Shown piece after piece: positions 1-49,377 of a stretch of DNA of 49,377 nucleotides. The notes under the pieces were generated by a model. The model ran no database searches. It saw only the letters and a list, made by a program, of their open reading frames with translations, and was not told where the DNA came from. Where the stretch lies: NCBI GenBank assembly GCA_015057615.1, contig SVEA01000038.1, positions 1 to 49,377 on the forward strand, in the 5' to 3' direction. Source of the stretch: Lachnospiraceae bacterium. GTDB lineage: Bacteria; Bacillota; Clostridia; Lachnospirales; Lachnospiraceae. How positions within the stretch are numbered: the stretch's first letter is position 1; each line of letters opens with the position of its first letter. Both the position numbers and the translations under genes were made by a program.

Positions 1-104
1 AAGGTGCGTAGCACTTATTCTGATACAAGATATTGCTTGGTAAGCGAGCTTACACATCAATATCTTGTACCAGAAAATCACCTTCGGTGCTTTTGACACC
101 TTAA
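1..104 (-). repeat. R2 palindromic repeat, copy 1 (cut by window start)
   Basis: Near-identical in inverted orientation to 29257-29362. It lacks only the first few bases of the element, which lie outside the window. It contains two small hairpins (GGTGCGTAGCAC type and CACCTTCGGTG type) around a long central stem with arms GATACAAGATATTG and CAATATCTTGTA. It ends in CTTTTGACACC. It abuts an R1 element whose left arm it appears to have replaced. There is no coding potential. Confidence 0.75.
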
Positions 105-336
105 TCTTGATAAGTAATAGGAAGCATATTTCATTCGCAAAACGCAGTCCCGCAAAGTATTGCTCAAAACGCAATACTTGGGTTGAAGTACGTAATGGTA
201 CATAAGACCACAAAATACGTGGTCTTAATACCAACGACTTCAAACAGTTGCGCATTAAAATATTGCTTCCTATTACTTAATGTTTTCTTTGATTTGTACA
301 AATTGAAGAAGTTTATAAATCGACTTGACCCTCAAA
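105..336 (+). repeat. R1 nested-palindrome repeat, copy 1
   Basis: The outer arms TAAGTAATAGGAAGCA and TGCTTCCTATTACTTA pair perfectly. Inside are a hairpin AAGTATTGC/GCAATACTT and a hairpin with arms GACCAC/GTGGTC, the latter within GTTGAAGT...ACTTCAAAC. The right end carries TTTGTACAAATTG and CTTGACCCTCAAAT, the family's right terminus. The left terminus is missing because R2 sits there. Confidence 0.8.
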
Positions 337-381
337 TGCTCCTTTTTTCTATGACTTAGGAACTCCGATCGTAACAAATTA

Positions 382-410
382 TTGACATTATGCACAAAAT
401 TTCATAATAT
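382..410 (+). promoter_or_regulatory. Sigma-A type promoter for the sensor kinase/regulator operon
   Basis: TTGACA at 382-387 and TAATAT at 405-410 are separated by 17 bp. The site lies about 120 bp upstream of the kinase start and is the only good promoter seen before it. By position it would drive the kinase and response regulator. Confidence 0.7.
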
Positions 411-531
411 AATATATTTGATGGTATAAAGTATACCAAAAAAATATCAGATAATACAATATTGATATTTAATAGGAAAGGAACACCAACAGTTAAAACG
501 AGACGAAGGATAAGGGAGGAGGTTCCGAAAG

Positions 532-2381
532 ATGAAGGAAATTACGAAAAACAGAATTAAAATACGAGGGAAACGTAGTTACCAAAAGTTCATACTATTC
601 ACGTCCATCCATTCCATGCTAATGCTTACGATCGGGGTTGTATGCATTGCATCGGCGGGGATCTGGTATCTGGTACAGAATTATCTGATTCGGGTAAACA
701 AGGAGCTATACGGCATACAGAAGGATTCCGCGGATATCTATGTTTCCGGGGTGGAGGAGAAGCTGTCGAACTATATAACGGCAATGGGAGTGGTTTCCAT
801 GAGCAATGATTTGCGGGATTATATTTTTACTCAGGATGTCAGCCGTTCGGAAATGGTAATGCTAAGTAAGGAGCTGGGGCAAAGAATCAGTGAAATGACA
901 TTTTTTCTATACCAGTCCCAGGAGGTCATAAGCCAAAGGCTATATACCTCTCTTCCGGGGGATGGCTATTACTTCTGGGATATTAGTGAGGTGAGGGAGA
1001 AGGCATGGTTTCAGGATTTAAAGCAGAAAAGCCCCCAGTGGTGGTACCGCTATTCCGATGTGACCCATAGCTACCACCTGACGCTAGCCGGGATCATCAA
1101 TAATTATAACTCAAAATCTGAAAGCTGGGGGGAAGGCTATTGCTGCCAGACCATTACGGTGGATGCCGGTACCCTGTTCCTGCCCTATAAGGGGTCCTAT
1201 AACAGCATTTATCTATTTGATAATAAAAGCGGCGACATGATCTATGACTATTCTTATAAAGAGGGAAAACACGACGCTGCTTTCGCGAGGGAATGGATCG
1301 ATGAGACTTATCACAGGGGCGAGGACCACTTCGAACTACCGGAGAAGGTGAGGTTAAAGGATGCGCAGGGGAATACGGAAAGCTATCAGGTTCTGACAAG
1401 AAAGATCAATGTCATAGATGCGACCGCTGTGTTTATGTTTAACCCGAAGCAAATGGAAAAGCCGGACGGAGTGGGTGCAATTTATGCAACCGTAGGATTG
1501 CTTGTCGTTATGATGCTGCTTCTGATCCTGTCAAACCGGATGTATAACCGGAAATTAAATATGCTGATCGAACGGATGGATAATTTTGATGAAAAGGCGG
1601 AGCCCCTAGAGCCTATGGGAGGGAAGGATGAGCTTGCCCGTATCGAGAGGCACCTGATGAAGATGCAGAAGCGAATCCAGACCCTGATTCAGGAGGAGTA
1701 TACCACGAAGCTGCAGATGATGACGGCACGGGAACAGGCACTGATGTCCTGCATTCATCCGCATTTTCTCTATAATACGCTAAACATAATTTCAGCAATG
1801 GCATGTATGGAGGGGGCGGACAGTACCGTGGAAATGATCGCGGCATTATCCTCTATGTTCCGGTATTCTTCAGATGTTTCCAGGCGGAATGTCACTTTAA
1901 AGGAGGAACTGTCAAATATATCGGATTATCTGTATATACAGAGCATACGGCATAAAAATGCATTTACCTATCGTGTGGATGTTAAGGAAGAGTTCTGTGG
2001 ATATCAGACGCCGAAGCTGATCCTCCAGCCTTTGATCGAAAATGTATTAAGCATGGATTCAAAAATCAGATGACGGAAGAGGGAGGAGGCAGAATGCTTC
2101 ATATATGGGCAGAGAAAGCAGGGGAGAATCTTATCATTTCCATAAAGGATAATGGGGTGGGGATACCTGCCGAAGAGCTTTGTAAGATACAAAAACGTAT
2201 CGAAAAACAGGATGCGCAGGCGGTAGAAATGGCGCCGGATAGCGGCAGTATCGGACTTTGGAATGTCCATCAGCGGATTCGTCTGCAGTACGGGCCGGGA
2301 TATGGCCTGCAGATCACAAGCGGGGAAAAGGTAAAGGGAGCATGTGTATCCGTTCGTATTCCCTGTCGAAAAATGTCATGA
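532..2381 (+). pseudogene. YesM-type sensor histidine kinase, frameshifted
   Basis: The product would be a membrane kinase of the two-component systems that control sugar-uptake operons. TM1 is at about residues 18-45 and TM2 at about 311-335, flanking an extracytoplasmic sensor region. HAMP-like sequence and a His_kinase domain follow, with PHFLYNTL and the presumed phospho-acceptor His411. The reading frame stops at 2073, inside the ATP-binding N-box (LIENVLSMDSKIR). The rest of the HATPase domain (GGGR..., DNGVGIP, GLWNVHQR) continues to 2381 in another frame. Adding one A near 2052 would restore VLKHGFKNQMTEEGGG and a protein of about 616 residues. The stop and the downstream ATG overlap as ATGA, so two coupled halves (532-2073 and 2070-2381) are formally possible. 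A recent one-base loss or a sequence error is simpler. The response regulator follows 18 bp later. Confidence 0.85.
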
Positions 2382-2399
2382 TAATGGTGGTGAAAAGAT

Positions 2400-4025
2400 A
2401 TGCTAGGTATATTAATTGTGGATAATGAGGAGCTTGCCTGTGCGGATATCTTATATAAGGTGAGCCGGAGCGGTTTCTACTTTAAATGGATCATGGAGGC
2501 TTCCTCGGCGGAGGAGGCATTGGAAAAGATCAGGGAATATAAGCCGGACATCCTGCTTACGGATATTATCATGGGGGAGATGAGCGGCATGGAGTTGGTG
2601 AAGGAGGCAAAAAATTATGTGCCGAACATTGCAGCCGTTTTGATTTCCGGCTATTCGGAATTTCATTATGCCAAAAAAGCCATAGCGTTAGGTGTAGTGG
2701 ATTATCTGGTGAAGCCTGTCCGGCAGGAGGAGATAACCGATGTGTTATCCAAGGTCATTGCAAGAGAAATGCATCGGAGAAATCTGCTGCAAAGTCCTGC
2801 AGGCGGTGAAAAATCCGAGGATCACAGGTTAAGTGAGAGCCAGAGAGAGGAGCTGACCTCCTTTTTATACGGCACGAAAGCAAATCCTGGTTTTTCTTTG
2901 AACGAAATTTATCCTGGCACCGCAAGGTATTTCCAGATCGGCGTGTTCCGGATATCGGCAAAGCTGCATTTTAACCGACTGCGGCAGATGATACAGGATA
3001 TCATAGGGGAGGTCGGGGGACCGTGGTTTCTTACCTTTTACAATCCAGCCCCCAGCCGGCAGATTACCATAATTGCGGCATCTCCCGAGAAGGACCGTAA
3101 AAAAGCCGAGAAAATACTTTTGGGCAGTTTTGGGGAAATCAATTGCAGAATTCACAAACAGCTGGATATCGTATTATTTGGCGGAGTATCCGGAGTAGAG
3201 AAATCTCTTTCCGGAGAACTGCTGACGCAGGCAAGGCAGGTGCTTGATCTGCGCTTTTCGGTGAAGGGGGATAGCGGCGGCCGGACTTTCTACTGGCGGG
3301 AATGGGAAAAAGCGGCGCTGCCAAAGCTTCCGGAGGAGGATTTTAAGCTGTATCAGAGGCTGCTGACAGCAGGGGATCTAAACGAAGCGCTTGCAACGGT
3401 TCGGCGAATCTTTTCTACGGATGTGCCCGAGACGGCAATGCATATCCGTCTCATTTATATGGAGCTGATCTGTATCCTGGCGCGCACCTGCATCAAAAAG
3501 GCGGGTGGAGGCATTGTGTCCATGCTTGGTCCGGAGTGCCTGTCTGGCGGAATCATAGATAAGTTCGACAGCAGGGAAGAACTGATCGACAATCTGTGCA
3601 GAACCATAACCACGGCACTTGGACAGTGGGTGGCGGTTACTGCCGATACCAGGTCGGTTCTGATGGTGGTCAGAAGCTACATTGAAAATAATTATACCAA
3701 CCCTGAAATAGGTACGAATTTCCTGTCCAAGGAGTTTTGTATTTCGCTTGGTTATCTTTCCACTTCCTTTAATAAGGAGTTTGGGATTCCCATTACGAAG
3801 TATATTATCAAACTGAGAATGGGCTATGCGAAGCGGCTTCTTAAAAAAACAAGCTTGTGTATTCATGATATCGCAGAAAATTGCGGCTTTCGTAATGTGA
3901 GCTATTTTATGCGTACGTTTAAGAAACAGGTTGGCTGTACACCCAATGAATTTCGTGAAAAACGACAGGGGATAGTTGTGAAACCCACAAAAATAATAGT
4001 GAAAAATTCTAAAATACGAGGATAA
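2400..4025 (+). CDS. YesN-type response regulator, AraC-family HTH
   Basis: This is the cognate transcription regulator of the preceding kinase. A receiver domain (about residues 1-125) has the acidic residues near D8, phospho-acceptor Asp55 in LLTDIIM, and Lys in the LVKPV motif. A middle region of about 280 residues has no recognisable motif. A C-terminal AraC/XylS double HTH (about 425-525) includes IHDIAENCGFRNVSYFMRTF and ends GCTPNEFREKR. The length of 541 residues is normal for YesN proteins. The ATG at 2400 follows a purine-rich GGTGGTGAAA site. By position it most likely activates the ABC transporter genes that follow. The partner and regulon are inferred. Confidence 0.93.
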   Translation: MLGILIVDNEELACADILYKVSRSGFYFKWIMEASSAEEALEKIREYKPDILLTDIIMGEMSGMELVKEAKNYVPNIAAVLISGYSEFHYAKKAIALGVVDYLVKPVRQEEITDVLSKVIAREMHRRNLLQSPAGGEKSEDHRLSESQREELTSFLYGTKANPGFSLNEIYPGTARYFQIGVFRISAKLHFNRLRQMIQDIIGEVGGPWFLTFYNPAPSRQITIIAASPEKDRKKAEKILLGSFGEINCRIHKQLDIVLFGGVSGVEKSLSGELLTQARQVLDLRFSVKGDSGGRTFYWREWEKAALPKLPEEDFKLYQRLLTAGDLNEALATVRRIFSTDVPETAMHIRLIYMELICILARTCIKKAGGGIVSMLGPECLSGGIIDKFDSREELIDNLCRTITTALGQWVAVTADTRSVLMVVRSYIENNYTNPEIGTNFLSKEFCISLGYLSTSFNKEFGIPITKYIIKLRMGYAKRLLKKTSLCIHDIAENCGFRNVSYFMRTFKKQVGCTPNEFREKRQGIVVKPTKIIVKNSKIRG

Positions 4026-4187
4026 ATGCAAACATATTTGTTGCAAATCACAACAAAAGGAAAGAAGTGCATAGGAATCAGGAAAAAAGTTGATATTCAG
4101 AAAACAGAAAAAAGGGTAAAATTAGTTTAGAGAAGAGCAGAATAGATTACTACAAGTTCTACAACATTAGAAAGGAGTGAAGGTTAT

Positions 4188-5135
4188 TTGAAAAGTACCA
4201 TAACAGGTTCGATATCCAGACATGAGAGGGCGAGAATAGTATGGCGGCAGATTATGAAACACAAGATGTTATATCTGTTTATCCTTCCCTGTGTGGTTTG
4301 GCTGCTGGTGTTTTGCTATTATCCGATGTACGGCGCACTTTTAGCCTTCAAAGACTACAATTATAATTTAGGTATATTAGGAAGCCCCTGGGTGGGACTC
4401 AAGAATTTCAGAGAATTTGTGAGGTCTCCGGAATTTTGGATGGTCATGAAAAATACCGTTATTATTAGCGGACTTAAGCTTCTTTTCGGCTTTCCCGCCC
4501 CGATTATTCTTGCACTGCTCCTCAATGAGGTAAAGGCAAGAAAATTCAAACGGGCGGTGCAGACGATGAGCTATCTTCCTAACTTTGTATCCTGGGTCGT
4601 GGTGGTCAGTCTGATGACCATTATTTTTACACCCTATGGAGGAATTGTCAATAACATACGAAAGGGCTTCGGACTGGATTCTATCTTTTTCATGGGGGAA
4701 AAGGCTTATTTTTATCCGATGGTGGTGCTCTCCGATATCTGGAAGAATGCCGGATGGGGCTCCATTATCTATCTGTCGGCACTTTCCGGAGTGAGCCAGG
4801 AGCTCTACGAAGCGGCAATGGTAGACGGTGCAGGACATTTAAAATGTACCTGGCATATCACGTTACCCTCCATTAAGGGAACCATTGGAATTATGTTTAT
4901 ATTTGCGGTGGGTGGGATTTTAAATGCCGGTTTTGATCAGGTTTTTCTATTACAGCAGCCGGCAAATACGCAGATTTCGGAAATCCTTGACACCTTTGTA
5001 TTAAAAACCGGCTTAAATTACGGCAGATTTGAGTATGCTACGGCGATTGGTCTGTTTAAATCCGTATTTGCTTTTGCACTGATGGCAATAACAAATAAGA
5101 TTTCAGATAAATTCATGGAGGTAAGCATATGGTAG
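4188..5135 (+). CDS. CUT1 ABC transporter permease, LplB type
   Basis: This is an inner membrane subunit for oligosaccharide import. Its 315 residues include about six TM helices. The first is MLYLFILPCVVWLLVFCYYP, followed by the AFKDYNYNLG segment typical of LplB/YtcP-type permeases. The EAA loop that contacts the ATPase is at about residues 206-226 (LYEAAMVDGAGHLKCTW, then HITLP). The start is TTG at 4188, with GGAGTGAAGG just upstream. No ATPase gene lies in the cluster, which is usual for this class because a shared MsmX-like ATPase serves several systems. The 160-bp gap after the regulator has no clear promoter or terminator. Confidence 0.92.
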   Translation: MKSTITGSISRHERARIVWRQIMKHKMLYLFILPCVVWLLVFCYYPMYGALLAFKDYNYNLGILGSPWVGLKNFREFVRSPEFWMVMKNTVIISGLKLLFGFPAPIILALLLNEVKARKFKRAVQTMSYLPNFVSWVVVVSLMTIIFTPYGGIVNNIRKGFGLDSIFFMGEKAYFYPMVVLSDIWKNAGWGSIIYLSALSGVSQELYEAAMVDGAGHLKCTWHITLPSIKGTIGIMFIFAVGGILNAGFDQVFLLQQPANTQISEILDTFVLKTGLNYGRFEYATAIGLFKSVFAFALMAITNKISDKFMEVSIW

Positions 5136-5142
5136 CGGGCAG

Positions 5143-5212
5143 CATGGGCACGCAACTTTGAGCCTGCGGCACAAAGTTTGCAGGTGGTCAATGAAAGGGC
5201 ATGGTTATTAAA
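5143..5212 (+). repeat. R5 start-proximal repeat, copy 1
   Basis: It contains AACTTTG (5154-5160) able to pair with CAAAGTT (5172-5178), while loop CCTGC (5163-5167) can pair with GCAGG (5180-5184). This is an H-type pseudoknot layout. It is followed by AAAGGGC and ATGGTTATTAAAATG, so it supplies the ribosome site of the next gene. Related copies lie at 26660-26763 and 39486-39543. Confidence 0.65.
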
Positions 5213-6103
5213 ATGAAAATAAAAGCATCAAGGTCACGAAAAGTGTTTATGGTCTTTAATTACATATTTCTTGCATTATTTGGCTTTATTTCTTTATATC
5301 CTTTCTGGTATGTGCTTGTGGCATCCTTAAATACGGGAAGAGATTTTGTCAAAGGCGGGGTATACTTCTGGCCCCGTGAATTTACCCTGGAGAATTTTGC
5401 ACATGCCTTTAAGGACTCGCGCATTTTTGATTCTTTAACGATCTCGACGGCAAGAACTCTGCTAGGGGTATTGCTTGGCTTGTTTTTCACGGCGCTGATC
5501 GCTTATGCGCTAAGCATTAAGACACTGCCCGGAAAAACATTTTTCACATTCTTTTTTTACTTTACCACCATATTCAGCGGCGGAATGATTCCGTATTATA
5601 TGCTGCTCCGGGACATGGGACTGACCAAAAGCTTTTGGCTTTATGTCATCCCGACAATTTTCAGCTTTTTCAACTTTCTGCTGCTTCGGACGTATTTTGA
5701 TACGATTCCGCCGGAGCTTAGGGAGTCGGCACAGATTGACGGCGCGGGAGAGGGGAAAATCCTGTTTCGCATCTATCTTCCACTATCGAAGCCTGTCCTG
5801 GCCACTTTGGCTTTATTTATCGGTGTGGGACATTGGAATGATTGGTTCATGGGAGCTTATTACCAGAGCAGAGCGGCTCTCTATCCGGCTGCCACATTAC
5901 TGCAGAAGCTCTTAGGGGAAGCAACAGCATCCTCTACGATCAAGCTGGGGCAGGAGACGAATCTATCAGCGATGACCAGCTATACATCCCAATCCTTACA
6001 GATGGCGTTTGTCATGCTGCTCACAATGCCGATCGTGGTGGTTTATCCGTTTCTGCAAAAGTATTATGTAAAGGGTGTTATGGTTGGTTCTGTAAAAGGA
6101 TGA
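5213..6103 (+). CDS. CUT1 ABC transporter permease, LplC type
   Basis: This is the second inner membrane permease of the importer. It begins with KVFMVFNYIFLALFGFISLYPFWYVLVASLN, the usual LplC/YtcP opening, and ends YPFLQKYYVKGVMVGSVKG, a typical family C-terminus. The EAA loop is at about residues 170-195 (RESAQIDGAGEGKILFRIYLP). An in-frame ATG at 5201 sits only one base after the AAAGGG site, while 5213 lies 13 bases after it. I prefer 5213 because the same leader before mrp forces use of the second ATG. It is separated from the first permease by the R5 repeat but belongs to the same operon. Confidence 0.92.
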   Translation: MKIKASRSRKVFMVFNYIFLALFGFISLYPFWYVLVASLNTGRDFVKGGVYFWPREFTLENFAHAFKDSRIFDSLTISTARTLLGVLLGLFFTALIAYALSIKTLPGKTFFTFFFYFTTIFSGGMIPYYMLLRDMGLTKSFWLYVIPTIFSFFNFLLLRTYFDTIPPELRESAQIDGAGEGKILFRIYLPLSKPVLATLALFIGVGHWNDWFMGAYYQSRAALYPAATLLQKLLGEATASSTIKLGQETNLSAMTSYTSQSLQMAFVMLLTMPIVVVYPFLQKYYVKGVMVGSVKG

Positions 6104-6155
6104 TGGTATGAGGGAGCTGCATAAAGCAGCCCATAAAAATCATACAGAATAGGAC

Positions 6156-6395
6156 TTGAGTGTCAAAACGATTTGCACAATTTGTGTATTGACAAGTACA
6201 TAAAACATATTTCACCCGCAACACATTGTTCCCAAAGTGCTGCATAAAACGCAGCGCTTAGATTGAAGTACGTAAAGATGCGTGCCAACGACTTCAAACA
6301 GTTGCGCATTAAAATACGTTTTATATTACTAGTATTTTTTCTTTGCTTTGTGCAAATTGAAAAAGTTGATTTTAGAAAATTTTTGCCACTCAAAT
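6156..6395 (+). repeat. R1 nested-palindrome repeat, copy 2
   Basis: It runs from TTGAGTGTCAAAAC to TTTTGCCACTCAAAT. It has the GCACAA.../...TTGTGC arms, the outer stem ATAAAAC.../...GTTTTAT, and the hairpin AAGTGCTGC/GCAGCGCTT. The innermost GACCAC-type hairpin seen in other copies is missing. It sits between the permease and solute-binding protein genes, about 25 bp before the latter. Confidence 0.8.
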
Positions 6396-6419
6396 CAAAT
6401 TAAAAAAAGGAGAATCAGT

Positions 6420-8165
6420 ATGAAAAAAAAGTTGCTTAGTATCTTAATGATTGTGATGATCGTAGCTTCGATGCTTTCCGGCTGCGGTAAAGAAAAGGAT
6501 TCAAAGGATGCTTCACAGCCGATCGCTTCCAAGGGAGGAACGGATTCGGAAAGTACGGCAGAGGAGGGCGGACCGAAAAAGTTCGATGATGTTAAACTCA
6601 AGATGCTGGTTTGCTGGAACGGGGGATTCAAAACAGCATCCGATCAATACAACAATGAAGTGGCAAAAGCAATCCGGGAGAAAACAGGTGTCACGGTAGA
6701 ATTTGAAGGCATCATGATGAGTGAGACAGAAAAACTGAATCTGATGTTTGCTTCCGGTGATATGCCAGATATGATCAATGCGCCTTATTGGGGCGGTAGC
6801 AGCGGTGAGACAGCGGTAATTAAAAAAGCCGGAATAGAAGGCAGGCTGCTTCCGATTGAAGATTTACTGCCAAATTACCCCAATCTGGCAAATGCGTATG
6901 ATATCGGGGTCGTTTCCCAGTCTTACCTGGAAAATGATTTGGATTACAAGGAATTTGGCGGTCATAGATATATTCTGCCCCAGGAAACGCCGGGAGATAC
7001 CGCCGATGTGACAAACTGGGCCTATGGTGTTTTTGTCCGCGGCGATGTGCCGGAAGCCTTAGGAATTGATCCTGCCTCGATTAAGACGGCAGATGATTTG
7101 TATGATTTTATGGTGAAGGCGAAGGAGTATGGATTTAAAGATGTCAACGGCAATAATTGTATCGTTGCAACAACCTACCACAACGGCTGGGACAGTTCGG
7201 GATATTCCATTAATCTTTCCAGCAAGAAATTCAGCAATTATAGGAAGCAGGAAGATGGAACCTATAATTACCTACCCTTAACAGAGGGTTGGACCAAAAG
7301 GAATCTTTTTATCTGGAAACTTGTGAATCAGGGATTGCTGGATGTGGAGTGCTTTAAGCAATCGGATTCCCAGGCCGATGAAAAGGTCGGAAACGGAACG
7401 GCATTGTTCGCATCGGCCCAATATAGCAGCGTAATTAATTCCACAAAGCTGACCGGTCTGTACAGCGCCCATCCGGAAATGCGCTATGTTCCTGTAGGAC
7501 CGATGACCTATAAAGACGGGAAACCGGTGGTACAGCTTGAGCAAAACGGGCGTGGAGGCTCCCCTGCAATCATATTCCCGACCACCTGCTCCAACATTGA
7601 GGCGGCTATGACGTATCTTGACTATGTCAACAGTGAAGAGGGAGCCCGCTTATGCCAATATGGTATCGAAGGAGATACCTATACCATGAATTCGGATGGA
7701 CAGCCGCGCCTTAACAGCGACCTGCTGGCAAGAAAGGCAGTAGGGGATTCTTCTGTGGATGATGAGCTCCGTGAAAAAGGCATTAGTTATATATTAGGCC
7801 GTACGCTGCAGGCGGATAAACGCTTCACCTGGTGGGGTGAAATCAATGCGGGTGATGCGGATGCGGCACCGCCGGAAATGGTGGAATATAAAAAGGCACG
7901 TCCGGTAGAACGTGTAGACGGATATCCACTGGAAGGGCTTGTAATCAATTATGAGAATTACGATAAGGTAAAGAAATTCGCATTCGAAGGCACTACCCAG
8001 ACCGATTATGAGCAGCGTGCTTATTTTGCAGAATCAGAGGAAGAGGCACGTTCGATCCTGGAAGATTTTCAAAAATATATACTAACACAGGAGAATGGTA
8101 TCTTTAAGGATTATCTGAACTATGTAACGGAATGTGCAAATTCCAGGGATGATATTCTGGATTAA
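6420..8165 (+). CDS. Extracellular solute-binding lipoprotein, LplA type
   Basis: This is the binding component of the CUT1 importer, anchored outside the membrane. The signal peptide KKKLLSILMIVMIVASMLSGC has a lipobox with Cys22, followed by an acidic/Ser linker and a large SBP_bac_1-like fold (LKMLVCWNGG, MFASGDMPDMI, SNIEAAMTYLDYVNSEEGARL). The 581 residues match the long LplA subgroup. The ATG at 6420 is preceded by AAAGGAG. The longer reading frame starting upstream lacks a ribosome site and would bury the signal peptide. The ligand is unknown, but the adjacent putative glycosidase suggests an oligosaccharide. Confidence 0.93.
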   Translation: MKKKLLSILMIVMIVASMLSGCGKEKDSKDASQPIASKGGTDSESTAEEGGPKKFDDVKLKMLVCWNGGFKTASDQYNNEVAKAIREKTGVTVEFEGIMMSETEKLNLMFASGDMPDMINAPYWGGSSGETAVIKKAGIEGRLLPIEDLLPNYPNLANAYDIGVVSQSYLENDLDYKEFGGHRYILPQETPGDTADVTNWAYGVFVRGDVPEALGIDPASIKTADDLYDFMVKAKEYGFKDVNGNNCIVATTYHNGWDSSGYSINLSSKKFSNYRKQEDGTYNYLPLTEGWTKRNLFIWKLVNQGLLDVECFKQSDSQADEKVGNGTALFASAQYSSVINSTKLTGLYSAHPEMRYVPVGPMTYKDGKPVVQLEQNGRGGSPAIIFPTTCSNIEAAMTYLDYVNSEEGARLCQYGIEGDTYTMNSDGQPRLNSDLLARKAVGDSSVDDELREKGISYILGRTLQADKRFTWWGEINAGDADAAPPEMVEYKKARPVERVDGYPLEGLVINYENYDKVKKFAFEGTTQTDYEQRAYFAESEEEARSILEDFQKYILTQENGIFKDYLNYVTECANSRDDILD

Positions 8166-8208
8166 GAAATCTAGTAGCATAGGACGCAATTTCCTACGAT
8201 AATATATA

Positions 8209-8239
8209 GGGTTGCTGCAGATATGGGCTGCAGCAACCC
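8209..8239 (+). terminator. Hairpin after the solute-binding protein gene
   Basis: A perfect 12-bp stem, GGGTTGCTGCAG and CTGCAGCAACCC, has a 7-base loop. There is no strong T-run, so it may act as a 3' stabiliser or attenuator between the transporter genes and the next gene. A stray R1-type right terminus (GCTTTTGACACTCATAT) follows at 8261-8277. Confidence 0.6.
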
Positions 8240-8347
8240 CTTATGTGCTTTGTTTAGAAGGCTTTTGACACTCATATCTTTAAATCCATAATGCGCATAA
8301 AAACACACAGGAAGTAAGATAAAGACAGAAAGGATTGGAAGAAACAT

Positions 8348-10663
8348 ATGGCATATATCAGGGAACGTTCCCAGGAGCTGACGGGATATCAGGAAAGTGC
8401 AACCTGGCAGCCGAATATAGATATTCAATGTGATTTTGTCATGGTATACGGCATCGATGCCACCATGCCGGAAAGGGTACAGAAATTCAGGGAGAAAGGA
8501 TATGTGGTCCACCTGATGACGGGGATTTCCTGGGGAGAGTATCAAGATTACCTGTATGGAAAGTATGACGGAAGAAACCATTGGGACGAAAGTCAGATGG
8601 ACCGTTACGGCAAGCATATTAAGCATGGAAAAGAGGTTCCTTATATGTCTCCGACCATCGCCTTTGCAGAGTATCTGACGCAAAAGCTTAAGGCTGCCGT
8701 GGATGCGGGAGTAGAGGCAATCCATATGGAGGAACCGGAATTCTGGGATCGGGGAGGGTATTCGGAGGCTTTTCAGAGAGAATACCTGCTGTATTACCGA
8801 GAACCCTGGAAGGCTCCCCATAGCAGTCTGGATGCGAGATATAAGGCTTCTAAGTTAAAGGCATACCTTTATGCGAGAACCTTAGGCTATATCGGAAATG
8901 CATTGAAGGAATATGCCCTGACGAAGTATGGCAGAGTTCTCAGATTCTATGTTCCTACCCATAGCCTGCTCAATTACACCCAGTGGAAGATCATCAGCCC
9001 GGAGGGCGCTCTGATCGGTATCCCTGCGGTAGATGGATATATCGCCCAGGTCTGGACCGGTACCAGCCGTCCGGCAAATGTCTATGCGGGCGTGGTAAAG
9101 GAGAGAACCTTTGAAACCGCATTTTTAGAATATGGTATTATGCAGGAGCTGGTGAAGGGTACGGGAAGAAGAATGTGGTTCCTTCATGATCCCATCGAGG
9201 ACAATCCGGAATATACCTGGGACGATTACCGCTATAATTATTTAAAGACGGCAATCGCTTCCCTGCTACATCCGGCTGTCTGCAATTATGAAATCTGCCC
9301 GTGGCCGAGAAGAGTATTTGATGGGGTATTTCCGCGCAAGGCAGGACTTGCCGGTGGAACGGTACCGACCTGGAATATGCAGGGAGCAAAGGCCATTCCT
9401 CCGGAATATGCTACTCTGCTTAATAGTATGGTGCAGCTGTTCGGTGATATGGACCAGGCAGAGTATTCCTTTGAGGGGATAGAGGAAGGGGTCGGCATCC
9501 TGATGTCGGATTCCGGACTGTTTCAGAGAAGCTATCCCGATGGAATCATCACGGAAGAAAAGGCTGCGGCTCTGGAGCATGCGATGGAGGCTTTGAAGGA
9601 CCGGATGCATGACGGAGAAGATTGCTCTGTAGAAAGTCAAACGCTTATGGAAAAGGTGAAGGAGGACAAGGACCTTTATCAGAGCTTTACCCAGAGCAGC
9701 ACCTTCCCCAATTTCTTTGGTATGGCAATGCCCTTATTAAAATATGGGCTTCCAGTACGGCCGGTGCTACTGGATAATATCCGAAGATATCCAGGATATT
9801 TTGATGATTACATGACACTAATTTTAAGCTATGAGTATATTAAGCCGGAATCCCCGGATGTCAACAATGCGCTTGCGGCATGGGTGAAAAGCGGCGGTTC
9901 CCTTGTGTATATCGGAGACGGCAGCGATCCCTATCACCAGGTTGCGGGTTGGTGGAACCGATCCTCTTTATCTGCGGGTGGAAAAGGAGGCTATCCGAAT
10001 CCTTCGGAGCATTTATTTGAGATGCTGGGGCTTTCCGTGACACCGAAGGACGGCTTATATGAAGTTGGGAAGGGTCGTGTCATGGTCTGGAACCTGTCGC
10101 CGGCAAGGCTCTGCCTGACATCGGAGCTGGCAGGAGAATACCGTTCCCGATTAAAGGAGGTGCTGGCGCTTAGAGGCAGCGAATGGAGGTATACGAACCA
10201 GTTGACGCTGCGCAGAGGTCCCTATATTATTTCGGCGGTGATGGACGAAGGTGGAGAAGATATGCCGAGAGAAGCGCATGTTTTCAAAGGACTTTATGCG
10301 GATATGCTTGCGGGTGATTATGCGATCATAAAGGAAAAGAGCTTAACCAAAGATGAGAACACCATCCTATTTGACTTTTCAAAAATCGAAGAGGAGGACT
10401 GGAGAGTAATCGGCTGCTCCGCCCGGGTATTTTCCCTAGATCCGACAGAGGAGGGCACCGGCTTTACTATGAGGGTAAAAGCAGCGGATCGGCTGAAAGC
10501 CTTTCTGAGAATCCGACTTCCCAAACCAGTGGCGTCATTGGAGGCGGAGGATGAAAAGGGCAGAAAAGTTCCGGTAAAGTATACCTGGGATGAGGATACG
10601 CGGACGGAATTATTCTGCTACGATAGCTCCAATCAGGAAGTGTCAATCCGAGGGGTCTTCTAA
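8348..10663 (+). CDS. Putative glycoside hydrolase-like protein, family not recognised
   Basis: The 771 residues have no signal peptide, so the protein is cytoplasmic. I cannot assign a family. The N-terminal ~370 residues read like a TIM-barrel glycosidase, with alternating beta/alpha segments and a conserved-looking acidic cluster IHMEEPEFWDRGG (Glu128, Glu129, Glu131). Residues ~450-600 resemble the glutamine-amidotransferase-like domain found after the barrel in GH42-type enzymes (MTLILSYEYIKPES, then AWVKSGGSLVYIGDG). The last ~150 residues look beta-rich. The ATG at 8348 follows AAAGGATTGGAAG. Its place directly after the importer genes suggests it processes the imported sugar. Enzymatic function is inference only. 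Confidence 0.6.
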   Translation: MAYIRERSQELTGYQESATWQPNIDIQCDFVMVYGIDATMPERVQKFREKGYVVHLMTGISWGEYQDYLYGKYDGRNHWDESQMDRYGKHIKHGKEVPYMSPTIAFAEYLTQKLKAAVDAGVEAIHMEEPEFWDRGGYSEAFQREYLLYYREPWKAPHSSLDARYKASKLKAYLYARTLGYIGNALKEYALTKYGRVLRFYVPTHSLLNYTQWKIISPEGALIGIPAVDGYIAQVWTGTSRPANVYAGVVKERTFETAFLEYGIMQELVKGTGRRMWFLHDPIEDNPEYTWDDYRYNYLKTAIASLLHPAVCNYEICPWPRRVFDGVFPRKAGLAGGTVPTWNMQGAKAIPPEYATLLNSMVQLFGDMDQAEYSFEGIEEGVGILMSDSGLFQRSYPDGIITEEKAAALEHAMEALKDRMHDGEDCSVESQTLMEKVKEDKDLYQSFTQSSTFPNFFGMAMPLLKYGLPVRPVLLDNIRRYPGYFDDYMTLILSYEYIKPESPDVNNALAAWVKSGGSLVYIGDGSDPYHQVAGWWNRSSLSAGGKGGYPNPSEHLFEMLGLSVTPKDGLYEVGKGRVMVWNLSPARLCLTSELAGEYRSRLKEVLALRGSEWRYTNQLTLRRGPYIISAVMDEGGEDMPREAHVFKGLYADMLAGDYAIIKEKSLTKDENTILFDFSKIEEEDWRVIGCSARVFSLDPTEEGTGFTMRVKAADRLKAFLRIRLPKPVASLEAEDEKGRKVPVKYTWDEDTRTELFCYDSSNQEVSIRGVF

Positions 10664-11233
10664 AACAAGTACCTGTTGTTCAATACTTGGAGATATTGCA
10701 GAGGAGGCTTTTAACACCTCATATCAATTTATTATTCATTTTTCACAGGTTCTGTAATTAATACATCGGGTGAGCAGAAAACATTCCGGTATTTCTTACA
10801 GAACCTTTTAGCATGGATCATGATAGGGCAGTATCGATGGTGTGAAAAGTCGTAAAATCCTGGGAGCAAAAAGTCTCGTTTAAAAGCATGGCGGGCTTGC
10901 TGTTTTGCGGGGATAATGTGCACCACTTAAAGAAAATGACAACGGTAAAAGAAATATTTGCGGAATTGGTTTTTTAGTTATATATGTGAAGGTATTTTTG
11001 AAGTATAAGGATACGAAATAAGAAGCATAATGTTAATAAAATACTTAAGTTTACATGAGTCATTCTCCGAGATGCATACCTTGAAAAAAATTCAAAAAAT
11101 GTTTGTATTATTGCGAAACAGCATTTAAAATAAAAATTGGGGAAAGAATTTTTACTATTCATAAAAATTTATAAAAAGGGGAGCGGTGGTTAAGTAAGTA
11201 ACAATGAAATTGCATAGAAAGGTTGCATAAATT
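10664..11233. other. Intergenic region, little recognisable
   Basis: It contains a degenerate R1-type right terminus (AGGCTTTTAACACCTCATAT near 10696-10715) and AT-rich DNA. A 64-codon minus-strand frame at 10732-10926 lacks a ribosome site and any family I know. No convincing promoter was found for the DUF1538 gene downstream. Confidence 0.5.
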
Positions 11234-12745
11234 TTGAATGTATTTATTTCAAAACTCAAAGAAGTCTTATACTCGATTTTACCAATAACAATTATTGTAC
11301 TGATTTTTAACTATACGTTAACTCCTCTGGGCTCGCATAACGTTAATCAATTTATTGCAGGCACTTTTCTTATGATTTTAGGAATACCGCTTTTTTTAGT
11401 AGGTATTGATATTTCCATTACACCAATCGGGGAACAAATAAGCGAACTCTTAATAAAATCAAATAAACTCTGGCTGATTTTATTCGGCGGCGGTATTTTT
11501 GGATTTATTGTTACCGTCTCAGAACCGGATCTTCATATCCTGGCGGGACAGGTTAGAGCGATTACAAACGGTGAATTTAATTCAAATTTAATGGTTTTTC
11601 TGGTTTGTACCGGGGTTGGCATCATGGTTTCTTTCGCGATATTCAGAATCCTAAAGAACATCTATCTAAAATATTTTATGACTATTATATATCTTATTAT
11701 TTTCGTATTGGGATGTTTTACGCAGCCTGATTTTCTGGCAATTGCCTTTGATGCGTCTGGAAATACGACAGGCTCTGTCTCGGTACCGTTTATCCTTGCC
11801 ATTGCAGTGGGAATTTCAGCCATGACCCGAAGCAATGAAAAAGAAGAAAACGATGGTTTTGGCATGCTTGGCATTGCTTCTGCGGGAGCAATCGCGGCGG
11901 TTATGCTTCAGGGGATTTTTAACCAGGCGGATTCAATCAATGCAAGCCTGGTAGCAGGGATTCCGGATACAAAAGGATTGTTTCAGAATTTAATATCTCA
12001 AATCCTGCAGTATGTACAGGAAGCATTTTTGGTGATTTTGCCGATTCTGGCGATTTATCTGGTGCTAAATTTTATATGGATAAAAACTCCGGTACGACAA
12101 TTAAAACGGCTCTTAATTGGCGTTGTATACACCTATATCGGGCTGATTCTCTTCTTGACGGGGATTAATATCGGCTTCATTGAGGCCAGCCGCCAGATGG
12201 GTACTCAGATTGCAGCGTTAGATAAGCCATGGCTTTTGGTACTTGTCGGCATGTTGCTCGGATTAATTACAATTCCCGCGGAACCGTCTGTCCATGTTCT
12301 TACACACCAGATTGAGGACAATACCGCCGGTTCTATAAAATCATTTACCGTGATGATAACCCTTAGTTGCGGGGTAGCTGTGGCAGTCGGTCTGTCCATG
12401 CTTCGAATTCTAATTCCGTCTTTGCAGCTGTGGCATATTCTTCTTCCCGGGATGGTTCTTGCCATTCTGCTTTCCTTTATCGTTCCCGATATATTTGTCG
12501 GAATCGCGTATGATTCCGGAGGTGTTGCAGCAGGTACCATGACATCGGTTTTTATACTACCGTTTGCGCAAGGAGCTGCGGAGCACATTCCAAATGCCAG
12601 TATTGTACGGGACGGCTTTGGCATCATTGCTCTGGTAGCTATGACCCCCTTGATCGCGGTTCAGCTGTTGGGATTTATCTATGTATTAAAATCTCATTTA
12701 CAAAAATCAAGTCGTAAAACAGAGACTACGGATAAGGAGGAATAA
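11234..12745 (+). CDS. DUF1538 family integral membrane protein
   Basis: This is a membrane protein of unknown function, 503 residues with about 12 TM segments in two homologous halves. Each half carries the family's signature stretches (TEPxxHVL/SEPDLHILAGQV at about residues 97-109, and AEPSVHVLTHQIED at about 350-363; GIAYDSGGVAAGTMT at about 420-434). It begins with TTG at 11234 after GAAAGG. No in-frame ATG near the start gives a better fit. It is the first gene of a tight three-gene set with two PII-like proteins, which suggests a transporter or channel gated by a PII-type sensor. The substrate is unknown. Confidence 0.85.
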   Translation: MNVFISKLKEVLYSILPITIIVLIFNYTLTPLGSHNVNQFIAGTFLMILGIPLFLVGIDISITPIGEQISELLIKSNKLWLILFGGGIFGFIVTVSEPDLHILAGQVRAITNGEFNSNLMVFLVCTGVGIMVSFAIFRILKNIYLKYFMTIIYLIIFVLGCFTQPDFLAIAFDASGNTTGSVSVPFILAIAVGISAMTRSNEKEENDGFGMLGIASAGAIAAVMLQGIFNQADSINASLVAGIPDTKGLFQNLISQILQYVQEAFLVILPILAIYLVLNFIWIKTPVRQLKRLLIGVVYTYIGLILFLTGINIGFIEASRQMGTQIAALDKPWLLVLVGMLLGLITIPAEPSVHVLTHQIEDNTAGSIKSFTVMITLSCGVAVAVGLSMLRILIPSLQLWHILLPGMVLAILLSFIVPDIFVGIAYDSGGVAAGTMTSVFILPFAQGAAEHIPNASIVRDGFGIIALVAMTPLIAVQLLGFIYVLKSHLQKSSRKTETTDKEE

Positions 12746-12748
12746 GGT

Positions 12749-13396
12749 ATGGAAAATGAATTACTTCTTACAATTATCATAGAAAGCGGGAAGGGCAGCG
12801 CGGTTTTAAATTTCATGCGTGAGATGGGTATCCGAAATGCCATCTGCCTTTTGGGTAAGGGAGTCATACAGAATAAATTTCTGGAAATGATGGAAATCAA
12901 TGAAGTGTATAAAGAGATCATATTAGCGCCGATACCTTTTAAGTTGCGCGATGAGCTTTTGGACAGATTGAAAACAAGGTTCCATTTGGAAAAGAAAAAT
13001 CATGGTATGGCTTTCCTAGTCCCGCTGGCGGGAGCTTTACAAGATGCAGCCATGCACTGGGATACAAGCGGTTTATCCTCCGCGGTTATATGCGACTACA
13101 CTGCAATCCTATTGATCGTAGATAAAAGCAGACAGGAAATAGCAACAGAAATTTGTCATAGAGCAGGATATTATGGGGGGATTGCTATAAAAGCACACGG
13201 TTCTGCAAGTAAGCTCAATATCGTATTGGATCGGATGGTTGAGCCGGAAAAGGAAGTTATGTTAATGCTATTGCAAACCCGACTTGCGGACCGGCTGACC
13301 GCAATCCTCAATGAACAGCTGCAGTTGGATAAGCCCAATACCGGTATATTGATCCGGATGGGTGTCAATCAGGTACTAGGCTATGTACCGGAATAA
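12749..13396 (+). CDS. Tandem PII-like protein
   Basis: The 215 residues appear to be two PII-like (ferredoxin-fold) domains in tandem. Domain 1 (about 1-100) opens LLLTIIIESGKGSAVLNFMREMGIRNA, and domain 2 (about 110-213) opens AVICDYTAILLIVDKSRQEIATEICHRAGYYGG. The strand-helix pattern with a Gly-rich turn matches PII proteins, but the long uridylylated T-loop of GlnB is absent. It starts 3 bp after the DUF1538 stop with an AAGGAGG site inside the DUF1538 end, so the two are translationally linked. It is presumably a cytoplasmic regulator of that membrane protein. The domain call rests on pattern and context. Confidence 0.65.
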   Translation: MENELLLTIIIESGKGSAVLNFMREMGIRNAICLLGKGVIQNKFLEMMEINEVYKEIILAPIPFKLRDELLDRLKTRFHLEKKNHGMAFLVPLAGALQDAAMHWDTSGLSSAVICDYTAILLIVDKSRQEIATEICHRAGYYGGIAIKAHGSASKLNIVLDRMVEPEKEVMLMLLQTRLADRLTAILNEQLQLDKPNTGILIRMGVNQVLGYVPE

Positions 13397-13420
13397 TGTA
13401 TTTGCCGAGGTGTGATGATA

Positions 13421-13705
13421 ATGAAAAATTTCATGATTTTAGTGACCGTCCCTTTCGGACAGGCGAATAAGGTGATTGAGGCTGCAAACGAAGCGGGGGC
13501 GACTGGAATGACGATTATCCGCGCAAGAGGAAAAGACAATCCGGCTCCCCCAAAGCTATTTGGCCTTAATATGGAATCCGAGCAGGAGCTTATTTTGATT
13601 GCTCTGAATCAAAAGATCACCGCTGTAGTTTGTAACAGAATACGGAACGAATTCGTAACAAATAAGATAAATAACGGTTCCATTTATATATTGCCCATAC
13701 AATAA
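13421..13705 (+). CDS. Single-domain PII-like protein
   Basis: About 94 residues: KNFMILVTVPFGQANKVIEAANEAGATGMTIIRARG is the usual beta1-alpha1-beta2 opening of PII family regulators. A short T-loop-like stretch (KDNPAPPKLFG) and a second beta-alpha-beta (ELILIALNQKITAVVCNRIRNEF) follow. I place the start at ATG 13421. GTG 13412 and ATG 13415 are in frame but too close to the CGAGG site at 13406-13410. It is the last gene of the DUF1538 set, 24 bp after the tandem PII-like gene. The domain identity is fairly clear, the effector unknown. Confidence 0.75.
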   Translation: MKNFMILVTVPFGQANKVIEAANEAGATGMTIIRARGKDNPAPPKLFGLNMESEQELILIALNQKITAVVCNRIRNEFVTNKINNGSIYILPIQ

Positions 13706-13756
13706 GGGAGACGGTTTCTGTGTAGGGAAGGACAGGATGGCTTCTGACTCATGATG

Positions 13757-14593
13757 TCAGGCGACAACCTGGTTTCCGCCCTTTCTTTTTGCCTGGTACA
13801 ATTTGCGGTCAGCCAGTTCCACGATCTCGTCCACCGAATTGACGCCATTTCCCGGATAAATCGTTTCAACTCCGAAGCTGCTGGTGATTTTTAATGTATT
13901 CTTATTAATGTTAAAATCGGTTGCCTCCACCATTTTGCAGATTCGATCCGCAATTTGTGCTGCGGCGGTATGATGGATGGAGGGGAGACAGATGAGAAAT
14001 TCGTCTCCGGCATATCGTGCCGCCCAGCCACCTTCCTTTTGCACCTGTTGCTGAAAAATCCCAGCAATCTCTTTTAGTACTAAATCTCCTGTTACATGTC
14101 CGTAATTGTCATTGATATCCTTAAAGCAATCGATATCCGTATAAATAATGGATAAAGGCTCAGTTTTCTGAAAGGAACAGGCGAAATCAATCGGAAGCTG
14201 TTCATATATATATCTGCGGTTATACACACTCGTCAGTTCGTCCGTAATGGTCAATTTTCTTAAATGGCGAATTAAATGATCCTGTTCGGCGGATACGAGG
14301 GGGCCCTTATCACCATCTTCTAAGATTCGCTGGATCAATTCAAGACGACAAGAACGCCTCCCGACGGATACCGGCATTGTTATCGTGATGACCATGGAAT
14401 GATCCGCCTCGCTAACGGCAAATACAGCATCACATTGCCCAGTATGGGAAATGGGGTTTTCTGTCAGCATGTCTGAATTCTCGCTGTCATATAAAACTTC
14501 TTCATTGGCTATATCCTTAATCCGGACAATCGAATAAAGTTTTTCGAGCATTTTTATAAATGTAATAACTTGATTTAGAGTTTCAAATATCAT
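13757..14593 (-). CDS. Diguanylate cyclase (GGDEF domain)
   Basis: The predicted reaction is synthesis of cyclic di-GMP from two GTP. The 278 residues have no TM segment. An N-terminal region (1-~112) of PAS-like length ends in a short helix, followed by a GGDEF domain (about 113-278) with LTITDELTSVYNRRYIYE, YTDIDCFKDINDNYGHVTGD, and the signature as AGDEF at 195-199. Ala in the first position is tolerated in active cyclases. I see no RxxD inhibitory site at the usual place. It ends LADRKLYQAKRKGGNQVVA. The ATG at 14593 follows AAAGGAAAG. It is convergent with the PII-like operon, with about 50 bp between and no clear terminator. Confidence 0.93.
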   Translation of the reverse strand: MIFETLNQVITFIKMLEKLYSIVRIKDIANEEVLYDSENSDMLTENPISHTGQCDAVFAVSEADHSMVITITMPVSVGRRSCRLELIQRILEDGDKGPLVSAEQDHLIRHLRKLTITDELTSVYNRRYIYEQLPIDFACSFQKTEPLSIIYTDIDCFKDINDNYGHVTGDLVLKEIAGIFQQQVQKEGGWAARYAGDEFLICLPSIHHTAAAQIADRICKMVEATDFNINKNTLKITSSFGVETIYPGNGVNSVDEIVELADRKLYQAKRKGGNQVVA

Positions 14594-14627
14594 GTTAATC
14601 TTTCCTTTTCATCAAGGAGATGATTTC

Positions 14628-14735
14628 ATGTCTAAATTATTTTCAAAGCTATTTGAGTTCCTATGGTCGATGATAGAAATTCTCCTTGTACGTTCCTTTC
14701 GTAAGCTATTTCTTAATGAATTCCGTAAGTATTAA
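14628..14735 (+). CDS. Candidate 35-residue amphipathic peptide
   Basis: It starts with ATG 14628, seven bases after AAGGAG. The peptide begins MSKLFSKLFEFLWSMIEILL and ends with a basic tail (RKLFLNEFRKY). Hydrophobic and basic residues alternate as in a membrane-active amphipathic helix. It starts 35 bp from, and divergent to, the diguanylate cyclase start. I know no homologue. The ribosome site and composition are the only support; a regulatory or toxin-like peptide is a guess. Confidence 0.35.
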   Translation: MSKLFSKLFEFLWSMIEILLVRSFRKLFLNEFRKY

Positions 14736-14782
14736 GCTTCGCAAACCATGTATAAATAGTAAATCAGGGAATCCAACATAGC

Positions 14783-14896
14783 TCAAAGCACGATGGAGGC
14801 ATTAACATTCATACCGGCCGAACTTAAGTAGATAATACGATCAAAAGTAGGGACTGCTTCTATTAGAGTCTGCATATTCAATAGGCTCTCGTTCAC
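14783..14896 (-). CDS. Candidate 37-residue small protein divergent from XRE regulator
   Basis: It starts with GTG at 14896 (minus strand), seven bases after a perfect AAGGAG at 14904-14909. The peptide begins VNESLLNMQTLIEAVPTFDR and ends in a Ser/Ala/Asn-rich stretch. It is not strongly hydrophobic. It is transcribed away from the XRE regulator at 15042 across a 145-bp AT-rich gap suited to a divergent promoter. I recognise no family. It could be a small effector or a signalling peptide partner of the regulator, which is inference from layout only. Confidence 0.4.
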   Translation of the reverse strand: MNESLLNMQTLIEAVPTFDRIIYLSSAGMNVNASIVL

Positions 14897-15041
14897 TTGT
14901 TTTCTCCTTTCCATGTGTTTGATATGTATAGCTTCCACAATAATTGGTATTCTATGAGTATATATTTTAGTATTCTTTTGGAATATTTTCAAGTCTTAAT
15001 GTATTCTTTAAGATTACTCTAAAGGAGGCTTAGAGCATATC

Positions 15042-15368
15042 ATGGTGAGAAATGAATTAGGTAATGCCATAAGAAATGCCCGTATGGAAAAGAAATTAAC
15101 CCAAGAAAAGCTGGCTGAGATAATCAATATTTCACCGGTGCATATCAAGCAGATTGAGGCGGGAACCAGAATGCCATCTGTGGAGGTACTTTATAAAATT
15201 TCAGTTACACTAAATCTCTCGGTTGATGATGTTTTCTTCCCTGAAAAGCCCAATGCTAAGGAAATGCTGGGCAAAATAGAACGTATCCTGCGTGTTTGTA
15301 CGCAGCATGATTTACGGGTGGTCTATGCTACCGCCTGTGCCTTAATTGATACGGATATACAAGAGTAA
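15042..15368 (+). CDS. XRE-family HTH transcriptional regulator
   Basis: This is a DNA-binding regulator of 108 residues. The HTH_3 domain covers residues 1-65 (LGNAIRNARMEKKLTQEKLAEI, then the recognition helix ISPVHIKQIEAGTRMPSVEVLYKIS). A ~40-residue C-terminal tail has no sensor domain I recognise. The ATG at 15042 follows AAAGGAGG at a long 13-bp spacing. It is monocistronic, closed by a hairpin at 15407-15432. Targets are unknown; autoregulation of the divergent gap is likely for such a small repressor. Confidence 0.9.
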   Translation: MVRNELGNAIRNARMEKKLTQEKLAEIINISPVHIKQIEAGTRMPSVEVLYKISVTLNLSVDDVFFPEKPNAKEMLGKIERILRVCTQHDLRVVYATACALIDTDIQE

Positions 15369-15406
15369 ACCGTAGCCATGAAAATATGGTGAATCGGATG
15401 GCAATA

Positions 15407-15432
15407 AAAGGTGCGCCATAATCGGCACCTTT
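15407..15432 (+). terminator. Terminator after the XRE regulator
   Basis: AAAGGTGC and GCACCTTT are separated by 10 bases, followed within 10 bp by a run of T residues. This gives a rho-independent terminator shape. Confidence 0.7.
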
Positions 15433-15711
15433 CGTTTGTATACTTTTTTTTGCACCTTTTTCGAATAAATTAAGTATCAAAAACATCTCTTCTATGACAT
15501 TTTCCCTTATCTCTACTTAGAATATCAAATTTTCTTATTTGCATTATTCCGCTACAATAACTGCTACAGAATTTTTGGACACCCTTTGATTTTCGTATAT
15601 AATATTTTATGAAAAAGGAAACAATCGGTGCAGAAAAGATTTACACTTTCTCCCTGCTATGGTATATAATGAAGATAATCTGAATTATCCTAAGAAGATG
15701 CAATAATTGAG

Positions 15712-15780
15712 TGTCATAAGTCGTTATATGATTTGATATGAGTGGGATATTATATATTCATGTTTATTTGACTTATGACA
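15712..15780. repeat. 69-bp element with GTGTCA-type inverted ends before zwf
   Basis: TGTCATAAGTC (15712-15722) and GACTTATGACA (15770-15780) are perfect 11-bp inverted ends. GAGTG at the left resembles the outer base context of R1 and R2. The interior is AT-rich and non-coding. It lies 74 bp upstream of zwf. Confidence 0.5.
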
Positions 15781-15853
15781 TTTCGATCAGTGAATTACGG
15801 CATGGTTACTTATCGTTATACGAAAGATGTCTTTATCATGGAGGGAGTTTTGT

Positions 15854-17353
15854 ATGGAAAAGAACGGAAGGGATGGAGATTCTCTATCGGCGATCTTTGT
15901 TATCTTTGGCGGAACCGGTGATTTGACGCATCGTAAGCTAATACCGGCATTATATAATTTGGTGATTGATCAGCTTCTTCCCAAGAATTTCGCCATTGTA
16001 TCCGTGGGACGAAGGAATAAATCAGAGGAAGATTATAAGATAGATATGTACCATTCTCTGAAGGAGCATTCCCGGAATAAGGTGGATGAAAAGCATTGGG
16101 CAGAGCTTTGCGGTATGCTTCATTATTACCAGTTTGATTTTACGGACCAGGGAGGATATTTGGCTTTAAAGGATTACCTGGATGCGCTGGACTTAAAAGT
16201 GAAGACCGGAGGTAATCGGGTGTTCTATCTGGCAGTCGCTCCGGAGCATTTTGAAACCATCGTGACCGGTCTGCATAAAAGTAAGATGACGAAGAAACCG
16301 GGAGCGTGGAGCAGGTTGATCATTGAGAAACCTTTTGGCAAGGACTTAAAGACCGCCAGAAAGCTGAATAATAAGCTGCTCGAGGTCTTTGAAGAAAGCA
16401 GTATCTATCGTATCGATCATTATCTTGGCAAGGAAATGATTCAAAATATTATGGTACTGCGTTTTGGTAATTCCATTTTTGAGTCTATATGGAATAATAA
16501 ATTTATCGATAACGTTCAAATCTCTCTGACAGAGAAGCTGGGTGTCGGCGCAAGGAGCGGCTATTATGAGAACTCCGGCGCGATGAGGGATATGGTGCAG
16601 AGCCATATTATTCAGATACTTTCCCTGGTTGCCATGGAGCCTCCCGTGAATCTCAAAACGGATTCAATTCGTACCGAGAAGCAGAAGGTACTGGAAGCAA
16701 TCGAGGATATTACCACGGGCTTCCTTCGCAATAATGTGGTGTTCGGCCAGTATGGGAAAGGGATTATCGACGGCAGTCCGGTGCCGGGCTACCGCGAGGA
16801 GCCTGCGGTGCCTGGGGATTCCAATACGGAAACCTTTGTAGCGTTAAAGCTCTTTGTCAATAATTTCCGCTGGGCAGGCACCCCCTTCTACATTCGGACC
16901 GGAAAGCGGATGGGAACCGGCTCCGCAGAAATTGTGATTCAGTTTAAAGACCTTCCCAATATCCTATATTTTAAGGATAAGGAAGTGCAGGACCCAAATC
17001 TTTTAGTTTTGCGAATTCAACCGAATGTTGGCGTATTCTTTCAGTTTAATACGAAGGATTTTGCGACCCATAACGGTATTATTCCTACGAAAATGGATAC
17101 CAGCCACTACAGCCCCACGCAGGGAAATACACCGGAAGCATACGAACGCTTACTCTATGATATCCTCCGGGGAGATGCCACTCTGTTTCCGAGATGGGAC
17201 GAGGTCGAGGCTGCATGGGTATTTGCAGATAAGATTATTAAGTACAGAGAGAAGAAAATCTCACAATTTCCCAATTATGATGCCGGCTCCATGGGCCCGG
17301 TCAGTGCGTTCGAGCTGCTAGCAAGGGATGGCAGAAAGTGGTGGAATATATAA
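15854..17353 (+). CDS. zwf: Glucose-6-phosphate 1-dehydrogenase
   Basis: The enzyme oxidises glucose-6-phosphate to 6-phosphogluconolactone with NAD(P)+, entering the oxidative pentose phosphate pathway in the cytoplasm. The nucleotide-binding motif FGGTGDLTHRKLIPALYNL is at about residues 18-36. The substrate-binding signature RIDHYLGKE is at 186-194 with the catalytic-site His189. A second conserved block, FYIRTGKRM, lies near residue 346. The 499 residues match the family (about 490). The ATG at 15854 has GGAGGGAG six bases upstream. An earlier in-frame ATG at 15827 has no ribosome site. The cyclase-family gene starts 12 bp after the stop with its own GGAGG, suggesting co-transcription. 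Confidence 0.97.
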   Translation: MEKNGRDGDSLSAIFVIFGGTGDLTHRKLIPALYNLVIDQLLPKNFAIVSVGRRNKSEEDYKIDMYHSLKEHSRNKVDEKHWAELCGMLHYYQFDFTDQGGYLALKDYLDALDLKVKTGGNRVFYLAVAPEHFETIVTGLHKSKMTKKPGAWSRLIIEKPFGKDLKTARKLNNKLLEVFEESSIYRIDHYLGKEMIQNIMVLRFGNSIFESIWNNKFIDNVQISLTEKLGVGARSGYYENSGAMRDMVQSHIIQILSLVAMEPPVNLKTDSIRTEKQKVLEAIEDITTGFLRNNVVFGQYGKGIIDGSPVPGYREEPAVPGDSNTETFVALKLFVNNFRWAGTPFYIRTGKRMGTGSAEIVIQFKDLPNILYFKDKEVQDPNLLVLRIQPNVGVFFQFNTKDFATHNGIIPTKMDTSHYSPTQGNTPEAYERLLYDILRGDATLFPRWDEVEAAWVFADKIIKYREKKISQFPNYDAGSMGPVSAFELLARDGRKWWNI

Positions 17354-17365
17354 GGAGGAAAGGCT

Positions 17366-17998
17366 ATGAATATGAATTCGTTTCAGATTTATGATATCTC
17401 TATGAAAATCACAGAAGATATGCCGGTGTACAATGGAAAGAAAGAAAAACTGCCGAAGATCATCGTGGAACGTGATTTTTCATCTGGCAGTGCTTATGAA
17501 TCAAGGGTTGAGATGAATATGCATACCGGTACTCATCTGGATCGTTCCCTGCATATGATACCCGGAGGAACCAAAGTGGAATCCCTTCGGCTGGAGCAGG
17601 TAATAACCAAATGCAGAGTCCTGGATCTGAGCAGCTGTGTTGACAAAATTACCGCGGAGGATTTAAACGATAAAAATATTACGGAGGGTGATTTCATTTT
17701 ACTGAAAACAAGAAATTCCTTCGAAGATATTTTAGAGGGTAAATTTATCTATGTCGATGCGTCCGGAGCAGAATATTTAATGGAGAAGAAAATAGAAGGC
17801 GTAGGGATTGATTCCTTAGGAATCGAACGAAACCAGCCGGAGCATCCGACCCATATCAGGCTCTTGGAGGCAGATATTGTGATATTAGAGGGTTTGCGCC
17901 TGAAAGAGATCGAAGAGGGAGAATATTTTCTGTTTGCAGCTCCGATTAATATTGCCGAGGCAGAGGCTGCTCCGGTACGAGCCGTATTACTTCGTTAA
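17366..17998 (+). CDS. Cyclase-family (kynurenine formamidase-like) metal hydrolase
   Basis: A predicted metal-dependent amidohydrolase of the PF04199 cyclase family. The metal motif HTGTHLD is present, with His53, His57 and Asp59. The usual Pro of HxGTHxDxPxH is replaced (DRSLH), so the motif is slightly unusual. Further family features are DFILLKTRN, VDASGAEYL, GVGIDSLGIE and the C-terminal LFAAPINIAEAEAAPVRAVLL. The 210 residues are normal. The ATG at 17366 follows AAGGAGGAAAGG. It is probably co-transcribed with zwf. The substrate cannot be told from sequence, and no tryptophan-degradation gene lies nearby. Confidence 0.88.
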   Translation: MNMNSFQIYDISMKITEDMPVYNGKKEKLPKIIVERDFSSGSAYESRVEMNMHTGTHLDRSLHMIPGGTKVESLRLEQVITKCRVLDLSSCVDKITAEDLNDKNITEGDFILLKTRNSFEDILEGKFIYVDASGAEYLMEKKIEGVGIDSLGIERNQPEHPTHIRLLEADIVILEGLRLKEIEEGEYFLFAAPINIAEAEAAPVRAVLLR

Positions 17999-18165
17999 TT
18001 CATACAAAAGTTCAAATGATCCATTAAAATTTTACAGCAATTATTTTATAGATTGCATCTCTTTACAAGTAACAAAATTCGACAAAACGAATATTATAGT
18101 ATAGGAAGGCGATCAAAGAAAGCATTTAGATCTCCCTCAGGAATACAAGAAAAGGAGGTGCATGT

Positions 18166-18525
18166 ATGGGCTGGAAATTAGAAAAAATTGATCTAGGCGG
18201 TTGCGACCGTATTAAACCGAATGAAGAAATCGATCTTTGCGTTGTTTTAGAAGAGGAGAAGAGAGCGGCAATCCACGGGGAGGTTAAGTTCCCAAATGGA
18301 AAACCGGTAGAAGGAGCCGTTGTTAAATTATTTAAAAAAAAGGAATCAAAAGGCTGCTACGATAATAACTGCGATTTAGAGCCGATTACCTTTACCTTTA
18401 CAGACAAATGCGGACAGTTCTTATTTGGTGTAGAATCAGAAAAGGATTATGTAATAAAGGTGTTCTACTATAAACCGGAAAAGAAGAGAGAATGCAAAGA
18501 AAAAGAAGAAGAGGAAAAATGTTGA
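18166..18525 (+). CDS. Small carboxypeptidase-regulatory-like (Ig-fold) protein
   Basis: The 119 residues have no signal peptide. Residues ~35-105 match the carboxypeptidase regulatory-like beta-sandwich pattern (HGEVKFPNGKPVEGAVVKLFKK, then FTFTDKCGQFLFGVESEKDYVIKVFYYKP). It ends in a charged, cysteine-containing tail (KKRECKEKEEEEKC) and has seven Cys, which suggests disulfide cross-linking. The start is ATG 18166 after AAAGGAGG. Similar small proteins occur in spore-forming clostridia, so a spore-layer role is possible but not shown. The gene stands alone, with a terminator 46 bp downstream. Confidence 0.7.
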   Translation: MGWKLEKIDLGGCDRIKPNEEIDLCVVLEEEKRAAIHGEVKFPNGKPVEGAVVKLFKKKESKGCYDNNCDLEPITFTFTDKCGQFLFGVESEKDYVIKVFYYKPEKKRECKEKEEEEKC

Positions 18526-18570
18526 AAGTAACAAATTAGATAAATTGGAAAGTGAATCTGCTTGCCATGT

Positions 18571-18608
18571 ATAGAAACGGGCTGCTTTCTTTGGCAGCCC
18601 GTTTCTAT
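18571..18608 (+). terminator. Strong hairpin terminator
   Basis: A perfect 15-bp stem (18571-18585 with 18594-18608) and an 8-base loop TTTCTTTG, followed by GCTTTTAG. It follows the carboxypeptidase-regulatory-like gene. Confidence 0.8.
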
Positions 18609-18823
18609 GCTTTTAGAAGCTTCGGAATTTGAAGTCCTAGCCAGAAAAAATCGGCGCCGTTCCTTCATTATCACGAACTGTAATGAACGGATTTTTTACT
18701 GAAAATTTTCAGCAAAACGTAATAGTTATACGATAAAAAGGTAACAATGTACCATAGCAGAATGCTGAAAAGGCGATGAAACAGATAAAAATTTGGTTAT
18801 TATGGAAATAAGGAGGTATTGAT

Positions 18824-19018
18824 ATGGCAATGAAGAAGCTGGACAATTTTCAAGGCAGAAACAATAAGCGGTTAAAGACAACCGATCCTACAAATTGCGA
18901 GGGAACTGCAGCATGGCAGAATGCAGAGCGGAGCAATAAGGTAGATAAGGTGAATAAGCCTTCCATAGAGAATGTAGTTGATGCGAAGGATTGGGTAGAT
19001 AATGGAAGTAAACTATAG
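18824..19018 (+). CDS. Small CDIF630_02480/DUF3787-like spore surface protein
   Basis: A 64-residue hydrophilic protein. The segments GTAAWQNAE, VNKPSIENVVDAKDWVDNGSKL and the overall length match my memory of the DUF3787 family, whose members are named after the C. difficile spore-surface protein CDIF630_02480. The ATG at 18824 has AAGGAGG nine bases upstream. The gene is alone between a terminator and the PFOR gene. Family assignment is from pattern memory and would need a profile search. Confidence 0.6.
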   Translation: MAMKKLDNFQGRNNKRLKTTDPTNCEGTAAWQNAERSNKVDKVNKPSIENVVDAKDWVDNGSKL

Positions 19019-19106
19019 TGCGCAAAAAGCCGCGCAGAAATGAGGTTGAAGGTGAAAGAATTTCATTCTTTCAACCGGAGATTTTGAAAGGAGCATGGTT
19101 ATAAAA

Positions 19107-22100
19107 ATGGCAAAAGTACAAATGACGGTGGATGGGAATACCGCAGCGGCGTATGCTGCTTATGCCTTTACAGATGTAGCTGCAATCTATCCCATTACAC
19201 CATCCTCCACCATGGCAGAGGTAGTCGATGAATGGGCTGCCAATGGAAGAAAAAATATTTTTGGACAAGTGGTAAATGTTGTAGAAATGCAATCCGAGGC
19301 TGGCGCTTCCGGTGCATTCCACGGCTCCCTGCAGGGAGGAGCCTTAACGACGACCTTTACCGCCTCCCAAGGTTTACTGTTAATGATCCCGAATATGTAT
19401 AAGACCGCAGGCGAGCAGCTGCCCGGTGTTATCCATGTAAGTGCCAGAGCACTGGCTACCCATGCACTTAGTATCTTCGGCGACCATCAGGATGCAATGG
19501 CAACAAGGCAGACCGGTTATGCCATGCTATGTGCCGGATCGGTCCAGGAGGTAGCGGATCTTGCTCCCATAGCGCATCTTGCTGCGGTCAAAGGCAGGCT
19601 CCCGTTTCTGCATTTCTTTGATGGCTTCCGTACATCCCATGAGGTACAGAAGATTGAAGTGCTGGAATATCGTGATTATGCGGAAATGCTTGATATGGAT
19701 TCGGTAAAACGTTTCCGGGAAAATGCATTGACACCGAATCATCCGGTCATTCGCGGAACGGCACAAAATTCGGATATTTATTTCCAAGGAAGAGAAGCGG
19801 CAAATCCGTTCTATACCAATATTATTCCGGTAGTTGAAGAGTACTTCGGGAAAATGGAGAAGTATACCGGGAGAAGCTATGGTTTGTTTGATTATTACGG
19901 AGCGGAGGATGCGGAGTATCTGATCATTGCGATGGGTTCCGTAACGCAGGCAATCGAGCAGACGGTTGATTATTATAATTCTAAGGGAGAAAAATACGGT
20001 CTTATTAAGGTGCATCTATATCGCCCGTTTTCAACGAAGCATCTACGTAAATTAGTTCCCGATTCAGTGAAAAGGATTGCAGTGCTGGACCGTACGAAGG
20101 AGCCGGGATCTGCCGGAGAACCTTTATATACGGATGTTTGTACAAGCTTTTTGGGTATGGAGAATGCACCGGTCATCGTCGGAGGACGGTATGGTCTGGC
20201 TTCCAAGGATACTACTCCGGCGCAGATTGCTGCGGTATATGATAATTTAAAGCAGGATCATCCGAAAAATTCCTTTACGATCGGAATCCACGATGACGTC
20301 ACCAATACCTCTCTCGAGATACCAAGGGAGTTGAATGTCGAACCGGAAGGAACGAAGGCATGCCAGCTATGGGGACTTGGTTCCGATGGTACGGTAGGTG
20401 CCAACAAGCAGGCGATCAAGATTATCGGTAACAACTCAGATCTTAAGGTACAGGCTTACTTTGATTATGATTCTAAGAAATCAGGCGGTCTTACGGTTTC
20501 CCATCTCCGTTTTGGCAATGAAGCAATCAAATCAACGTATCTGGTAAACCATGCAGACTATATTGCCTGCCACAACCAATCCTATGTGCATAAATATCAT
20601 TTGCTGGAAAGTATTAAGGACGGCGGAATCTTTGCACTTAATACGCAGTGGAACGACGAGGAGCTGGAAACAAATCTTCCGAATGCGCTGAAAAGGCGGA
20701 TCGCAGAGAAGCATGTCCGTTTCTATACCATTAATGCAATTCAGATCGCAGAGGAGATCGGACTCGGCAACCGTATCAATATGGTAATGCAGGGAGCCTT
20801 CTTTAAACTGACGAATATCCTTCCACTTGAAGTAGCGGTTAAAGAATTAAAAGCTGCAATTAATAAGATGTACGGCAAGAAAGGGGAAAAGGTAGTGAAG
20901 ATGAACCACGATGCCGTAGACCTGGGAATTGAACAGATTCATGAGGTTAAGATCCCCGATAGCTGGAGGAACCGAAAGGATGAAGAAGAGACCGAAGTAA
21001 ATGGTAAGGAACCGGAATTTATCCGGAATATCATGCGCCCTATGACAGAATTAAAGGGAGGCGACTTACCGGTCAGTGCATTTTCCGGAATCGAGGACGG
21101 AACCTTCCCGTCAGGAATTACCGCTTATGAAAAACGAGGAATTGCAGTTAATGTACCCGAATGGATCGAAGAACGCTGTATCCAATGTAACCAGTGTGCT
21201 TATATCTGTCCGCATGCAGTGATCCGACCCTTCCTGCTCGATGAGGAAGAGCTTTCAAAGGCTCCGGAGACCTTTGTTACAAAGGGAGCTTCCGGACGGG
21301 CTTTTGAAGGCTTGCATTTTAAGATTCAGATCAGTCCGCTCGATTGTACCGGATGCGGTAACTGCGCAGATATCTGTCCGGCAAAGGGAAAGGCTCTAAT
21401 CATGCAGCCGATTGAAACACAGCTTGAGAAAGAAGTTCCGAACTGGAAATTTGCCGTGGAGGAGGTAAGCTTCAAGGAAAATGTAAACTATGGTCCGACC
21501 TATAAGGATACCCAGTTTAAGGCGCCTCTTCTGGAATTCTCCGGTGCCTGTGCCGGATGCGGGGAGACACCATATATTCGTCTTTTAACGCAGCTTTTCG
21601 GAGAACGGATGATGATTGCCAATGCCACCGGCTGTTCGTCTATCTGGGCAGGCTCTGCACCAAGCACGGCATATACCATCAATCGGAACGGGCAGGGTCC
21701 TTCCTGGGCAAATTCTTTATTCGAGGATAACGCAGAATTCGGCTATGGTATGTATTTGGCAGTGAAGCAAATGCGAAACAAGCTGGAAGATGATATGCGC
21801 CTGCTGATCGATTCGAATGTGGAAGAGAAGATAAAGGAAGCCTGCCATGACTGGCTTCATTATAAGGAAGACGGGAAGGCTTCTGAGGAGGCGGGAAAGA
21901 AGCTTCTTGATGTACTGGATGACTTTTCTTCCACGGATGTGGAACTTGCAAATATCGTAAATGATATTAAGGAGAAGAAGGATTATCTGACGAAACGCTC
22001 CGTCTGGCTGGTCGGTGGTGATGGATGGGCATACGATATCGGCTATGGTGGTCTGGATCATGTGATGGCTTCCGGAGAGGATGTCAATGTGCTGGTATTT

Positions 22101-22643
22101 GATACCGAGGTGTATTCCAATACCGGTGGACAGGCTTCCAAATCCACACCGACCGCAGCCATTGCCAAATTCGCCGCTTCCGGTAAGAAGCAGGGGAAGA
22201 AGGATCTCGGCAGAATGATGATGACCTACGGAAATGTCTATGTGGCACAGGTGGGTATCAACGCAGATAATACGCAGCTGGTTAAGGCATTCCGCGAGGC
22301 AGAAGCACATCACGGGCCATCCATTGTCATTGCCTATTCACCATGCATCAACCACGGTATCCGGGAGGGCATGGGCCGCAGTATGGCAACGATTAAGAAA
22401 GCAGTACAATCCGGCTATTGGCATCTATACCGTTATAATCCGGATCTGAAAGAGGAGGGCAAGAATCCTTTCACGCTTGACTCCAAAGAACCGACAGAAA
22501 GCTTCCGCGATTTTATCTTAGGGCAGGTGCGTTACAGTTCCTTAGCAAAGGGATTCCCGGAGCAGGCGGAGGAACTCTATCAACAGGCAGAGAAGAACGC
22601 AAAGGAACGTTACGAGAATTATGTTAGATTAGCAAACCGGTAG
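19107..22643 (+). CDS. nifJ: Pyruvate:ferredoxin (flavodoxin) oxidoreductase
   Basis: The enzyme converts pyruvate and CoA to acetyl-CoA and CO2, reducing ferredoxin, and is the central catabolic step in anaerobic Clostridia. The one-chain 1178-residue form has, in order, the pyruvate-binding domain with YPITPSSTMAE, the CoA-side domain, a two-cluster ferredoxin domain (CIQCNQCAYICP near 691 and CTGCGNCADICP near 747), and the TPP domain with CAGCGETPYI, GGDGWAYDIGYGGLDHV and NTGGQASKSTP. I chose ATG 19107 (MAKVQMTVDGN), the normal family start. ATG 19095 is in frame but only one base from the AAAGGAG site. The leader GCATGGTTATAAAAATG resembles the R5 repeat tail. The reduced ferredoxin could feed the Rnf-type genes in this window. 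Confidence 0.97.
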   Translation: MAKVQMTVDGNTAAAYAAYAFTDVAAIYPITPSSTMAEVVDEWAANGRKNIFGQVVNVVEMQSEAGASGAFHGSLQGGALTTTFTASQGLLLMIPNMYKTAGEQLPGVIHVSARALATHALSIFGDHQDAMATRQTGYAMLCAGSVQEVADLAPIAHLAAVKGRLPFLHFFDGFRTSHEVQKIEVLEYRDYAEMLDMDSVKRFRENALTPNHPVIRGTAQNSDIYFQGREAANPFYTNIIPVVEEYFGKMEKYTGRSYGLFDYYGAEDAEYLIIAMGSVTQAIEQTVDYYNSKGEKYGLIKVHLYRPFSTKHLRKLVPDSVKRIAVLDRTKEPGSAGEPLYTDVCTSFLGMENAPVIVGGRYGLASKDTTPAQIAAVYDNLKQDHPKNSFTIGIHDDVTNTSLEIPRELNVEPEGTKACQLWGLGSDGTVGANKQAIKIIGNNSDLKVQAYFDYDSKKSGGLTVSHLRFGNEAIKSTYLVNHADYIACHNQSYVHKYHLLESIKDGGIFALNTQWNDEELETNLPNALKRRIAEKHVRFYTINAIQIAEEIGLGNRINMVMQGAFFKLTNILPLEVAVKELKAAINKMYGKKGEKVVKMNHDAVDLGIEQIHEVKIPDSWRNRKDEEETEVNGKEPEFIRNIMRPMTELKGGDLPVSAFSGIEDGTFPSGITAYEKRGIAVNVPEWIEERCIQCNQCAYICPHAVIRPFLLDEEELSKAPETFVTKGASGRAFEGLHFKIQISPLDCTGCGNCADICPAKGKALIMQPIETQLEKEVPNWKFAVEEVSFKENVNYGPTYKDTQFKAPLLEFSGACAGCGETPYIRLLTQLFGERMMIANATGCSSIWAGSAPSTAYTINRNGQGPSWANSLFEDNAEFGYGMYLAVKQMRNKLEDDMRLLIDSNVEEKIKEACHDWLHYKEDGKASEEAGKKLLDVLDDFSSTDVELANIVNDIKEKKDYLTKRSVWLVGGDGWAYDIGYGGLDHVMASGEDVNVLVFDTEVYSNTGGQASKSTPTAAIAKFAASGKKQGKKDLGRMMMTYGNVYVAQVGINADNTQLVKAFREAEAHHGPSIVIAYSPCINHGIREGMGRSMATIKKAVQSGYWHLYRYNPDLKEEGKNPFTLDSKEPTESFRDFILGQVRYSSLAKGFPEQAEELYQQAEKNAKERYENYVRLANR

Positions 22644-22675
22644 AGAGCAGGGGTCGCTGCATTCCTATTATAATA

Positions 22676-22821
22676 ATACAAGAGGGGTTGTAGTCTTCCA
22701 ATGTCTCGCAGGTTTTTTGCGAGACAATTCACGCACAGATCGAAAGACATCTCATTCATTTTATATGAACAAGCTGTCTTTCCAACCGTGTATTACAGGA
22801 AGAATACAGCTCCTCTTGTAT
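22676..22821 (+). repeat. R3 palindromic repeat, copy 1
   Basis: Inverted ends ATACAAGAGGGG and its partner CTCCTCTTGTAT continue inward (TCTTCC/GGAAGA). Internal hairpins are GTCTCGCA/TGCGAGAC and GAAAGACA/TGTCTTTC. A 163-bp relative in the opposite orientation lies at 40507-40669. It directly follows the PFOR gene, so it may also act as its terminator. Confidence 0.8.
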
Positions 22822-23026
22822 TTACTCGTATTTTGCAGTAACCCCTTACTTCTTTCTCCTTCAAGCCATGGGATCAGAGGTTTTTGGAAGGGATGGAAGA
22901 TTTTATGGTGCAAAGTCAAAACCATACAGAAAATCATCTAATTAATAGCAATAGAGCTACAAATTACATAGAGGTATTTTGCGAAAGTCTATTCAGTCAT
23001 TTCTTCTATTATGCTATAATAAGATT

Positions 23027-23319
23027 AGAGTGACAAAAGCTGATTTATAAACTTAACGTCGTCAATTTGCACAATTTATGTGTTGACAAGTAATATGAAA
23101 CAAATTTCATTCGTAACACATTGTTCTCAAAGCATTGCATAAAATGCAATACTTAGGTTGAAGTATGTAGTGGTACATAAGATCATAAAACACATGATCG
23201 AAGTACCAACGACTTCAAACAGTTGCGCAGTAAAATATTGTTTCCTATTACTTAAGCTTTACCTTGCTTTGTGCAAATTGCCGAAGACGATTTGTTAGGA
23301 GGGCTTTTGACTCTCAAAT
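23027..23319 (+). repeat. R1 nested-palindrome repeat, copy 3 (full length)
   Basis: The most complete copy. It opens GAGTGACAAAAGC and closes GCTTTTGACTCTC. Then AATTTGCACAA pairs with TTGTGCAAATT, AAGTAATATGAAAC pairs with GTTTCCTATTACTT, and inner hairpins AAGCATTGCAT/ATGCAATACTT and GATCAT/ATGATC follow. With R3 it fills most of the 830 bp between PFOR and the next gene. Confidence 0.85.
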
Positions 23320-23472
23320 CATAATAACAGCGTAATAAGGAAATGTGAACTTGTTCGTAATTTCCAAGTAGAGCAGCAAGATCATGAGTGTGTTTTTCCT
23401 TCATGATATAGGAAACAGTGAAAATGCCATACGGTAGGTTGTAAAAATAAAAAGAAACGGGGTGTCGTAAGG

Positions 23473-23745
23473 TTGCAGAGGCAGTACCTAAAGTCTAAAA
23501 CGGTAAAAGTGGAGTTAGAGAATATTCAATTGGTTTATCATTTGTTTTTTAGCAACACATATTACAGTATTGAATGCTTTAAGGAAGGATATGACGAGCA
23601 AGAGCCGGACAATTATTTCTTAGCAGAGGATTTTACAGATGATGAAGGAGAGGCTGAAGATTTTCTCAGTCAATTAGCGAAAGGAAAAGTTTTTCCGATA
23701 CATATCAAAGACATGGTGGATGACTATTTAACAATGAATGTATAG
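23473..23745 (+). CDS. DUF6514-like hypothetical protein
   Basis: 90 residues, soluble and acidic. The layout (YYSIECFKEG, a DE-rich segment with the ADDFTDD type, EAEDFLSQLAKGKVFPIHIKDMVDDYL) resembles the small DUF6514 family of Firmicutes, which has no known function. The start is TTG 23473, chosen because GGGGTG lies upstream and no ATG fits. It is monocistronic, with a terminator about 70 bp downstream. Family call from pattern only. Confidence 0.6.
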   Translation: MQRQYLKSKTVKVELENIQLVYHLFFSNTYYSIECFKEGYDEQEPDNYFLAEDFTDDEGEAEDFLSQLAKGKVFPIHIKDMVDDYLTMNV

Positions 23746-23813
23746 CTAAATTATAATCATCAGAGAAGCATATATTATATTTGAAAACATAAATCATATA
23801 AGAGATTAATAAT

Positions 23814-23841
23814 CAAAGAGTTTGCCAAGGCAAACTCTTTG
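23814..23841 (+). terminator. Near-perfect palindromic terminator
   Basis: CAAAGAGTTTGCC and GGCAAACTCTTTG form a 13-bp stem. The same core recurs at 30539-30563, so it is a reused terminator-like unit in this genome. Confidence 0.75.
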
Positions 23842-23888
23842 CTACTTTCATAACAGGAATGTTATTCGTCATCTTATGATAGAAATGG

Positions 23889-23969
23889 GGCTGTTGCAAT
23901 ATAAATACGATTGATATAAGGAAGATCACAAATCTCCTTGTATCAATCGTAGTCTAAAATGCAACAGCC
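23889..23969. repeat. 81-bp hairpin element (terminator or MITE-like)
   Basis: GGCTGTTGCA and TGCAACAGCC are perfect 10-bp inverted ends. An inner 17-bp stem (23906-23922 with 23935-23951) has one wobble. It is followed by TATTTTTG. The end sequence resembles ends I recall for IS1182-type elements. It could equally be a strong terminator before the ger operon. Confidence 0.5.
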
Positions 23970-24064
23970 TATTTTTGTTCTAAATAGCAAACAGGATTAC
24001 GTATATTTACAGGTTTTATAGGGAAAATATAGGTTATGGATATGGTTCAGAAAGAAGGAGCGGT

Positions 24065-25519
24065 ATGGAAAAAACGATAAATTCAAAGCAATTGAAAGAA
24101 TTGTTCTCAAAAAGCACGGATATTGTTCAGCGTCCATTAAATGTCGGACATAGTGGAATTATCGTACATCTATTCGGGGTAGATGGTTTAATGGATACAT
24201 TAATGCTGGATGAAGCAATCCTTAAGCCTTTGACTGTGGATGAAAATTTAAAGAAAATGCAGACAGAAAAGGAAGTTATAGCCTATCTCTTAGAGGGGGG
24301 ATCCTTCCATGCTTTTACCAATGAGGTTACCGATTATCATTCGCTGCTGCGCAATATTCTAAGTGGAATGGCAGCATTAGTATTTGATCAGGAACAAAAG
24401 GCGCTGATCTTTGACGTAAGAGCCTTTGATAAACGTTCGATCACAGAACCATCAGATGAGGGAGTGATGAAGGGAGCCAAAGATTCTTTTATCGAGGCTA
24501 TGAGAACCAATACAGTTCTGATCCGCAGGCGGCTAAAATCAGAATTTCTGGTTATGGAGCAGCTTAATGCAGGAAAGCTCTCCAAGACGGATATTACCTT
24601 AGTGTACCTCAGCAATATTGCGGATATGGATACGGTGAACCGGATACGGGATACGATTCAGAATATCGATCTCGATAATATATCCACACCGGCATTCCTG
24701 GAAGAATATCTGGTAGATAATAAAAAAAGTATCTTTCCCCAAATTATGTATACCCAAAGACCGGACCGGGTCTCTGCGAATCTGTCGGATGGCAGGGTTG
24801 CCGTGGTGGTCGACGGTATTCCGTTTGTCTATATCCTTCCCTGTCAGATGGTAATGCTGATGCAGTCCCCGGAGGATTATGCGAATCACTTTTTTATCAG
24901 CTCCTCCCTGCGGATCATCCGCTATATTGCTATGATTTTAACCATATTTCTACCGGCGTTTTATATTGCGGCAACCACCTATCAGAATCAAATGCTTCCG
25001 GCGGAGATCGCGCTATCCATCCAAAAGGCAAAGCAAAATGTACCCTTTTCCTCTGCGTCCGAGGTACTTGGTCTGTTGGTTTCGTTTGAAATATTAATTG
25101 AAGCGGGGCTGCGGCTGCCAAAAACCGTAGGAACTGCGATGTCCATTTTGGGTGGATTGGTAGTCGGCCAGTCCGCGGTAGAGGCAAAGCTGGTTTCCCC
25201 CACCGTTGTTGTTATTGTTGCTTTGGCGGGAATTGCCGGTTTTATTCTTCCTAATCAGGATTTAAGCAGCGGGATTCGCCTGACTAGATTTATTATGGCG
25301 GTGCTGGCAGCCATTGGAGGCTTCTTTGGAATGACAGCAGGATTGATTCTTTTGATTACGCATCTATGCAGCTTGGATAATTATGGGGTTGCCTATATGT
25401 CACCCTTTGTGGATATCGATACATCGAATCATAAGGATACCTTATTTCGTTTTCCGATTAAGTATTTTACCAAACGTCCAAAAAAGATTGCACCGGAAAA
25501 TCGTATAAAACAAAAATAG
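24065..25519 (+). CDS. GerA-family spore germination protein (A subunit)
   Basis: This is the A subunit of a nutrient germinant receptor in the spore inner membrane. The 484 residues have an N-terminal soluble domain (about 1-270) with SGIIVHLFGVDGLMD, IEAMRTNTVLIRRRL, and the family block YLSNIADMDTVNRIRDTIQNIDLD. Multiple TM helices follow, with GDFDKR-type DVRAFDKRSITEPSDEGVMKG and SGIRLTRFIMAVLAAIGG. The ATG at 24065 follows AGAAAGGAG. It is first in the order A-C-small protein-B. Which nutrient it senses cannot be predicted. Expression in the forespore is expected, but I could not place a sigma-G promoter. Confidence 0.95.
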   Translation: MEKTINSKQLKELFSKSTDIVQRPLNVGHSGIIVHLFGVDGLMDTLMLDEAILKPLTVDENLKKMQTEKEVIAYLLEGGSFHAFTNEVTDYHSLLRNILSGMAALVFDQEQKALIFDVRAFDKRSITEPSDEGVMKGAKDSFIEAMRTNTVLIRRRLKSEFLVMEQLNAGKLSKTDITLVYLSNIADMDTVNRIRDTIQNIDLDNISTPAFLEEYLVDNKKSIFPQIMYTQRPDRVSANLSDGRVAVVVDGIPFVYILPCQMVMLMQSPEDYANHFFISSSLRIIRYIAMILTIFLPAFYIAATTYQNQMLPAEIALSIQKAKQNVPFSSASEVLGLLVSFEILIEAGLRLPKTVGTAMSILGGLVVGQSAVEAKLVSPTVVVIVALAGIAGFILPNQDLSSGIRLTRFIMAVLAAIGGFFGMTAGLILLITHLCSLDNYGVAYMSPFVDIDTSNHKDTLFRFPIKYFTKRPKKIAPENRIKQK

Positions 25520-25537
25520 TATGGAAAGGGAGTCATC

Positions 25538-26638
25538 ATGAAAAGAATAGTATTCTTCATCAGTATTTTGATCCTGCCTTTCTTGGTCAGTGGATGCGTC
25601 AATGATATGAATCGGAGAGAAATCGATGAAATCAATTTGATTCGGGTCCTGGGAATTGATTATAAGCAAGATGAATATACGCTGAGTGCATTATTTAGTG
25701 TGTCTGGGGGAACGGATCCGGAATCGGAGGGGGCGGAGGAAGAGATTACAACAGGCTTGGGAAGAACCCCTTATGAGGCATATGAAGATCTGAAGAGAAA
25801 AGCTACGAAATCCATTTCCCTTGGGCATACCGAGTATTTCCTGATTGGGGATACCGCAGCAGAGAACGGCATTGATCGTTGTCTTGATTTCCTTTCCAGG
25901 GACGAGACAATTAAAATGGATGCTCTGTTTTATATTACAAAGGACAGTATGGCATCCGATTTTTTGGAGGAAGGGATTGAAAATAAACAGAAGATAAATG
26001 AAGATTTGGAAGCGATCCGACAAAAGCAGGAGGAGATAGTGAAGCGAAACGATAACACGTTTGTTAACCTGCTTAACGAGATGAAGCAAACCGATTCCAG
26101 TATTCTTGTGCCCTATCTTATTCCGGAGAAATCAAGCTTTCTTACTCCTGGCTATGCGGTATTTGATCAATATAAATTAAAGGATTACCTGGACGAGGAG
26201 ACTTCTGCCGGCGTTAATTTTGTGAAAGATATCGTCCGCAATTATCCGATCTATTTAGAGAATCAGGTAGGCCTTATGGTAACAAGCTCGGATACAAAGC
26301 TTGTTTCAACGATGGAAAAGGATCGGATTAAAATTACCATAAAGGTGGATTTCGAAACGATGATTCGGGAGGTCAGCGCCTCCGATGATGTTTTTGCAGC
26401 AAAACGGAGGGACGAGCTTACGAAGGAGCAGAATAAATTTGTATATGACAGGATCAATCTTGCGGTGAACTATTCCAAGGCGACCGGGCTTGATATTATG
26501 CAGCTGGCACGCATGGTGGAAAAGCAGAATATAAAGGAATGGCAGAAGCTTGCGCCGAGTTGGGCAAAGAGGATCTCTGACATTGAATATGAATATAGTT
26601 TTAAATCCAGGATATCGAAATCCTTTCTTCTTGGATGA
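25538..26638 (+). CDS. Ger(x)C-family germination lipoprotein (C subunit)
   Basis: The C subunit of the same germinant receptor. The signal peptide KRIVFFISILILPFLVSGC has the lipid-attachment Cys20. The GerAC N-terminal block INLIRVLGIDY follows, then GTDPESE, RTPYEAYEDLKRKATKSISLGHTEYFLIG, and a C-terminal domain ending IKEWQKLAPSWAKRISDIEYEYSFKSRI. The 366 residues are normal. It starts 18 bp after the A gene with AAAGGGAG. The stop is followed by an R5-type repeat before the next gene. Confidence 0.95.
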   Translation: MKRIVFFISILILPFLVSGCVNDMNRREIDEINLIRVLGIDYKQDEYTLSALFSVSGGTDPESEGAEEEITTGLGRTPYEAYEDLKRKATKSISLGHTEYFLIGDTAAENGIDRCLDFLSRDETIKMDALFYITKDSMASDFLEEGIENKQKINEDLEAIRQKQEEIVKRNDNTFVNLLNEMKQTDSSILVPYLIPEKSSFLTPGYAVFDQYKLKDYLDEETSAGVNFVKDIVRNYPIYLENQVGLMVTSSDTKLVSTMEKDRIKITIKVDFETMIREVSASDDVFAAKRRDELTKEQNKFVYDRINLAVNYSKATGLDIMQLARMVEKQNIKEWQKLAPSWAKRISDIEYEYSFKSRISKSFLLG

Positions 26639-26659
26639 AATGTGAAATGAGAGGTTACT

Positions 26660-26763
26660 TATTTATGCCCAAAGGGCATGGGCAAGCGAATTAATTCGCT
26701 TTGCATATACCACGCCTGTGGCACAAAGTTTGCAGTTTATCAAGAAAGGGTATGATTAATAAT
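26660..26763 (+). repeat. R5 start-proximal repeat, copy 2 (divergent)
   Basis: It carries GGCACAAAGTTTGCAG and CAAGAAAGGGTATGATTAAT, matching the other copies. The left part differs (GCCC/GGGC hairpin and CCACGCCTGTGG hairpin), and the pseudoknot pairing is weaker. It provides the AAAGGG ribosome site of the following small gene. Confidence 0.55.
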
Positions 26764-26952
26764 ATGATATATATCTTTGGGATTTCTTTAATTTATACAA
26801 TGATTAAGAAAAAGGATCAGCTGTTAGGTGCGAATAGAAATCTTATCCTTTTTTTACTCCTTTCCATTATTGGACTGACCTTAGGGATCATTTATATTAT
26901 AAATCCCTATCTTCCCAGTATTGCAGCGATGCTGGAAAAACACATGAAATGA
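26764..26952 (+). CDS. Small two-TM protein in the ger operon
   Basis: 62 residues. A short hydrophobic N-terminus (MIYIFGISLIYTMI), a polar loop (KKKDQLLGANRN), then a clear TM helix (LILFLLLSIIGLTLGIIYII). Size, topology and place between the C and B genes match the accessory D-type subunits reported for some GerA-type receptors of Bacillus. I infer such a role. The start could also be ATG 26752, but that is one base from AAAGGG. It ends two bases before a GTG that could start the B gene. Confidence 0.6.
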   Translation: MIYIFGISLIYTMIKKKDQLLGANRNLILFLLLSIIGLTLGIIYIINPYLPSIAAMLEKHMK

Positions 26953-26962
26953 GGTGAGCAGA

Positions 26963-28063
26963 TTGAATAAGGAGCTGTCTCTTCGTCAGATTGCATATAT
27001 GTACGTATTTATTTCCATATCGCCGATTCTGCGCCAAATTCCCAGAGCTCTAGCAGCGGCGGCAGGGCGGAGTGCGTATATCAGTCCCCTTTGGTCTGCG
27101 GTTGCTATTCTTCCGATAACGGCGATTATCATAGGACTGTTAAAGGCATTTCCGGGGTTAAATATCTACGACATCATGATACAGGTACTGGGATCCTTTC
27201 TTACAAAAATCATCCTATTCGGATATCTGCTCTGGTTTCTGCTCTCCATTACAGCAAAGATCAGTATTTATGCGCAGACCTTACAGTTTACATTAATGCC
27301 GCAGACCAGAACGAACTTCTTTTTCATAACCCTGATCGTTCTGGTTGCCTATGCACTGCTTCGCGGGATTAAAACGGTTTTTCGTTTTTCGGAATTTACC
27401 CTTGGGACGATTCTGGTGATTTTTGCAATTCTGTTTATATGCGGAATTTCAAGGATCAGAAAGGATTATTTACTGCCGGTTTCAACGATTCATCTGATGG
27501 ATACCATTCGGGCTTCGGTTAGTGTGATTACGGTTGGCGGGAATATCGTGCTGGTTTTGTTTTTTGCTGACAAGCTGGGAATCTCTACAACAAAAAAAGA
27601 AAAGCGCAAATTATGGTATGGAGCGTTTATCTTTCTGATCCTCTGCTTCCTTGTAACCTTAGTCACCATAGGAATCACAGGAGCGGCATTGACTGCCAAT
27701 TTACCGTTTCCGTTGTATATTACCGTAAAAAGCGTATCTTTTTTTAATATATTTGAACGGTTTGAGGTGATCGTTACCTTAATCTGTGTCCTGTCGGATT
27801 TTATTGCGATCTGTATCTTTATGATCGTTATCATCCGGTGCTTTGAGTGGATGTTTGATCTTAAGCAGAAGGGGTTTCTGTATGCCCCTTTGGCAATGAT
27901 TATATTTTACCTGACTTACTACATCAGTAAAACACAGTTTGAATTCGATTTCCTGTATCAGAATGTGATTATCTATATCAATCTGGTATTCCAGTATTTG
28001 ATTCCAGTGCTGGTAGGGCTCTTAAGCTTATTTCGGATGAAGAAGATAAAAAAACAATTCTAG
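26963..28063 (+). CDS. GerAB/Spore permease family germination protein (B subunit)
   Basis: The B subunit of the germinant receptor, related to the APC amino acid transporter superfamily and thought to bind the nutrient. About 366 residues have ten TM segments. The typical opening LSLRQIAYMYVFISISPILRQIPRALAAAAGRSAYISPLW is present, as are LLKAFPGLNIYDIMIQVLGSF and ERFEVIVTLICVLSDFIAICIF. I prefer TTG 26963, six bases after GAGGTG, over GTG 26954, which overlaps that site. It is the last gene of the operon, convergent with the M23 peptidase gene 15 bp away. Confidence 0.93.
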   Translation: MNKELSLRQIAYMYVFISISPILRQIPRALAAAAGRSAYISPLWSAVAILPITAIIIGLLKAFPGLNIYDIMIQVLGSFLTKIILFGYLLWFLLSITAKISIYAQTLQFTLMPQTRTNFFFITLIVLVAYALLRGIKTVFRFSEFTLGTILVIFAILFICGISRIRKDYLLPVSTIHLMDTIRASVSVITVGGNIVLVLFFADKLGISTTKKEKRKLWYGAFIFLILCFLVTLVTIGITGAALTANLPFPLYITVKSVSFFNIFERFEVIVTLICVLSDFIAICIFMIVIIRCFEWMFDLKQKGFLYAPLAMIIFYLTYYISKTQFEFDFLYQNVIIYINLVFQYLIPVLVGLLSLFRMKKIKKQF

Positions 28064-28078
28064 TTTAGCAGTAAGCCA

Positions 28079-29185
28079 TCATTCATAGATATGAATTTCA
28101 AAATTATCATCATCGTATTGATAGGTCTTGTGATTTATGTAATACTCTGCGACAGGATCGACAAACCCATAGATTCTGTGGTATTCTTTCGTCTCGGGAT
28201 CCTTCACCGTTTCGCTGCGGTTTTTGTACAGGAATTGGACAATATTGTAGCAGTCGATCCAGATTTCATTCACACCTTCCTTTTGCGATTCATCAAAGAT
28301 TAATTGAAGACCAAAATGAAGGTGCGGAGTACTGATATTATTCGCATTTTCATTTGCGCTGTATCCGGTCCTTCCCATATAACCGATGACATCGCCAGCT
28401 TGAACAATACTGCCGACTTCCAGGGATTTATTATATGGAAAATTCTTCCTCAAATGTGCATAGTAATAGTAGCGTTTCTTATCAAAGCTTCGGATGCCGA
28501 TCCGCCACCCGCCGTACTGATTCCAGCCGAGCGCCTCTACATAACCGGATTCGGCGGCAATGATCGGCGTTCCCACCTGTCCCATCATATCATGGCCAAG
28601 ATGCCTTCTTTTATATCCGTAGCTTCTGGATTCTCCAAAATCATCAAAATGGCTGTAGGGAAAATTCTTTGCTATCGGCAGGAAGGCTTTCAAACCATAC
28701 TTATTCTCCCATCGCTTTCCACCTGGGGCAGTTTCATCCGGAACTTCAATTTTATATTCTCCGACCATACCGCCAAGGACCGCTGTATAGGCTTCCAGAT
28801 AATAGCTATAGTACTTCATATCCTTTGTAAGGGATTCCATGGTTTCCTCCTTACTTTGCAGCTTGTTCACAAGCTCCGTCATATGTGTTTCCTTATACCT
28901 TGAAAAATCCCCGCCATATCTTGCTCCGAGATAGGCTAATAATTCAACCCAATGAAGCGGTACCTCCTCGGTCTGGGAGTTTACATCATACTGATATGCT
29001 TTATCCAAAGCTTTGCAGCTTACGTCAAAGCTGACCCATTTGATATAATCTTTTTCCTTGTCATAAGCGGCGGCGCGAAAGGATGCTTCGGTATCTAGGC
29101 TCTGCTTAATTATAAAAGAGGAGAGTAAGGACAATACGATAAGTTCACAAAGAACGATATAAAATGCTTTTGATTTGCGGACCAT
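28079..29185 (-). CDS. M23-family metallopeptidase, membrane anchored
   Basis: A predicted zinc endopeptidase acting on peptidoglycan outside the membrane. The N-terminal TM anchor is residues 7-27. A helical ~140-residue region follows, then the LytM/M23 domain (about 190-300) with the zinc motif HxxxD as His195 and Asp199 (RRHLGHD) and HLHFG with His288/His290. GYVEALGWNQYGGWRIGIR and VGSIVQAGDVIGYMG are the standard core. The C-terminal ~70 residues are unusual in carrying DPVAEYYINHKTYQYDDDNFEIHIYE. It lies next to, and convergent with, the ger operon, so a sporulation or germination role is possible. The ATG at 29185 has a weak purine-rich site. Confidence 0.9.
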   Translation of the reverse strand: MVRKSKAFYIVLCELIVLSLLSSFIIKQSLDTEASFRAAAYDKEKDYIKWVSFDVSCKALDKAYQYDVNSQTEEVPLHWVELLAYLGARYGGDFSRYKETHMTELVNKLQSKEETMESLTKDMKYYSYYLEAYTAVLGGMVGEYKIEVPDETAPGGKRWENKYGLKAFLPIAKNFPYSHFDDFGESRSYGYKRRHLGHDMMGQVGTPIIAAESGYVEALGWNQYGGWRIGIRSFDKKRYYYYAHLRKNFPYNKSLEVGSIVQAGDVIGYMGRTGYSANENANNISTPHLHFGLQLIFDESQKEGVNEIWIDCYNIVQFLYKNRSETVKDPETKEYHRIYGFVDPVAEYYINHKTYQYDDDNFEIHIYE

Positions 29186-29256
29186 ATTTTATACAACTTC
29201 CCTATAATTTGTAACTTGTAATATTTTATGATTTTCTTCATCTAACTATGATTAAA

Positions 29257-29362
29257 GTGTCAAAAGCACCGAAGGTGATATTCTGATACAAGATATTGAT
29301 GTGTAAGCTCGCTTGCCAAACAATATCTTGTATTAGAATAAGTGCTACGCACCTTTTGACAC
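29257..29362 (+). repeat. R2 palindromic repeat, copy 2 (complete)
   Basis: GTGTCAAAAG at the left and CTTTTGACAC at the right are perfect inverted ends. The interior has a small hairpin on each side and a central long stem (ATACAAGATATTG/CAATATCTTGTAT). It is inverted relative to the copy at 1-104. It lies between the M23 and DUF421 genes and is flanked by ATTAAA and CTTAAT. Confidence 0.8.
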
Positions 29363-29400
29363 CTTAATCAGCTATAACCTGGGAAAGAAGTACATTTTAA

Positions 29401-30111
29401 TTATTCAAAAATATCTACTTTATATTTTTTGTGATATTTCAGATAAATATTTAATTTGTCACTGTTTTTATCGTAGGTGCCTAAGATCACTTCCTTAATA
29501 TCGGTGACATCTTGGTCTTTTAGCTGACATTCCACCCATTGCACACTTTTTCCGGTCGGTTTCAGGATATCCAGCATGATATTACCATCCATAATTACAT
29601 TAGGCAAAGGCTGATCCTGTATCGTCTCAAGCTTTAAATCGGATGGTGTAACCGGGCGGTTCATCGATCTGGGAATTACACTGATCTGTCCATTCGTCTC
29701 CAAATAGACCGCATAGACTTCTTCCAGATCAAAATATCCGTTCACCCGGCAGGCGGATAAAAGCTCATCGATATCCATCTTTGCACTTAAGAGATTTTTC
29801 TCATAGATCTGTCCATTCAGATAGAGCAGAACAATATGCCCTTCAAAAAATCTTCTTATTAAAATGGATTTGCAGGTAGAATAGGAAACGATCAGGGTAA
29901 GAATGGTAAGCACAACCATGGCAGCAAGAGGCTTTAAAATGCTGTCGGTCGACATTACCGCCATTTCACCCGCAATCGATCCAATGGCAATGCTGCTGAC
30001 ATAATCAAACATGCTTACCTGGGACATTTGTCGATTTCCCATAATTTTTGTAAGAATGAACAAAGCAGCAAAAGAAACAAGTGCTGCTACTATGATTTTT
30101 ATATATTCCAT
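29401..30111 (-). CDS. DUF421 (YetF/YcaP-like) membrane protein
   Basis: 236 residues. Three N-terminal TM helices (IIVAALVSFAALFILTKIMG; the GNRQMSQVSMFDYVSSIAIGSIAGEMAV block; PLAAMVVLTILTLIVSY) precede the paired small cytoplasmic domains of DUF421 (HIVLLYLNGQIYEKNLLSAKMDIDELLSACRVNGYFDLEEVYAVYLETNGQISVI). The exact function is unknown. I moved the start to ATG 30111, seven bases after CGGAGG. The longer frame from 30156 has AGGAGG inside it and would add 15 non-family residues. Two mutually exclusive hairpins cover this ribosome site. Confidence 0.88.
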   Translation of the reverse strand: MEYIKIIVAALVSFAALFILTKIMGNRQMSQVSMFDYVSSIAIGSIAGEMAVMSTDSILKPLAAMVVLTILTLIVSYSTCKSILIRRFFEGHIVLLYLNGQIYEKNLLSAKMDIDELLSACRVNGYFDLEEVYAVYLETNGQISVIPRSMNRPVTPSDLKLETIQDQPLPNVIMDGNIMLDILKPTGKSVQWVECQLKDQDVTDIKEVILGTYDKNSDKLNIYLKYHKKYKVDIFE

Positions 30112-30156
30112 ACCGGGTCCTCCGAAGGGGGAGGAACTCACCTCCTGTATTTTCAT
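30112..30156 (-). promoter_or_regulatory. Alternative hairpins over the DUF421 ribosome site
   Basis: On the minus strand a CCTCC segment lies between an upstream AGGAGG and the CGGAGG ribosome site. It can pair with either (GGAGGtgagttCCTCC or TCCTCC-CCCTTC-GGAGGA). One fold hides the start and the other frees it. The upstream AGGAGG is in a short frame that reads into the gene. Regulation is inferred. Confidence 0.35.
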
Positions 30157-30228
30157 CTGTCTTTTTTCTTTATATAATAGATTTTGAGAGTCAAAAACCT
30201 TTCAAATTAATCGTAAGAGTATTCTAAA

Positions 30229-30277
30229 AAAACGGCTATACGAATCTTCTGTTTTGATAGAGCCGTATAGCCGTTTT
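30229..30277. terminator. Bidirectional terminator hairpin
   Basis: AAAACGGCTATACG (30229-30242) and CGTATAGCCGTTTT (30264-30277) form a 14-bp stem with A/T runs on both sides. It lies just past the ferredoxin stop on the minus strand. Confidence 0.75.
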
Positions 30278-30279
30278 CG

Positions 30280-30471
30280 TTATTCCTGAAGGTCAATTAC
30301 ACTTACCGGACAGCCGTCCCGTGCTTCCTTGGCACGTTCTATGAAGTCCTCGGGGATTTCGTCGTCAATTGCTTCGGACACTTCATTGTCATTAAATTGA
30401 AAGACCTCCGGGCAGACATCAATGCATAAACCACAGCTGATGCAACCCTCCTGATCAACAGATGCTTTCAT
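30280..30471 (-). CDS. Small 4Fe-4S ferredoxin
   Basis: A soluble electron carrier of 63 residues with one [4Fe-4S] cluster. The Cys ligands are Cys10, Cys13 and Cys16 (CISCGLC) and the C-terminal CPV cysteine. An extra Cys20 lies in DVCPEVF. The segment between is acidic, as in Thermotoga/Clostridium single-cluster ferredoxins. The start is ATG 30471, eight bases after AAAGGAG; ATG 30477 is too close to that site. It is monocistronic with its own terminator. It may serve PFOR, but no partner is shown. Confidence 0.93.
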   Translation of the reverse strand: MKASVDQEGCISCGLCIDVCPEVFQFNDNEVSEAIDDEIPEDFIERAKEARDGCPVSVIDLQE

Positions 30472-30700
30472 AAACATTCTCCTTTCCAGGTAACATTCCA
30501 GATATATTATGCTATAAAAATTAGTATTCTATACATAACAAAGAGTTTGCCAAGGCAAACTCTCGCGCCGAGCGCGTTCTACCGCAGGTAGATTAAATAC
30601 CTTACGCTCGAGTACGTCATCCCAACGCGAACTATGTTCGTATGAGATTTTTTATCGTACAGGACGTAATTTCCTATATGATAAAACAGGGAGGAATCAT
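30472..30700. other. Structured intergenic DNA upstream of the ferredoxin
   Basis: It contains AAAGAGTTTGCC/GGCAAACTCT (same core as 23814-23841), a GC-rich GCGCC/GAGCGCG hairpin, and a TTTTATC...GATAAAA stem near 30648-30684 with AGGAcgtaatTTCCT inside. A similar AGGACGCAATTTCCT lies at 8181-8195. No gene was recognised. Confidence 0.4.
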
Positions 30701-30702
30701 CT

Positions 30703-30798
30703 ATGGTAGCCATGGCTACCAATGGAATAGAAAGAAGTGAAAGAAAAGACCGTTCTACTACTATTAATATTTTAGTGATCGAAGTATGTGCAAAATAG
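30703..30798 (+). CDS. Candidate 31-residue peptide
   Basis: ATG 30703 lies seven bases after AGGGAGGA. It encodes MVAMATNGIERSERKDRSTT followed by a hydrophobic end (INILVIEVCAK). The 5' part contains a perfect 16-bp palindrome, GGTAGCCATGGCTACC, spanning the second Met codon. No known family. The ribosome site is the main support. Confidence 0.25.
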   Translation: MVAMATNGIERSERKDRSTTINILVIEVCAK

Positions 30799-30829
30799 TT
30801 AATTTGTTTACAAATTCCTCACTATTATA

Positions 30830-30858
30830 TTGCATATTACGAATTGCTTGTATATTAT
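30830..30858 (+). promoter_or_regulatory. Possible promoter for the GH1/GH36/symporter genes
   Basis: TTGCAT (30830-30835) and TATTAT (30853-30858) have a 17-bp spacer, about 85 bp before the GH1 start. The -35 is moderate. Confidence 0.45.
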
Positions 30859-30944
30859 TAATATAAGCAGGATGAAAAGTGAAAATAATTTCGTTACTCT
30901 GCCGATAGTGTGGTTCTGATTTGGATTAAGAAATGGGGGATGGT

Positions 30945-32228
30945 ATGGAGCTTACATTCAAAGATCAATTTTCGCTAGGAGCAGCCTCGGCGGCAACACA
31001 GATCGAAGGAGGGGAGTGTGGACATAACTGGAATGACTGGTATCAGAAAGGTAAAATAAGGGATCATTCAAATCCGGCACGTGCCACGAATCACTATCAT
31101 TTATGGAAGCAGGATGCAGACCGGATGGCAGAAATGAAAATCAAGTATTATCGCCTGGGGATTGAATGGGCGAGAATCTGTCCCAAAGAGGGCGAAGTGG
31201 AGGAAGCTGCGATCACACACTACAGAGATGAGCTGATCTATCTTAAGGAGAAAAAAATTTCCGTTCTGCTCACGATTCATCACTTTACAAATCCGATGTG
31301 GTTTGAGCGAAAGGGCGGATTTACAAAGAGAGAGAACCTGCGGTATTTCCTCGAATTTGTAGAAATCGTAGTAGAAGCCTTTGGTGATCTTGTCTCGGAA
31401 TACATAACGATTAACGAACCGAATGTATATGCAGTCAATTCTTATTATTTTGGGGAATGGCCTCCGGGAGAAAAATCGATTCAAAAAACGTTTACCGTAA
31501 TGAGTAATATGGCGGTCTGTCATATAAAAGCATACCGGCTCATTCACCATAGGAGGCAGAAGATGGGATATCATGACACAAAGGTGAGCTTTGCCAATCA
31601 TGTACGTGTCTTTGATCCGCAGAATCCGAAAAATCCCTGGCATTGTATTTGTGCAAAGCTACTGGAATGGTTTTTCCAAGGAGCGGTAACAAAAGCGATG
31701 CTTACTGGTGATTTTGCATGGCCTTTAAAAAGGACAAAAGAAATTACCCGGGGCGAATACTGTGACTTTATTGCCATTAATTATTACACGCGGACAACCG
31801 TATCCGGGTTTGGAGACGGAACCAAACAGGATGCACCGAAGAATGATTTGAGATGGGAGATTTACCCGGAGGGGCTGGTTCGCTGCGCAGAGGACCTATA
31901 CCAGATTTTAGAACGCCCGATTTATATCACAGAAAACGGAACCTGTGATAACAAAGATGCCTTCCGATGCAAATATATTTATGAGCATTTAAAAGCAGCG
32001 ACAGAGTCGGAGTTACCCATAGTGCGGTACTATCATTGGTGCTTTTGCGATAATTTTGAATGGGTGGAAGGGGAAAGCGCACGTTTTGGACTGGTTCATG
32101 TGAATTATGATACACAGGAACGAACCGTGAAAACATCCGGTAAGTTTTACACTGGAATGATTGAGGAAAATGGTGTTTCAGAGGAGCGTTATCATCAATA
32201 TGTAGAACCGCAAAAATATCATGATTAA
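30945..32228 (+). CDS. GH1-family beta-glycosidase
   Basis: A cytoplasmic retaining beta-glycosidase (beta-glucosidase or beta-galactosidase type). 427 residues form a TIM barrel opening FSLGAASAATQIEGG. The acid/base Glu158 is in TINEPN and the nucleophile Glu330 in YITENGT. Other subsite blocks are YRLGIEWARICP and FCDNFEWVEGESARFGLVHV. The start is ATG 30945 with GGGGGA upstream; ATG 30933 in the same frame has no site. It is the first gene before alpha-galactosidase and a GPH symporter, so the set likely handles plant galactosides or glucosides. It is shorter than most GH1 (about 450-480), mainly in the loops. Exact substrate unknown. Confidence 0.93.
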   Translation: MELTFKDQFSLGAASAATQIEGGECGHNWNDWYQKGKIRDHSNPARATNHYHLWKQDADRMAEMKIKYYRLGIEWARICPKEGEVEEAAITHYRDELIYLKEKKISVLLTIHHFTNPMWFERKGGFTKRENLRYFLEFVEIVVEAFGDLVSEYITINEPNVYAVNSYYFGEWPPGEKSIQKTFTVMSNMAVCHIKAYRLIHHRRQKMGYHDTKVSFANHVRVFDPQNPKNPWHCICAKLLEWFFQGAVTKAMLTGDFAWPLKRTKEITRGEYCDFIAINYYTRTTVSGFGDGTKQDAPKNDLRWEIYPEGLVRCAEDLYQILERPIYITENGTCDNKDAFRCKYIYEHLKAATESELPIVRYYHWCFCDNFEWVEGESARFGLVHVNYDTQERTVKTSGKFYTGMIEENGVSEERYHQYVEPQKYHD

Positions 32229-32300
32229 ACTTAAGTTTTTCCTTGATTTTGTACAGATTAATGAAAACGATTCATTAGGAAAGCTTTTGCCACTTAATTC
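32229..32300 (+). repeat. R1 solitary right arm
   Basis: CTTAAGTTTTTCCTTGATTTTGTACAGATT through GGAAAGCTTTTGCCACTTAATTC matches only the right end of R1. It begins at the base after the GH1 stop codon, and no left arm is present. Confidence 0.6.
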
Positions 32301-32388
32301 AAATTGAAACAGTAAAAATATCATGATGGACAGGTGCTTTGAGAACTGAAATATAACTACAAAAATATGAAATGAGGAGAAGGATACT

Positions 32389-34746
32389 TTGATTACGATT
32401 CGAGAAACGAGCTTTCGATTAGATACGGAGCATACGACCTATTTGTTTCAGAAGACAAAGTATGGGCATCTGGAGCATGTTTATTATGGGAGTTTATTAA
32501 GTCCTGAGGATCGGACGGAGACTTTAGCTCAAAAACAATCGATTCAGGTAGGCAGCAGTGTCTTTTACGATCCGGAGGATCCGGTGTATGCCCTGGATCG
32601 TATGTGCCTGGAGTGGTCGGACAATGGGCGGGGGGATTATCGGCAGAGTCCGACGGAATTTAAAATGCCGGATGGCAGCTTTGTTACAGATTTTATTTAT
32701 GATAACCATGAAGTGCTGGATGGGTGTGTTCCAATGGATACCTTACCGACGGCATATGGAGGAAATCAGACCTTAAAGATCACCTTAAAGGACAAGGCAT
32801 TTCCCATTTTTATCGATCTGTATTATTCTGTTTTTGAGCATACGAATGTAATCACAAGAAGAGCAGTGATAAGGAATGAGGATAGGATGCCGCTCACAAT
32901 CCGGCGGATCATGAGCATGTCACTGGATATGCCGGATGAATGCTTTCAAATGTATACCTTAGACGGCGGTTGGATCAAAGAGGCACATCTTCATAAGCAT
33001 CCGGTTTCTTACGGAATTACCACGAACTCTTCAACTACAGGAGCAAGCAGTAACCGTCACAATCCTGCATTTTTATTAGCCGAGGCGGATGCAAATGAAG
33101 ATTATGGCAAGGTATATGCTTTCAATATGATTTACAGCGGCAATCATTACAGTATTGCAGAGAAAAACGAGCGGGATTTTGTCCGTATCAGTATGGGAAT
33201 TAATCCCCATCTCTTTGAGTGGAAATTAGAACAGGGAGAGAAATTTGAGACACCGGAATGTGTGATGAGCTATAGTAATCATGGTTTCAATGGTACAAGC
33301 CATCATATGCATGATTTTATCAACGACCATATTGTAAGAGGGAACTATAAGACGAAGGAAAGGCCGATTCTCTTAAATAATTGGGAGGCGCACTTTTTTG
33401 ATTTTAATGAAGGAAAATTATTGCGGCTTGCCAAGGAGGCGAAGGAGCTCGGTGTTGAACTATTCGTACTTGATGACGGCTGGTTTGGCGAGCGCAGCAA
33501 TGATAAAGCGGGACTGGGGGATTATACGGTAAACCCCAAGAAATTCCCCAAGGGGATGAAAGCATTTGCAGACAAAATCAGAAAAGTCGGGTTAAGCTTC
33601 GGTCTGTGGTTTGAGCCGGAAATGGTAAATGAGGACAGCGAGCTGTATCGGACCCATCCAGAATATGCGGTAAAGCTTCCGAATCGCAAGGCGGTTCTCG
33701 GTAGGAATCAGCTGGTGCTTGATTTGTGTCAAAAGGAAGTTAGGGATTATATTGTAGAACAGGTGACTGCCATTTTGGATGAAGCAGAAATTAGTTATGT
33801 AAAATGGGATATGAACCGCCATATTGCGGAAGCATTTTCTACGGTTCTGCAAAATCAGGGAGAGTTCTATCACCGCTATATCTTGGGGCTCTATGAGGTG
33901 TTAACCCGTATCTTTATTCCGCGACCACATATTTTATTGGAAAGCTGCTCCAGCGGCGGAAATCGGTTTGATTTGGGAATGCTGTGCTTTAGTCCGCAGA
34001 TTTGGAGCTCGGATGATACGGATCCCGTTGAGCGGTTGAAGATACAGACGGGGTTATCCTATTTTTATCCGCAGTCTGCTATGGGGGCACATGTTTCCGA
34101 AGCTCCGCATCAGCAAACCTTACGGGAAACACCGCTTGCTACCCGTTTTTATGTGGCTGGCTTTGGATGCCTTGGTTATGAACTTGATCTAAAATATCTG
34201 ACTCCGGAGCAGAAAAAGGATATTGCAGATCAAATTGCATTTTATAAGAAGTATCGCAGGATCTTTCAATACGGAAGATTCTATCGGATCCGATCCTATA
34301 AAGAGAACAAAGTCATCTGGGAGGCGGTAAGCGACGATAGAGAAACCGCATTGACCGGCTTTTTCCAGACGTTGACTTCCGCCGCGGAAAGCAGTGACAA
34401 GCTGAAGGTGGTTGGCTTAAAAGAAGGAACGTATACCCTCCGGACAAGACCGCAGAGGCTCTATATCGAGCGCTTCGGAGCCTTGACAAAGCATATCCTG
34501 CCCGTGGAATTAAATCCGGACGGCATAATTTTGCGAACAGCGAATCGCCATTATACCCTAAAGGATTGCGTGGAAACATATACATGTTCTGCAAAGGCGC
34601 TGGAAGCCGGGATACCGTTATGTGAGCAGTTTATCGGAACGGGATACAATGAAAAGATACGGATGCTCGGTGATTTCGGATCGAATCTGTATATTATAGA
34701 AAAGGAAAATGGGGAAGACAGGCAAGAGGGTCTGCGTAAAAGATGA
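32389..34746 (+). CDS. GH36 alpha-galactosidase
   Basis: The enzyme removes terminal alpha-galactose from raffinose-family sugars or galactomannan fragments in the cytoplasm. 785 residues: an N-terminal beta-supersandwich, then the catalytic barrel with LDDGWFGERSNDKAGLGDY, FGLWFEPEMVNEDS, the nucleophile Asp474 in KWDMNR, ESCSSGGNRFDLG and the SSDDTD acid/base motif (Asp542-Asp545). The start is TTG 32389, six bases after GGAGAAGG. The C-terminus runs ~15 residues past the usual end (a charged tail after FGSNLYIIEKEN), and the stop lies 61 bp before the symporter start. Co-transcribed with the GH1 gene upstream. Confidence 0.95.
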   Translation: MITIRETSFRLDTEHTTYLFQKTKYGHLEHVYYGSLLSPEDRTETLAQKQSIQVGSSVFYDPEDPVYALDRMCLEWSDNGRGDYRQSPTEFKMPDGSFVTDFIYDNHEVLDGCVPMDTLPTAYGGNQTLKITLKDKAFPIFIDLYYSVFEHTNVITRRAVIRNEDRMPLTIRRIMSMSLDMPDECFQMYTLDGGWIKEAHLHKHPVSYGITTNSSTTGASSNRHNPAFLLAEADANEDYGKVYAFNMIYSGNHYSIAEKNERDFVRISMGINPHLFEWKLEQGEKFETPECVMSYSNHGFNGTSHHMHDFINDHIVRGNYKTKERPILLNNWEAHFFDFNEGKLLRLAKEAKELGVELFVLDDGWFGERSNDKAGLGDYTVNPKKFPKGMKAFADKIRKVGLSFGLWFEPEMVNEDSELYRTHPEYAVKLPNRKAVLGRNQLVLDLCQKEVRDYIVEQVTAILDEAEISYVKWDMNRHIAEAFSTVLQNQGEFYHRYILGLYEVLTRIFIPRPHILLESCSSGGNRFDLGMLCFSPQIWSSDDTDPVERLKIQTGLSYFYPQSAMGAHVSEAPHQQTLRETPLATRFYVAGFGCLGYELDLKYLTPEQKKDIADQIAFYKKYRRIFQYGRFYRIRSYKENKVIWEAVSDDRETALTGFFQTLTSAAESSDKLKVVGLKEGTYTLRTRPQRLYIERFGALTKHILPVELNPDGIILRTANRHYTLKDCVETYTCSAKALEAGIPLCEQFIGTGYNEKIRMLGDFGSNLYIIEKENGEDRQEGLRKR

Positions 34747-34810
34747 GGCTGAAGGCAAAAGAATACTCTGGATTTACAAACATGGAGAAGAAATGGGGGA
34801 TAATATTAAA

Positions 34811-36169
34811 ATGAAGAAAAGTACAAATCGTAATCGTTACACCTTTGGTCTTGGTACCATCGGAAGAGATATGCTCTATACCATGGTTAGCATGTACCTT
34901 TTGTTCTATCTCACCGATATCCTGAATTTGCCGGATTCGGTTATGTGGTGGATGACGGGAGCCTTGACAATTCTTCGTATTTTTGATGCAGTCAATGATC
35001 CGATCATGGGGTTTTTAGTAGATAATACCCATACCCGATTCGGAAAATTTAAGCCCTGGATCGTGATTGGCGGGATTATCGGTGGAATTCTCACAGTGTT
35101 ACTATTTTTTGATTTTGGACTCAGCGGTGCAGGGTATATAGCAATGTTTGTAATCATCTACCTTCTCTGGGATCTGACCTATGGAGCTAATGACATCGCT
35201 TATTGGTCCATGCTTCCTTCCTTGACCCTTGATCAGAAGGAGCGGGAGAAAACCGGTTCCTTTGCTAGGATTTGTGCAAATATCGGATTGTTTTCCGTGG
35301 TCGTTGGTATTCTGCCTGTTACAAACGCCTTGGGCGGAGACAAAAGGGCATGGCACATTACGATTATCGCAATCGTTTTAATTACATGGGCATTTCTTTG
35401 CTTTACGGTCTTTGGAGTGAAAGAGGATAAGAGTATTCATGTAAAGCAGGAGTCGACCTCTTTACGGGAAATGTTCCGCATCTTGTTTCAGAATGATCAG
35501 CTCTTATTTACAGCAATTTCAATGGCATTATTTATGATCGGTTATTGTACGACGACGAGCTTCGGCGTCTATTACTTTAAATATGCCTATAAAGAGGAAG
35601 GAATGTATTCGGTATTTGCGGCAATCCTTGGGGTCTCCCAGCTGACAGCATTGGCTTTTTTCCCTTTGTTTTCAAAAAAGTTCAGCCGGAAAAATCTATA
35701 TGCATTTGCTACTGTTTTCGTCGTGGTCGGGTATATGATTTTCTTCTTTGCGCCGATGAATATGATTTTTATTGGTGCAGCCGGTATTTTTATTTTTGTA
35801 GGGCAGGCATTTATCCAATTGCTGATGCTGATGTTTTTAACGGATACGGTAGAGTACGGTCAGTGGAAATTAGGTCGTCGCAACGAAAGTATTACCTTTT
35901 CGATTCAGCCGTTTATCAATAAAATCGGCGGTGCAATTGCAAATGGGATTGTTGGTGCTACATTAATCATTTCCGGGATCAATTCCGCCGCGACTCCAAG
36001 CGATGTAACCGAGTCCGGATTGCTGATTATGAAGCTGTCCATGCTTATCCTTCCCCTTTTCTTTATAGTAGTCGGCTATATTATTTATCGCAAAAAATTT
36101 AAGATCGATAAGCAGATGTATGATAAAATAATAGCAGACCTGGCTGCCCGTGGAGATATTCAGAAATAG
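34811..36169 (+). CDS. GPH-family (MelB-type) sugar:cation symporter
   Basis: An inner membrane symporter for glycosides, galactosides or pentosides. 452 residues, 12 TM. Family motifs: FGLGTIGRDMLYTMVSMYLLFYLTDIL at the N-terminus, DAVNDPIMGFLVDNTHTRFGKFKPW (the cytoplasmic motif with cation-site Asp residues), YGANDIAYWSMLPSLT and the late ESITFSIQPFINKIGGAIANG. The start is ATG 34811, ten bases from GGGGGA; ATG 34793 is in frame and possible. It supplies the substrate for the two glycosidases upstream. With the CUT1 system at 4-8 kb, the organism has two import strategies for plant sugars in this window. Confidence 0.93.
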   Translation: MKKSTNRNRYTFGLGTIGRDMLYTMVSMYLLFYLTDILNLPDSVMWWMTGALTILRIFDAVNDPIMGFLVDNTHTRFGKFKPWIVIGGIIGGILTVLLFFDFGLSGAGYIAMFVIIYLLWDLTYGANDIAYWSMLPSLTLDQKEREKTGSFARICANIGLFSVVVGILPVTNALGGDKRAWHITIIAIVLITWAFLCFTVFGVKEDKSIHVKQESTSLREMFRILFQNDQLLFTAISMALFMIGYCTTTSFGVYYFKYAYKEEGMYSVFAAILGVSQLTALAFFPLFSKKFSRKNLYAFATVFVVVGYMIFFFAPMNMIFIGAAGIFIFVGQAFIQLLMLMFLTDTVEYGQWKLGRRNESITFSIQPFINKIGGAIANGIVGATLIISGINSAATPSDVTESGLLIMKLSMLILPLFFIVVGYIIYRKKFKIDKQMYDKIIADLAARGDIQK

Positions 36170-36210
36170 CAGGAAAGCAGGCTGATTGGCTGAACCGGCA
36201 GCCATACCCG

Positions 36211-36239
36211 TTGACATTAATTATCCTACCGAGTAAAAT
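36211..36239 (+). promoter_or_regulatory. Sigma-A type promoter for the flavin reductase gene
   Basis: TTGACA (36211-36216) and TAAAAT (36234-36239) have a 17-bp spacer. A short stem AAACTTCG/CGAAGTTT (36250-36287) lies in the leader. Confidence 0.65.
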
Positions 36240-36330
36240 AAGGTGAAGGAAACTTCGTAATGACTACGTTTATTAGCTGCGAAGTTTAGTCAGGTAAGAA
36301 AATCAAAAAAGGTAAAAGGAAGAGGAAAGA

Positions 36331-36897
36331 ATGGAAAAGGAATTTTGGAGGCCCGGTAATATGCTGTATCCGCTTCCCGTTGTTATGGTCAGCTGTGCAG
36401 ATGAGAAACATAAACCGAATATCATTACATTAGCCTGGGCAGGAACGGTCTGTACCAATCCTCCGATGGTATCTGTATCAATTAAGAAAGAACGTTATTC
36501 CTATGATATTATTAAGAATAGCGGAGAATTTGTAATAAATCTGGTAACAGAGGATTTAATCAAGTTTGCAGATTACTGCGGAGTCAAATCCGGAATGAAG
36601 ACAGATAAATTTAAGGATACTGGCTTAACACCCGGGAAAGGAAATGTAGTATCCGCTCCGCTTATTTGTGAAAGCCCGGTAAATATTGAATGCAAATTAA
36701 AAAAGATTATCCCTCTGGGAAGTCATGATATGTTTCTTGCAGAGGTGGTCAGTGTTGCCGTAGATAAAAAATATATGGATGAGGCCGGTAAATTCAATCT
36801 AAACCAATCAAGACTTGCTATATACTCTCACGGAGAATACTACGGCCTCGGACAACTCATCGGACGTTTCGGATATTCCGTTCGTAAGAAGAAGTAA
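36331..36897 (+). CDS. Flavin reductase-like / flavoredoxin FMN-binding protein
   Basis: A cytoplasmic FMN-binding split-barrel protein of 188 residues. The family blocks are PLPVVMVSCADEKHKPNIITLAWAGTVCTNPPMVSVSIKKERYSYDIIKNSGEFVINL and FAEVVSVAVDKKYMDE. It ends YYGLGQLIGRFGYSVRKKK, common in the clostridial flavoredoxin-like group. It may carry FMN for electron transfer or reduce flavins. It has its own promoter and terminator. No electron partner lies next to it. The ATG at 36331 follows GGAAGAGGAAAG. Confidence 0.92.
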   Translation: MEKEFWRPGNMLYPLPVVMVSCADEKHKPNIITLAWAGTVCTNPPMVSVSIKKERYSYDIIKNSGEFVINLVTEDLIKFADYCGVKSGMKTDKFKDTGLTPGKGNVVSAPLICESPVNIECKLKKIIPLGSHDMFLAEVVSVAVDKKYMDEAGKFNLNQSRLAIYSHGEYYGLGQLIGRFGYSVRKKK

Positions 36898-36906
36898 GGA
36901 AAATAG

Positions 36907-36946
36907 AACAGGATTGTAACATCGCAAAGGATGTGACAATCCTGTT
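36907..36946 (+). terminator. Terminator after the flavin reductase gene
   Basis: A 17-bp stem (36907-36923 with 36930-36946, one mismatch) with 6-base loop GCAAAG. Confidence 0.75.
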
Positions 36947-36984
36947 TCGATTTATGCCATGAAAGTTTTCAGCAGCAGCAAAGC

Positions 36985-37887
36985 TTATTTCGGAATGGAT
37001 TTAAAATAATCACTCAGCCGGACCGGTCCTGCCAAAACCTCGCGGCCAACATAGAGGAAACGCTCCCGCGTCGTCATGTTTGCCCATTTTACCAGAGAAA
37101 TGGAGCCGTTATAGATCTCTATGGCAGTAATACATCTGGGATGCACGCAGCTTCCGTCGTTGAAATACAGGGAAGTCCCGGCCTTTGGAAATACAGGGCG
37201 ATGCGTATGACCACAAATGATCATCTGCTTATTTTTAACCGACCAATGAACCAATCTCTTTTCAATTTTATTTTTACGGTTGTAGTTTTTCGATGCACTG
37301 GTTGGGTCCCGGACTCCGGTTAGCTGTAACGGCCTCCAGACATACCTTACAAGGAATCTTGCTAATCTCCAAAACGTACTGTTAAAGCAATCTACTTGAT
37401 GACCGTGGGTAAGAAAAATCTGATTATCTCCGTACTTATATTTTAGTAAAATTCCTTCTGTTATCTCAAGTCCGGGGAATAAGGACAGATTGGATACGGT
37501 GCTGTCACAGTAAAAGGTATTGCAATTCGTTTGCGAATAGCGGGGATCGCGCTTGACGATATCGTGGTTGCCGTAAATCATATGAAATCTACCGTCGTGA
37601 TAAAACTGTGACATCAACCAAAATGCATCACTGTGTATATCGATAATCGTCTTTATATTACGATTTTCCCACAATTCATCTCCGTCACCTAACTCAATGT
37701 AGGTAAATCCGTATTCATAATAGTAGGAAAGGGCAGCAAAATATAAATTTTGATTACTGGAGAAATCATCACCCCAACTGCCATCTCCTCGATGGCAGTC
37801 GCTCATAAGAACAATGCGGGATGTTTCGTCAAAAGGAATTACCTTCGCTGTGTTCATAGCGCGTGATAAACGCTTTGATTTTGTCAT
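36985..37887 (-). CDS. Metallophosphoesterase (calcineurin-like)
   Basis: A predicted dinuclear-metal phosphoesterase of 300 residues. The metal motifs in order are LMSDCH (Asp30, His32), ELGDGDE (Asp68), YGNHD (Asn107, His108), THGHQVD and ICGHTHRPVF. Between THGHQ and GHTHR is a ~70-residue insert with VRYVWRPLQLTG that could touch the membrane. The start is ATG 37887, eight bases after GGAAGGAG; the longer GTG start would overlap that site. It starts five bases after the DUF4474 stop, so the two are co-transcribed. A UDP-diacylglucosamine hydrolase-like or nucleotide substrate is possible; unknown. Confidence 0.9.
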   Translation of the reverse strand: MTKSKRLSRAMNTAKVIPFDETSRIVLMSDCHRGDGSWGDDFSSNQNLYFAALSYYYEYGFTYIELGDGDELWENRNIKTIIDIHSDAFWLMSQFYHDGRFHMIYGNHDIVKRDPRYSQTNCNTFYCDSTVSNLSLFPGLEITEGILLKYKYGDNQIFLTHGHQVDCFNSTFWRLARFLVRYVWRPLQLTGVRDPTSASKNYNRKNKIEKRLVHWSVKNKQMIICGHTHRPVFPKAGTSLYFNDGSCVHPRCITAIEIYNGSISLVKWANMTTRERFLYVGREVLAGPVRLSDYFKSIPK

Positions 37888-37892
37888 AGCGG

Positions 37893-38939
37893 TCACTCCT
37901 TCCCAGTCATGGACGGTTCTTTAAGATAGTTTTTTATGCTGCTATAAGCATTGTATACGCCTCTCGGTTTACCCATATGAACGATCTGGTTATACATCGT
38001 CGGCGATTTCTGCCGAATTAGTACCAATTTATCTAAGGTGTCCGTATATTCTTCCGTCAGACGTGCATAAGTCCGGATCATGGATTCGTTGTTCCGCTGC
38101 ATAAAATTTTCCGTAAAGACTGTTCTGGTAATTGGCTGAGGGGTATGGGGCTTATCATAATGAACATAAACCCGCAAGCCGTGTACCGAATATTCATTCT
38201 CCTTGTAGCCTGCTTTCCTTAGTGCAGCAACAAATGCATTTACCATTGTCTTATCATATAGATCCAGCATGATATCCATGCTTAGTTCTTCCGGATCCGA
38301 AAATTCTGCCAGCTTAAAGCCGGTCAGCCACCAATGGTATCCATTACGTGTAAAAAGCAGATTCCCATTCTTACGTAAAGCAAAGGACATATTAATACGA
38401 TCGTCATCCTTCACACAATAATAGAACGTACCATGAAAGAGGCCCTGGATTTTCAAATCATCTCCGGTTGTATAATATATGCCGACCTCTCCTCCGGTGG
38501 TCATTCCGTATTGACCCTTCCAGAATTCAATCATCCACTTTTTCCCGTCATACTCAAAACGTATTGGTTCACAATCTATAATCATACTAAACGGAGCAGT
38601 TGCTTCATCATATAGTCTGCAATATCCAAAATCCCTTTGCCAGGCGTACATTAGAGAAACGAATATATCCTGGTACGGATTATACTTAAAACCAAAGGTA
38701 GCAAGGTCCCTATTGAGTTCATCCAACTCTTCGGAACCCGATCCGATGATATCCGTTACTGGCGGTATAAACTTTTTCTCTTTTCTCTTTTTCCGTGATA
38801 ACCGATAGGGTATGGAGATCAGCAGGAGAAGAAGCAAAATAGCCGGAGCAAGTATTAATTTATATTGATACAAGAAAGCCCATACTTTGGTAGCAGACAA
38901 AGCGGTATATCCATATTCCATTTGTAAAAGCAATAACAT
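37893..38939 (-). CDS. DUF4474 domain protein, membrane anchored
   Basis: 348 residues. TM helix at about 22-42 (YKLILAPAILLLLLLISIPY), a basic linker, then the conserved DUF4474 domain (about 75-300). The signature is FGFKYNPYQDIFVSLMYAWQRDFGYCRLYDEATAPFSMIIDCEPIRFEYDGKKWMIEFWKGQYGMTTGGEVG. The family is of unknown function and common in Lachnospiraceae-type genomes. The ATG at 38939 has AAAGGAG eight bases upstream. It is paired with the metallophosphoesterase, a link that may point to envelope or phospholipid work. Confidence 0.85.
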   Translation of the reverse strand: MLLLLQMEYGYTALSATKVWAFLYQYKLILAPAILLLLLLISIPYRLSRKKRKEKKFIPPVTDIIGSGSEELDELNRDLATFGFKYNPYQDIFVSLMYAWQRDFGYCRLYDEATAPFSMIIDCEPIRFEYDGKKWMIEFWKGQYGMTTGGEVGIYYTTGDDLKIQGLFHGTFYYCVKDDDRINMSFALRKNGNLLFTRNGYHWWLTGFKLAEFSDPEELSMDIMLDLYDKTMVNAFVAALRKAGYKENEYSVHGLRVYVHYDKPHTPQPITRTVFTENFMQRNNESMIRTYARLTEEYTDTLDKLVLIRQKSPTMYNQIVHMGKPRGVYNAYSSIKNYLKEPSMTGKE

Positions 38940-39082
38940 AAAATCAACTCCTTTCTTTATGCTATATATCATCATATTCGGGAGGTTTGGCGGTTGTTCA
39001 ATAGTAAGGAAAGGATTCTGAATTGAATGAAGAGAGGACAGACTGTAGTGGAAAATAGAATAAAATCTTCACATAGAAAAGG

Positions 39083-39111
39083 TTTACACCCCACCCCGAA
39101 AATAGTATAAT
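39083..39111 (+). promoter_or_regulatory. Strong sigma-A promoter in front of R4
   Basis: TTTACA (39083-39088) and TATAAT (39106-39111) with a 17-bp spacer. Predicted transcription starts near 39118, at the first bases of the structured R4 segment, with no reading frame behind it for over 400 bp. Confidence 0.7.
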
Positions 39112-39117
39112 GTTCAC

Positions 39118-39355
39118 GATAAGCAGATTAGGACAGACGAACAGGAACATTTACCGAGCTTGCTCGAGGAAATGTTAATGTGAGGCTGGCTAAGTGCAAC
39201 GTGAGTGAGAAAGCGGGAGCTTTCGAACTTAATCTGCGCTTGTAAAAGAAGTTGGTGATTATCCAGCTTGCTTGAATAAGTACTCATGTGAGGCTGGCTA
39301 GGTGCAACGTGAGTGAGAAAGCGGAGCTTTCGAACTTAATCTGCGAAGTTTAAAT
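39118..39355 (+). ncRNA. R4: candidate structured RNA with partial tandem duplication
   Basis: Unit 1 is closed by GCAGATTA (39123-39130) and TAATCTGC. Inside are AACATTT...AAATGTT around CGAGC/GCTCG, and the hairpin GAAAGC-GGGA-GCTTTC. A conserved ~60-base 3' half (TGTGAGGCTGGCTAAGTGCA and onward through GAACTTAATCTGCG) recurs at 39288-39354 with few changes. The 5' half of unit 2 is diverged and has lost the closing stem. The segment starts right at a strong promoter. No known riboswitch class was recognised. It could be a leader for mrp (39544) or an independent RNA. Confidence 0.5.
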
Positions 39356-39461
39356 TTTTGCTTTGAGTATCAAAAGCTTTCCAAACAAATTGACAACATT
39401 GGTTTTTGAAATTAACTTTTGACATTCCTATTAATTTTTTAAATCACACAAGGAGAGATCA

Positions 39462-39485
39462 GTGTGAAAAATTAATTTTTCACAC
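39462..39485. promoter_or_regulatory. Perfect 24-bp palindrome before mrp
   Basis: GTGTGAAAAATTAATTTTTCACAC reads the same on both strands (given as 39462-39485; core GAAAAATTAATTTTTC). It lies between R4 and the R5 copy. It could be a regulator binding site or a snap-back hairpin. Confidence 0.4.
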
Positions 39486-39543
39486 GCAAATTTGAGCCTG
39501 CGGCACAAAGTTTGCAGGTAGTCAAGAAAGGCATGGTTATTAG
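39486..39543 (+). repeat. R5 start-proximal repeat, copy 3
   Basis: GCAAATTTGAGCCTGCGGCA and CAAAGTTTGCAGG repeat the pairing seen at 5152-5184. GTCAAGAAAGGCATGGTTAT follows. Here the internal ATG (39533) opens a four-codon frame, MVIR, whose TGA overlaps the mrp start as ATGA. Confidence 0.65.
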
Positions 39544-40371
39544 ATGAGTGAATGTGATAACAACTGCAACAGTTGCAGTAAGAATTGCGGTGACAGAAAA
39601 GAAGTTAAGAATGACTTTTCTGTAAAGCCCCATGAAATGAGTAAGATTAAAAAGGTTATCGGTGTCGTCAGCGGCAAGGGCGGTGTGGGGAAATCCTTGG
39701 TCACTTCTTTACTCGCCGTTACAATGAATAGAAGAGGGTATCATAGTGCTGTTTTGGATGCGGATATTACTGGTCCTTCCATCCCCAAAGCATTTGGAAT
39801 TAAAGAGAAAGCAGTTGGGACAGAAGCCGGTATTCTTCCGGTGAAAAGTAAAACCGGGATCGACATTATGTCAATCAATCTGCTTTTAAAGAATGAAACG
39901 GATCCGGTTGTATGGAGAGGACCGATTATTGCCGGAACGGTGAAGCAGTTCTGGTCGGATGTCATCTGGAGTGATGTAGACTATATGTTTGTGGATATGC
40001 CTCCGGGAACTGGAGATGTACCTCTTACCGTATTCCAGTCCCTTCCGGTGGACGGTATTATTATTGTAACTTCTCCGCAGGAACTGGTGTCCATGATTGT
40101 TGGCAAGGCGGTAAAAATGGCTAAGATGATGAATATACCGATATTAGGATTGGTAGAGAATATGTCGTATTATAAATGTCCGGATTGCGGCAAGGAGCAT
40201 TCTGTCTTTGGTGAAAGCCACATCAAAGAAGTCGCAGAGCAGAACGATATTCCGGTTTATTCAAAATTACCGATCGATCCGAAGCTTTCTGCTGCCTGTG
40301 ATAAAGGAATGGTTGAATTGTTCGAGGGAGATTGGATTGACGCAATAGCAGATGCAATTAGGAAGCTTTAA
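39544..40371 (+). CDS. mrp: Mrp/NBP35-type ATPase, Fe-S cluster carrier
   Basis: A cytoplasmic P-loop ATPase that binds and delivers Fe-S clusters. 275 residues. The N-terminal Cys motif (Cys4, Cys8, Cys11, Cys15) is as in Nbp35-type members. The deviant Walker A GKGGVGKS is at 44-51, the DADITGPSIP and DMPPGTGD motifs follow, and the bridging CxxC is at Cys212 and Cys215 (KCPDCG). The start ATG 39544 is fixed because the upstream ATG 39533 is out of frame. The next features are the Rnf-type Fe-S protein genes, which would need such a carrier, but proximity alone does not prove the link. Confidence 0.95.
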   Translation: MSECDNNCNSCSKNCGDRKEVKNDFSVKPHEMSKIKKVIGVVSGKGGVGKSLVTSLLAVTMNRRGYHSAVLDADITGPSIPKAFGIKEKAVGTEAGILPVKSKTGIDIMSINLLLKNETDPVVWRGPIIAGTVKQFWSDVIWSDVDYMFVDMPPGTGDVPLTVFQSLPVDGIIIVTSPQELVSMIVGKAVKMAKMMNIPILGLVENMSYYKCPDCGKEHSVFGESHIKEVAEQNDIPVYSKLPIDPKLSAACDKGMVELFEGDWIDAIADAIRKL

Positions 40372-40506
40372 TTACAGGTAAGCGGACGGAACGAAGCAGT
40401 CCAAGAGTTACTTACGATAGAAGAAAAAGAGATCTATATAATAGATGACCTATGTAGAGAAAGAAATAATAAGAGGGGAGTGGTTATTGCAAACCAATGC
40501 GAATGC

Positions 40507-40669
40507 TGCAAGAGGGGCTGTGGTCTTCCTGTAATGCACTGTTTGAAAGACAGGTTGTTCATTTTGTACGATTATGGCATACAAAACGAATGAGATGTCT
40601 TTCAATCTGTGTGTGAATAGTCTCGCAAAAAATCTGCGAGACATTGGAAGATTACAGCCCCTCTTGTAT
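40507..40669 (-). repeat. R3 palindromic repeat, copy 2
   Basis: Inverted copy of 22676-22821. Ends GCAAGAGGGGCTGT and ACAGCCCCTCTTGTA; hairpins GAAAGACA/TGTCTTTC and GTCTCGCA/TGCGAGAC. It has an extra TTTTGTA/TACAAAA hairpin absent from copy 1. It lies between the convergent ends of mrp and apbE. Confidence 0.8.
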
Positions 40670-40709
40670 AGATGCAGGTAGAAATGCAACGACCCATGCC
40701 AGCCGCTTC

Positions 40710-41804
40710 CTATTCAATAACCTGGATGGCATCATGAAAACCTTTGGTATAGTGCAGCTGATAATCATCGGTGATAAATATCGCATACGTATCCGCAATG
40801 CTCTCGATCAGCTTCATCCCTTTTTCCAGTCCGAGTGCAAAGGCGGTGGTACTTAGCCCGTCCCCATCGACGGAATAGGGTGAGATTATGGATACGGAGA
40901 TAAGATCCGTATCATAAGGGTAGCCGGTCTTTGGATTAAGGATATGGTGGTAGCGAATCCCGTCAAGCTCAAAGAACCGTTCATAAATTCCAGAGGATAC
41001 TACGGATAAATCGGTGATCTGCATAACAGCGATCGTTTCATTCCGGTCGGCATAGGGCATTTGAATTCCCACGTTAAACGGAGTGCCATCCGGCTTCGTG
41101 CCTACGCAGAGGACGTTGCCGCCGAGATTTATCATAGCACTTTTCACGTCATTCTCTGTCAGATAATCTTTCACACGGTCCGCAATGTAGCCTTTCGCAA
41201 TAGCGCCTAAATCAATCCCCATACCTTCTTTAGTAAACGTGATGGTATTGTCTCCCAGCTCGATATTTTTATAATTGACATAGGGGAGCGCTTCTTTGAT
41301 GGCTTCCTCCGAAGGGCGGACCGGGTCGCTTGGTTTGAAATTCCATAGGGAAGAAACCGGAGCAATGGAGATATCAAAGGCTCCCTCCGACAGATCACTA
41401 TAATATAAGCTGTAGGATAAGATATCGGTGAGCTCCTCCGATACCCGAAATGCCTGCCCGTTCTTTGGCAGAGTTCCGTGATTTAATTGATAGACCTCTG
41501 CATCCTTATCCGTGCGGCTGAAAATTTGTTCGTACTTTTTTATGACATCAAAGCAGCCTTCCAGGATATCCTTGTCCTGTTTATCGTAGATTTGAATCGT
41601 GACTACCGTATCAAGAAGAAAGGAGGATTTGCTGATAAATGGCTCTTTCTCCGAATTTTCTTCCACTTTTGAATTAAATTTACTGCATCCGGTCAATAAT
41701 ACAATAAGAAGGATGCTCGTCAGGATGCCGATACGGCAGGAAGCCTTCTTGAATTGATTTTTAAAAAGATTGCATGTATGATAATGAGTTTTGTTGTTAC
41801 ACAT
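40710..41804 (-). CDS. apbE: FAD:protein FMN transferase (ApbE), lipoprotein
   Basis: The enzyme transfers FMN from FAD onto Thr of S/TGAT-type motifs in exported proteins such as RnfG and RnfD. 364 residues, an N-terminal signal with lipobox LTGC (Cys40), then the ApbE domain: LDTVVTIQIYDK, SEGAFDISIAPVSSLW, DLGAIAKGYIADRV, INLGGNVLCVG and SVVSSGIYERFFELDGIRYHHILNPKTGYP. Those match catalytic ApbEs. It is divergent from the rnfC operon across a 270-bp region with a promoter for each side. It most likely flavinylates the RnfD- and RnfG-like proteins of that operon. Confidence 0.95.
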   Translation of the reverse strand: MCNNKTHYHTCNLFKNQFKKASCRIGILTSILLIVLLTGCSKFNSKVEENSEKEPFISKSSFLLDTVVTIQIYDKQDKDILEGCFDVIKKYEQIFSRTDKDAEVYQLNHGTLPKNGQAFRVSEELTDILSYSLYYSDLSEGAFDISIAPVSSLWNFKPSDPVRPSEEAIKEALPYVNYKNIELGDNTITFTKEGMGIDLGAIAKGYIADRVKDYLTENDVKSAMINLGGNVLCVGTKPDGTPFNVGIQMPYADRNETIAVMQITDLSVVSSGIYERFFELDGIRYHHILNPKTGYPYDTDLISVSIISPYSVDGDGLSTTAFALGLEKGMKLIESIADTYAIFITDDYQLHYTKGFHDAIQVIE

Positions 41805-41871
41805 GGAATTTATCCCTTTCCTTTTCTAGTCTTAGTGTTCCTTGAATTCTGTCGTTAAATACAACGTTCTT

Positions 41872-41900
41872 ATTGTAATTAACATAAGGTGGAGTGTCAA
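41872..41900 (-). promoter_or_regulatory. Sigma-A promoter for apbE
   Basis: On the minus strand TTGACA (+ strand TGTCAA at 41895-41900) and TACAAT (+ strand ATTGTA at 41872-41877) have a 17-bp spacer. Confidence 0.7.
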
Positions 41901-41962
41901 GAAAAACTAAAAAAGAAATGCGGTTTTAATGGAGTTATTTGTTTTTTGATGACGAGCTGCAC

Positions 41963-41991
41963 TTGACATTTGATACGGTTCGTATTATGAT
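41963..41991 (+). promoter_or_regulatory. Sigma-A promoter for the Rnf-type operon
   Basis: TTGACA (41963-41968) and TATGAT (41986-41991) have a 17-bp spacer, about 85 bp before rnfC. It is divergent from the apbE promoter, with the two -35 boxes about 60 bp apart, allowing shared control. Confidence 0.75.
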
Positions 41992-42074
41992 TTTGACGTA
42001 CATTTAGCGATAATTTATTGGGTATGCTAATTCATGTCAAACTCTTAACAATATACCGAAAGGATTGAAGTCGT

Positions 42075-43457
42075 ATGAAGTATTCTTCCGGAAATAATTT
42101 TCATGGCGGGATCCATTGCAGTGACGGAACGGACAAGGAGCTAAGCAGTAAAGAGCCGATCCTTTTCTATAATCCAAGAACGGTAGAGATTTCCATGAGG
42201 CAATCCGCCGGCAGCAACTGTCAGGCAGTAGTGAATATCGGCGATCGGGTCGTAAAGGGACAGCTGATAGGAACTCCTGCTCGTTTTGGTGCGGCAAATA
42301 TTCATGCAAGTATCAGCGGTAAAGTACAGGATATTGTAACAGCGAAGGATCCGCAGGATAACGATACGACCTATGTGGTGATTGAAGCGGATACGCCGGA
42401 AAATGGAATGGAAATAGAACGAATACAAAATACGGACGACTATCACAAAGGGTTCGCAGATATTTCATCCTTTTCCAGGGAAGAGATTATAGCCTCGATG
42501 AAAGAGGGAGGACTTATCGGTATGGGTGGTGCGGGCTTTCCGACCCATATTAAGTATGAGACGACCAATAAAATTGACTGTGTACTTATCAATGCTGCAG
42601 AATGTGAACCTTATCTTACCTGTGACCATAGACTGATGCTGGAATACGGCTATGATATTCTAAATGGAATTCGTCTGTTTATAAAAGCATCCGGTGCCGA
42701 AAAGGCGATCCTGTGTCTGGAAGATAATAAAAGGGATGCAGCCAAACATTTAAACAGCTTATTATTTCAAAGCGAATTGCCGATAGAAGTTAAGCTTCTT
42801 CGGACCAGGTATCCCCAGGGAGGGGAACGGCAGCTGATTGAGGCTGTGACTGGGCAGGAAGTACCGACGGGAAAGCTCCCGGCGGATGTTGGGGTCATTG
42901 TGAATAATGTAGGTACAGCGAAGGCTCTGGCGGATGTAATGTTTACGCAGACTCCCCTGATATCCAGATGCATTACGGTTACCGGAAAGGTGAGGAAGCC
43001 ATTAAATTTTTTTGTTCCCATCGGTACCAGATTCACAGAGCTGATCGAGCTTGCCGGTGGTTTTACGGCAGTGTACAGCCGGGTGATTGTCGGCGGACCG
43101 ATGACCGGTACTGGTATTTTATTCGGCGGGGGAGTAAGCGATTTGGAGGGAAGTGTTACGAAGACGTCCTCCGGACTGCTTGTTTTAGAAGACCAGGCAA
43201 TTACCGAAACACCCTGTATCCGCTGCGGGCAGTGTGAGAGAATATGTCCTGCCGGATTAGCTCCATTTAAAATTGATTTTGCCTGTATCAATGAGGATTA
43301 TACCTTATGTGAAAAGTTATATGCAACGGAATGTATCAGCTGCGGCAGTTGCTCCTATGTTTGTCCTGCGAAGAGAGAATTGGCTCATCGTACAACCAGA
43401 GCGAAGATTGAAGTTCTGAAGCTTCGAATGGAGAGGAGGAAGAAACAAAATGGGTAA
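42075..43457 (+). CDS. rnfC: RnfC-type electron transport subunit
   Basis: The peripheral cytoplasmic subunit that takes electrons from NADH in Rnf complexes. 460 residues. N-terminal barrel-sandwich domain (about 20-110), the FMN/NADH-binding motif GMGGAGFPTHIKYE at about 148-161, INAAECEPYLTCDHRLM, a SLBB-like domain, then two [4Fe-4S] motifs (CIRCGQCERICP from Cys381 and CISCGSCSYVCP from Cys420). The order of domains is that of canonical RnfC. The ATG at 42075 follows GAAAGGA. The stop overlaps the rnfD start by 8 bp. Confidence 0.94.
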   Translation: MKYSSGNNFHGGIHCSDGTDKELSSKEPILFYNPRTVEISMRQSAGSNCQAVVNIGDRVVKGQLIGTPARFGAANIHASISGKVQDIVTAKDPQDNDTTYVVIEADTPENGMEIERIQNTDDYHKGFADISSFSREEIIASMKEGGLIGMGGAGFPTHIKYETTNKIDCVLINAAECEPYLTCDHRLMLEYGYDILNGIRLFIKASGAEKAILCLEDNKRDAAKHLNSLLFQSELPIEVKLLRTRYPQGGERQLIEAVTGQEVPTGKLPADVGVIVNNVGTAKALADVMFTQTPLISRCITVTGKVRKPLNFFVPIGTRFTELIELAGGFTAVYSRVIVGGPMTGTGILFGGGVSDLEGSVTKTSSGLLVLEDQAITETPCIRCGQCERICPAGLAPFKIDFACINEDYTLCEKLYATECISCGSCSYVCPAKRELAHRTTRAKIEVLKLRMERRKKQNG

Positions 43458-44424
43458 GAAAGCAGCTGAGCTTATGCATGGCATTCGACCGCATATACGG
43501 GCGGTGAGAACGACAAAGGCGATTATGTCCGATGTTGTAATTGCTCTTATTCCGGCACTGATCGGTTCCATCTATTATTTTGGGATCGGATCCTTGATCC
43601 TTACACTGACCTCCGTGACCACCTGTGTTTTATCCGAATATATCTGGCAGAGGCTGCGAAAGGAACCAATTCGGGTCGGAGATTTCAGTGCGGTAGTTAC
43701 GGGTATTTTACTTGCCTTTAACTTTCCGGTTACAACGCCGCTCTGGATCGTATGGATAGCGAGTGTATTTTCTATTATTGTAGTAAAGCAGATCTTTGGT
43801 GGAATCGGTAATAACTTTGCTAACCCTGCACTTATGGGCAGAGCTATAGTGATGCTTCTATGGCCGGGCAGCATTGCACAGTATGTTAGTGCAAACAATG
43901 CCGGTACGGATGCAGTCAGCTCCGCGACCGTTTTAAGTATGTTAAAAAGTGGTCAGGAGAATATAGGCTATTCCCATCTGGATATGTTTCTTGGTAATAT
44001 TCCGGGTGCCTTGGGAGAAACGAGCAAATTACTACTTCTCATCGGCTTTTTCTACCTTTGTTACCGCCAGGTAGTTCATTTTTGGGCTGCAATAACCTAT
44101 ATCGTAACGGTTGTGGCGATTACCTTCGTATTCGGAGGAAATGGATGGTTTACCGGAGATGTTTTAACCAATTTGCTGGGCGGCGGGCTGATCCTTGGTG
44201 CCTGCTATATGATTACAGATTATCCGTCGGTTGCACCCAGAGTAAAAGTTATGATTGCGATTCTTGCCGGTATCGTTACGGCTTCAATTCGAATCTGGGG
44301 AACCCTTCCGGAGGGAGTCTGTTTTGGTATCTTAACAGGAAACTGCCTGTCTGGTTTGGTGGAATGGATGATTCAGCCCCATATCTATGGCGTAGACCGA
44401 AAGAAGAGTAATAATAATTTATGA
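43450..44424 (+). CDS. rnfD: RnfD-type membrane flavoprotein
   Basis: A membrane subunit of Rnf/Nqr-type complexes with covalent FMN and a non-covalent flavin. 324 residues with about nine TM helices. Conserved blocks are RPHIRAVRTTKAIMSDVVIALIPALIGS, FGGIGNNFANPALMGRA and GACYMITDYPSVA. The flavinylation motif is DAVSSAT with Thr160; the usual Gly is Ser, a mild deviation. It starts inside the end of rnfC, so translation is coupled. Confidence 0.93.
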   Translation: MGKKAAELMHGIRPHIRAVRTTKAIMSDVVIALIPALIGSIYYFGIGSLILTLTSVTTCVLSEYIWQRLRKEPIRVGDFSAVVTGILLAFNFPVTTPLWIVWIASVFSIIVVKQIFGGIGNNFANPALMGRAIVMLLWPGSIAQYVSANNAGTDAVSSATVLSMLKSGQENIGYSHLDMFLGNIPGALGETSKLLLLIGFFYLCYRQVVHFWAAITYIVTVVAITFVFGGNGWFTGDVLTNLLGGGLILGACYMITDYPSVAPRVKVMIAILAGIVTASIRIWGTLPEGVCFGILTGNCLSGLVEWMIQPHIYGVDRKKSNNNL

Positions 44425-44444
44425 AATAAAGAGAGGGATATGTA

Positions 44445-45449
44445 ATGAAAGACAACAGATTAAAAGGTATTATTGCACTTGCAGTGGTTACTGTATTATC
44501 TTTTGGTGCAGTTTATGGAAGTAAAGCTTTAACAAAAGATAAGGGTGCTTCCAATGAAAAAACAAATACAACTCCGGAGGAATCGGTGGAAGGCAGTATT
44601 GATGTTAGCGGTCAGGAAGGAATTGATGCGGCAAGAGAACTTACCGATGCAAGCGGTACGGTAACAGGCTATGCAGTTACTTCCGGAGCAAAAGGCTTTG
44701 CTGGTAAGGTTACGCTTGAGGTCACTTTTGGTACCGATGCTCAGACAATTGAAGGCGTAAAGGTAGTAAGCCATACAGAAACTCCGGGATATGGCGCAAA
44801 TCTGGAAAATGAGGACTACCTGGCACAGTTTAACGGCATCCCCGCTCCGGTTTATCTTCCGGGAAATGCTCCTGTAGCAGCCGAACAAAAGGAAGCTGCA
44901 AAAGAACCGGCAGAAGAAACTGCGAAAGAGCCGGCTTCGACAGAATTAAAAGACGGCGTTTATTCGGTTAAGGCAGATACTGCGGAGCAGGGTTATCTTT
45001 CCACACTGACCTTGAAGGTTGAAGATGGTGCGGTTACTTCCGTTGTATGGGATGCTTCAAATGAGCTTGGAGAGTACAAGAGCTACTTATCTACCGTGGG
45101 TGAGTACAAGATGACCGACGATGGCCCTACCTGGAAAGAGCAGGCGGACGCACTTGCAGCATACGTTGTTGAGAAACAGTCTGCCGAAGGATTTGCCGTG
45201 GATGAAAACGGAAAAACCGACACGGTTGCAGGCGTAAGCATCAGTGTGGATGGTTTTATTGATTTAACAGAAAAGGCATTAAAGCTTGCAGCAAGCGGTG
45301 AAGGTGCAGAAGCTGCAGAAGAGCCGGCAGAAACGGCTTCCGCAGGAACAGAGATTGATGCAGTTTCCGGTGCTACCTTTACCTCCAACGCAATTGTAGA
45401 ATCAATTAATAAAGCGTATGAATTCATTCATGCATATGCTGCAAAATAA
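44445..45449 (+). CDS. rnfG: RnfG-type flavoprotein with an inserted extra domain
   Basis: The extracytoplasmic FMN-carrying subunit. 334 residues, against about 190-220 in usual RnfG. N-terminal TM anchor (about 7-25), the first half of the FMN_bind domain (about 60-143: GYAVTSGAKGFAGKVTLEVTFG, HTETPGYGANLENEDYLAQF), an insert (about 144-302) bounded by Ala/Glu/Pro-rich linkers, then the flavinylation motif DAVSGAT with Thr311. The insert (about 168-281: LKDGVYSVKADTAEQGYLSTLTLKVEDGAVTSVVWDASNELGEYKSYL) looks like the FMN_bind-like repeat of PplA-type lipoproteins, but its own motif reads VAGVSIS instead of SGAT. Linkers suggest it is a flexible, possibly redox, module. Confidence 0.85.
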   Translation: MKDNRLKGIIALAVVTVLSFGAVYGSKALTKDKGASNEKTNTTPEESVEGSIDVSGQEGIDAARELTDASGTVTGYAVTSGAKGFAGKVTLEVTFGTDAQTIEGVKVVSHTETPGYGANLENEDYLAQFNGIPAPVYLPGNAPVAAEQKEAAKEPAEETAKEPASTELKDGVYSVKADTAEQGYLSTLTLKVEDGAVTSVVWDASNELGEYKSYLSTVGEYKMTDDGPTWKEQADALAAYVVEKQSAEGFAVDENGKTDTVAGVSISVDGFIDLTEKALKLAASGEGAEAAEEPAETASAGTEIDAVSGATFTSNAIVESINKAYEFIHAYAAK

Positions 45450-45502
45450 TCAGCTATAATAACCTTAATGGGAATTGACTTGGATGGAATAGGAGGATGA
45501 CG

Positions 45503-46270
45503 ATGAAGACAAAGTATCCGATGGAGGCATTTGCCCTCGCCATGGTAGTATTTTCTTTTAATATGCGGGAAGCTTTCCTTACCGGAATTCTCTTGCTGCT
45601 TATTACCGTCTTTGGACTGGTGATCGATCAGGTGGTCGGCAGGCAGTTGCCTTCCTGGAGCAGAAGGATAAGCATGACGATCCTTATCTTGGCAATCACC
45701 TATTCTTTATTCCAAGTCGTTATTGTTCGAGTTTTACAGGAAAATCCGGATTATCGGACCGTCTTTTTACAGCTTGTTGCCGGCGCTTTTATTGCCTGGC
45801 ATGTGCTTACCTGTAAGGAAGCAGATTATAACAATCTTTTATTCGAGGGTTCCTTTGCCTATGGTGCTTTGATTTTGATTGGACTGCTGCGTGAATTTTT
45901 ATCCTACGGGACGATATTTGAATACAAAATCGCTGATTATGCAGCTTTCACTCCCGGTTTTCAAAATGCCATTGTTGGCTTTATGCTGAGTGCAGCCGCT
46001 ATAGCAATAATAAATAGGGCATTCGTATATGAGGAAGCAGGGGTAGAAAGTCTGTGGGTAATTCTTCCGGCAATGATAGTTTATCAACCGTTTTCCTTGG
46101 ACTTACCAGTAAAGAGCCTGGGAATTCTTATTTCAATTGTGGTTGCGGTCCTTCTATTCCTATCAGTTCGAAAATATCTGACATTTTCGAACATAAGCAG
46201 AGAATGGAGAAGGCTCCCGATTGATTTATTGTCCGTTGGGATGATTTATCTAATACTAATGGTATTTTAA
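45503..46270 (+). CDS. RnfA/RnfE-like membrane protein, divergent
   Basis: 255 residues, six predicted TM helices. The clearest family match is around Cys104: LTCKEADYNNLLFEGSFAYGALILIGLLREFLSYGTIF corresponds to the second half of RnfA/RnfE (NC...GLG...REIL..GT.F). Canonical A and E each also have an N-terminal Cys that helps hold a [2Fe-2S] cluster between them; here Cys104 is the only Cys. The start is ATG 45503, six bases after AGGAGG; ATG 45497 overlaps the site. The operon has no second A/E gene and no RnfB. So this is either a reduced Rnf-type module or the rest is encoded elsewhere. Confidence 0.65.
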   Translation: MKTKYPMEAFALAMVVFSFNMREAFLTGILLLLITVFGLVIDQVVGRQLPSWSRRISMTILILAITYSLFQVVIVRVLQENPDYRTVFLQLVAGAFIAWHVLTCKEADYNNLLFEGSFAYGALILIGLLREFLSYGTIFEYKIADYAAFTPGFQNAIVGFMLSAAAIAIINRAFVYEEAGVESLWVILPAMIVYQPFSLDLPVKSLGILISIVVAVLLFLSVRKYLTFSNISREWRRLPIDLLSVGMIYLILMVF

Positions 46271-46280
46271 AGTAGAAAAA

Positions 46281-46520
46281 ATTAATTTGCACAATTTATG
46301 CATTGATAAGTAATATGAAACCTGTTTTATTCGCAACACGTTGTTCCCAAAAGCATTGCAAAAAACGCAATACTTGGATTGAAGTACGTAATGGTACGTA
46401 AGACACAAAATACGTGATCTAAGTACCAATGACTTCAAACAGTTGCGCATTAAAATATTGTCTCCTATTACTTAAGTTTTTCTTTAATTTGTGCAAATTG
46501 AAGAAGATGATTTGTTAGTA
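46281..46520 (+). repeat. R1 nested-palindrome repeat, copy 4
   Basis: AATTTGCACAA/TTGTGCAAATT, AAGTAATATGAAAC/CTCCTATTACTT-type outer stem, AGCATTGC/GCAATACTT hairpin and a weakened inner hairpin (GACACA/GTGATC). It lies between the RnfA/E-like gene and the EetA-like gene. Confidence 0.8.
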
Positions 46521-46580
46521 AGAGCAAGTGGAATTGTGCAATGCAAGGACACTTGCTCTTTGAAATAAAAGGTGAAGAAT

Positions 46581-46949
46581 ATGTTAAAGAAAAATGACTT
46601 GATTTTAATTATAGGAATTGTAGTATTAGGCGTGGGGGCGCTTCTTGCGATTCATTTCTCGAAGGAGAGCGGAAGCAAGGTTCGTGTTACCTTAAAACAG
46701 GAAGAATTGAAAACATTTAAATTGGAGGAAGATACCATATATACGGTAGAAGGTGAGAATGGAGCCTGGAATACCTTTGAAATTAAGGACGGGTACGTGA
46801 ATATGATCGATGCCAGCTGCCCGGACAAGCTCTGTGTTGCACAAAAAGGAATTCATTATGATCATGAGACAATTGTTTGTCTTCCCAACCAGGTTGTATT
46901 AGAAATTATTGGCGGAGAAGAGAATGAAGTTGATTCCGTTGCAAATTAA
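46581..46949 (+). CDS. NusG domain II-containing protein, EetA-like
   Basis: 122 residues. TM anchor at about 7-25 (LILIIGIVVLGVGALLAIHF), then a small extracytoplasmic NusG_II-type beta domain with DGYVNMIDASCPDKLCVAQKG (Cys80, Cys85, the family's CPDxxC). As I recall, EetA of the Listeria and Enterococcus extracellular electron-transfer loci belongs to this family. I chose ATG 46581 (AAAAGGTGAAGAAT before it); GTG 46572 overlaps the AAGG site. R1 copies lie on both sides. Role in electron transfer is inferred from family and context. Confidence 0.75.
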   Translation: MLKKNDLILIIGIVVLGVGALLAIHFSKESGSKVRVTLKQEELKTFKLEEDTIYTVEGENGAWNTFEIKDGYVNMIDASCPDKLCVAQKGIHYDHETIVCLPNQVVLEIIGGEENEVDSVAN

Positions 46950-46955
46950 GTATGA

Positions 46956-47219
46956 TTTAATGTGAAAAGCCGATTTATAAAACCCGCTTCGTCAATTGCA
47001 CAATTTATGTGTTGATAAGTAATAGGAACCATATTTCATTCGCAACACACTTCTGCTTAATTGTAGTATGTAATGGTACATAAGACCACAAAATACGTGA
47101 TTTAAGTACCAACGACTCAAACAGTTGCTCACTAAAATATTGTTTCCTATTATTTAAGTTTTTTCCTAATTTTGTGCAAATTGAAGAAGCCGATTTGTTA
47201 GGAAAGCTTTTGACATTCG
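46956..47219 (+). repeat. R1 nested-palindrome repeat, copy 5
   Basis: From TTTAATGTGAAAAGC to GCTTTTGACATTCGA. AAGTAATAGGAACC/GTTTCCTATTATTT stem; the AAGTATTGC-type hairpin is lost; the inner hairpin GACCAC/GTGATT is partly degraded. It lies between the EetA-like and EetB-like genes. Confidence 0.8.
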
Positions 47220-47240
47220 AATTAAGTATAAGGAGTTAGG

Positions 47241-47729
47241 ATGAAATCGAAAAAAACGGCGTTGTATGGGCTGCTTGTAGCCCTTGCCTTTATATTAAGC
47301 TACATAGAGACATTAATACCATTTCCGCTTATGCCGGGAATTAAGCTTGGACTTGCGAATCTTGTTGTGATCACGGCATTGTATGGAATGGGATGGAAGG
47401 AAGCGTTTGTATTATCTTTGATCCGGATCCTCTTAGTTGGCTTCACCTTCGGCAACCTCTCAACGATGCTGTACAGCCTGGCGGGCGGATTACTCAGCTG
47501 GCTTATGATGGTATTGGCGAAAAAGATTAAATGGTTCAGTATGGTCGGTGTCAGCATTATCGGCGGAATTTCCCATAATATCGGACAAATTATCGTTGCA
47601 ATTCTTACGGTAAGCAATGTCTATCTTATTACTTATCTGCCGTTATTACTGATTACTGGGGTAATTACCGGTGCTTTGATCGGCTTTCTAGGTGCTCTTA
47701 TTGTAAAACGAATCAAGCGGTTATTTTAG
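47241..47729 (+). CDS. Gx transporter family protein, EetB-like
   Basis: 162 residues, five to six TM helices. Family blocks KTALYGLLVALAFILSYIETLIPFPLMPGIKLGLANLVVI, FVLSLIRILLVGFTFGNLSTMLYSLAGGLLSWLMM and GGISHNIGQIIVA. Often labelled heptaprenyl diphosphate synthase component I, though the fold is ECF-S-like. EetB of Gram-positive extracellular electron transfer belongs to this family, as I recall. A homologue in quinone-related transport is the alternative. The ATG at 47241 follows AAGGAG at a short six-base spacing. It closes the flavin electron-transfer locus. Confidence 0.85.
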   Translation: MKSKKTALYGLLVALAFILSYIETLIPFPLMPGIKLGLANLVVITALYGMGWKEAFVLSLIRILLVGFTFGNLSTMLYSLAGGLLSWLMMVLAKKIKWFSMVGVSIIGGISHNIGQIIVAILTVSNVYLITYLPLLLITGVITGALIGFLGALIVKRIKRLF

Positions 47730-47771
47730 TTTAATATTTCCTATAATAAGCAATTTGTCCGCTTTTATTTA

Positions 47772-47799
47772 TTGAAAAATTTACTAAAAGTGTTATAAT
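47772..47799 (+). promoter_or_regulatory. Sigma-A promoter for the BMP lipoprotein
   Basis: TTGAAA (47772-47777) and TATAAT (47794-47799) with a 16-bp spacer, about 45 bp before the start. It separates this gene from the electron-transfer locus. Confidence 0.75.
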
Positions 47800-47843
47800 T
47801 AAGTATGCAGTTATTACTGTAAAAAATTATGGGAGGAATTTAC

Positions 47844-48977
47844 ATGAAAAAGATTTTAGCTTTAATGCTGGTACTTTCTATGTCACTTGTGCTCTTAACC
47901 GGCTGCGGCAATAGCGATGGTGAGATTGCGCTTATTACCGATAAGGGCAACATTGATGACAAGTCTTTCAACCAAGGTTCTTGGGAGGGCGTTAAAAAAT
48001 TTGCTGAAGGAAACAAGATCACGCATAAATACTATAAGCCAGAGGAATATAACGATGCAGGTTATCTTGCAACGATCGATCTGGCAGTTGAGGGCGGTGC
48101 AAAGGTTGTTGTAACACCGGGTTTCCTTTTTGAAGTTCCGGTTTATGAGGCACAGACAAAGTATCCGGAAGTGAAATTTATCCTTCTTGACGGAGCTCCT
48201 CATAATGCAGATTATTCCGATAATACCATAAAGGAAAATGTAGCAAGCGTTCTCTATAATGAGGAGCAATCCGGTTATCTTGCTGGATATGCAGCAGTGA
48301 AGGACGGCTACAGAAAGCTTGGTTTTATGGGCGGTATGGCAGTTCCTGCGGTTCAGGCATTCGGCTATGGCTACCTGCAGGGAGCAGAGGTTGCTGCCAA
48401 GGAACTCGGCTTAAACGACGGAGAAATCTCTGTCTTATATCATTACACGGGTGACTTTGCCGAAACGGATACGAATAAAGCTACTGCGAAGGCGATGTAC
48501 CAAGAAGGAGTAGAAATTATCTTTGGCTGCGGTGGTTCGGTAGGTAAGTCCGTTATGGCTGCGGCTGCAGAAGCCGGTGCAAAGGTTATCGGTGTTGACG
48601 TTGACCAGAGATATGACAGTGATACGGTTGTTACATCCGCTACGAAGGGCTTGGGAGCTTCCGTTTATCAGGTTCTGGAAGCAATCTACAAGAATGACAG
48701 CTGGGCTACCTTTGGTGGAAAGCAAACCTACTTTAATGCTGCAAATGCTGGTGTCGGCCTTCCGACCGAAGTAATCGGGGATAAAAAAGCAGACGCATTT
48801 GATCGTTTCAATCAATTTAAGAAAGCAGATTATGAAGCGGTATTTGCAACGCTTGAGAATGGCACAGCAGTTCCGGTTCGGGAAATTACGATCGAAGACC
48901 CGGATGGATATGCAACAGCAGAAGAATTGGTTACCGGTCTTAACCTGGTTAAGGTAACGGTTGAAACAAGACAGTAA
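47844..48977 (+). CDS. BMP-family (PnrA-type) nucleoside-binding lipoprotein
   Basis: A substrate-binding lipoprotein for nucleosides of the BMP/Med family. 377 residues. Signal peptide KKILALMLVLSMSLVLLTGC with lipobox Cys, then IALITDKGNIDDKSFNQGSWEGVKKFAE, KFILLDGAPHN, EEQSGYLAGYAAVKDGYRKLGFMGGMAVPAVQAFGYGYLQGA and IIFGCGGSVGKSVMAAAAEAGAKVIGVDVDQ. ATG 47844 has GGGAGG six bases before it; the frame reaching 47829 lacks one. Transporter ATPase and permease genes do not appear before the window ends. Expression is likely monocistronic, with its own promoter and terminator. Confidence 0.95.
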   Translation: MKKILALMLVLSMSLVLLTGCGNSDGEIALITDKGNIDDKSFNQGSWEGVKKFAEGNKITHKYYKPEEYNDAGYLATIDLAVEGGAKVVVTPGFLFEVPVYEAQTKYPEVKFILLDGAPHNADYSDNTIKENVASVLYNEEQSGYLAGYAAVKDGYRKLGFMGGMAVPAVQAFGYGYLQGAEVAAKELGLNDGEISVLYHYTGDFAETDTNKATAKAMYQEGVEIIFGCGGSVGKSVMAAAAEAGAKVIGVDVDQRYDSDTVVTSATKGLGASVYQVLEAIYKNDSWATFGGKQTYFNAANAGVGLPTEVIGDKKADAFDRFNQFKKADYEAVFATLENGTAVPVREITIEDPDGYATAEELVTGLNLVKVTVETRQ

Positions 48978-49033
48978 TGATATTGTATTACAAAACATAC
49001 TGGCCTGAGCCTTATGTAGAGTAAGAGGATGTA

Positions 49034-49067
49034 AGGGGGGAAAGGCGTTACCTTTCCCCTCTATTTT
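49034..49067 (+). terminator. Terminator after the BMP lipoprotein
   Basis: AGGGGGGAAAGG and CCTTTCCCCTCT form a 12-bp stem with one wobble and the 5-base loop CGTTA, followed by ATTTTTAG. Confidence 0.85.
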
Positions 49068-49092
49068 TAGGATTGGAAGCAGAAATCTAATT

Positions 49093-49377
49093 TAAGTGTC
49101 AAAAGCCAATTTATAAAACTAACTTCATCAATTTGCGCAATTTGTGCATGGATAAGTAATATGAAACAAATTTCATTCGCAACATGTTGTTCTCAAAGTG
49201 CTGTATAAAACGCAGCGCCAAGCATTGCAAAAAACGCAATACTTGGATTGCTAATTAAAGGTACATTAGATCACAAAATACGTGATCTAAGTACCAACGA
49301 CTTCAAACAGTTGCGCATTAAAATATTGTTTCCTATTACTTAATGTTCCATTAATTTGTGTATATTGATGAAGCTGA
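49093..49377 (+). repeat. R1 nested-palindrome repeat, copy 6 (cut by window end)
   Basis: Begins TAAGTGTCAAAAGCC. It has AAGTAATATGAAAC/GTTTCCTATTACTT, inner hairpin GATCAC/GTGATC, and uniquely two tandem copies of the first hairpin: AAGTGCTGT/GCAGCGC followed by AGCATTGC/GCAATACTT. The right terminus lies outside the window. Confidence 0.8.

Follow-up and report, generated by a model that had tools for sequence, protein, structure and literature searches.

A rearranged rnf gene set at positions 40710 to 47729 of the contig analyzed here (49,377 nucleotides, hereafter the window) is rather likely to encode a half-Rnf, that is, a membrane NADH:extracytosolic-flavin oxidoreductase, for which we infer the direction of electron flow, the acceptor and the lack of ion pumping. 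The set is a real and conserved paralogous clade, separate from canonical rnf and under purifying selection.

Organization of the locus

The gene order given in the initial annotation, with apbE divergent from rnfC-rnfD-rnfG and a NusG domain II (NusG_II) gene followed by a Gx gene after ORF5, was confirmed by Pfam and NCBIfam matches. The features are as follows.

40710..41804, minus strand: apbE, FAD:protein FMN transferase, putative lipoprotein (PF02424, 3.1e-87), divergent from rnfC
41872..41900, minus strand: promoter-like site for apbE, TTGACA-17-TACAAT (11/12, consensus match only)
41963..41991, plus strand: promoter-like site for rnfC, TTGACA-17-TATGAT (11/12, consensus match)
42034..42051, plus strand: Rex-operator-like site ATGTCAAACTCTTAACAA (12/14), between the rnfC promoter and rnfC
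42075..43457, plus strand: rnfC, with NADH/FMN domain, SLBB and two 4Fe-4S motifs (TIGR01945, 416 bits, cut-off 246)
43450..44424, plus strand: rnfD, with flavinylation motif DAVSSATVL, Thr160 (TIGR01946, 248 bits, cut-off 207)
44445..45449, plus strand: rnfG-like gene, FMN_bind domain split by an insert (PF04205, 6.9e-20)
45497..46270, plus strand: ORF5, membrane protein, RnfE-like plus RnfA C-terminal half (profile comparison)
46572..46949, plus strand: NusG domain II protein (EetA-like), GTG start (PF07009, 1.3e-27)
47241..47729, plus strand: Gx/PF07456 membrane protein (EetB-like) (PF07456, 7.7e-43)

The two promoter-like sites had been described as facing each other; they point apart (minus strand, 41900 to 41872; plus strand, 41963 to 41991). 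The rnfC promoter recurred in nine of ten loci compared by eye, while the promoter scan of the window, with 27 sites versus 20.5 ± 4.2 in shuffled sequences, is weak taken alone. An inverted repeat in the spacer of the window's rnfC promoter was absent from the other nine loci compared, and an Rfam scan of positions 40000 to 49377 returned a single sub-threshold miRNA match.

Rex-like sites reaching 12/14 were found before rnfC in 15 of 39 variant upstream regions and the other 24 fell short (39 of 40 RnfC upstreams were used, the locus L172 beginning at a contig end). Such a site also preceded 3 of 21 canonical rnfC genes, including that of the window's own genome, and in the window alone it was not significant (8 matches versus 4.7 expected). 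The site suggests that the genes may be induced at high NADH.

A fused RnfE/RnfA protein without cluster cysteines

The window ORF5 itself matched no Pfam or NCBIfam model credibly, and the PF02508 profile matched nowhere in the window; with 25.4 and 24.1 bits, two ORF5 relatives (genomes G025 and G013) barely exceeded the cut-off of that profile. When the ORF5 profile was compared with PDB sequences, RnfE (1e-6), NqrD (2.3e-5) and the RnfA C-terminus (0.0022) were recovered. The N-terminal half matched RnfE (1.4e-8) and the C-terminal half RnfA (1.9e-7), as against 0.19 and 0.17 with the halves swapped. Residues 1 to about 180 are RnfE-like, about 185 to 257 correspond to the C-terminal half of RnfA, and nine hydrophobic segments are present. 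As judged from these profiles, ORF5 is RnfE fused to the second half of RnfA, without the conserved [2Fe-2S] cysteines. The initial call of an "RnfA/E-like" gene, made by eye, was thus a good one, but the set had also been said to lack one A/E subunit, and ORF5 is a fusion of RnfE and RnfA.

The cluster cysteines were present in 41/41 distinct RnfE and RnfA sequences (56 rows in each set), versus at most 5 of 44 ORF5 proteins with a cysteine near the ligand positions, a comparison in which the position of the first RnfE cysteine within ORF5 is uncertain. The RnfA and RnfE pair carrying four cysteines for the intramembrane [2Fe-2S] cluster is not present in the window's set. ORF5 is probably a scaffold or docking site for RnfG. 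One locus (L183) carries ORF5 and a reductase without RnfC or RnfD; ORF5 may therefore also serve outside an RnfC-RnfD complex.

Cofactor sites and proposed electron path

The Fe-S motifs were present in 40/40 variant RnfC proteins and GGAGFP[TA] in 39/40. The flavinylation Thr was retained in 43/43 variant RnfD proteins, and 42 of 43 proteins at the RnfG position had an SGAT-type site, the exception being L040. The window RnfG-like protein carries the motifs DTVAGVS and DAVSGAT and scored 70 bits with the rnfG model, under the cut-off of 102; the insert splitting its FMN_bind domain resembles PplA (35 bits, below cut-off). RnfC and RnfD are joined in a single ORF in L187, and L186 has no FMN_bind gene between RnfD and ORF5. 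In L182 and L183 the RnfG slot is occupied by a fumarate-reductase-like protein with FMN_bind and FAD_binding_2 domains, which has an RnfG-like anchor and adjoins ORF5. The same domain architecture was found in four proteins of the window's genome.

In the half-Rnf, RnfC would oxidize NADH by means of FMN and two 4Fe-4S clusters, and RnfD would move the electrons across the membrane through covalent FMN and, by homology, riboflavin. RnfG, or the enzyme replacing it, would receive them outside on at least one ApbE-attached FMN and pass them to an external acceptor or to its fused reductase. The ferredoxin arm (RnfB) has been lost, and the A/E pair holding the intramembrane cluster has merged into one cysteine-free protein that probably scaffolds or docks RnfG. 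The path from NADH through RnfC and flavinylated RnfD and RnfG to an outside acceptor was already drawn in the initial annotation; it fits the evidence and is its best explanation, the direction being presumed.

Sequence does not fix this direction, and the canonical RNF is described as passing electrons from RnfG through RnfD and RnfC to NAD+ (PMC12174285). The half-complex might likewise run inward, from reduced compounds or flavins outside to NAD+ by the same carriers. This is unlikely, as the enzymes occupying the RnfG slot in L182 and L183 resemble reductases, not oxidases, and the Rex-like site suggests NADH disposal.

Conservation and relation to canonical rnf

The rnfC-rnfD-rnfG-ORF5 core was complete, with its order kept, in 39 of 44 loci, so the expectation that the C-D-G-A/E order is conserved in related genomes was upheld. 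The 44 leave out a weak match with a stop in G031 (L022/L042) and a second G018 fragment (L023/L041). No RnfB was found among the scanned window proteins, and a canonical RnfB query gave only weak matches (17-27 bits) near variant loci, adjacent canonical operons aside, which bears out the absence of RnfB noted at the outset. In phylogenetic analysis a single branch (100/100) set the variant sequences apart from the others, for RnfC and for RnfD alike, with RnfC outside 400-620 aa (1/40) and RnfD outside 290-380 aa (5/43, including the fused one) excluded. Canonical rnf adjoins the variant in L179, L184, L185 and L186. Recent tandem duplication was rejected, the RnfD of the adjacent canonical operons grouping with canonical RnfD.

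Seventeen of the 18 ORF5 genomes of the first set had at least one canonical RnfA/E gene, and G1091 had ORF5 and a reductase without variant RnfC. Both would fit variant proteins that join the canonical complex as an alternative outer branch, sharing its RnfC and RnfD or its RnfA and RnfB. We consider such sharing improbable: 40 of the 44 loci encode their own RnfC and RnfD (three of the other four are truncated by contig ends), these proteins form the separate clades described above, and G017 (85% complete) has ORF5 and no PF02508 match.

Ion transport

Na+ transport by Rnf has been reported to be coupled to the A/E cluster and not to RnfD (Kumar 2025; PMC11889175), and the half-Rnf should therefore not pump by the Rnf mechanism; the complex is probably non-pumping. 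Ions could still be moved by RnfD, an earlier proposal cited in PMC11889175 having made RnfD/NqrB the pump, or by ORF5 without a cluster, this protein being conserved and retaining an RnfE-like fold region. Pumping by either means is quite unlikely, since RnfD variants were fully competent in the 2025 data, which locate Na+ transport to the A/E cluster (PMC11889175), and the cluster cysteines are missing from ORF5.

NusG_II and Gx genes

Homologues of EetA (NusG_II), EetB (PF07456) and ApbE/FmnB are all present in the window, and they generally accompany Rnf loci too. In the first set, NusG_II and Gx followed ORF5 in 18/18 loci, which could suggest that these proteins hand electrons onward by the Eet-type route proposed in the initial annotation. 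Such a route is very improbable and unsupported. EetB (PF07456) is reported to be a FAD-binding ECF-S subunit required for PplA flavinylation, and a clean eetA deletion in Listeria to have no EET phenotype (PMC9973259). The NusG_II-Gx cassette adjoins canonical rnf in L195. Beyond the first 18 there were 26 further variant loci, and for 19 of these neither gene was found in the stretch examined. Gx/EetB is better read as supplying FAD to ApbE; by analogy, the window Gx is a probable FAD-export ECF-S subunit.

Quinone genes and reductases

UbiA was above cut-off in 0/14 ORF5 genomes, the window's own included, versus 14/14 controls, and a gene and domain scan of the window locus found no Ndh2. 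Among 397 Lachnospiraceae genomes, fumarate-reductase-like proteins (E<=1e-70, some matches spanning the FAD part only, at most three candidates scored per genome) occurred in 6 of 25 with ORF5 versus 22 of 372 without (Fisher p 0.005), the other 19 ORF5 genomes having no match at this threshold. Without the two genomes with in-operon fusions and one of two genomes of the same genus, p was 0.16. The co-occurrence of reductases with ORF5 is weak.

Comparison with known systems

Like the canonical RNF complex (rnfCDGEAB; structures 7ZC6, 9ERI-9ERL), the variant has RnfC, RnfD and RnfG homologues with cofactor motifs, the C-D-G order and ApbE-dependent flavins. It differs in having no RnfB, in combining RnfE and the second half of RnfA in one cysteine-free protein, and in the separate clade of its RnfC and RnfD. 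The whole-genome rnf search proposed in the initial annotation did recover a complete canonical rnfCDGEAB on another contig of the same genome, and ORF5 is highly diverged, but the idea that the window set is a degenerate duplicate retains almost no credibility and was rejected, contradicted by the ORF5 dN/dS of 0.04-0.21 (six pairs), the open frames, the order kept in Lachnospiraceae and the separate clade.

One-way systems of the NQR/RNF-like kind (Meheust 2021, PMC8238504; preprint PMC10979944) are similar in that their proposed electron path starts at NAD(P)H and ends on an FMN_bind protein outside, with no second transmembrane path. As described there, these systems have an NqrB/RnfD-NqrF (PF03116-PF00175) fusion, occur mostly in Actinobacteria and CPR, and are missing the RnfD flavinylation site. 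In contrast, the variant has RnfC as a subunit of its own, keeps the flavinylation Thr in every RnfD compared and retains an A/E relic; the window RnfD matched PF03116 only.

The EET system of Listeria comprises Ndh2, demethylmenaquinone, PplA, EetA, EetB, FmnA and FmnB (see PMC9973259, PMC7074142, PMC8238504). ApbE-type flavinylation, the EetA/EetB homologues and the PplA-resembling RnfG insert are shared with it, whereas electrons would enter the variant by RnfC/RnfD and not by Ndh2 and a quinone, in line with the UbiA result. FMN_bind-linked fumarate/urocanate reductases (PF00890) have the same architecture as the L182 and L183 RnfG-slot proteins. They are usually thought to use a donor encoded elsewhere (PMC8238504), unlike the L182 and L183 enzyme with its RnfG-like anchor and its neighbor ORF5.

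Implications

Among the open-access papers listed in literature searches, none was recognized as describing this architecture. Surveys in which RnfB is the criterion for RNF, as in PMC8238504, or in which the A/E subunits are located by Pfam, would overlook the variant. With RnfD intact and no cluster, the variant offers a natural experiment on the debated ion mover, RnfD/NqrB or the A/E cluster.

Tentatively, and about as likely as not, the variant could represent a third class within the Rnf family, derived from the redox pump by its dismantling: an NADH:extracytosolic oxidoreductase that does not pump, is controlled by Rex and belongs to Lachnospirales lacking quinones. In it, the A/E pair that once pumped ions would persist as one cysteine-free fusion docking an outer flavin protein, and multi-flavin wires or terminal reductases could take the place of that protein. 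The variant also offers a route by which NADH electrons could reach flavin proteins or reductases outside the cell in Lachnospiraceae that ferment and have no quinone pathway of the UbiA type. These results suggest that some Lachnospiraceae have, besides the normal ion-pumping Rnf, a rebuilt copy that serves specifically to discharge excess electrons from NADH.

Organization of the locus

The gene set in the window lacks RnfB, as the initial annotation stated, and its coordinates and strands agree with that annotation in placing apbE divergent from rnfC-rnfD-rnfG.

40710-41804, - strand: apbE, divergent from rnfC
41900-41872, - strand: promoter-like site upstream of apbE
41963-41991, + strand: promoter-like site upstream of rnfC
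42034-42051: Rex-like site between promoter and rnfC, 12/14 matches to TTGTTAANNNNTTAACAA, not significant taken alone
42075-43457, + strand: rnfC, above the curated NCBIfam cut-off
43450-44424, + strand: rnfD, above the curated NCBIfam cut-off
44445-45449, + strand: rnfG-like gene, FMN_bind match, under the rnfG model cut-off
45497-46270, + strand: ORF5, membrane protein, no credible Pfam/NCBIfam match
46572-46949, + strand: NusG-domain-II (NusG_II, EetA-like) gene
47241-47729, + strand: Gx/PF07456 (EetB-like) gene

The two promoter-like sites, annotated before as facing each other, diverge. In the RnfG-like protein, an insert that weakly resembles PplA interrupts the FMN_bind domain.

A Mrp/ApbC-type P-loop NTPase (PF10609, 39544-40371) adjoins apbE and also occurs near apbE in the related loci L024, L026 and L032; a flavin-reductase-like protein (PF01613, 36331-36897) lies ~4 kb upstream of apbE. 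Downstream of the gene set, a BMP/PnrA-like lipoprotein (PF02608, 47829-48977) is encoded, as in L024, L026, L029, L033, L036 and L038. A MITE-like intergenic repeat of ~210-240 bp, with blocks 87-94% alike, flanks the NusG_II gene on both sides (46284-46521 and 46996-47204), the first copy having the near-terminal inverted repeat AATTTGCACAATTTA / TAATTTGTGCAAATT. Its core word occurred 10 times in the window (0.9 expected), including 108-282, 463-478, 23084-23257 and 49150-49345.

Identity of ORF5

A profile of 23 ORF5 sequences matched RnfE (7zc6_E, 1e-6, profile positions 37-177), NqrD (2.3e-5, 18-146) and RnfA (9eri_A, 0.0022, 200-252) in the PDB; a radical-SAM protein match (0.049) was taken for chance. 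Over genomes, ORF5 profiles weakly matched RnfE-type ORFs at positions ~18-182 and RnfA-type ORFs at ~190-256. In hhalign with 44 ORF5 sequences, RnfE matched the N-terminal part (1.4e-8) and RnfA matched the C-terminal part (1.9e-7), compared with 0.19 and 0.17 when the halves were swapped. Hydropathy gave nine segments in ORF5 versus six in RnfE, and two ORF5 relatives narrowly passed the PF02508 cut-off. Together these results make a fusion of RnfE with the C-terminal half of RnfA the best reading of ORF5, which revises the earlier statement that one A/E subunit is lacking.

RnfE and RnfA each have two columns of cysteines holding the intramembrane [2Fe-2S] A/E cluster, and every one of the 56 rows (41 distinct) in either set carried them. 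In ORF5, cysteine was most frequent at residue 59, which directly precedes the third segment (26/44; the window protein has Ser), followed by residue 68 (8/44). Columns near the expected ligand positions had cysteine in no more than 5/44; for the first RnfE cysteine, which falls in an alignment gap, the surrounding positions were taken as the guide. ORF5 lacks the first half of RnfA together with the cysteine of that half, and in our reading ORF5 'ILPAMIVYQP' may stand for the RnfA 'LPLITTNC' stretch, in a low-confidence part of the alignment.

Gene order in related loci

The order RnfC-RnfD-FMN_bind protein-ORF5 was complete in 39 of the 44 loci compared, and this part of the order first annotated is therefore kept in related genomes. 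Three incomplete loci (L025, L174, L181) are cut by contig ends, and in L186 no FMN_bind gene separates RnfD from ORF5, one being located upstream. L183 (genome G1091) lacks RnfC and RnfD; an FMN_bind/fumarate-reductase-like protein is followed by ORF5 (6311-8927), and the contig continues beyond. The RnfCs over cut-off in G1091 are a canonical one (contig C110) and a 654-aa one adjoining methylene-THF reductase. In L187, RnfC and RnfD form a single 886-aa reading frame (10177-12837).

The annotated EetA-EetB tail was less general. NusG_II and Gx lay 3' of ORF5 in all 18 first-set loci (the window locus, 16 congeneric loci and that of G039, which belongs to another family). At least one was near 7/26 other loci, and neither was seen in the stretch in 19/26. 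L195 carries the NusG_II-Gx cassette 3' of canonical rnf. ApbE was inside the fetched stretch in 23/44 loci.

Proteins of 654 aa resembling RnfC adjoin methylene-THF reductase in L212 (5639-7603, PF02219 confirmed) and L214 (4949-6913, by eye), the arrangement of known RnfC2-Met systems.

Distribution and evolution

The window assembly (4.07 Mb, 99% complete) contains a complete canonical rnfC-D-G-E-A-B on contig C186 (L003 1921-7121). A PF02508 search found the canonical pair of C186 only, and just two RnfCs exceeded the TIGR01945 cut-off. The window set is a second system in this genome. At least one canonical PF02508 gene was present in 17/18 ORF5 genomes of the first set; none was found in G017 (85% complete). 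The possibility raised initially, that the set is a degenerate duplicate of a canonical operon elsewhere, was borne out as to the operon and not as to decay: dN/dS was 0.04-0.21 for ORF5 (six pairs) and 0.03-0.14 for RnfC, RnfD and RnfG, and the set is functional, not decaying.

In maximum-likelihood trees, variant and canonical sequences fell on two sides of one branch with 100/100 support for RnfC (39 versus 21, with the warning that a long canonical row, L206, meets the variants) and for RnfD (38 versus 25). RnfDs of canonical operons adjoining the variant in L179, L184, L185 and L186 grouped with canonical RnfD. Within this Clostridia-only sample, the trees are consistent with one origin of variant RnfC/RnfD.

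ORF5 matched in 19/61 relatives, one of which (weak, interrupted) was dropped. It was found at ≥78 bits in 25/397 evenly drawn Lachnospiraceae genomes (including a partial match in G920 and one with a single flagged stop in G1026), in 8/392 genomes of the order (one outside the family), and among 391 genomes of the class only in the window genome. Herbinix hemicellulosilytica T3/55T (L093, Lachnospiraceae) is among the members with a species name.

Predicted electron path and Rex-like site

RnfC retained both 4Fe-4S motifs in 40/40 and GGAGFP[TA] in 39/40 sequences, RnfD its flavinylation Thr in 43/43, and RnfG-position proteins an SGAT-type motif (lax pattern) in 42/43, except L040. The canonical path runs from ferredoxin through RnfB, the A/E cluster, RnfG, RnfD and RnfC to NAD+ (PMC12174285). 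RnfB is missing from the variant, and judged by this published path the variant retains the RnfG-RnfD-RnfC-NADH half. Kumar 2025 couples Na+ transport to the A/E cluster becoming reduced, reports RnfD as electron carrier only, and cites earlier proposals of RnfD/NqrB as pump (PMC11889175). Since transport is so tied in that account, we infer that the cluster-less variant should not pump by the A/E-cluster mechanism.

Sites with at least 12/14 matches to the clostridial Rex consensus (PMC8457756) occurred in 15/39 variant upstreams, related loci not being independent (14 of the 15 at -25 to -69). Such a site also precedes rnfC in 3/21 canonical upstreams (-30 to -53), the window genome's own included, so it does not set the variant apart. 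Rex leaves DNA as NADH/NAD+ rises (PMC8457756), so the predicted site would fit a role in NADH disposal.

Possible electron acceptors

The RnfG slot holds 615- and 611-aa FMN_bind + FAD_binding_2 proteins in L182 and L183, whose N-terminus resembles the RnfG anchor by eye; in the PDB, the L182 protein came closest to flavocytochrome c3 fumarate reductase, with urocanate reductase next. The slot has three FMN_bind domains in L184, two in L185 and one small domain each in L177, L179 and L181. The window genome encodes four separate FMN_bind + FAD_binding_2 proteins (L046, L047, L049, L050) with lipobox-like N-termini (by eye), possible extracytosolic fumarate/urocanate-type reductases. A 221-aa membrane protein with a C-terminal FMN_bind domain, also encoded in the window genome (L052 1492-2157), is possibly another transmembrane donor. 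FMN_bind/fumarate-type reductases (E<=1e-70) occurred in 28/397 Lachnospiraceae genomes and in 6/25 of those with ORF5. Because this association was not robust, they are only one possible acceptor, with no general role implied. A quinone route is unlikely in the ORF5 genomes tested, since UbiA prenyltransferase (PF01040) was over cut-off in 0/14 (one 21-bit sub-threshold match) versus 14/14 controls.

Functional interpretation

According to PMC9973259, flavinylation in Listeria requires EetB, a FAD-binding ECF-S subunit, and activity there stayed at the wild-type level after clean deletion of eetA; the same source places eetB close to Rnf genes in 572 Clostridia genomes. From this account we read Gx as a putative FAD supply for ApbE.

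We call the NADH-RnfC-RnfD-RnfG part without the ferredoxin arm half-Rnf. It shares its working principle with the one-way 'NQR/RNF-like' systems but lacks the fusion that defines them (PMC8238504), and it differs from canonical RNF in two defining features. No description of this architecture was recognised in the limited, open-access literature searched. The hybrid Rnf/Eet locus proposed initially was partly confirmed as an observation and partly supported as an interpretation, and on the best reading half-Rnf is a complex that probably passes electrons outward from NADH to flavin without pumping, and that keeps the A/E pair as a fused relic free of the cluster.
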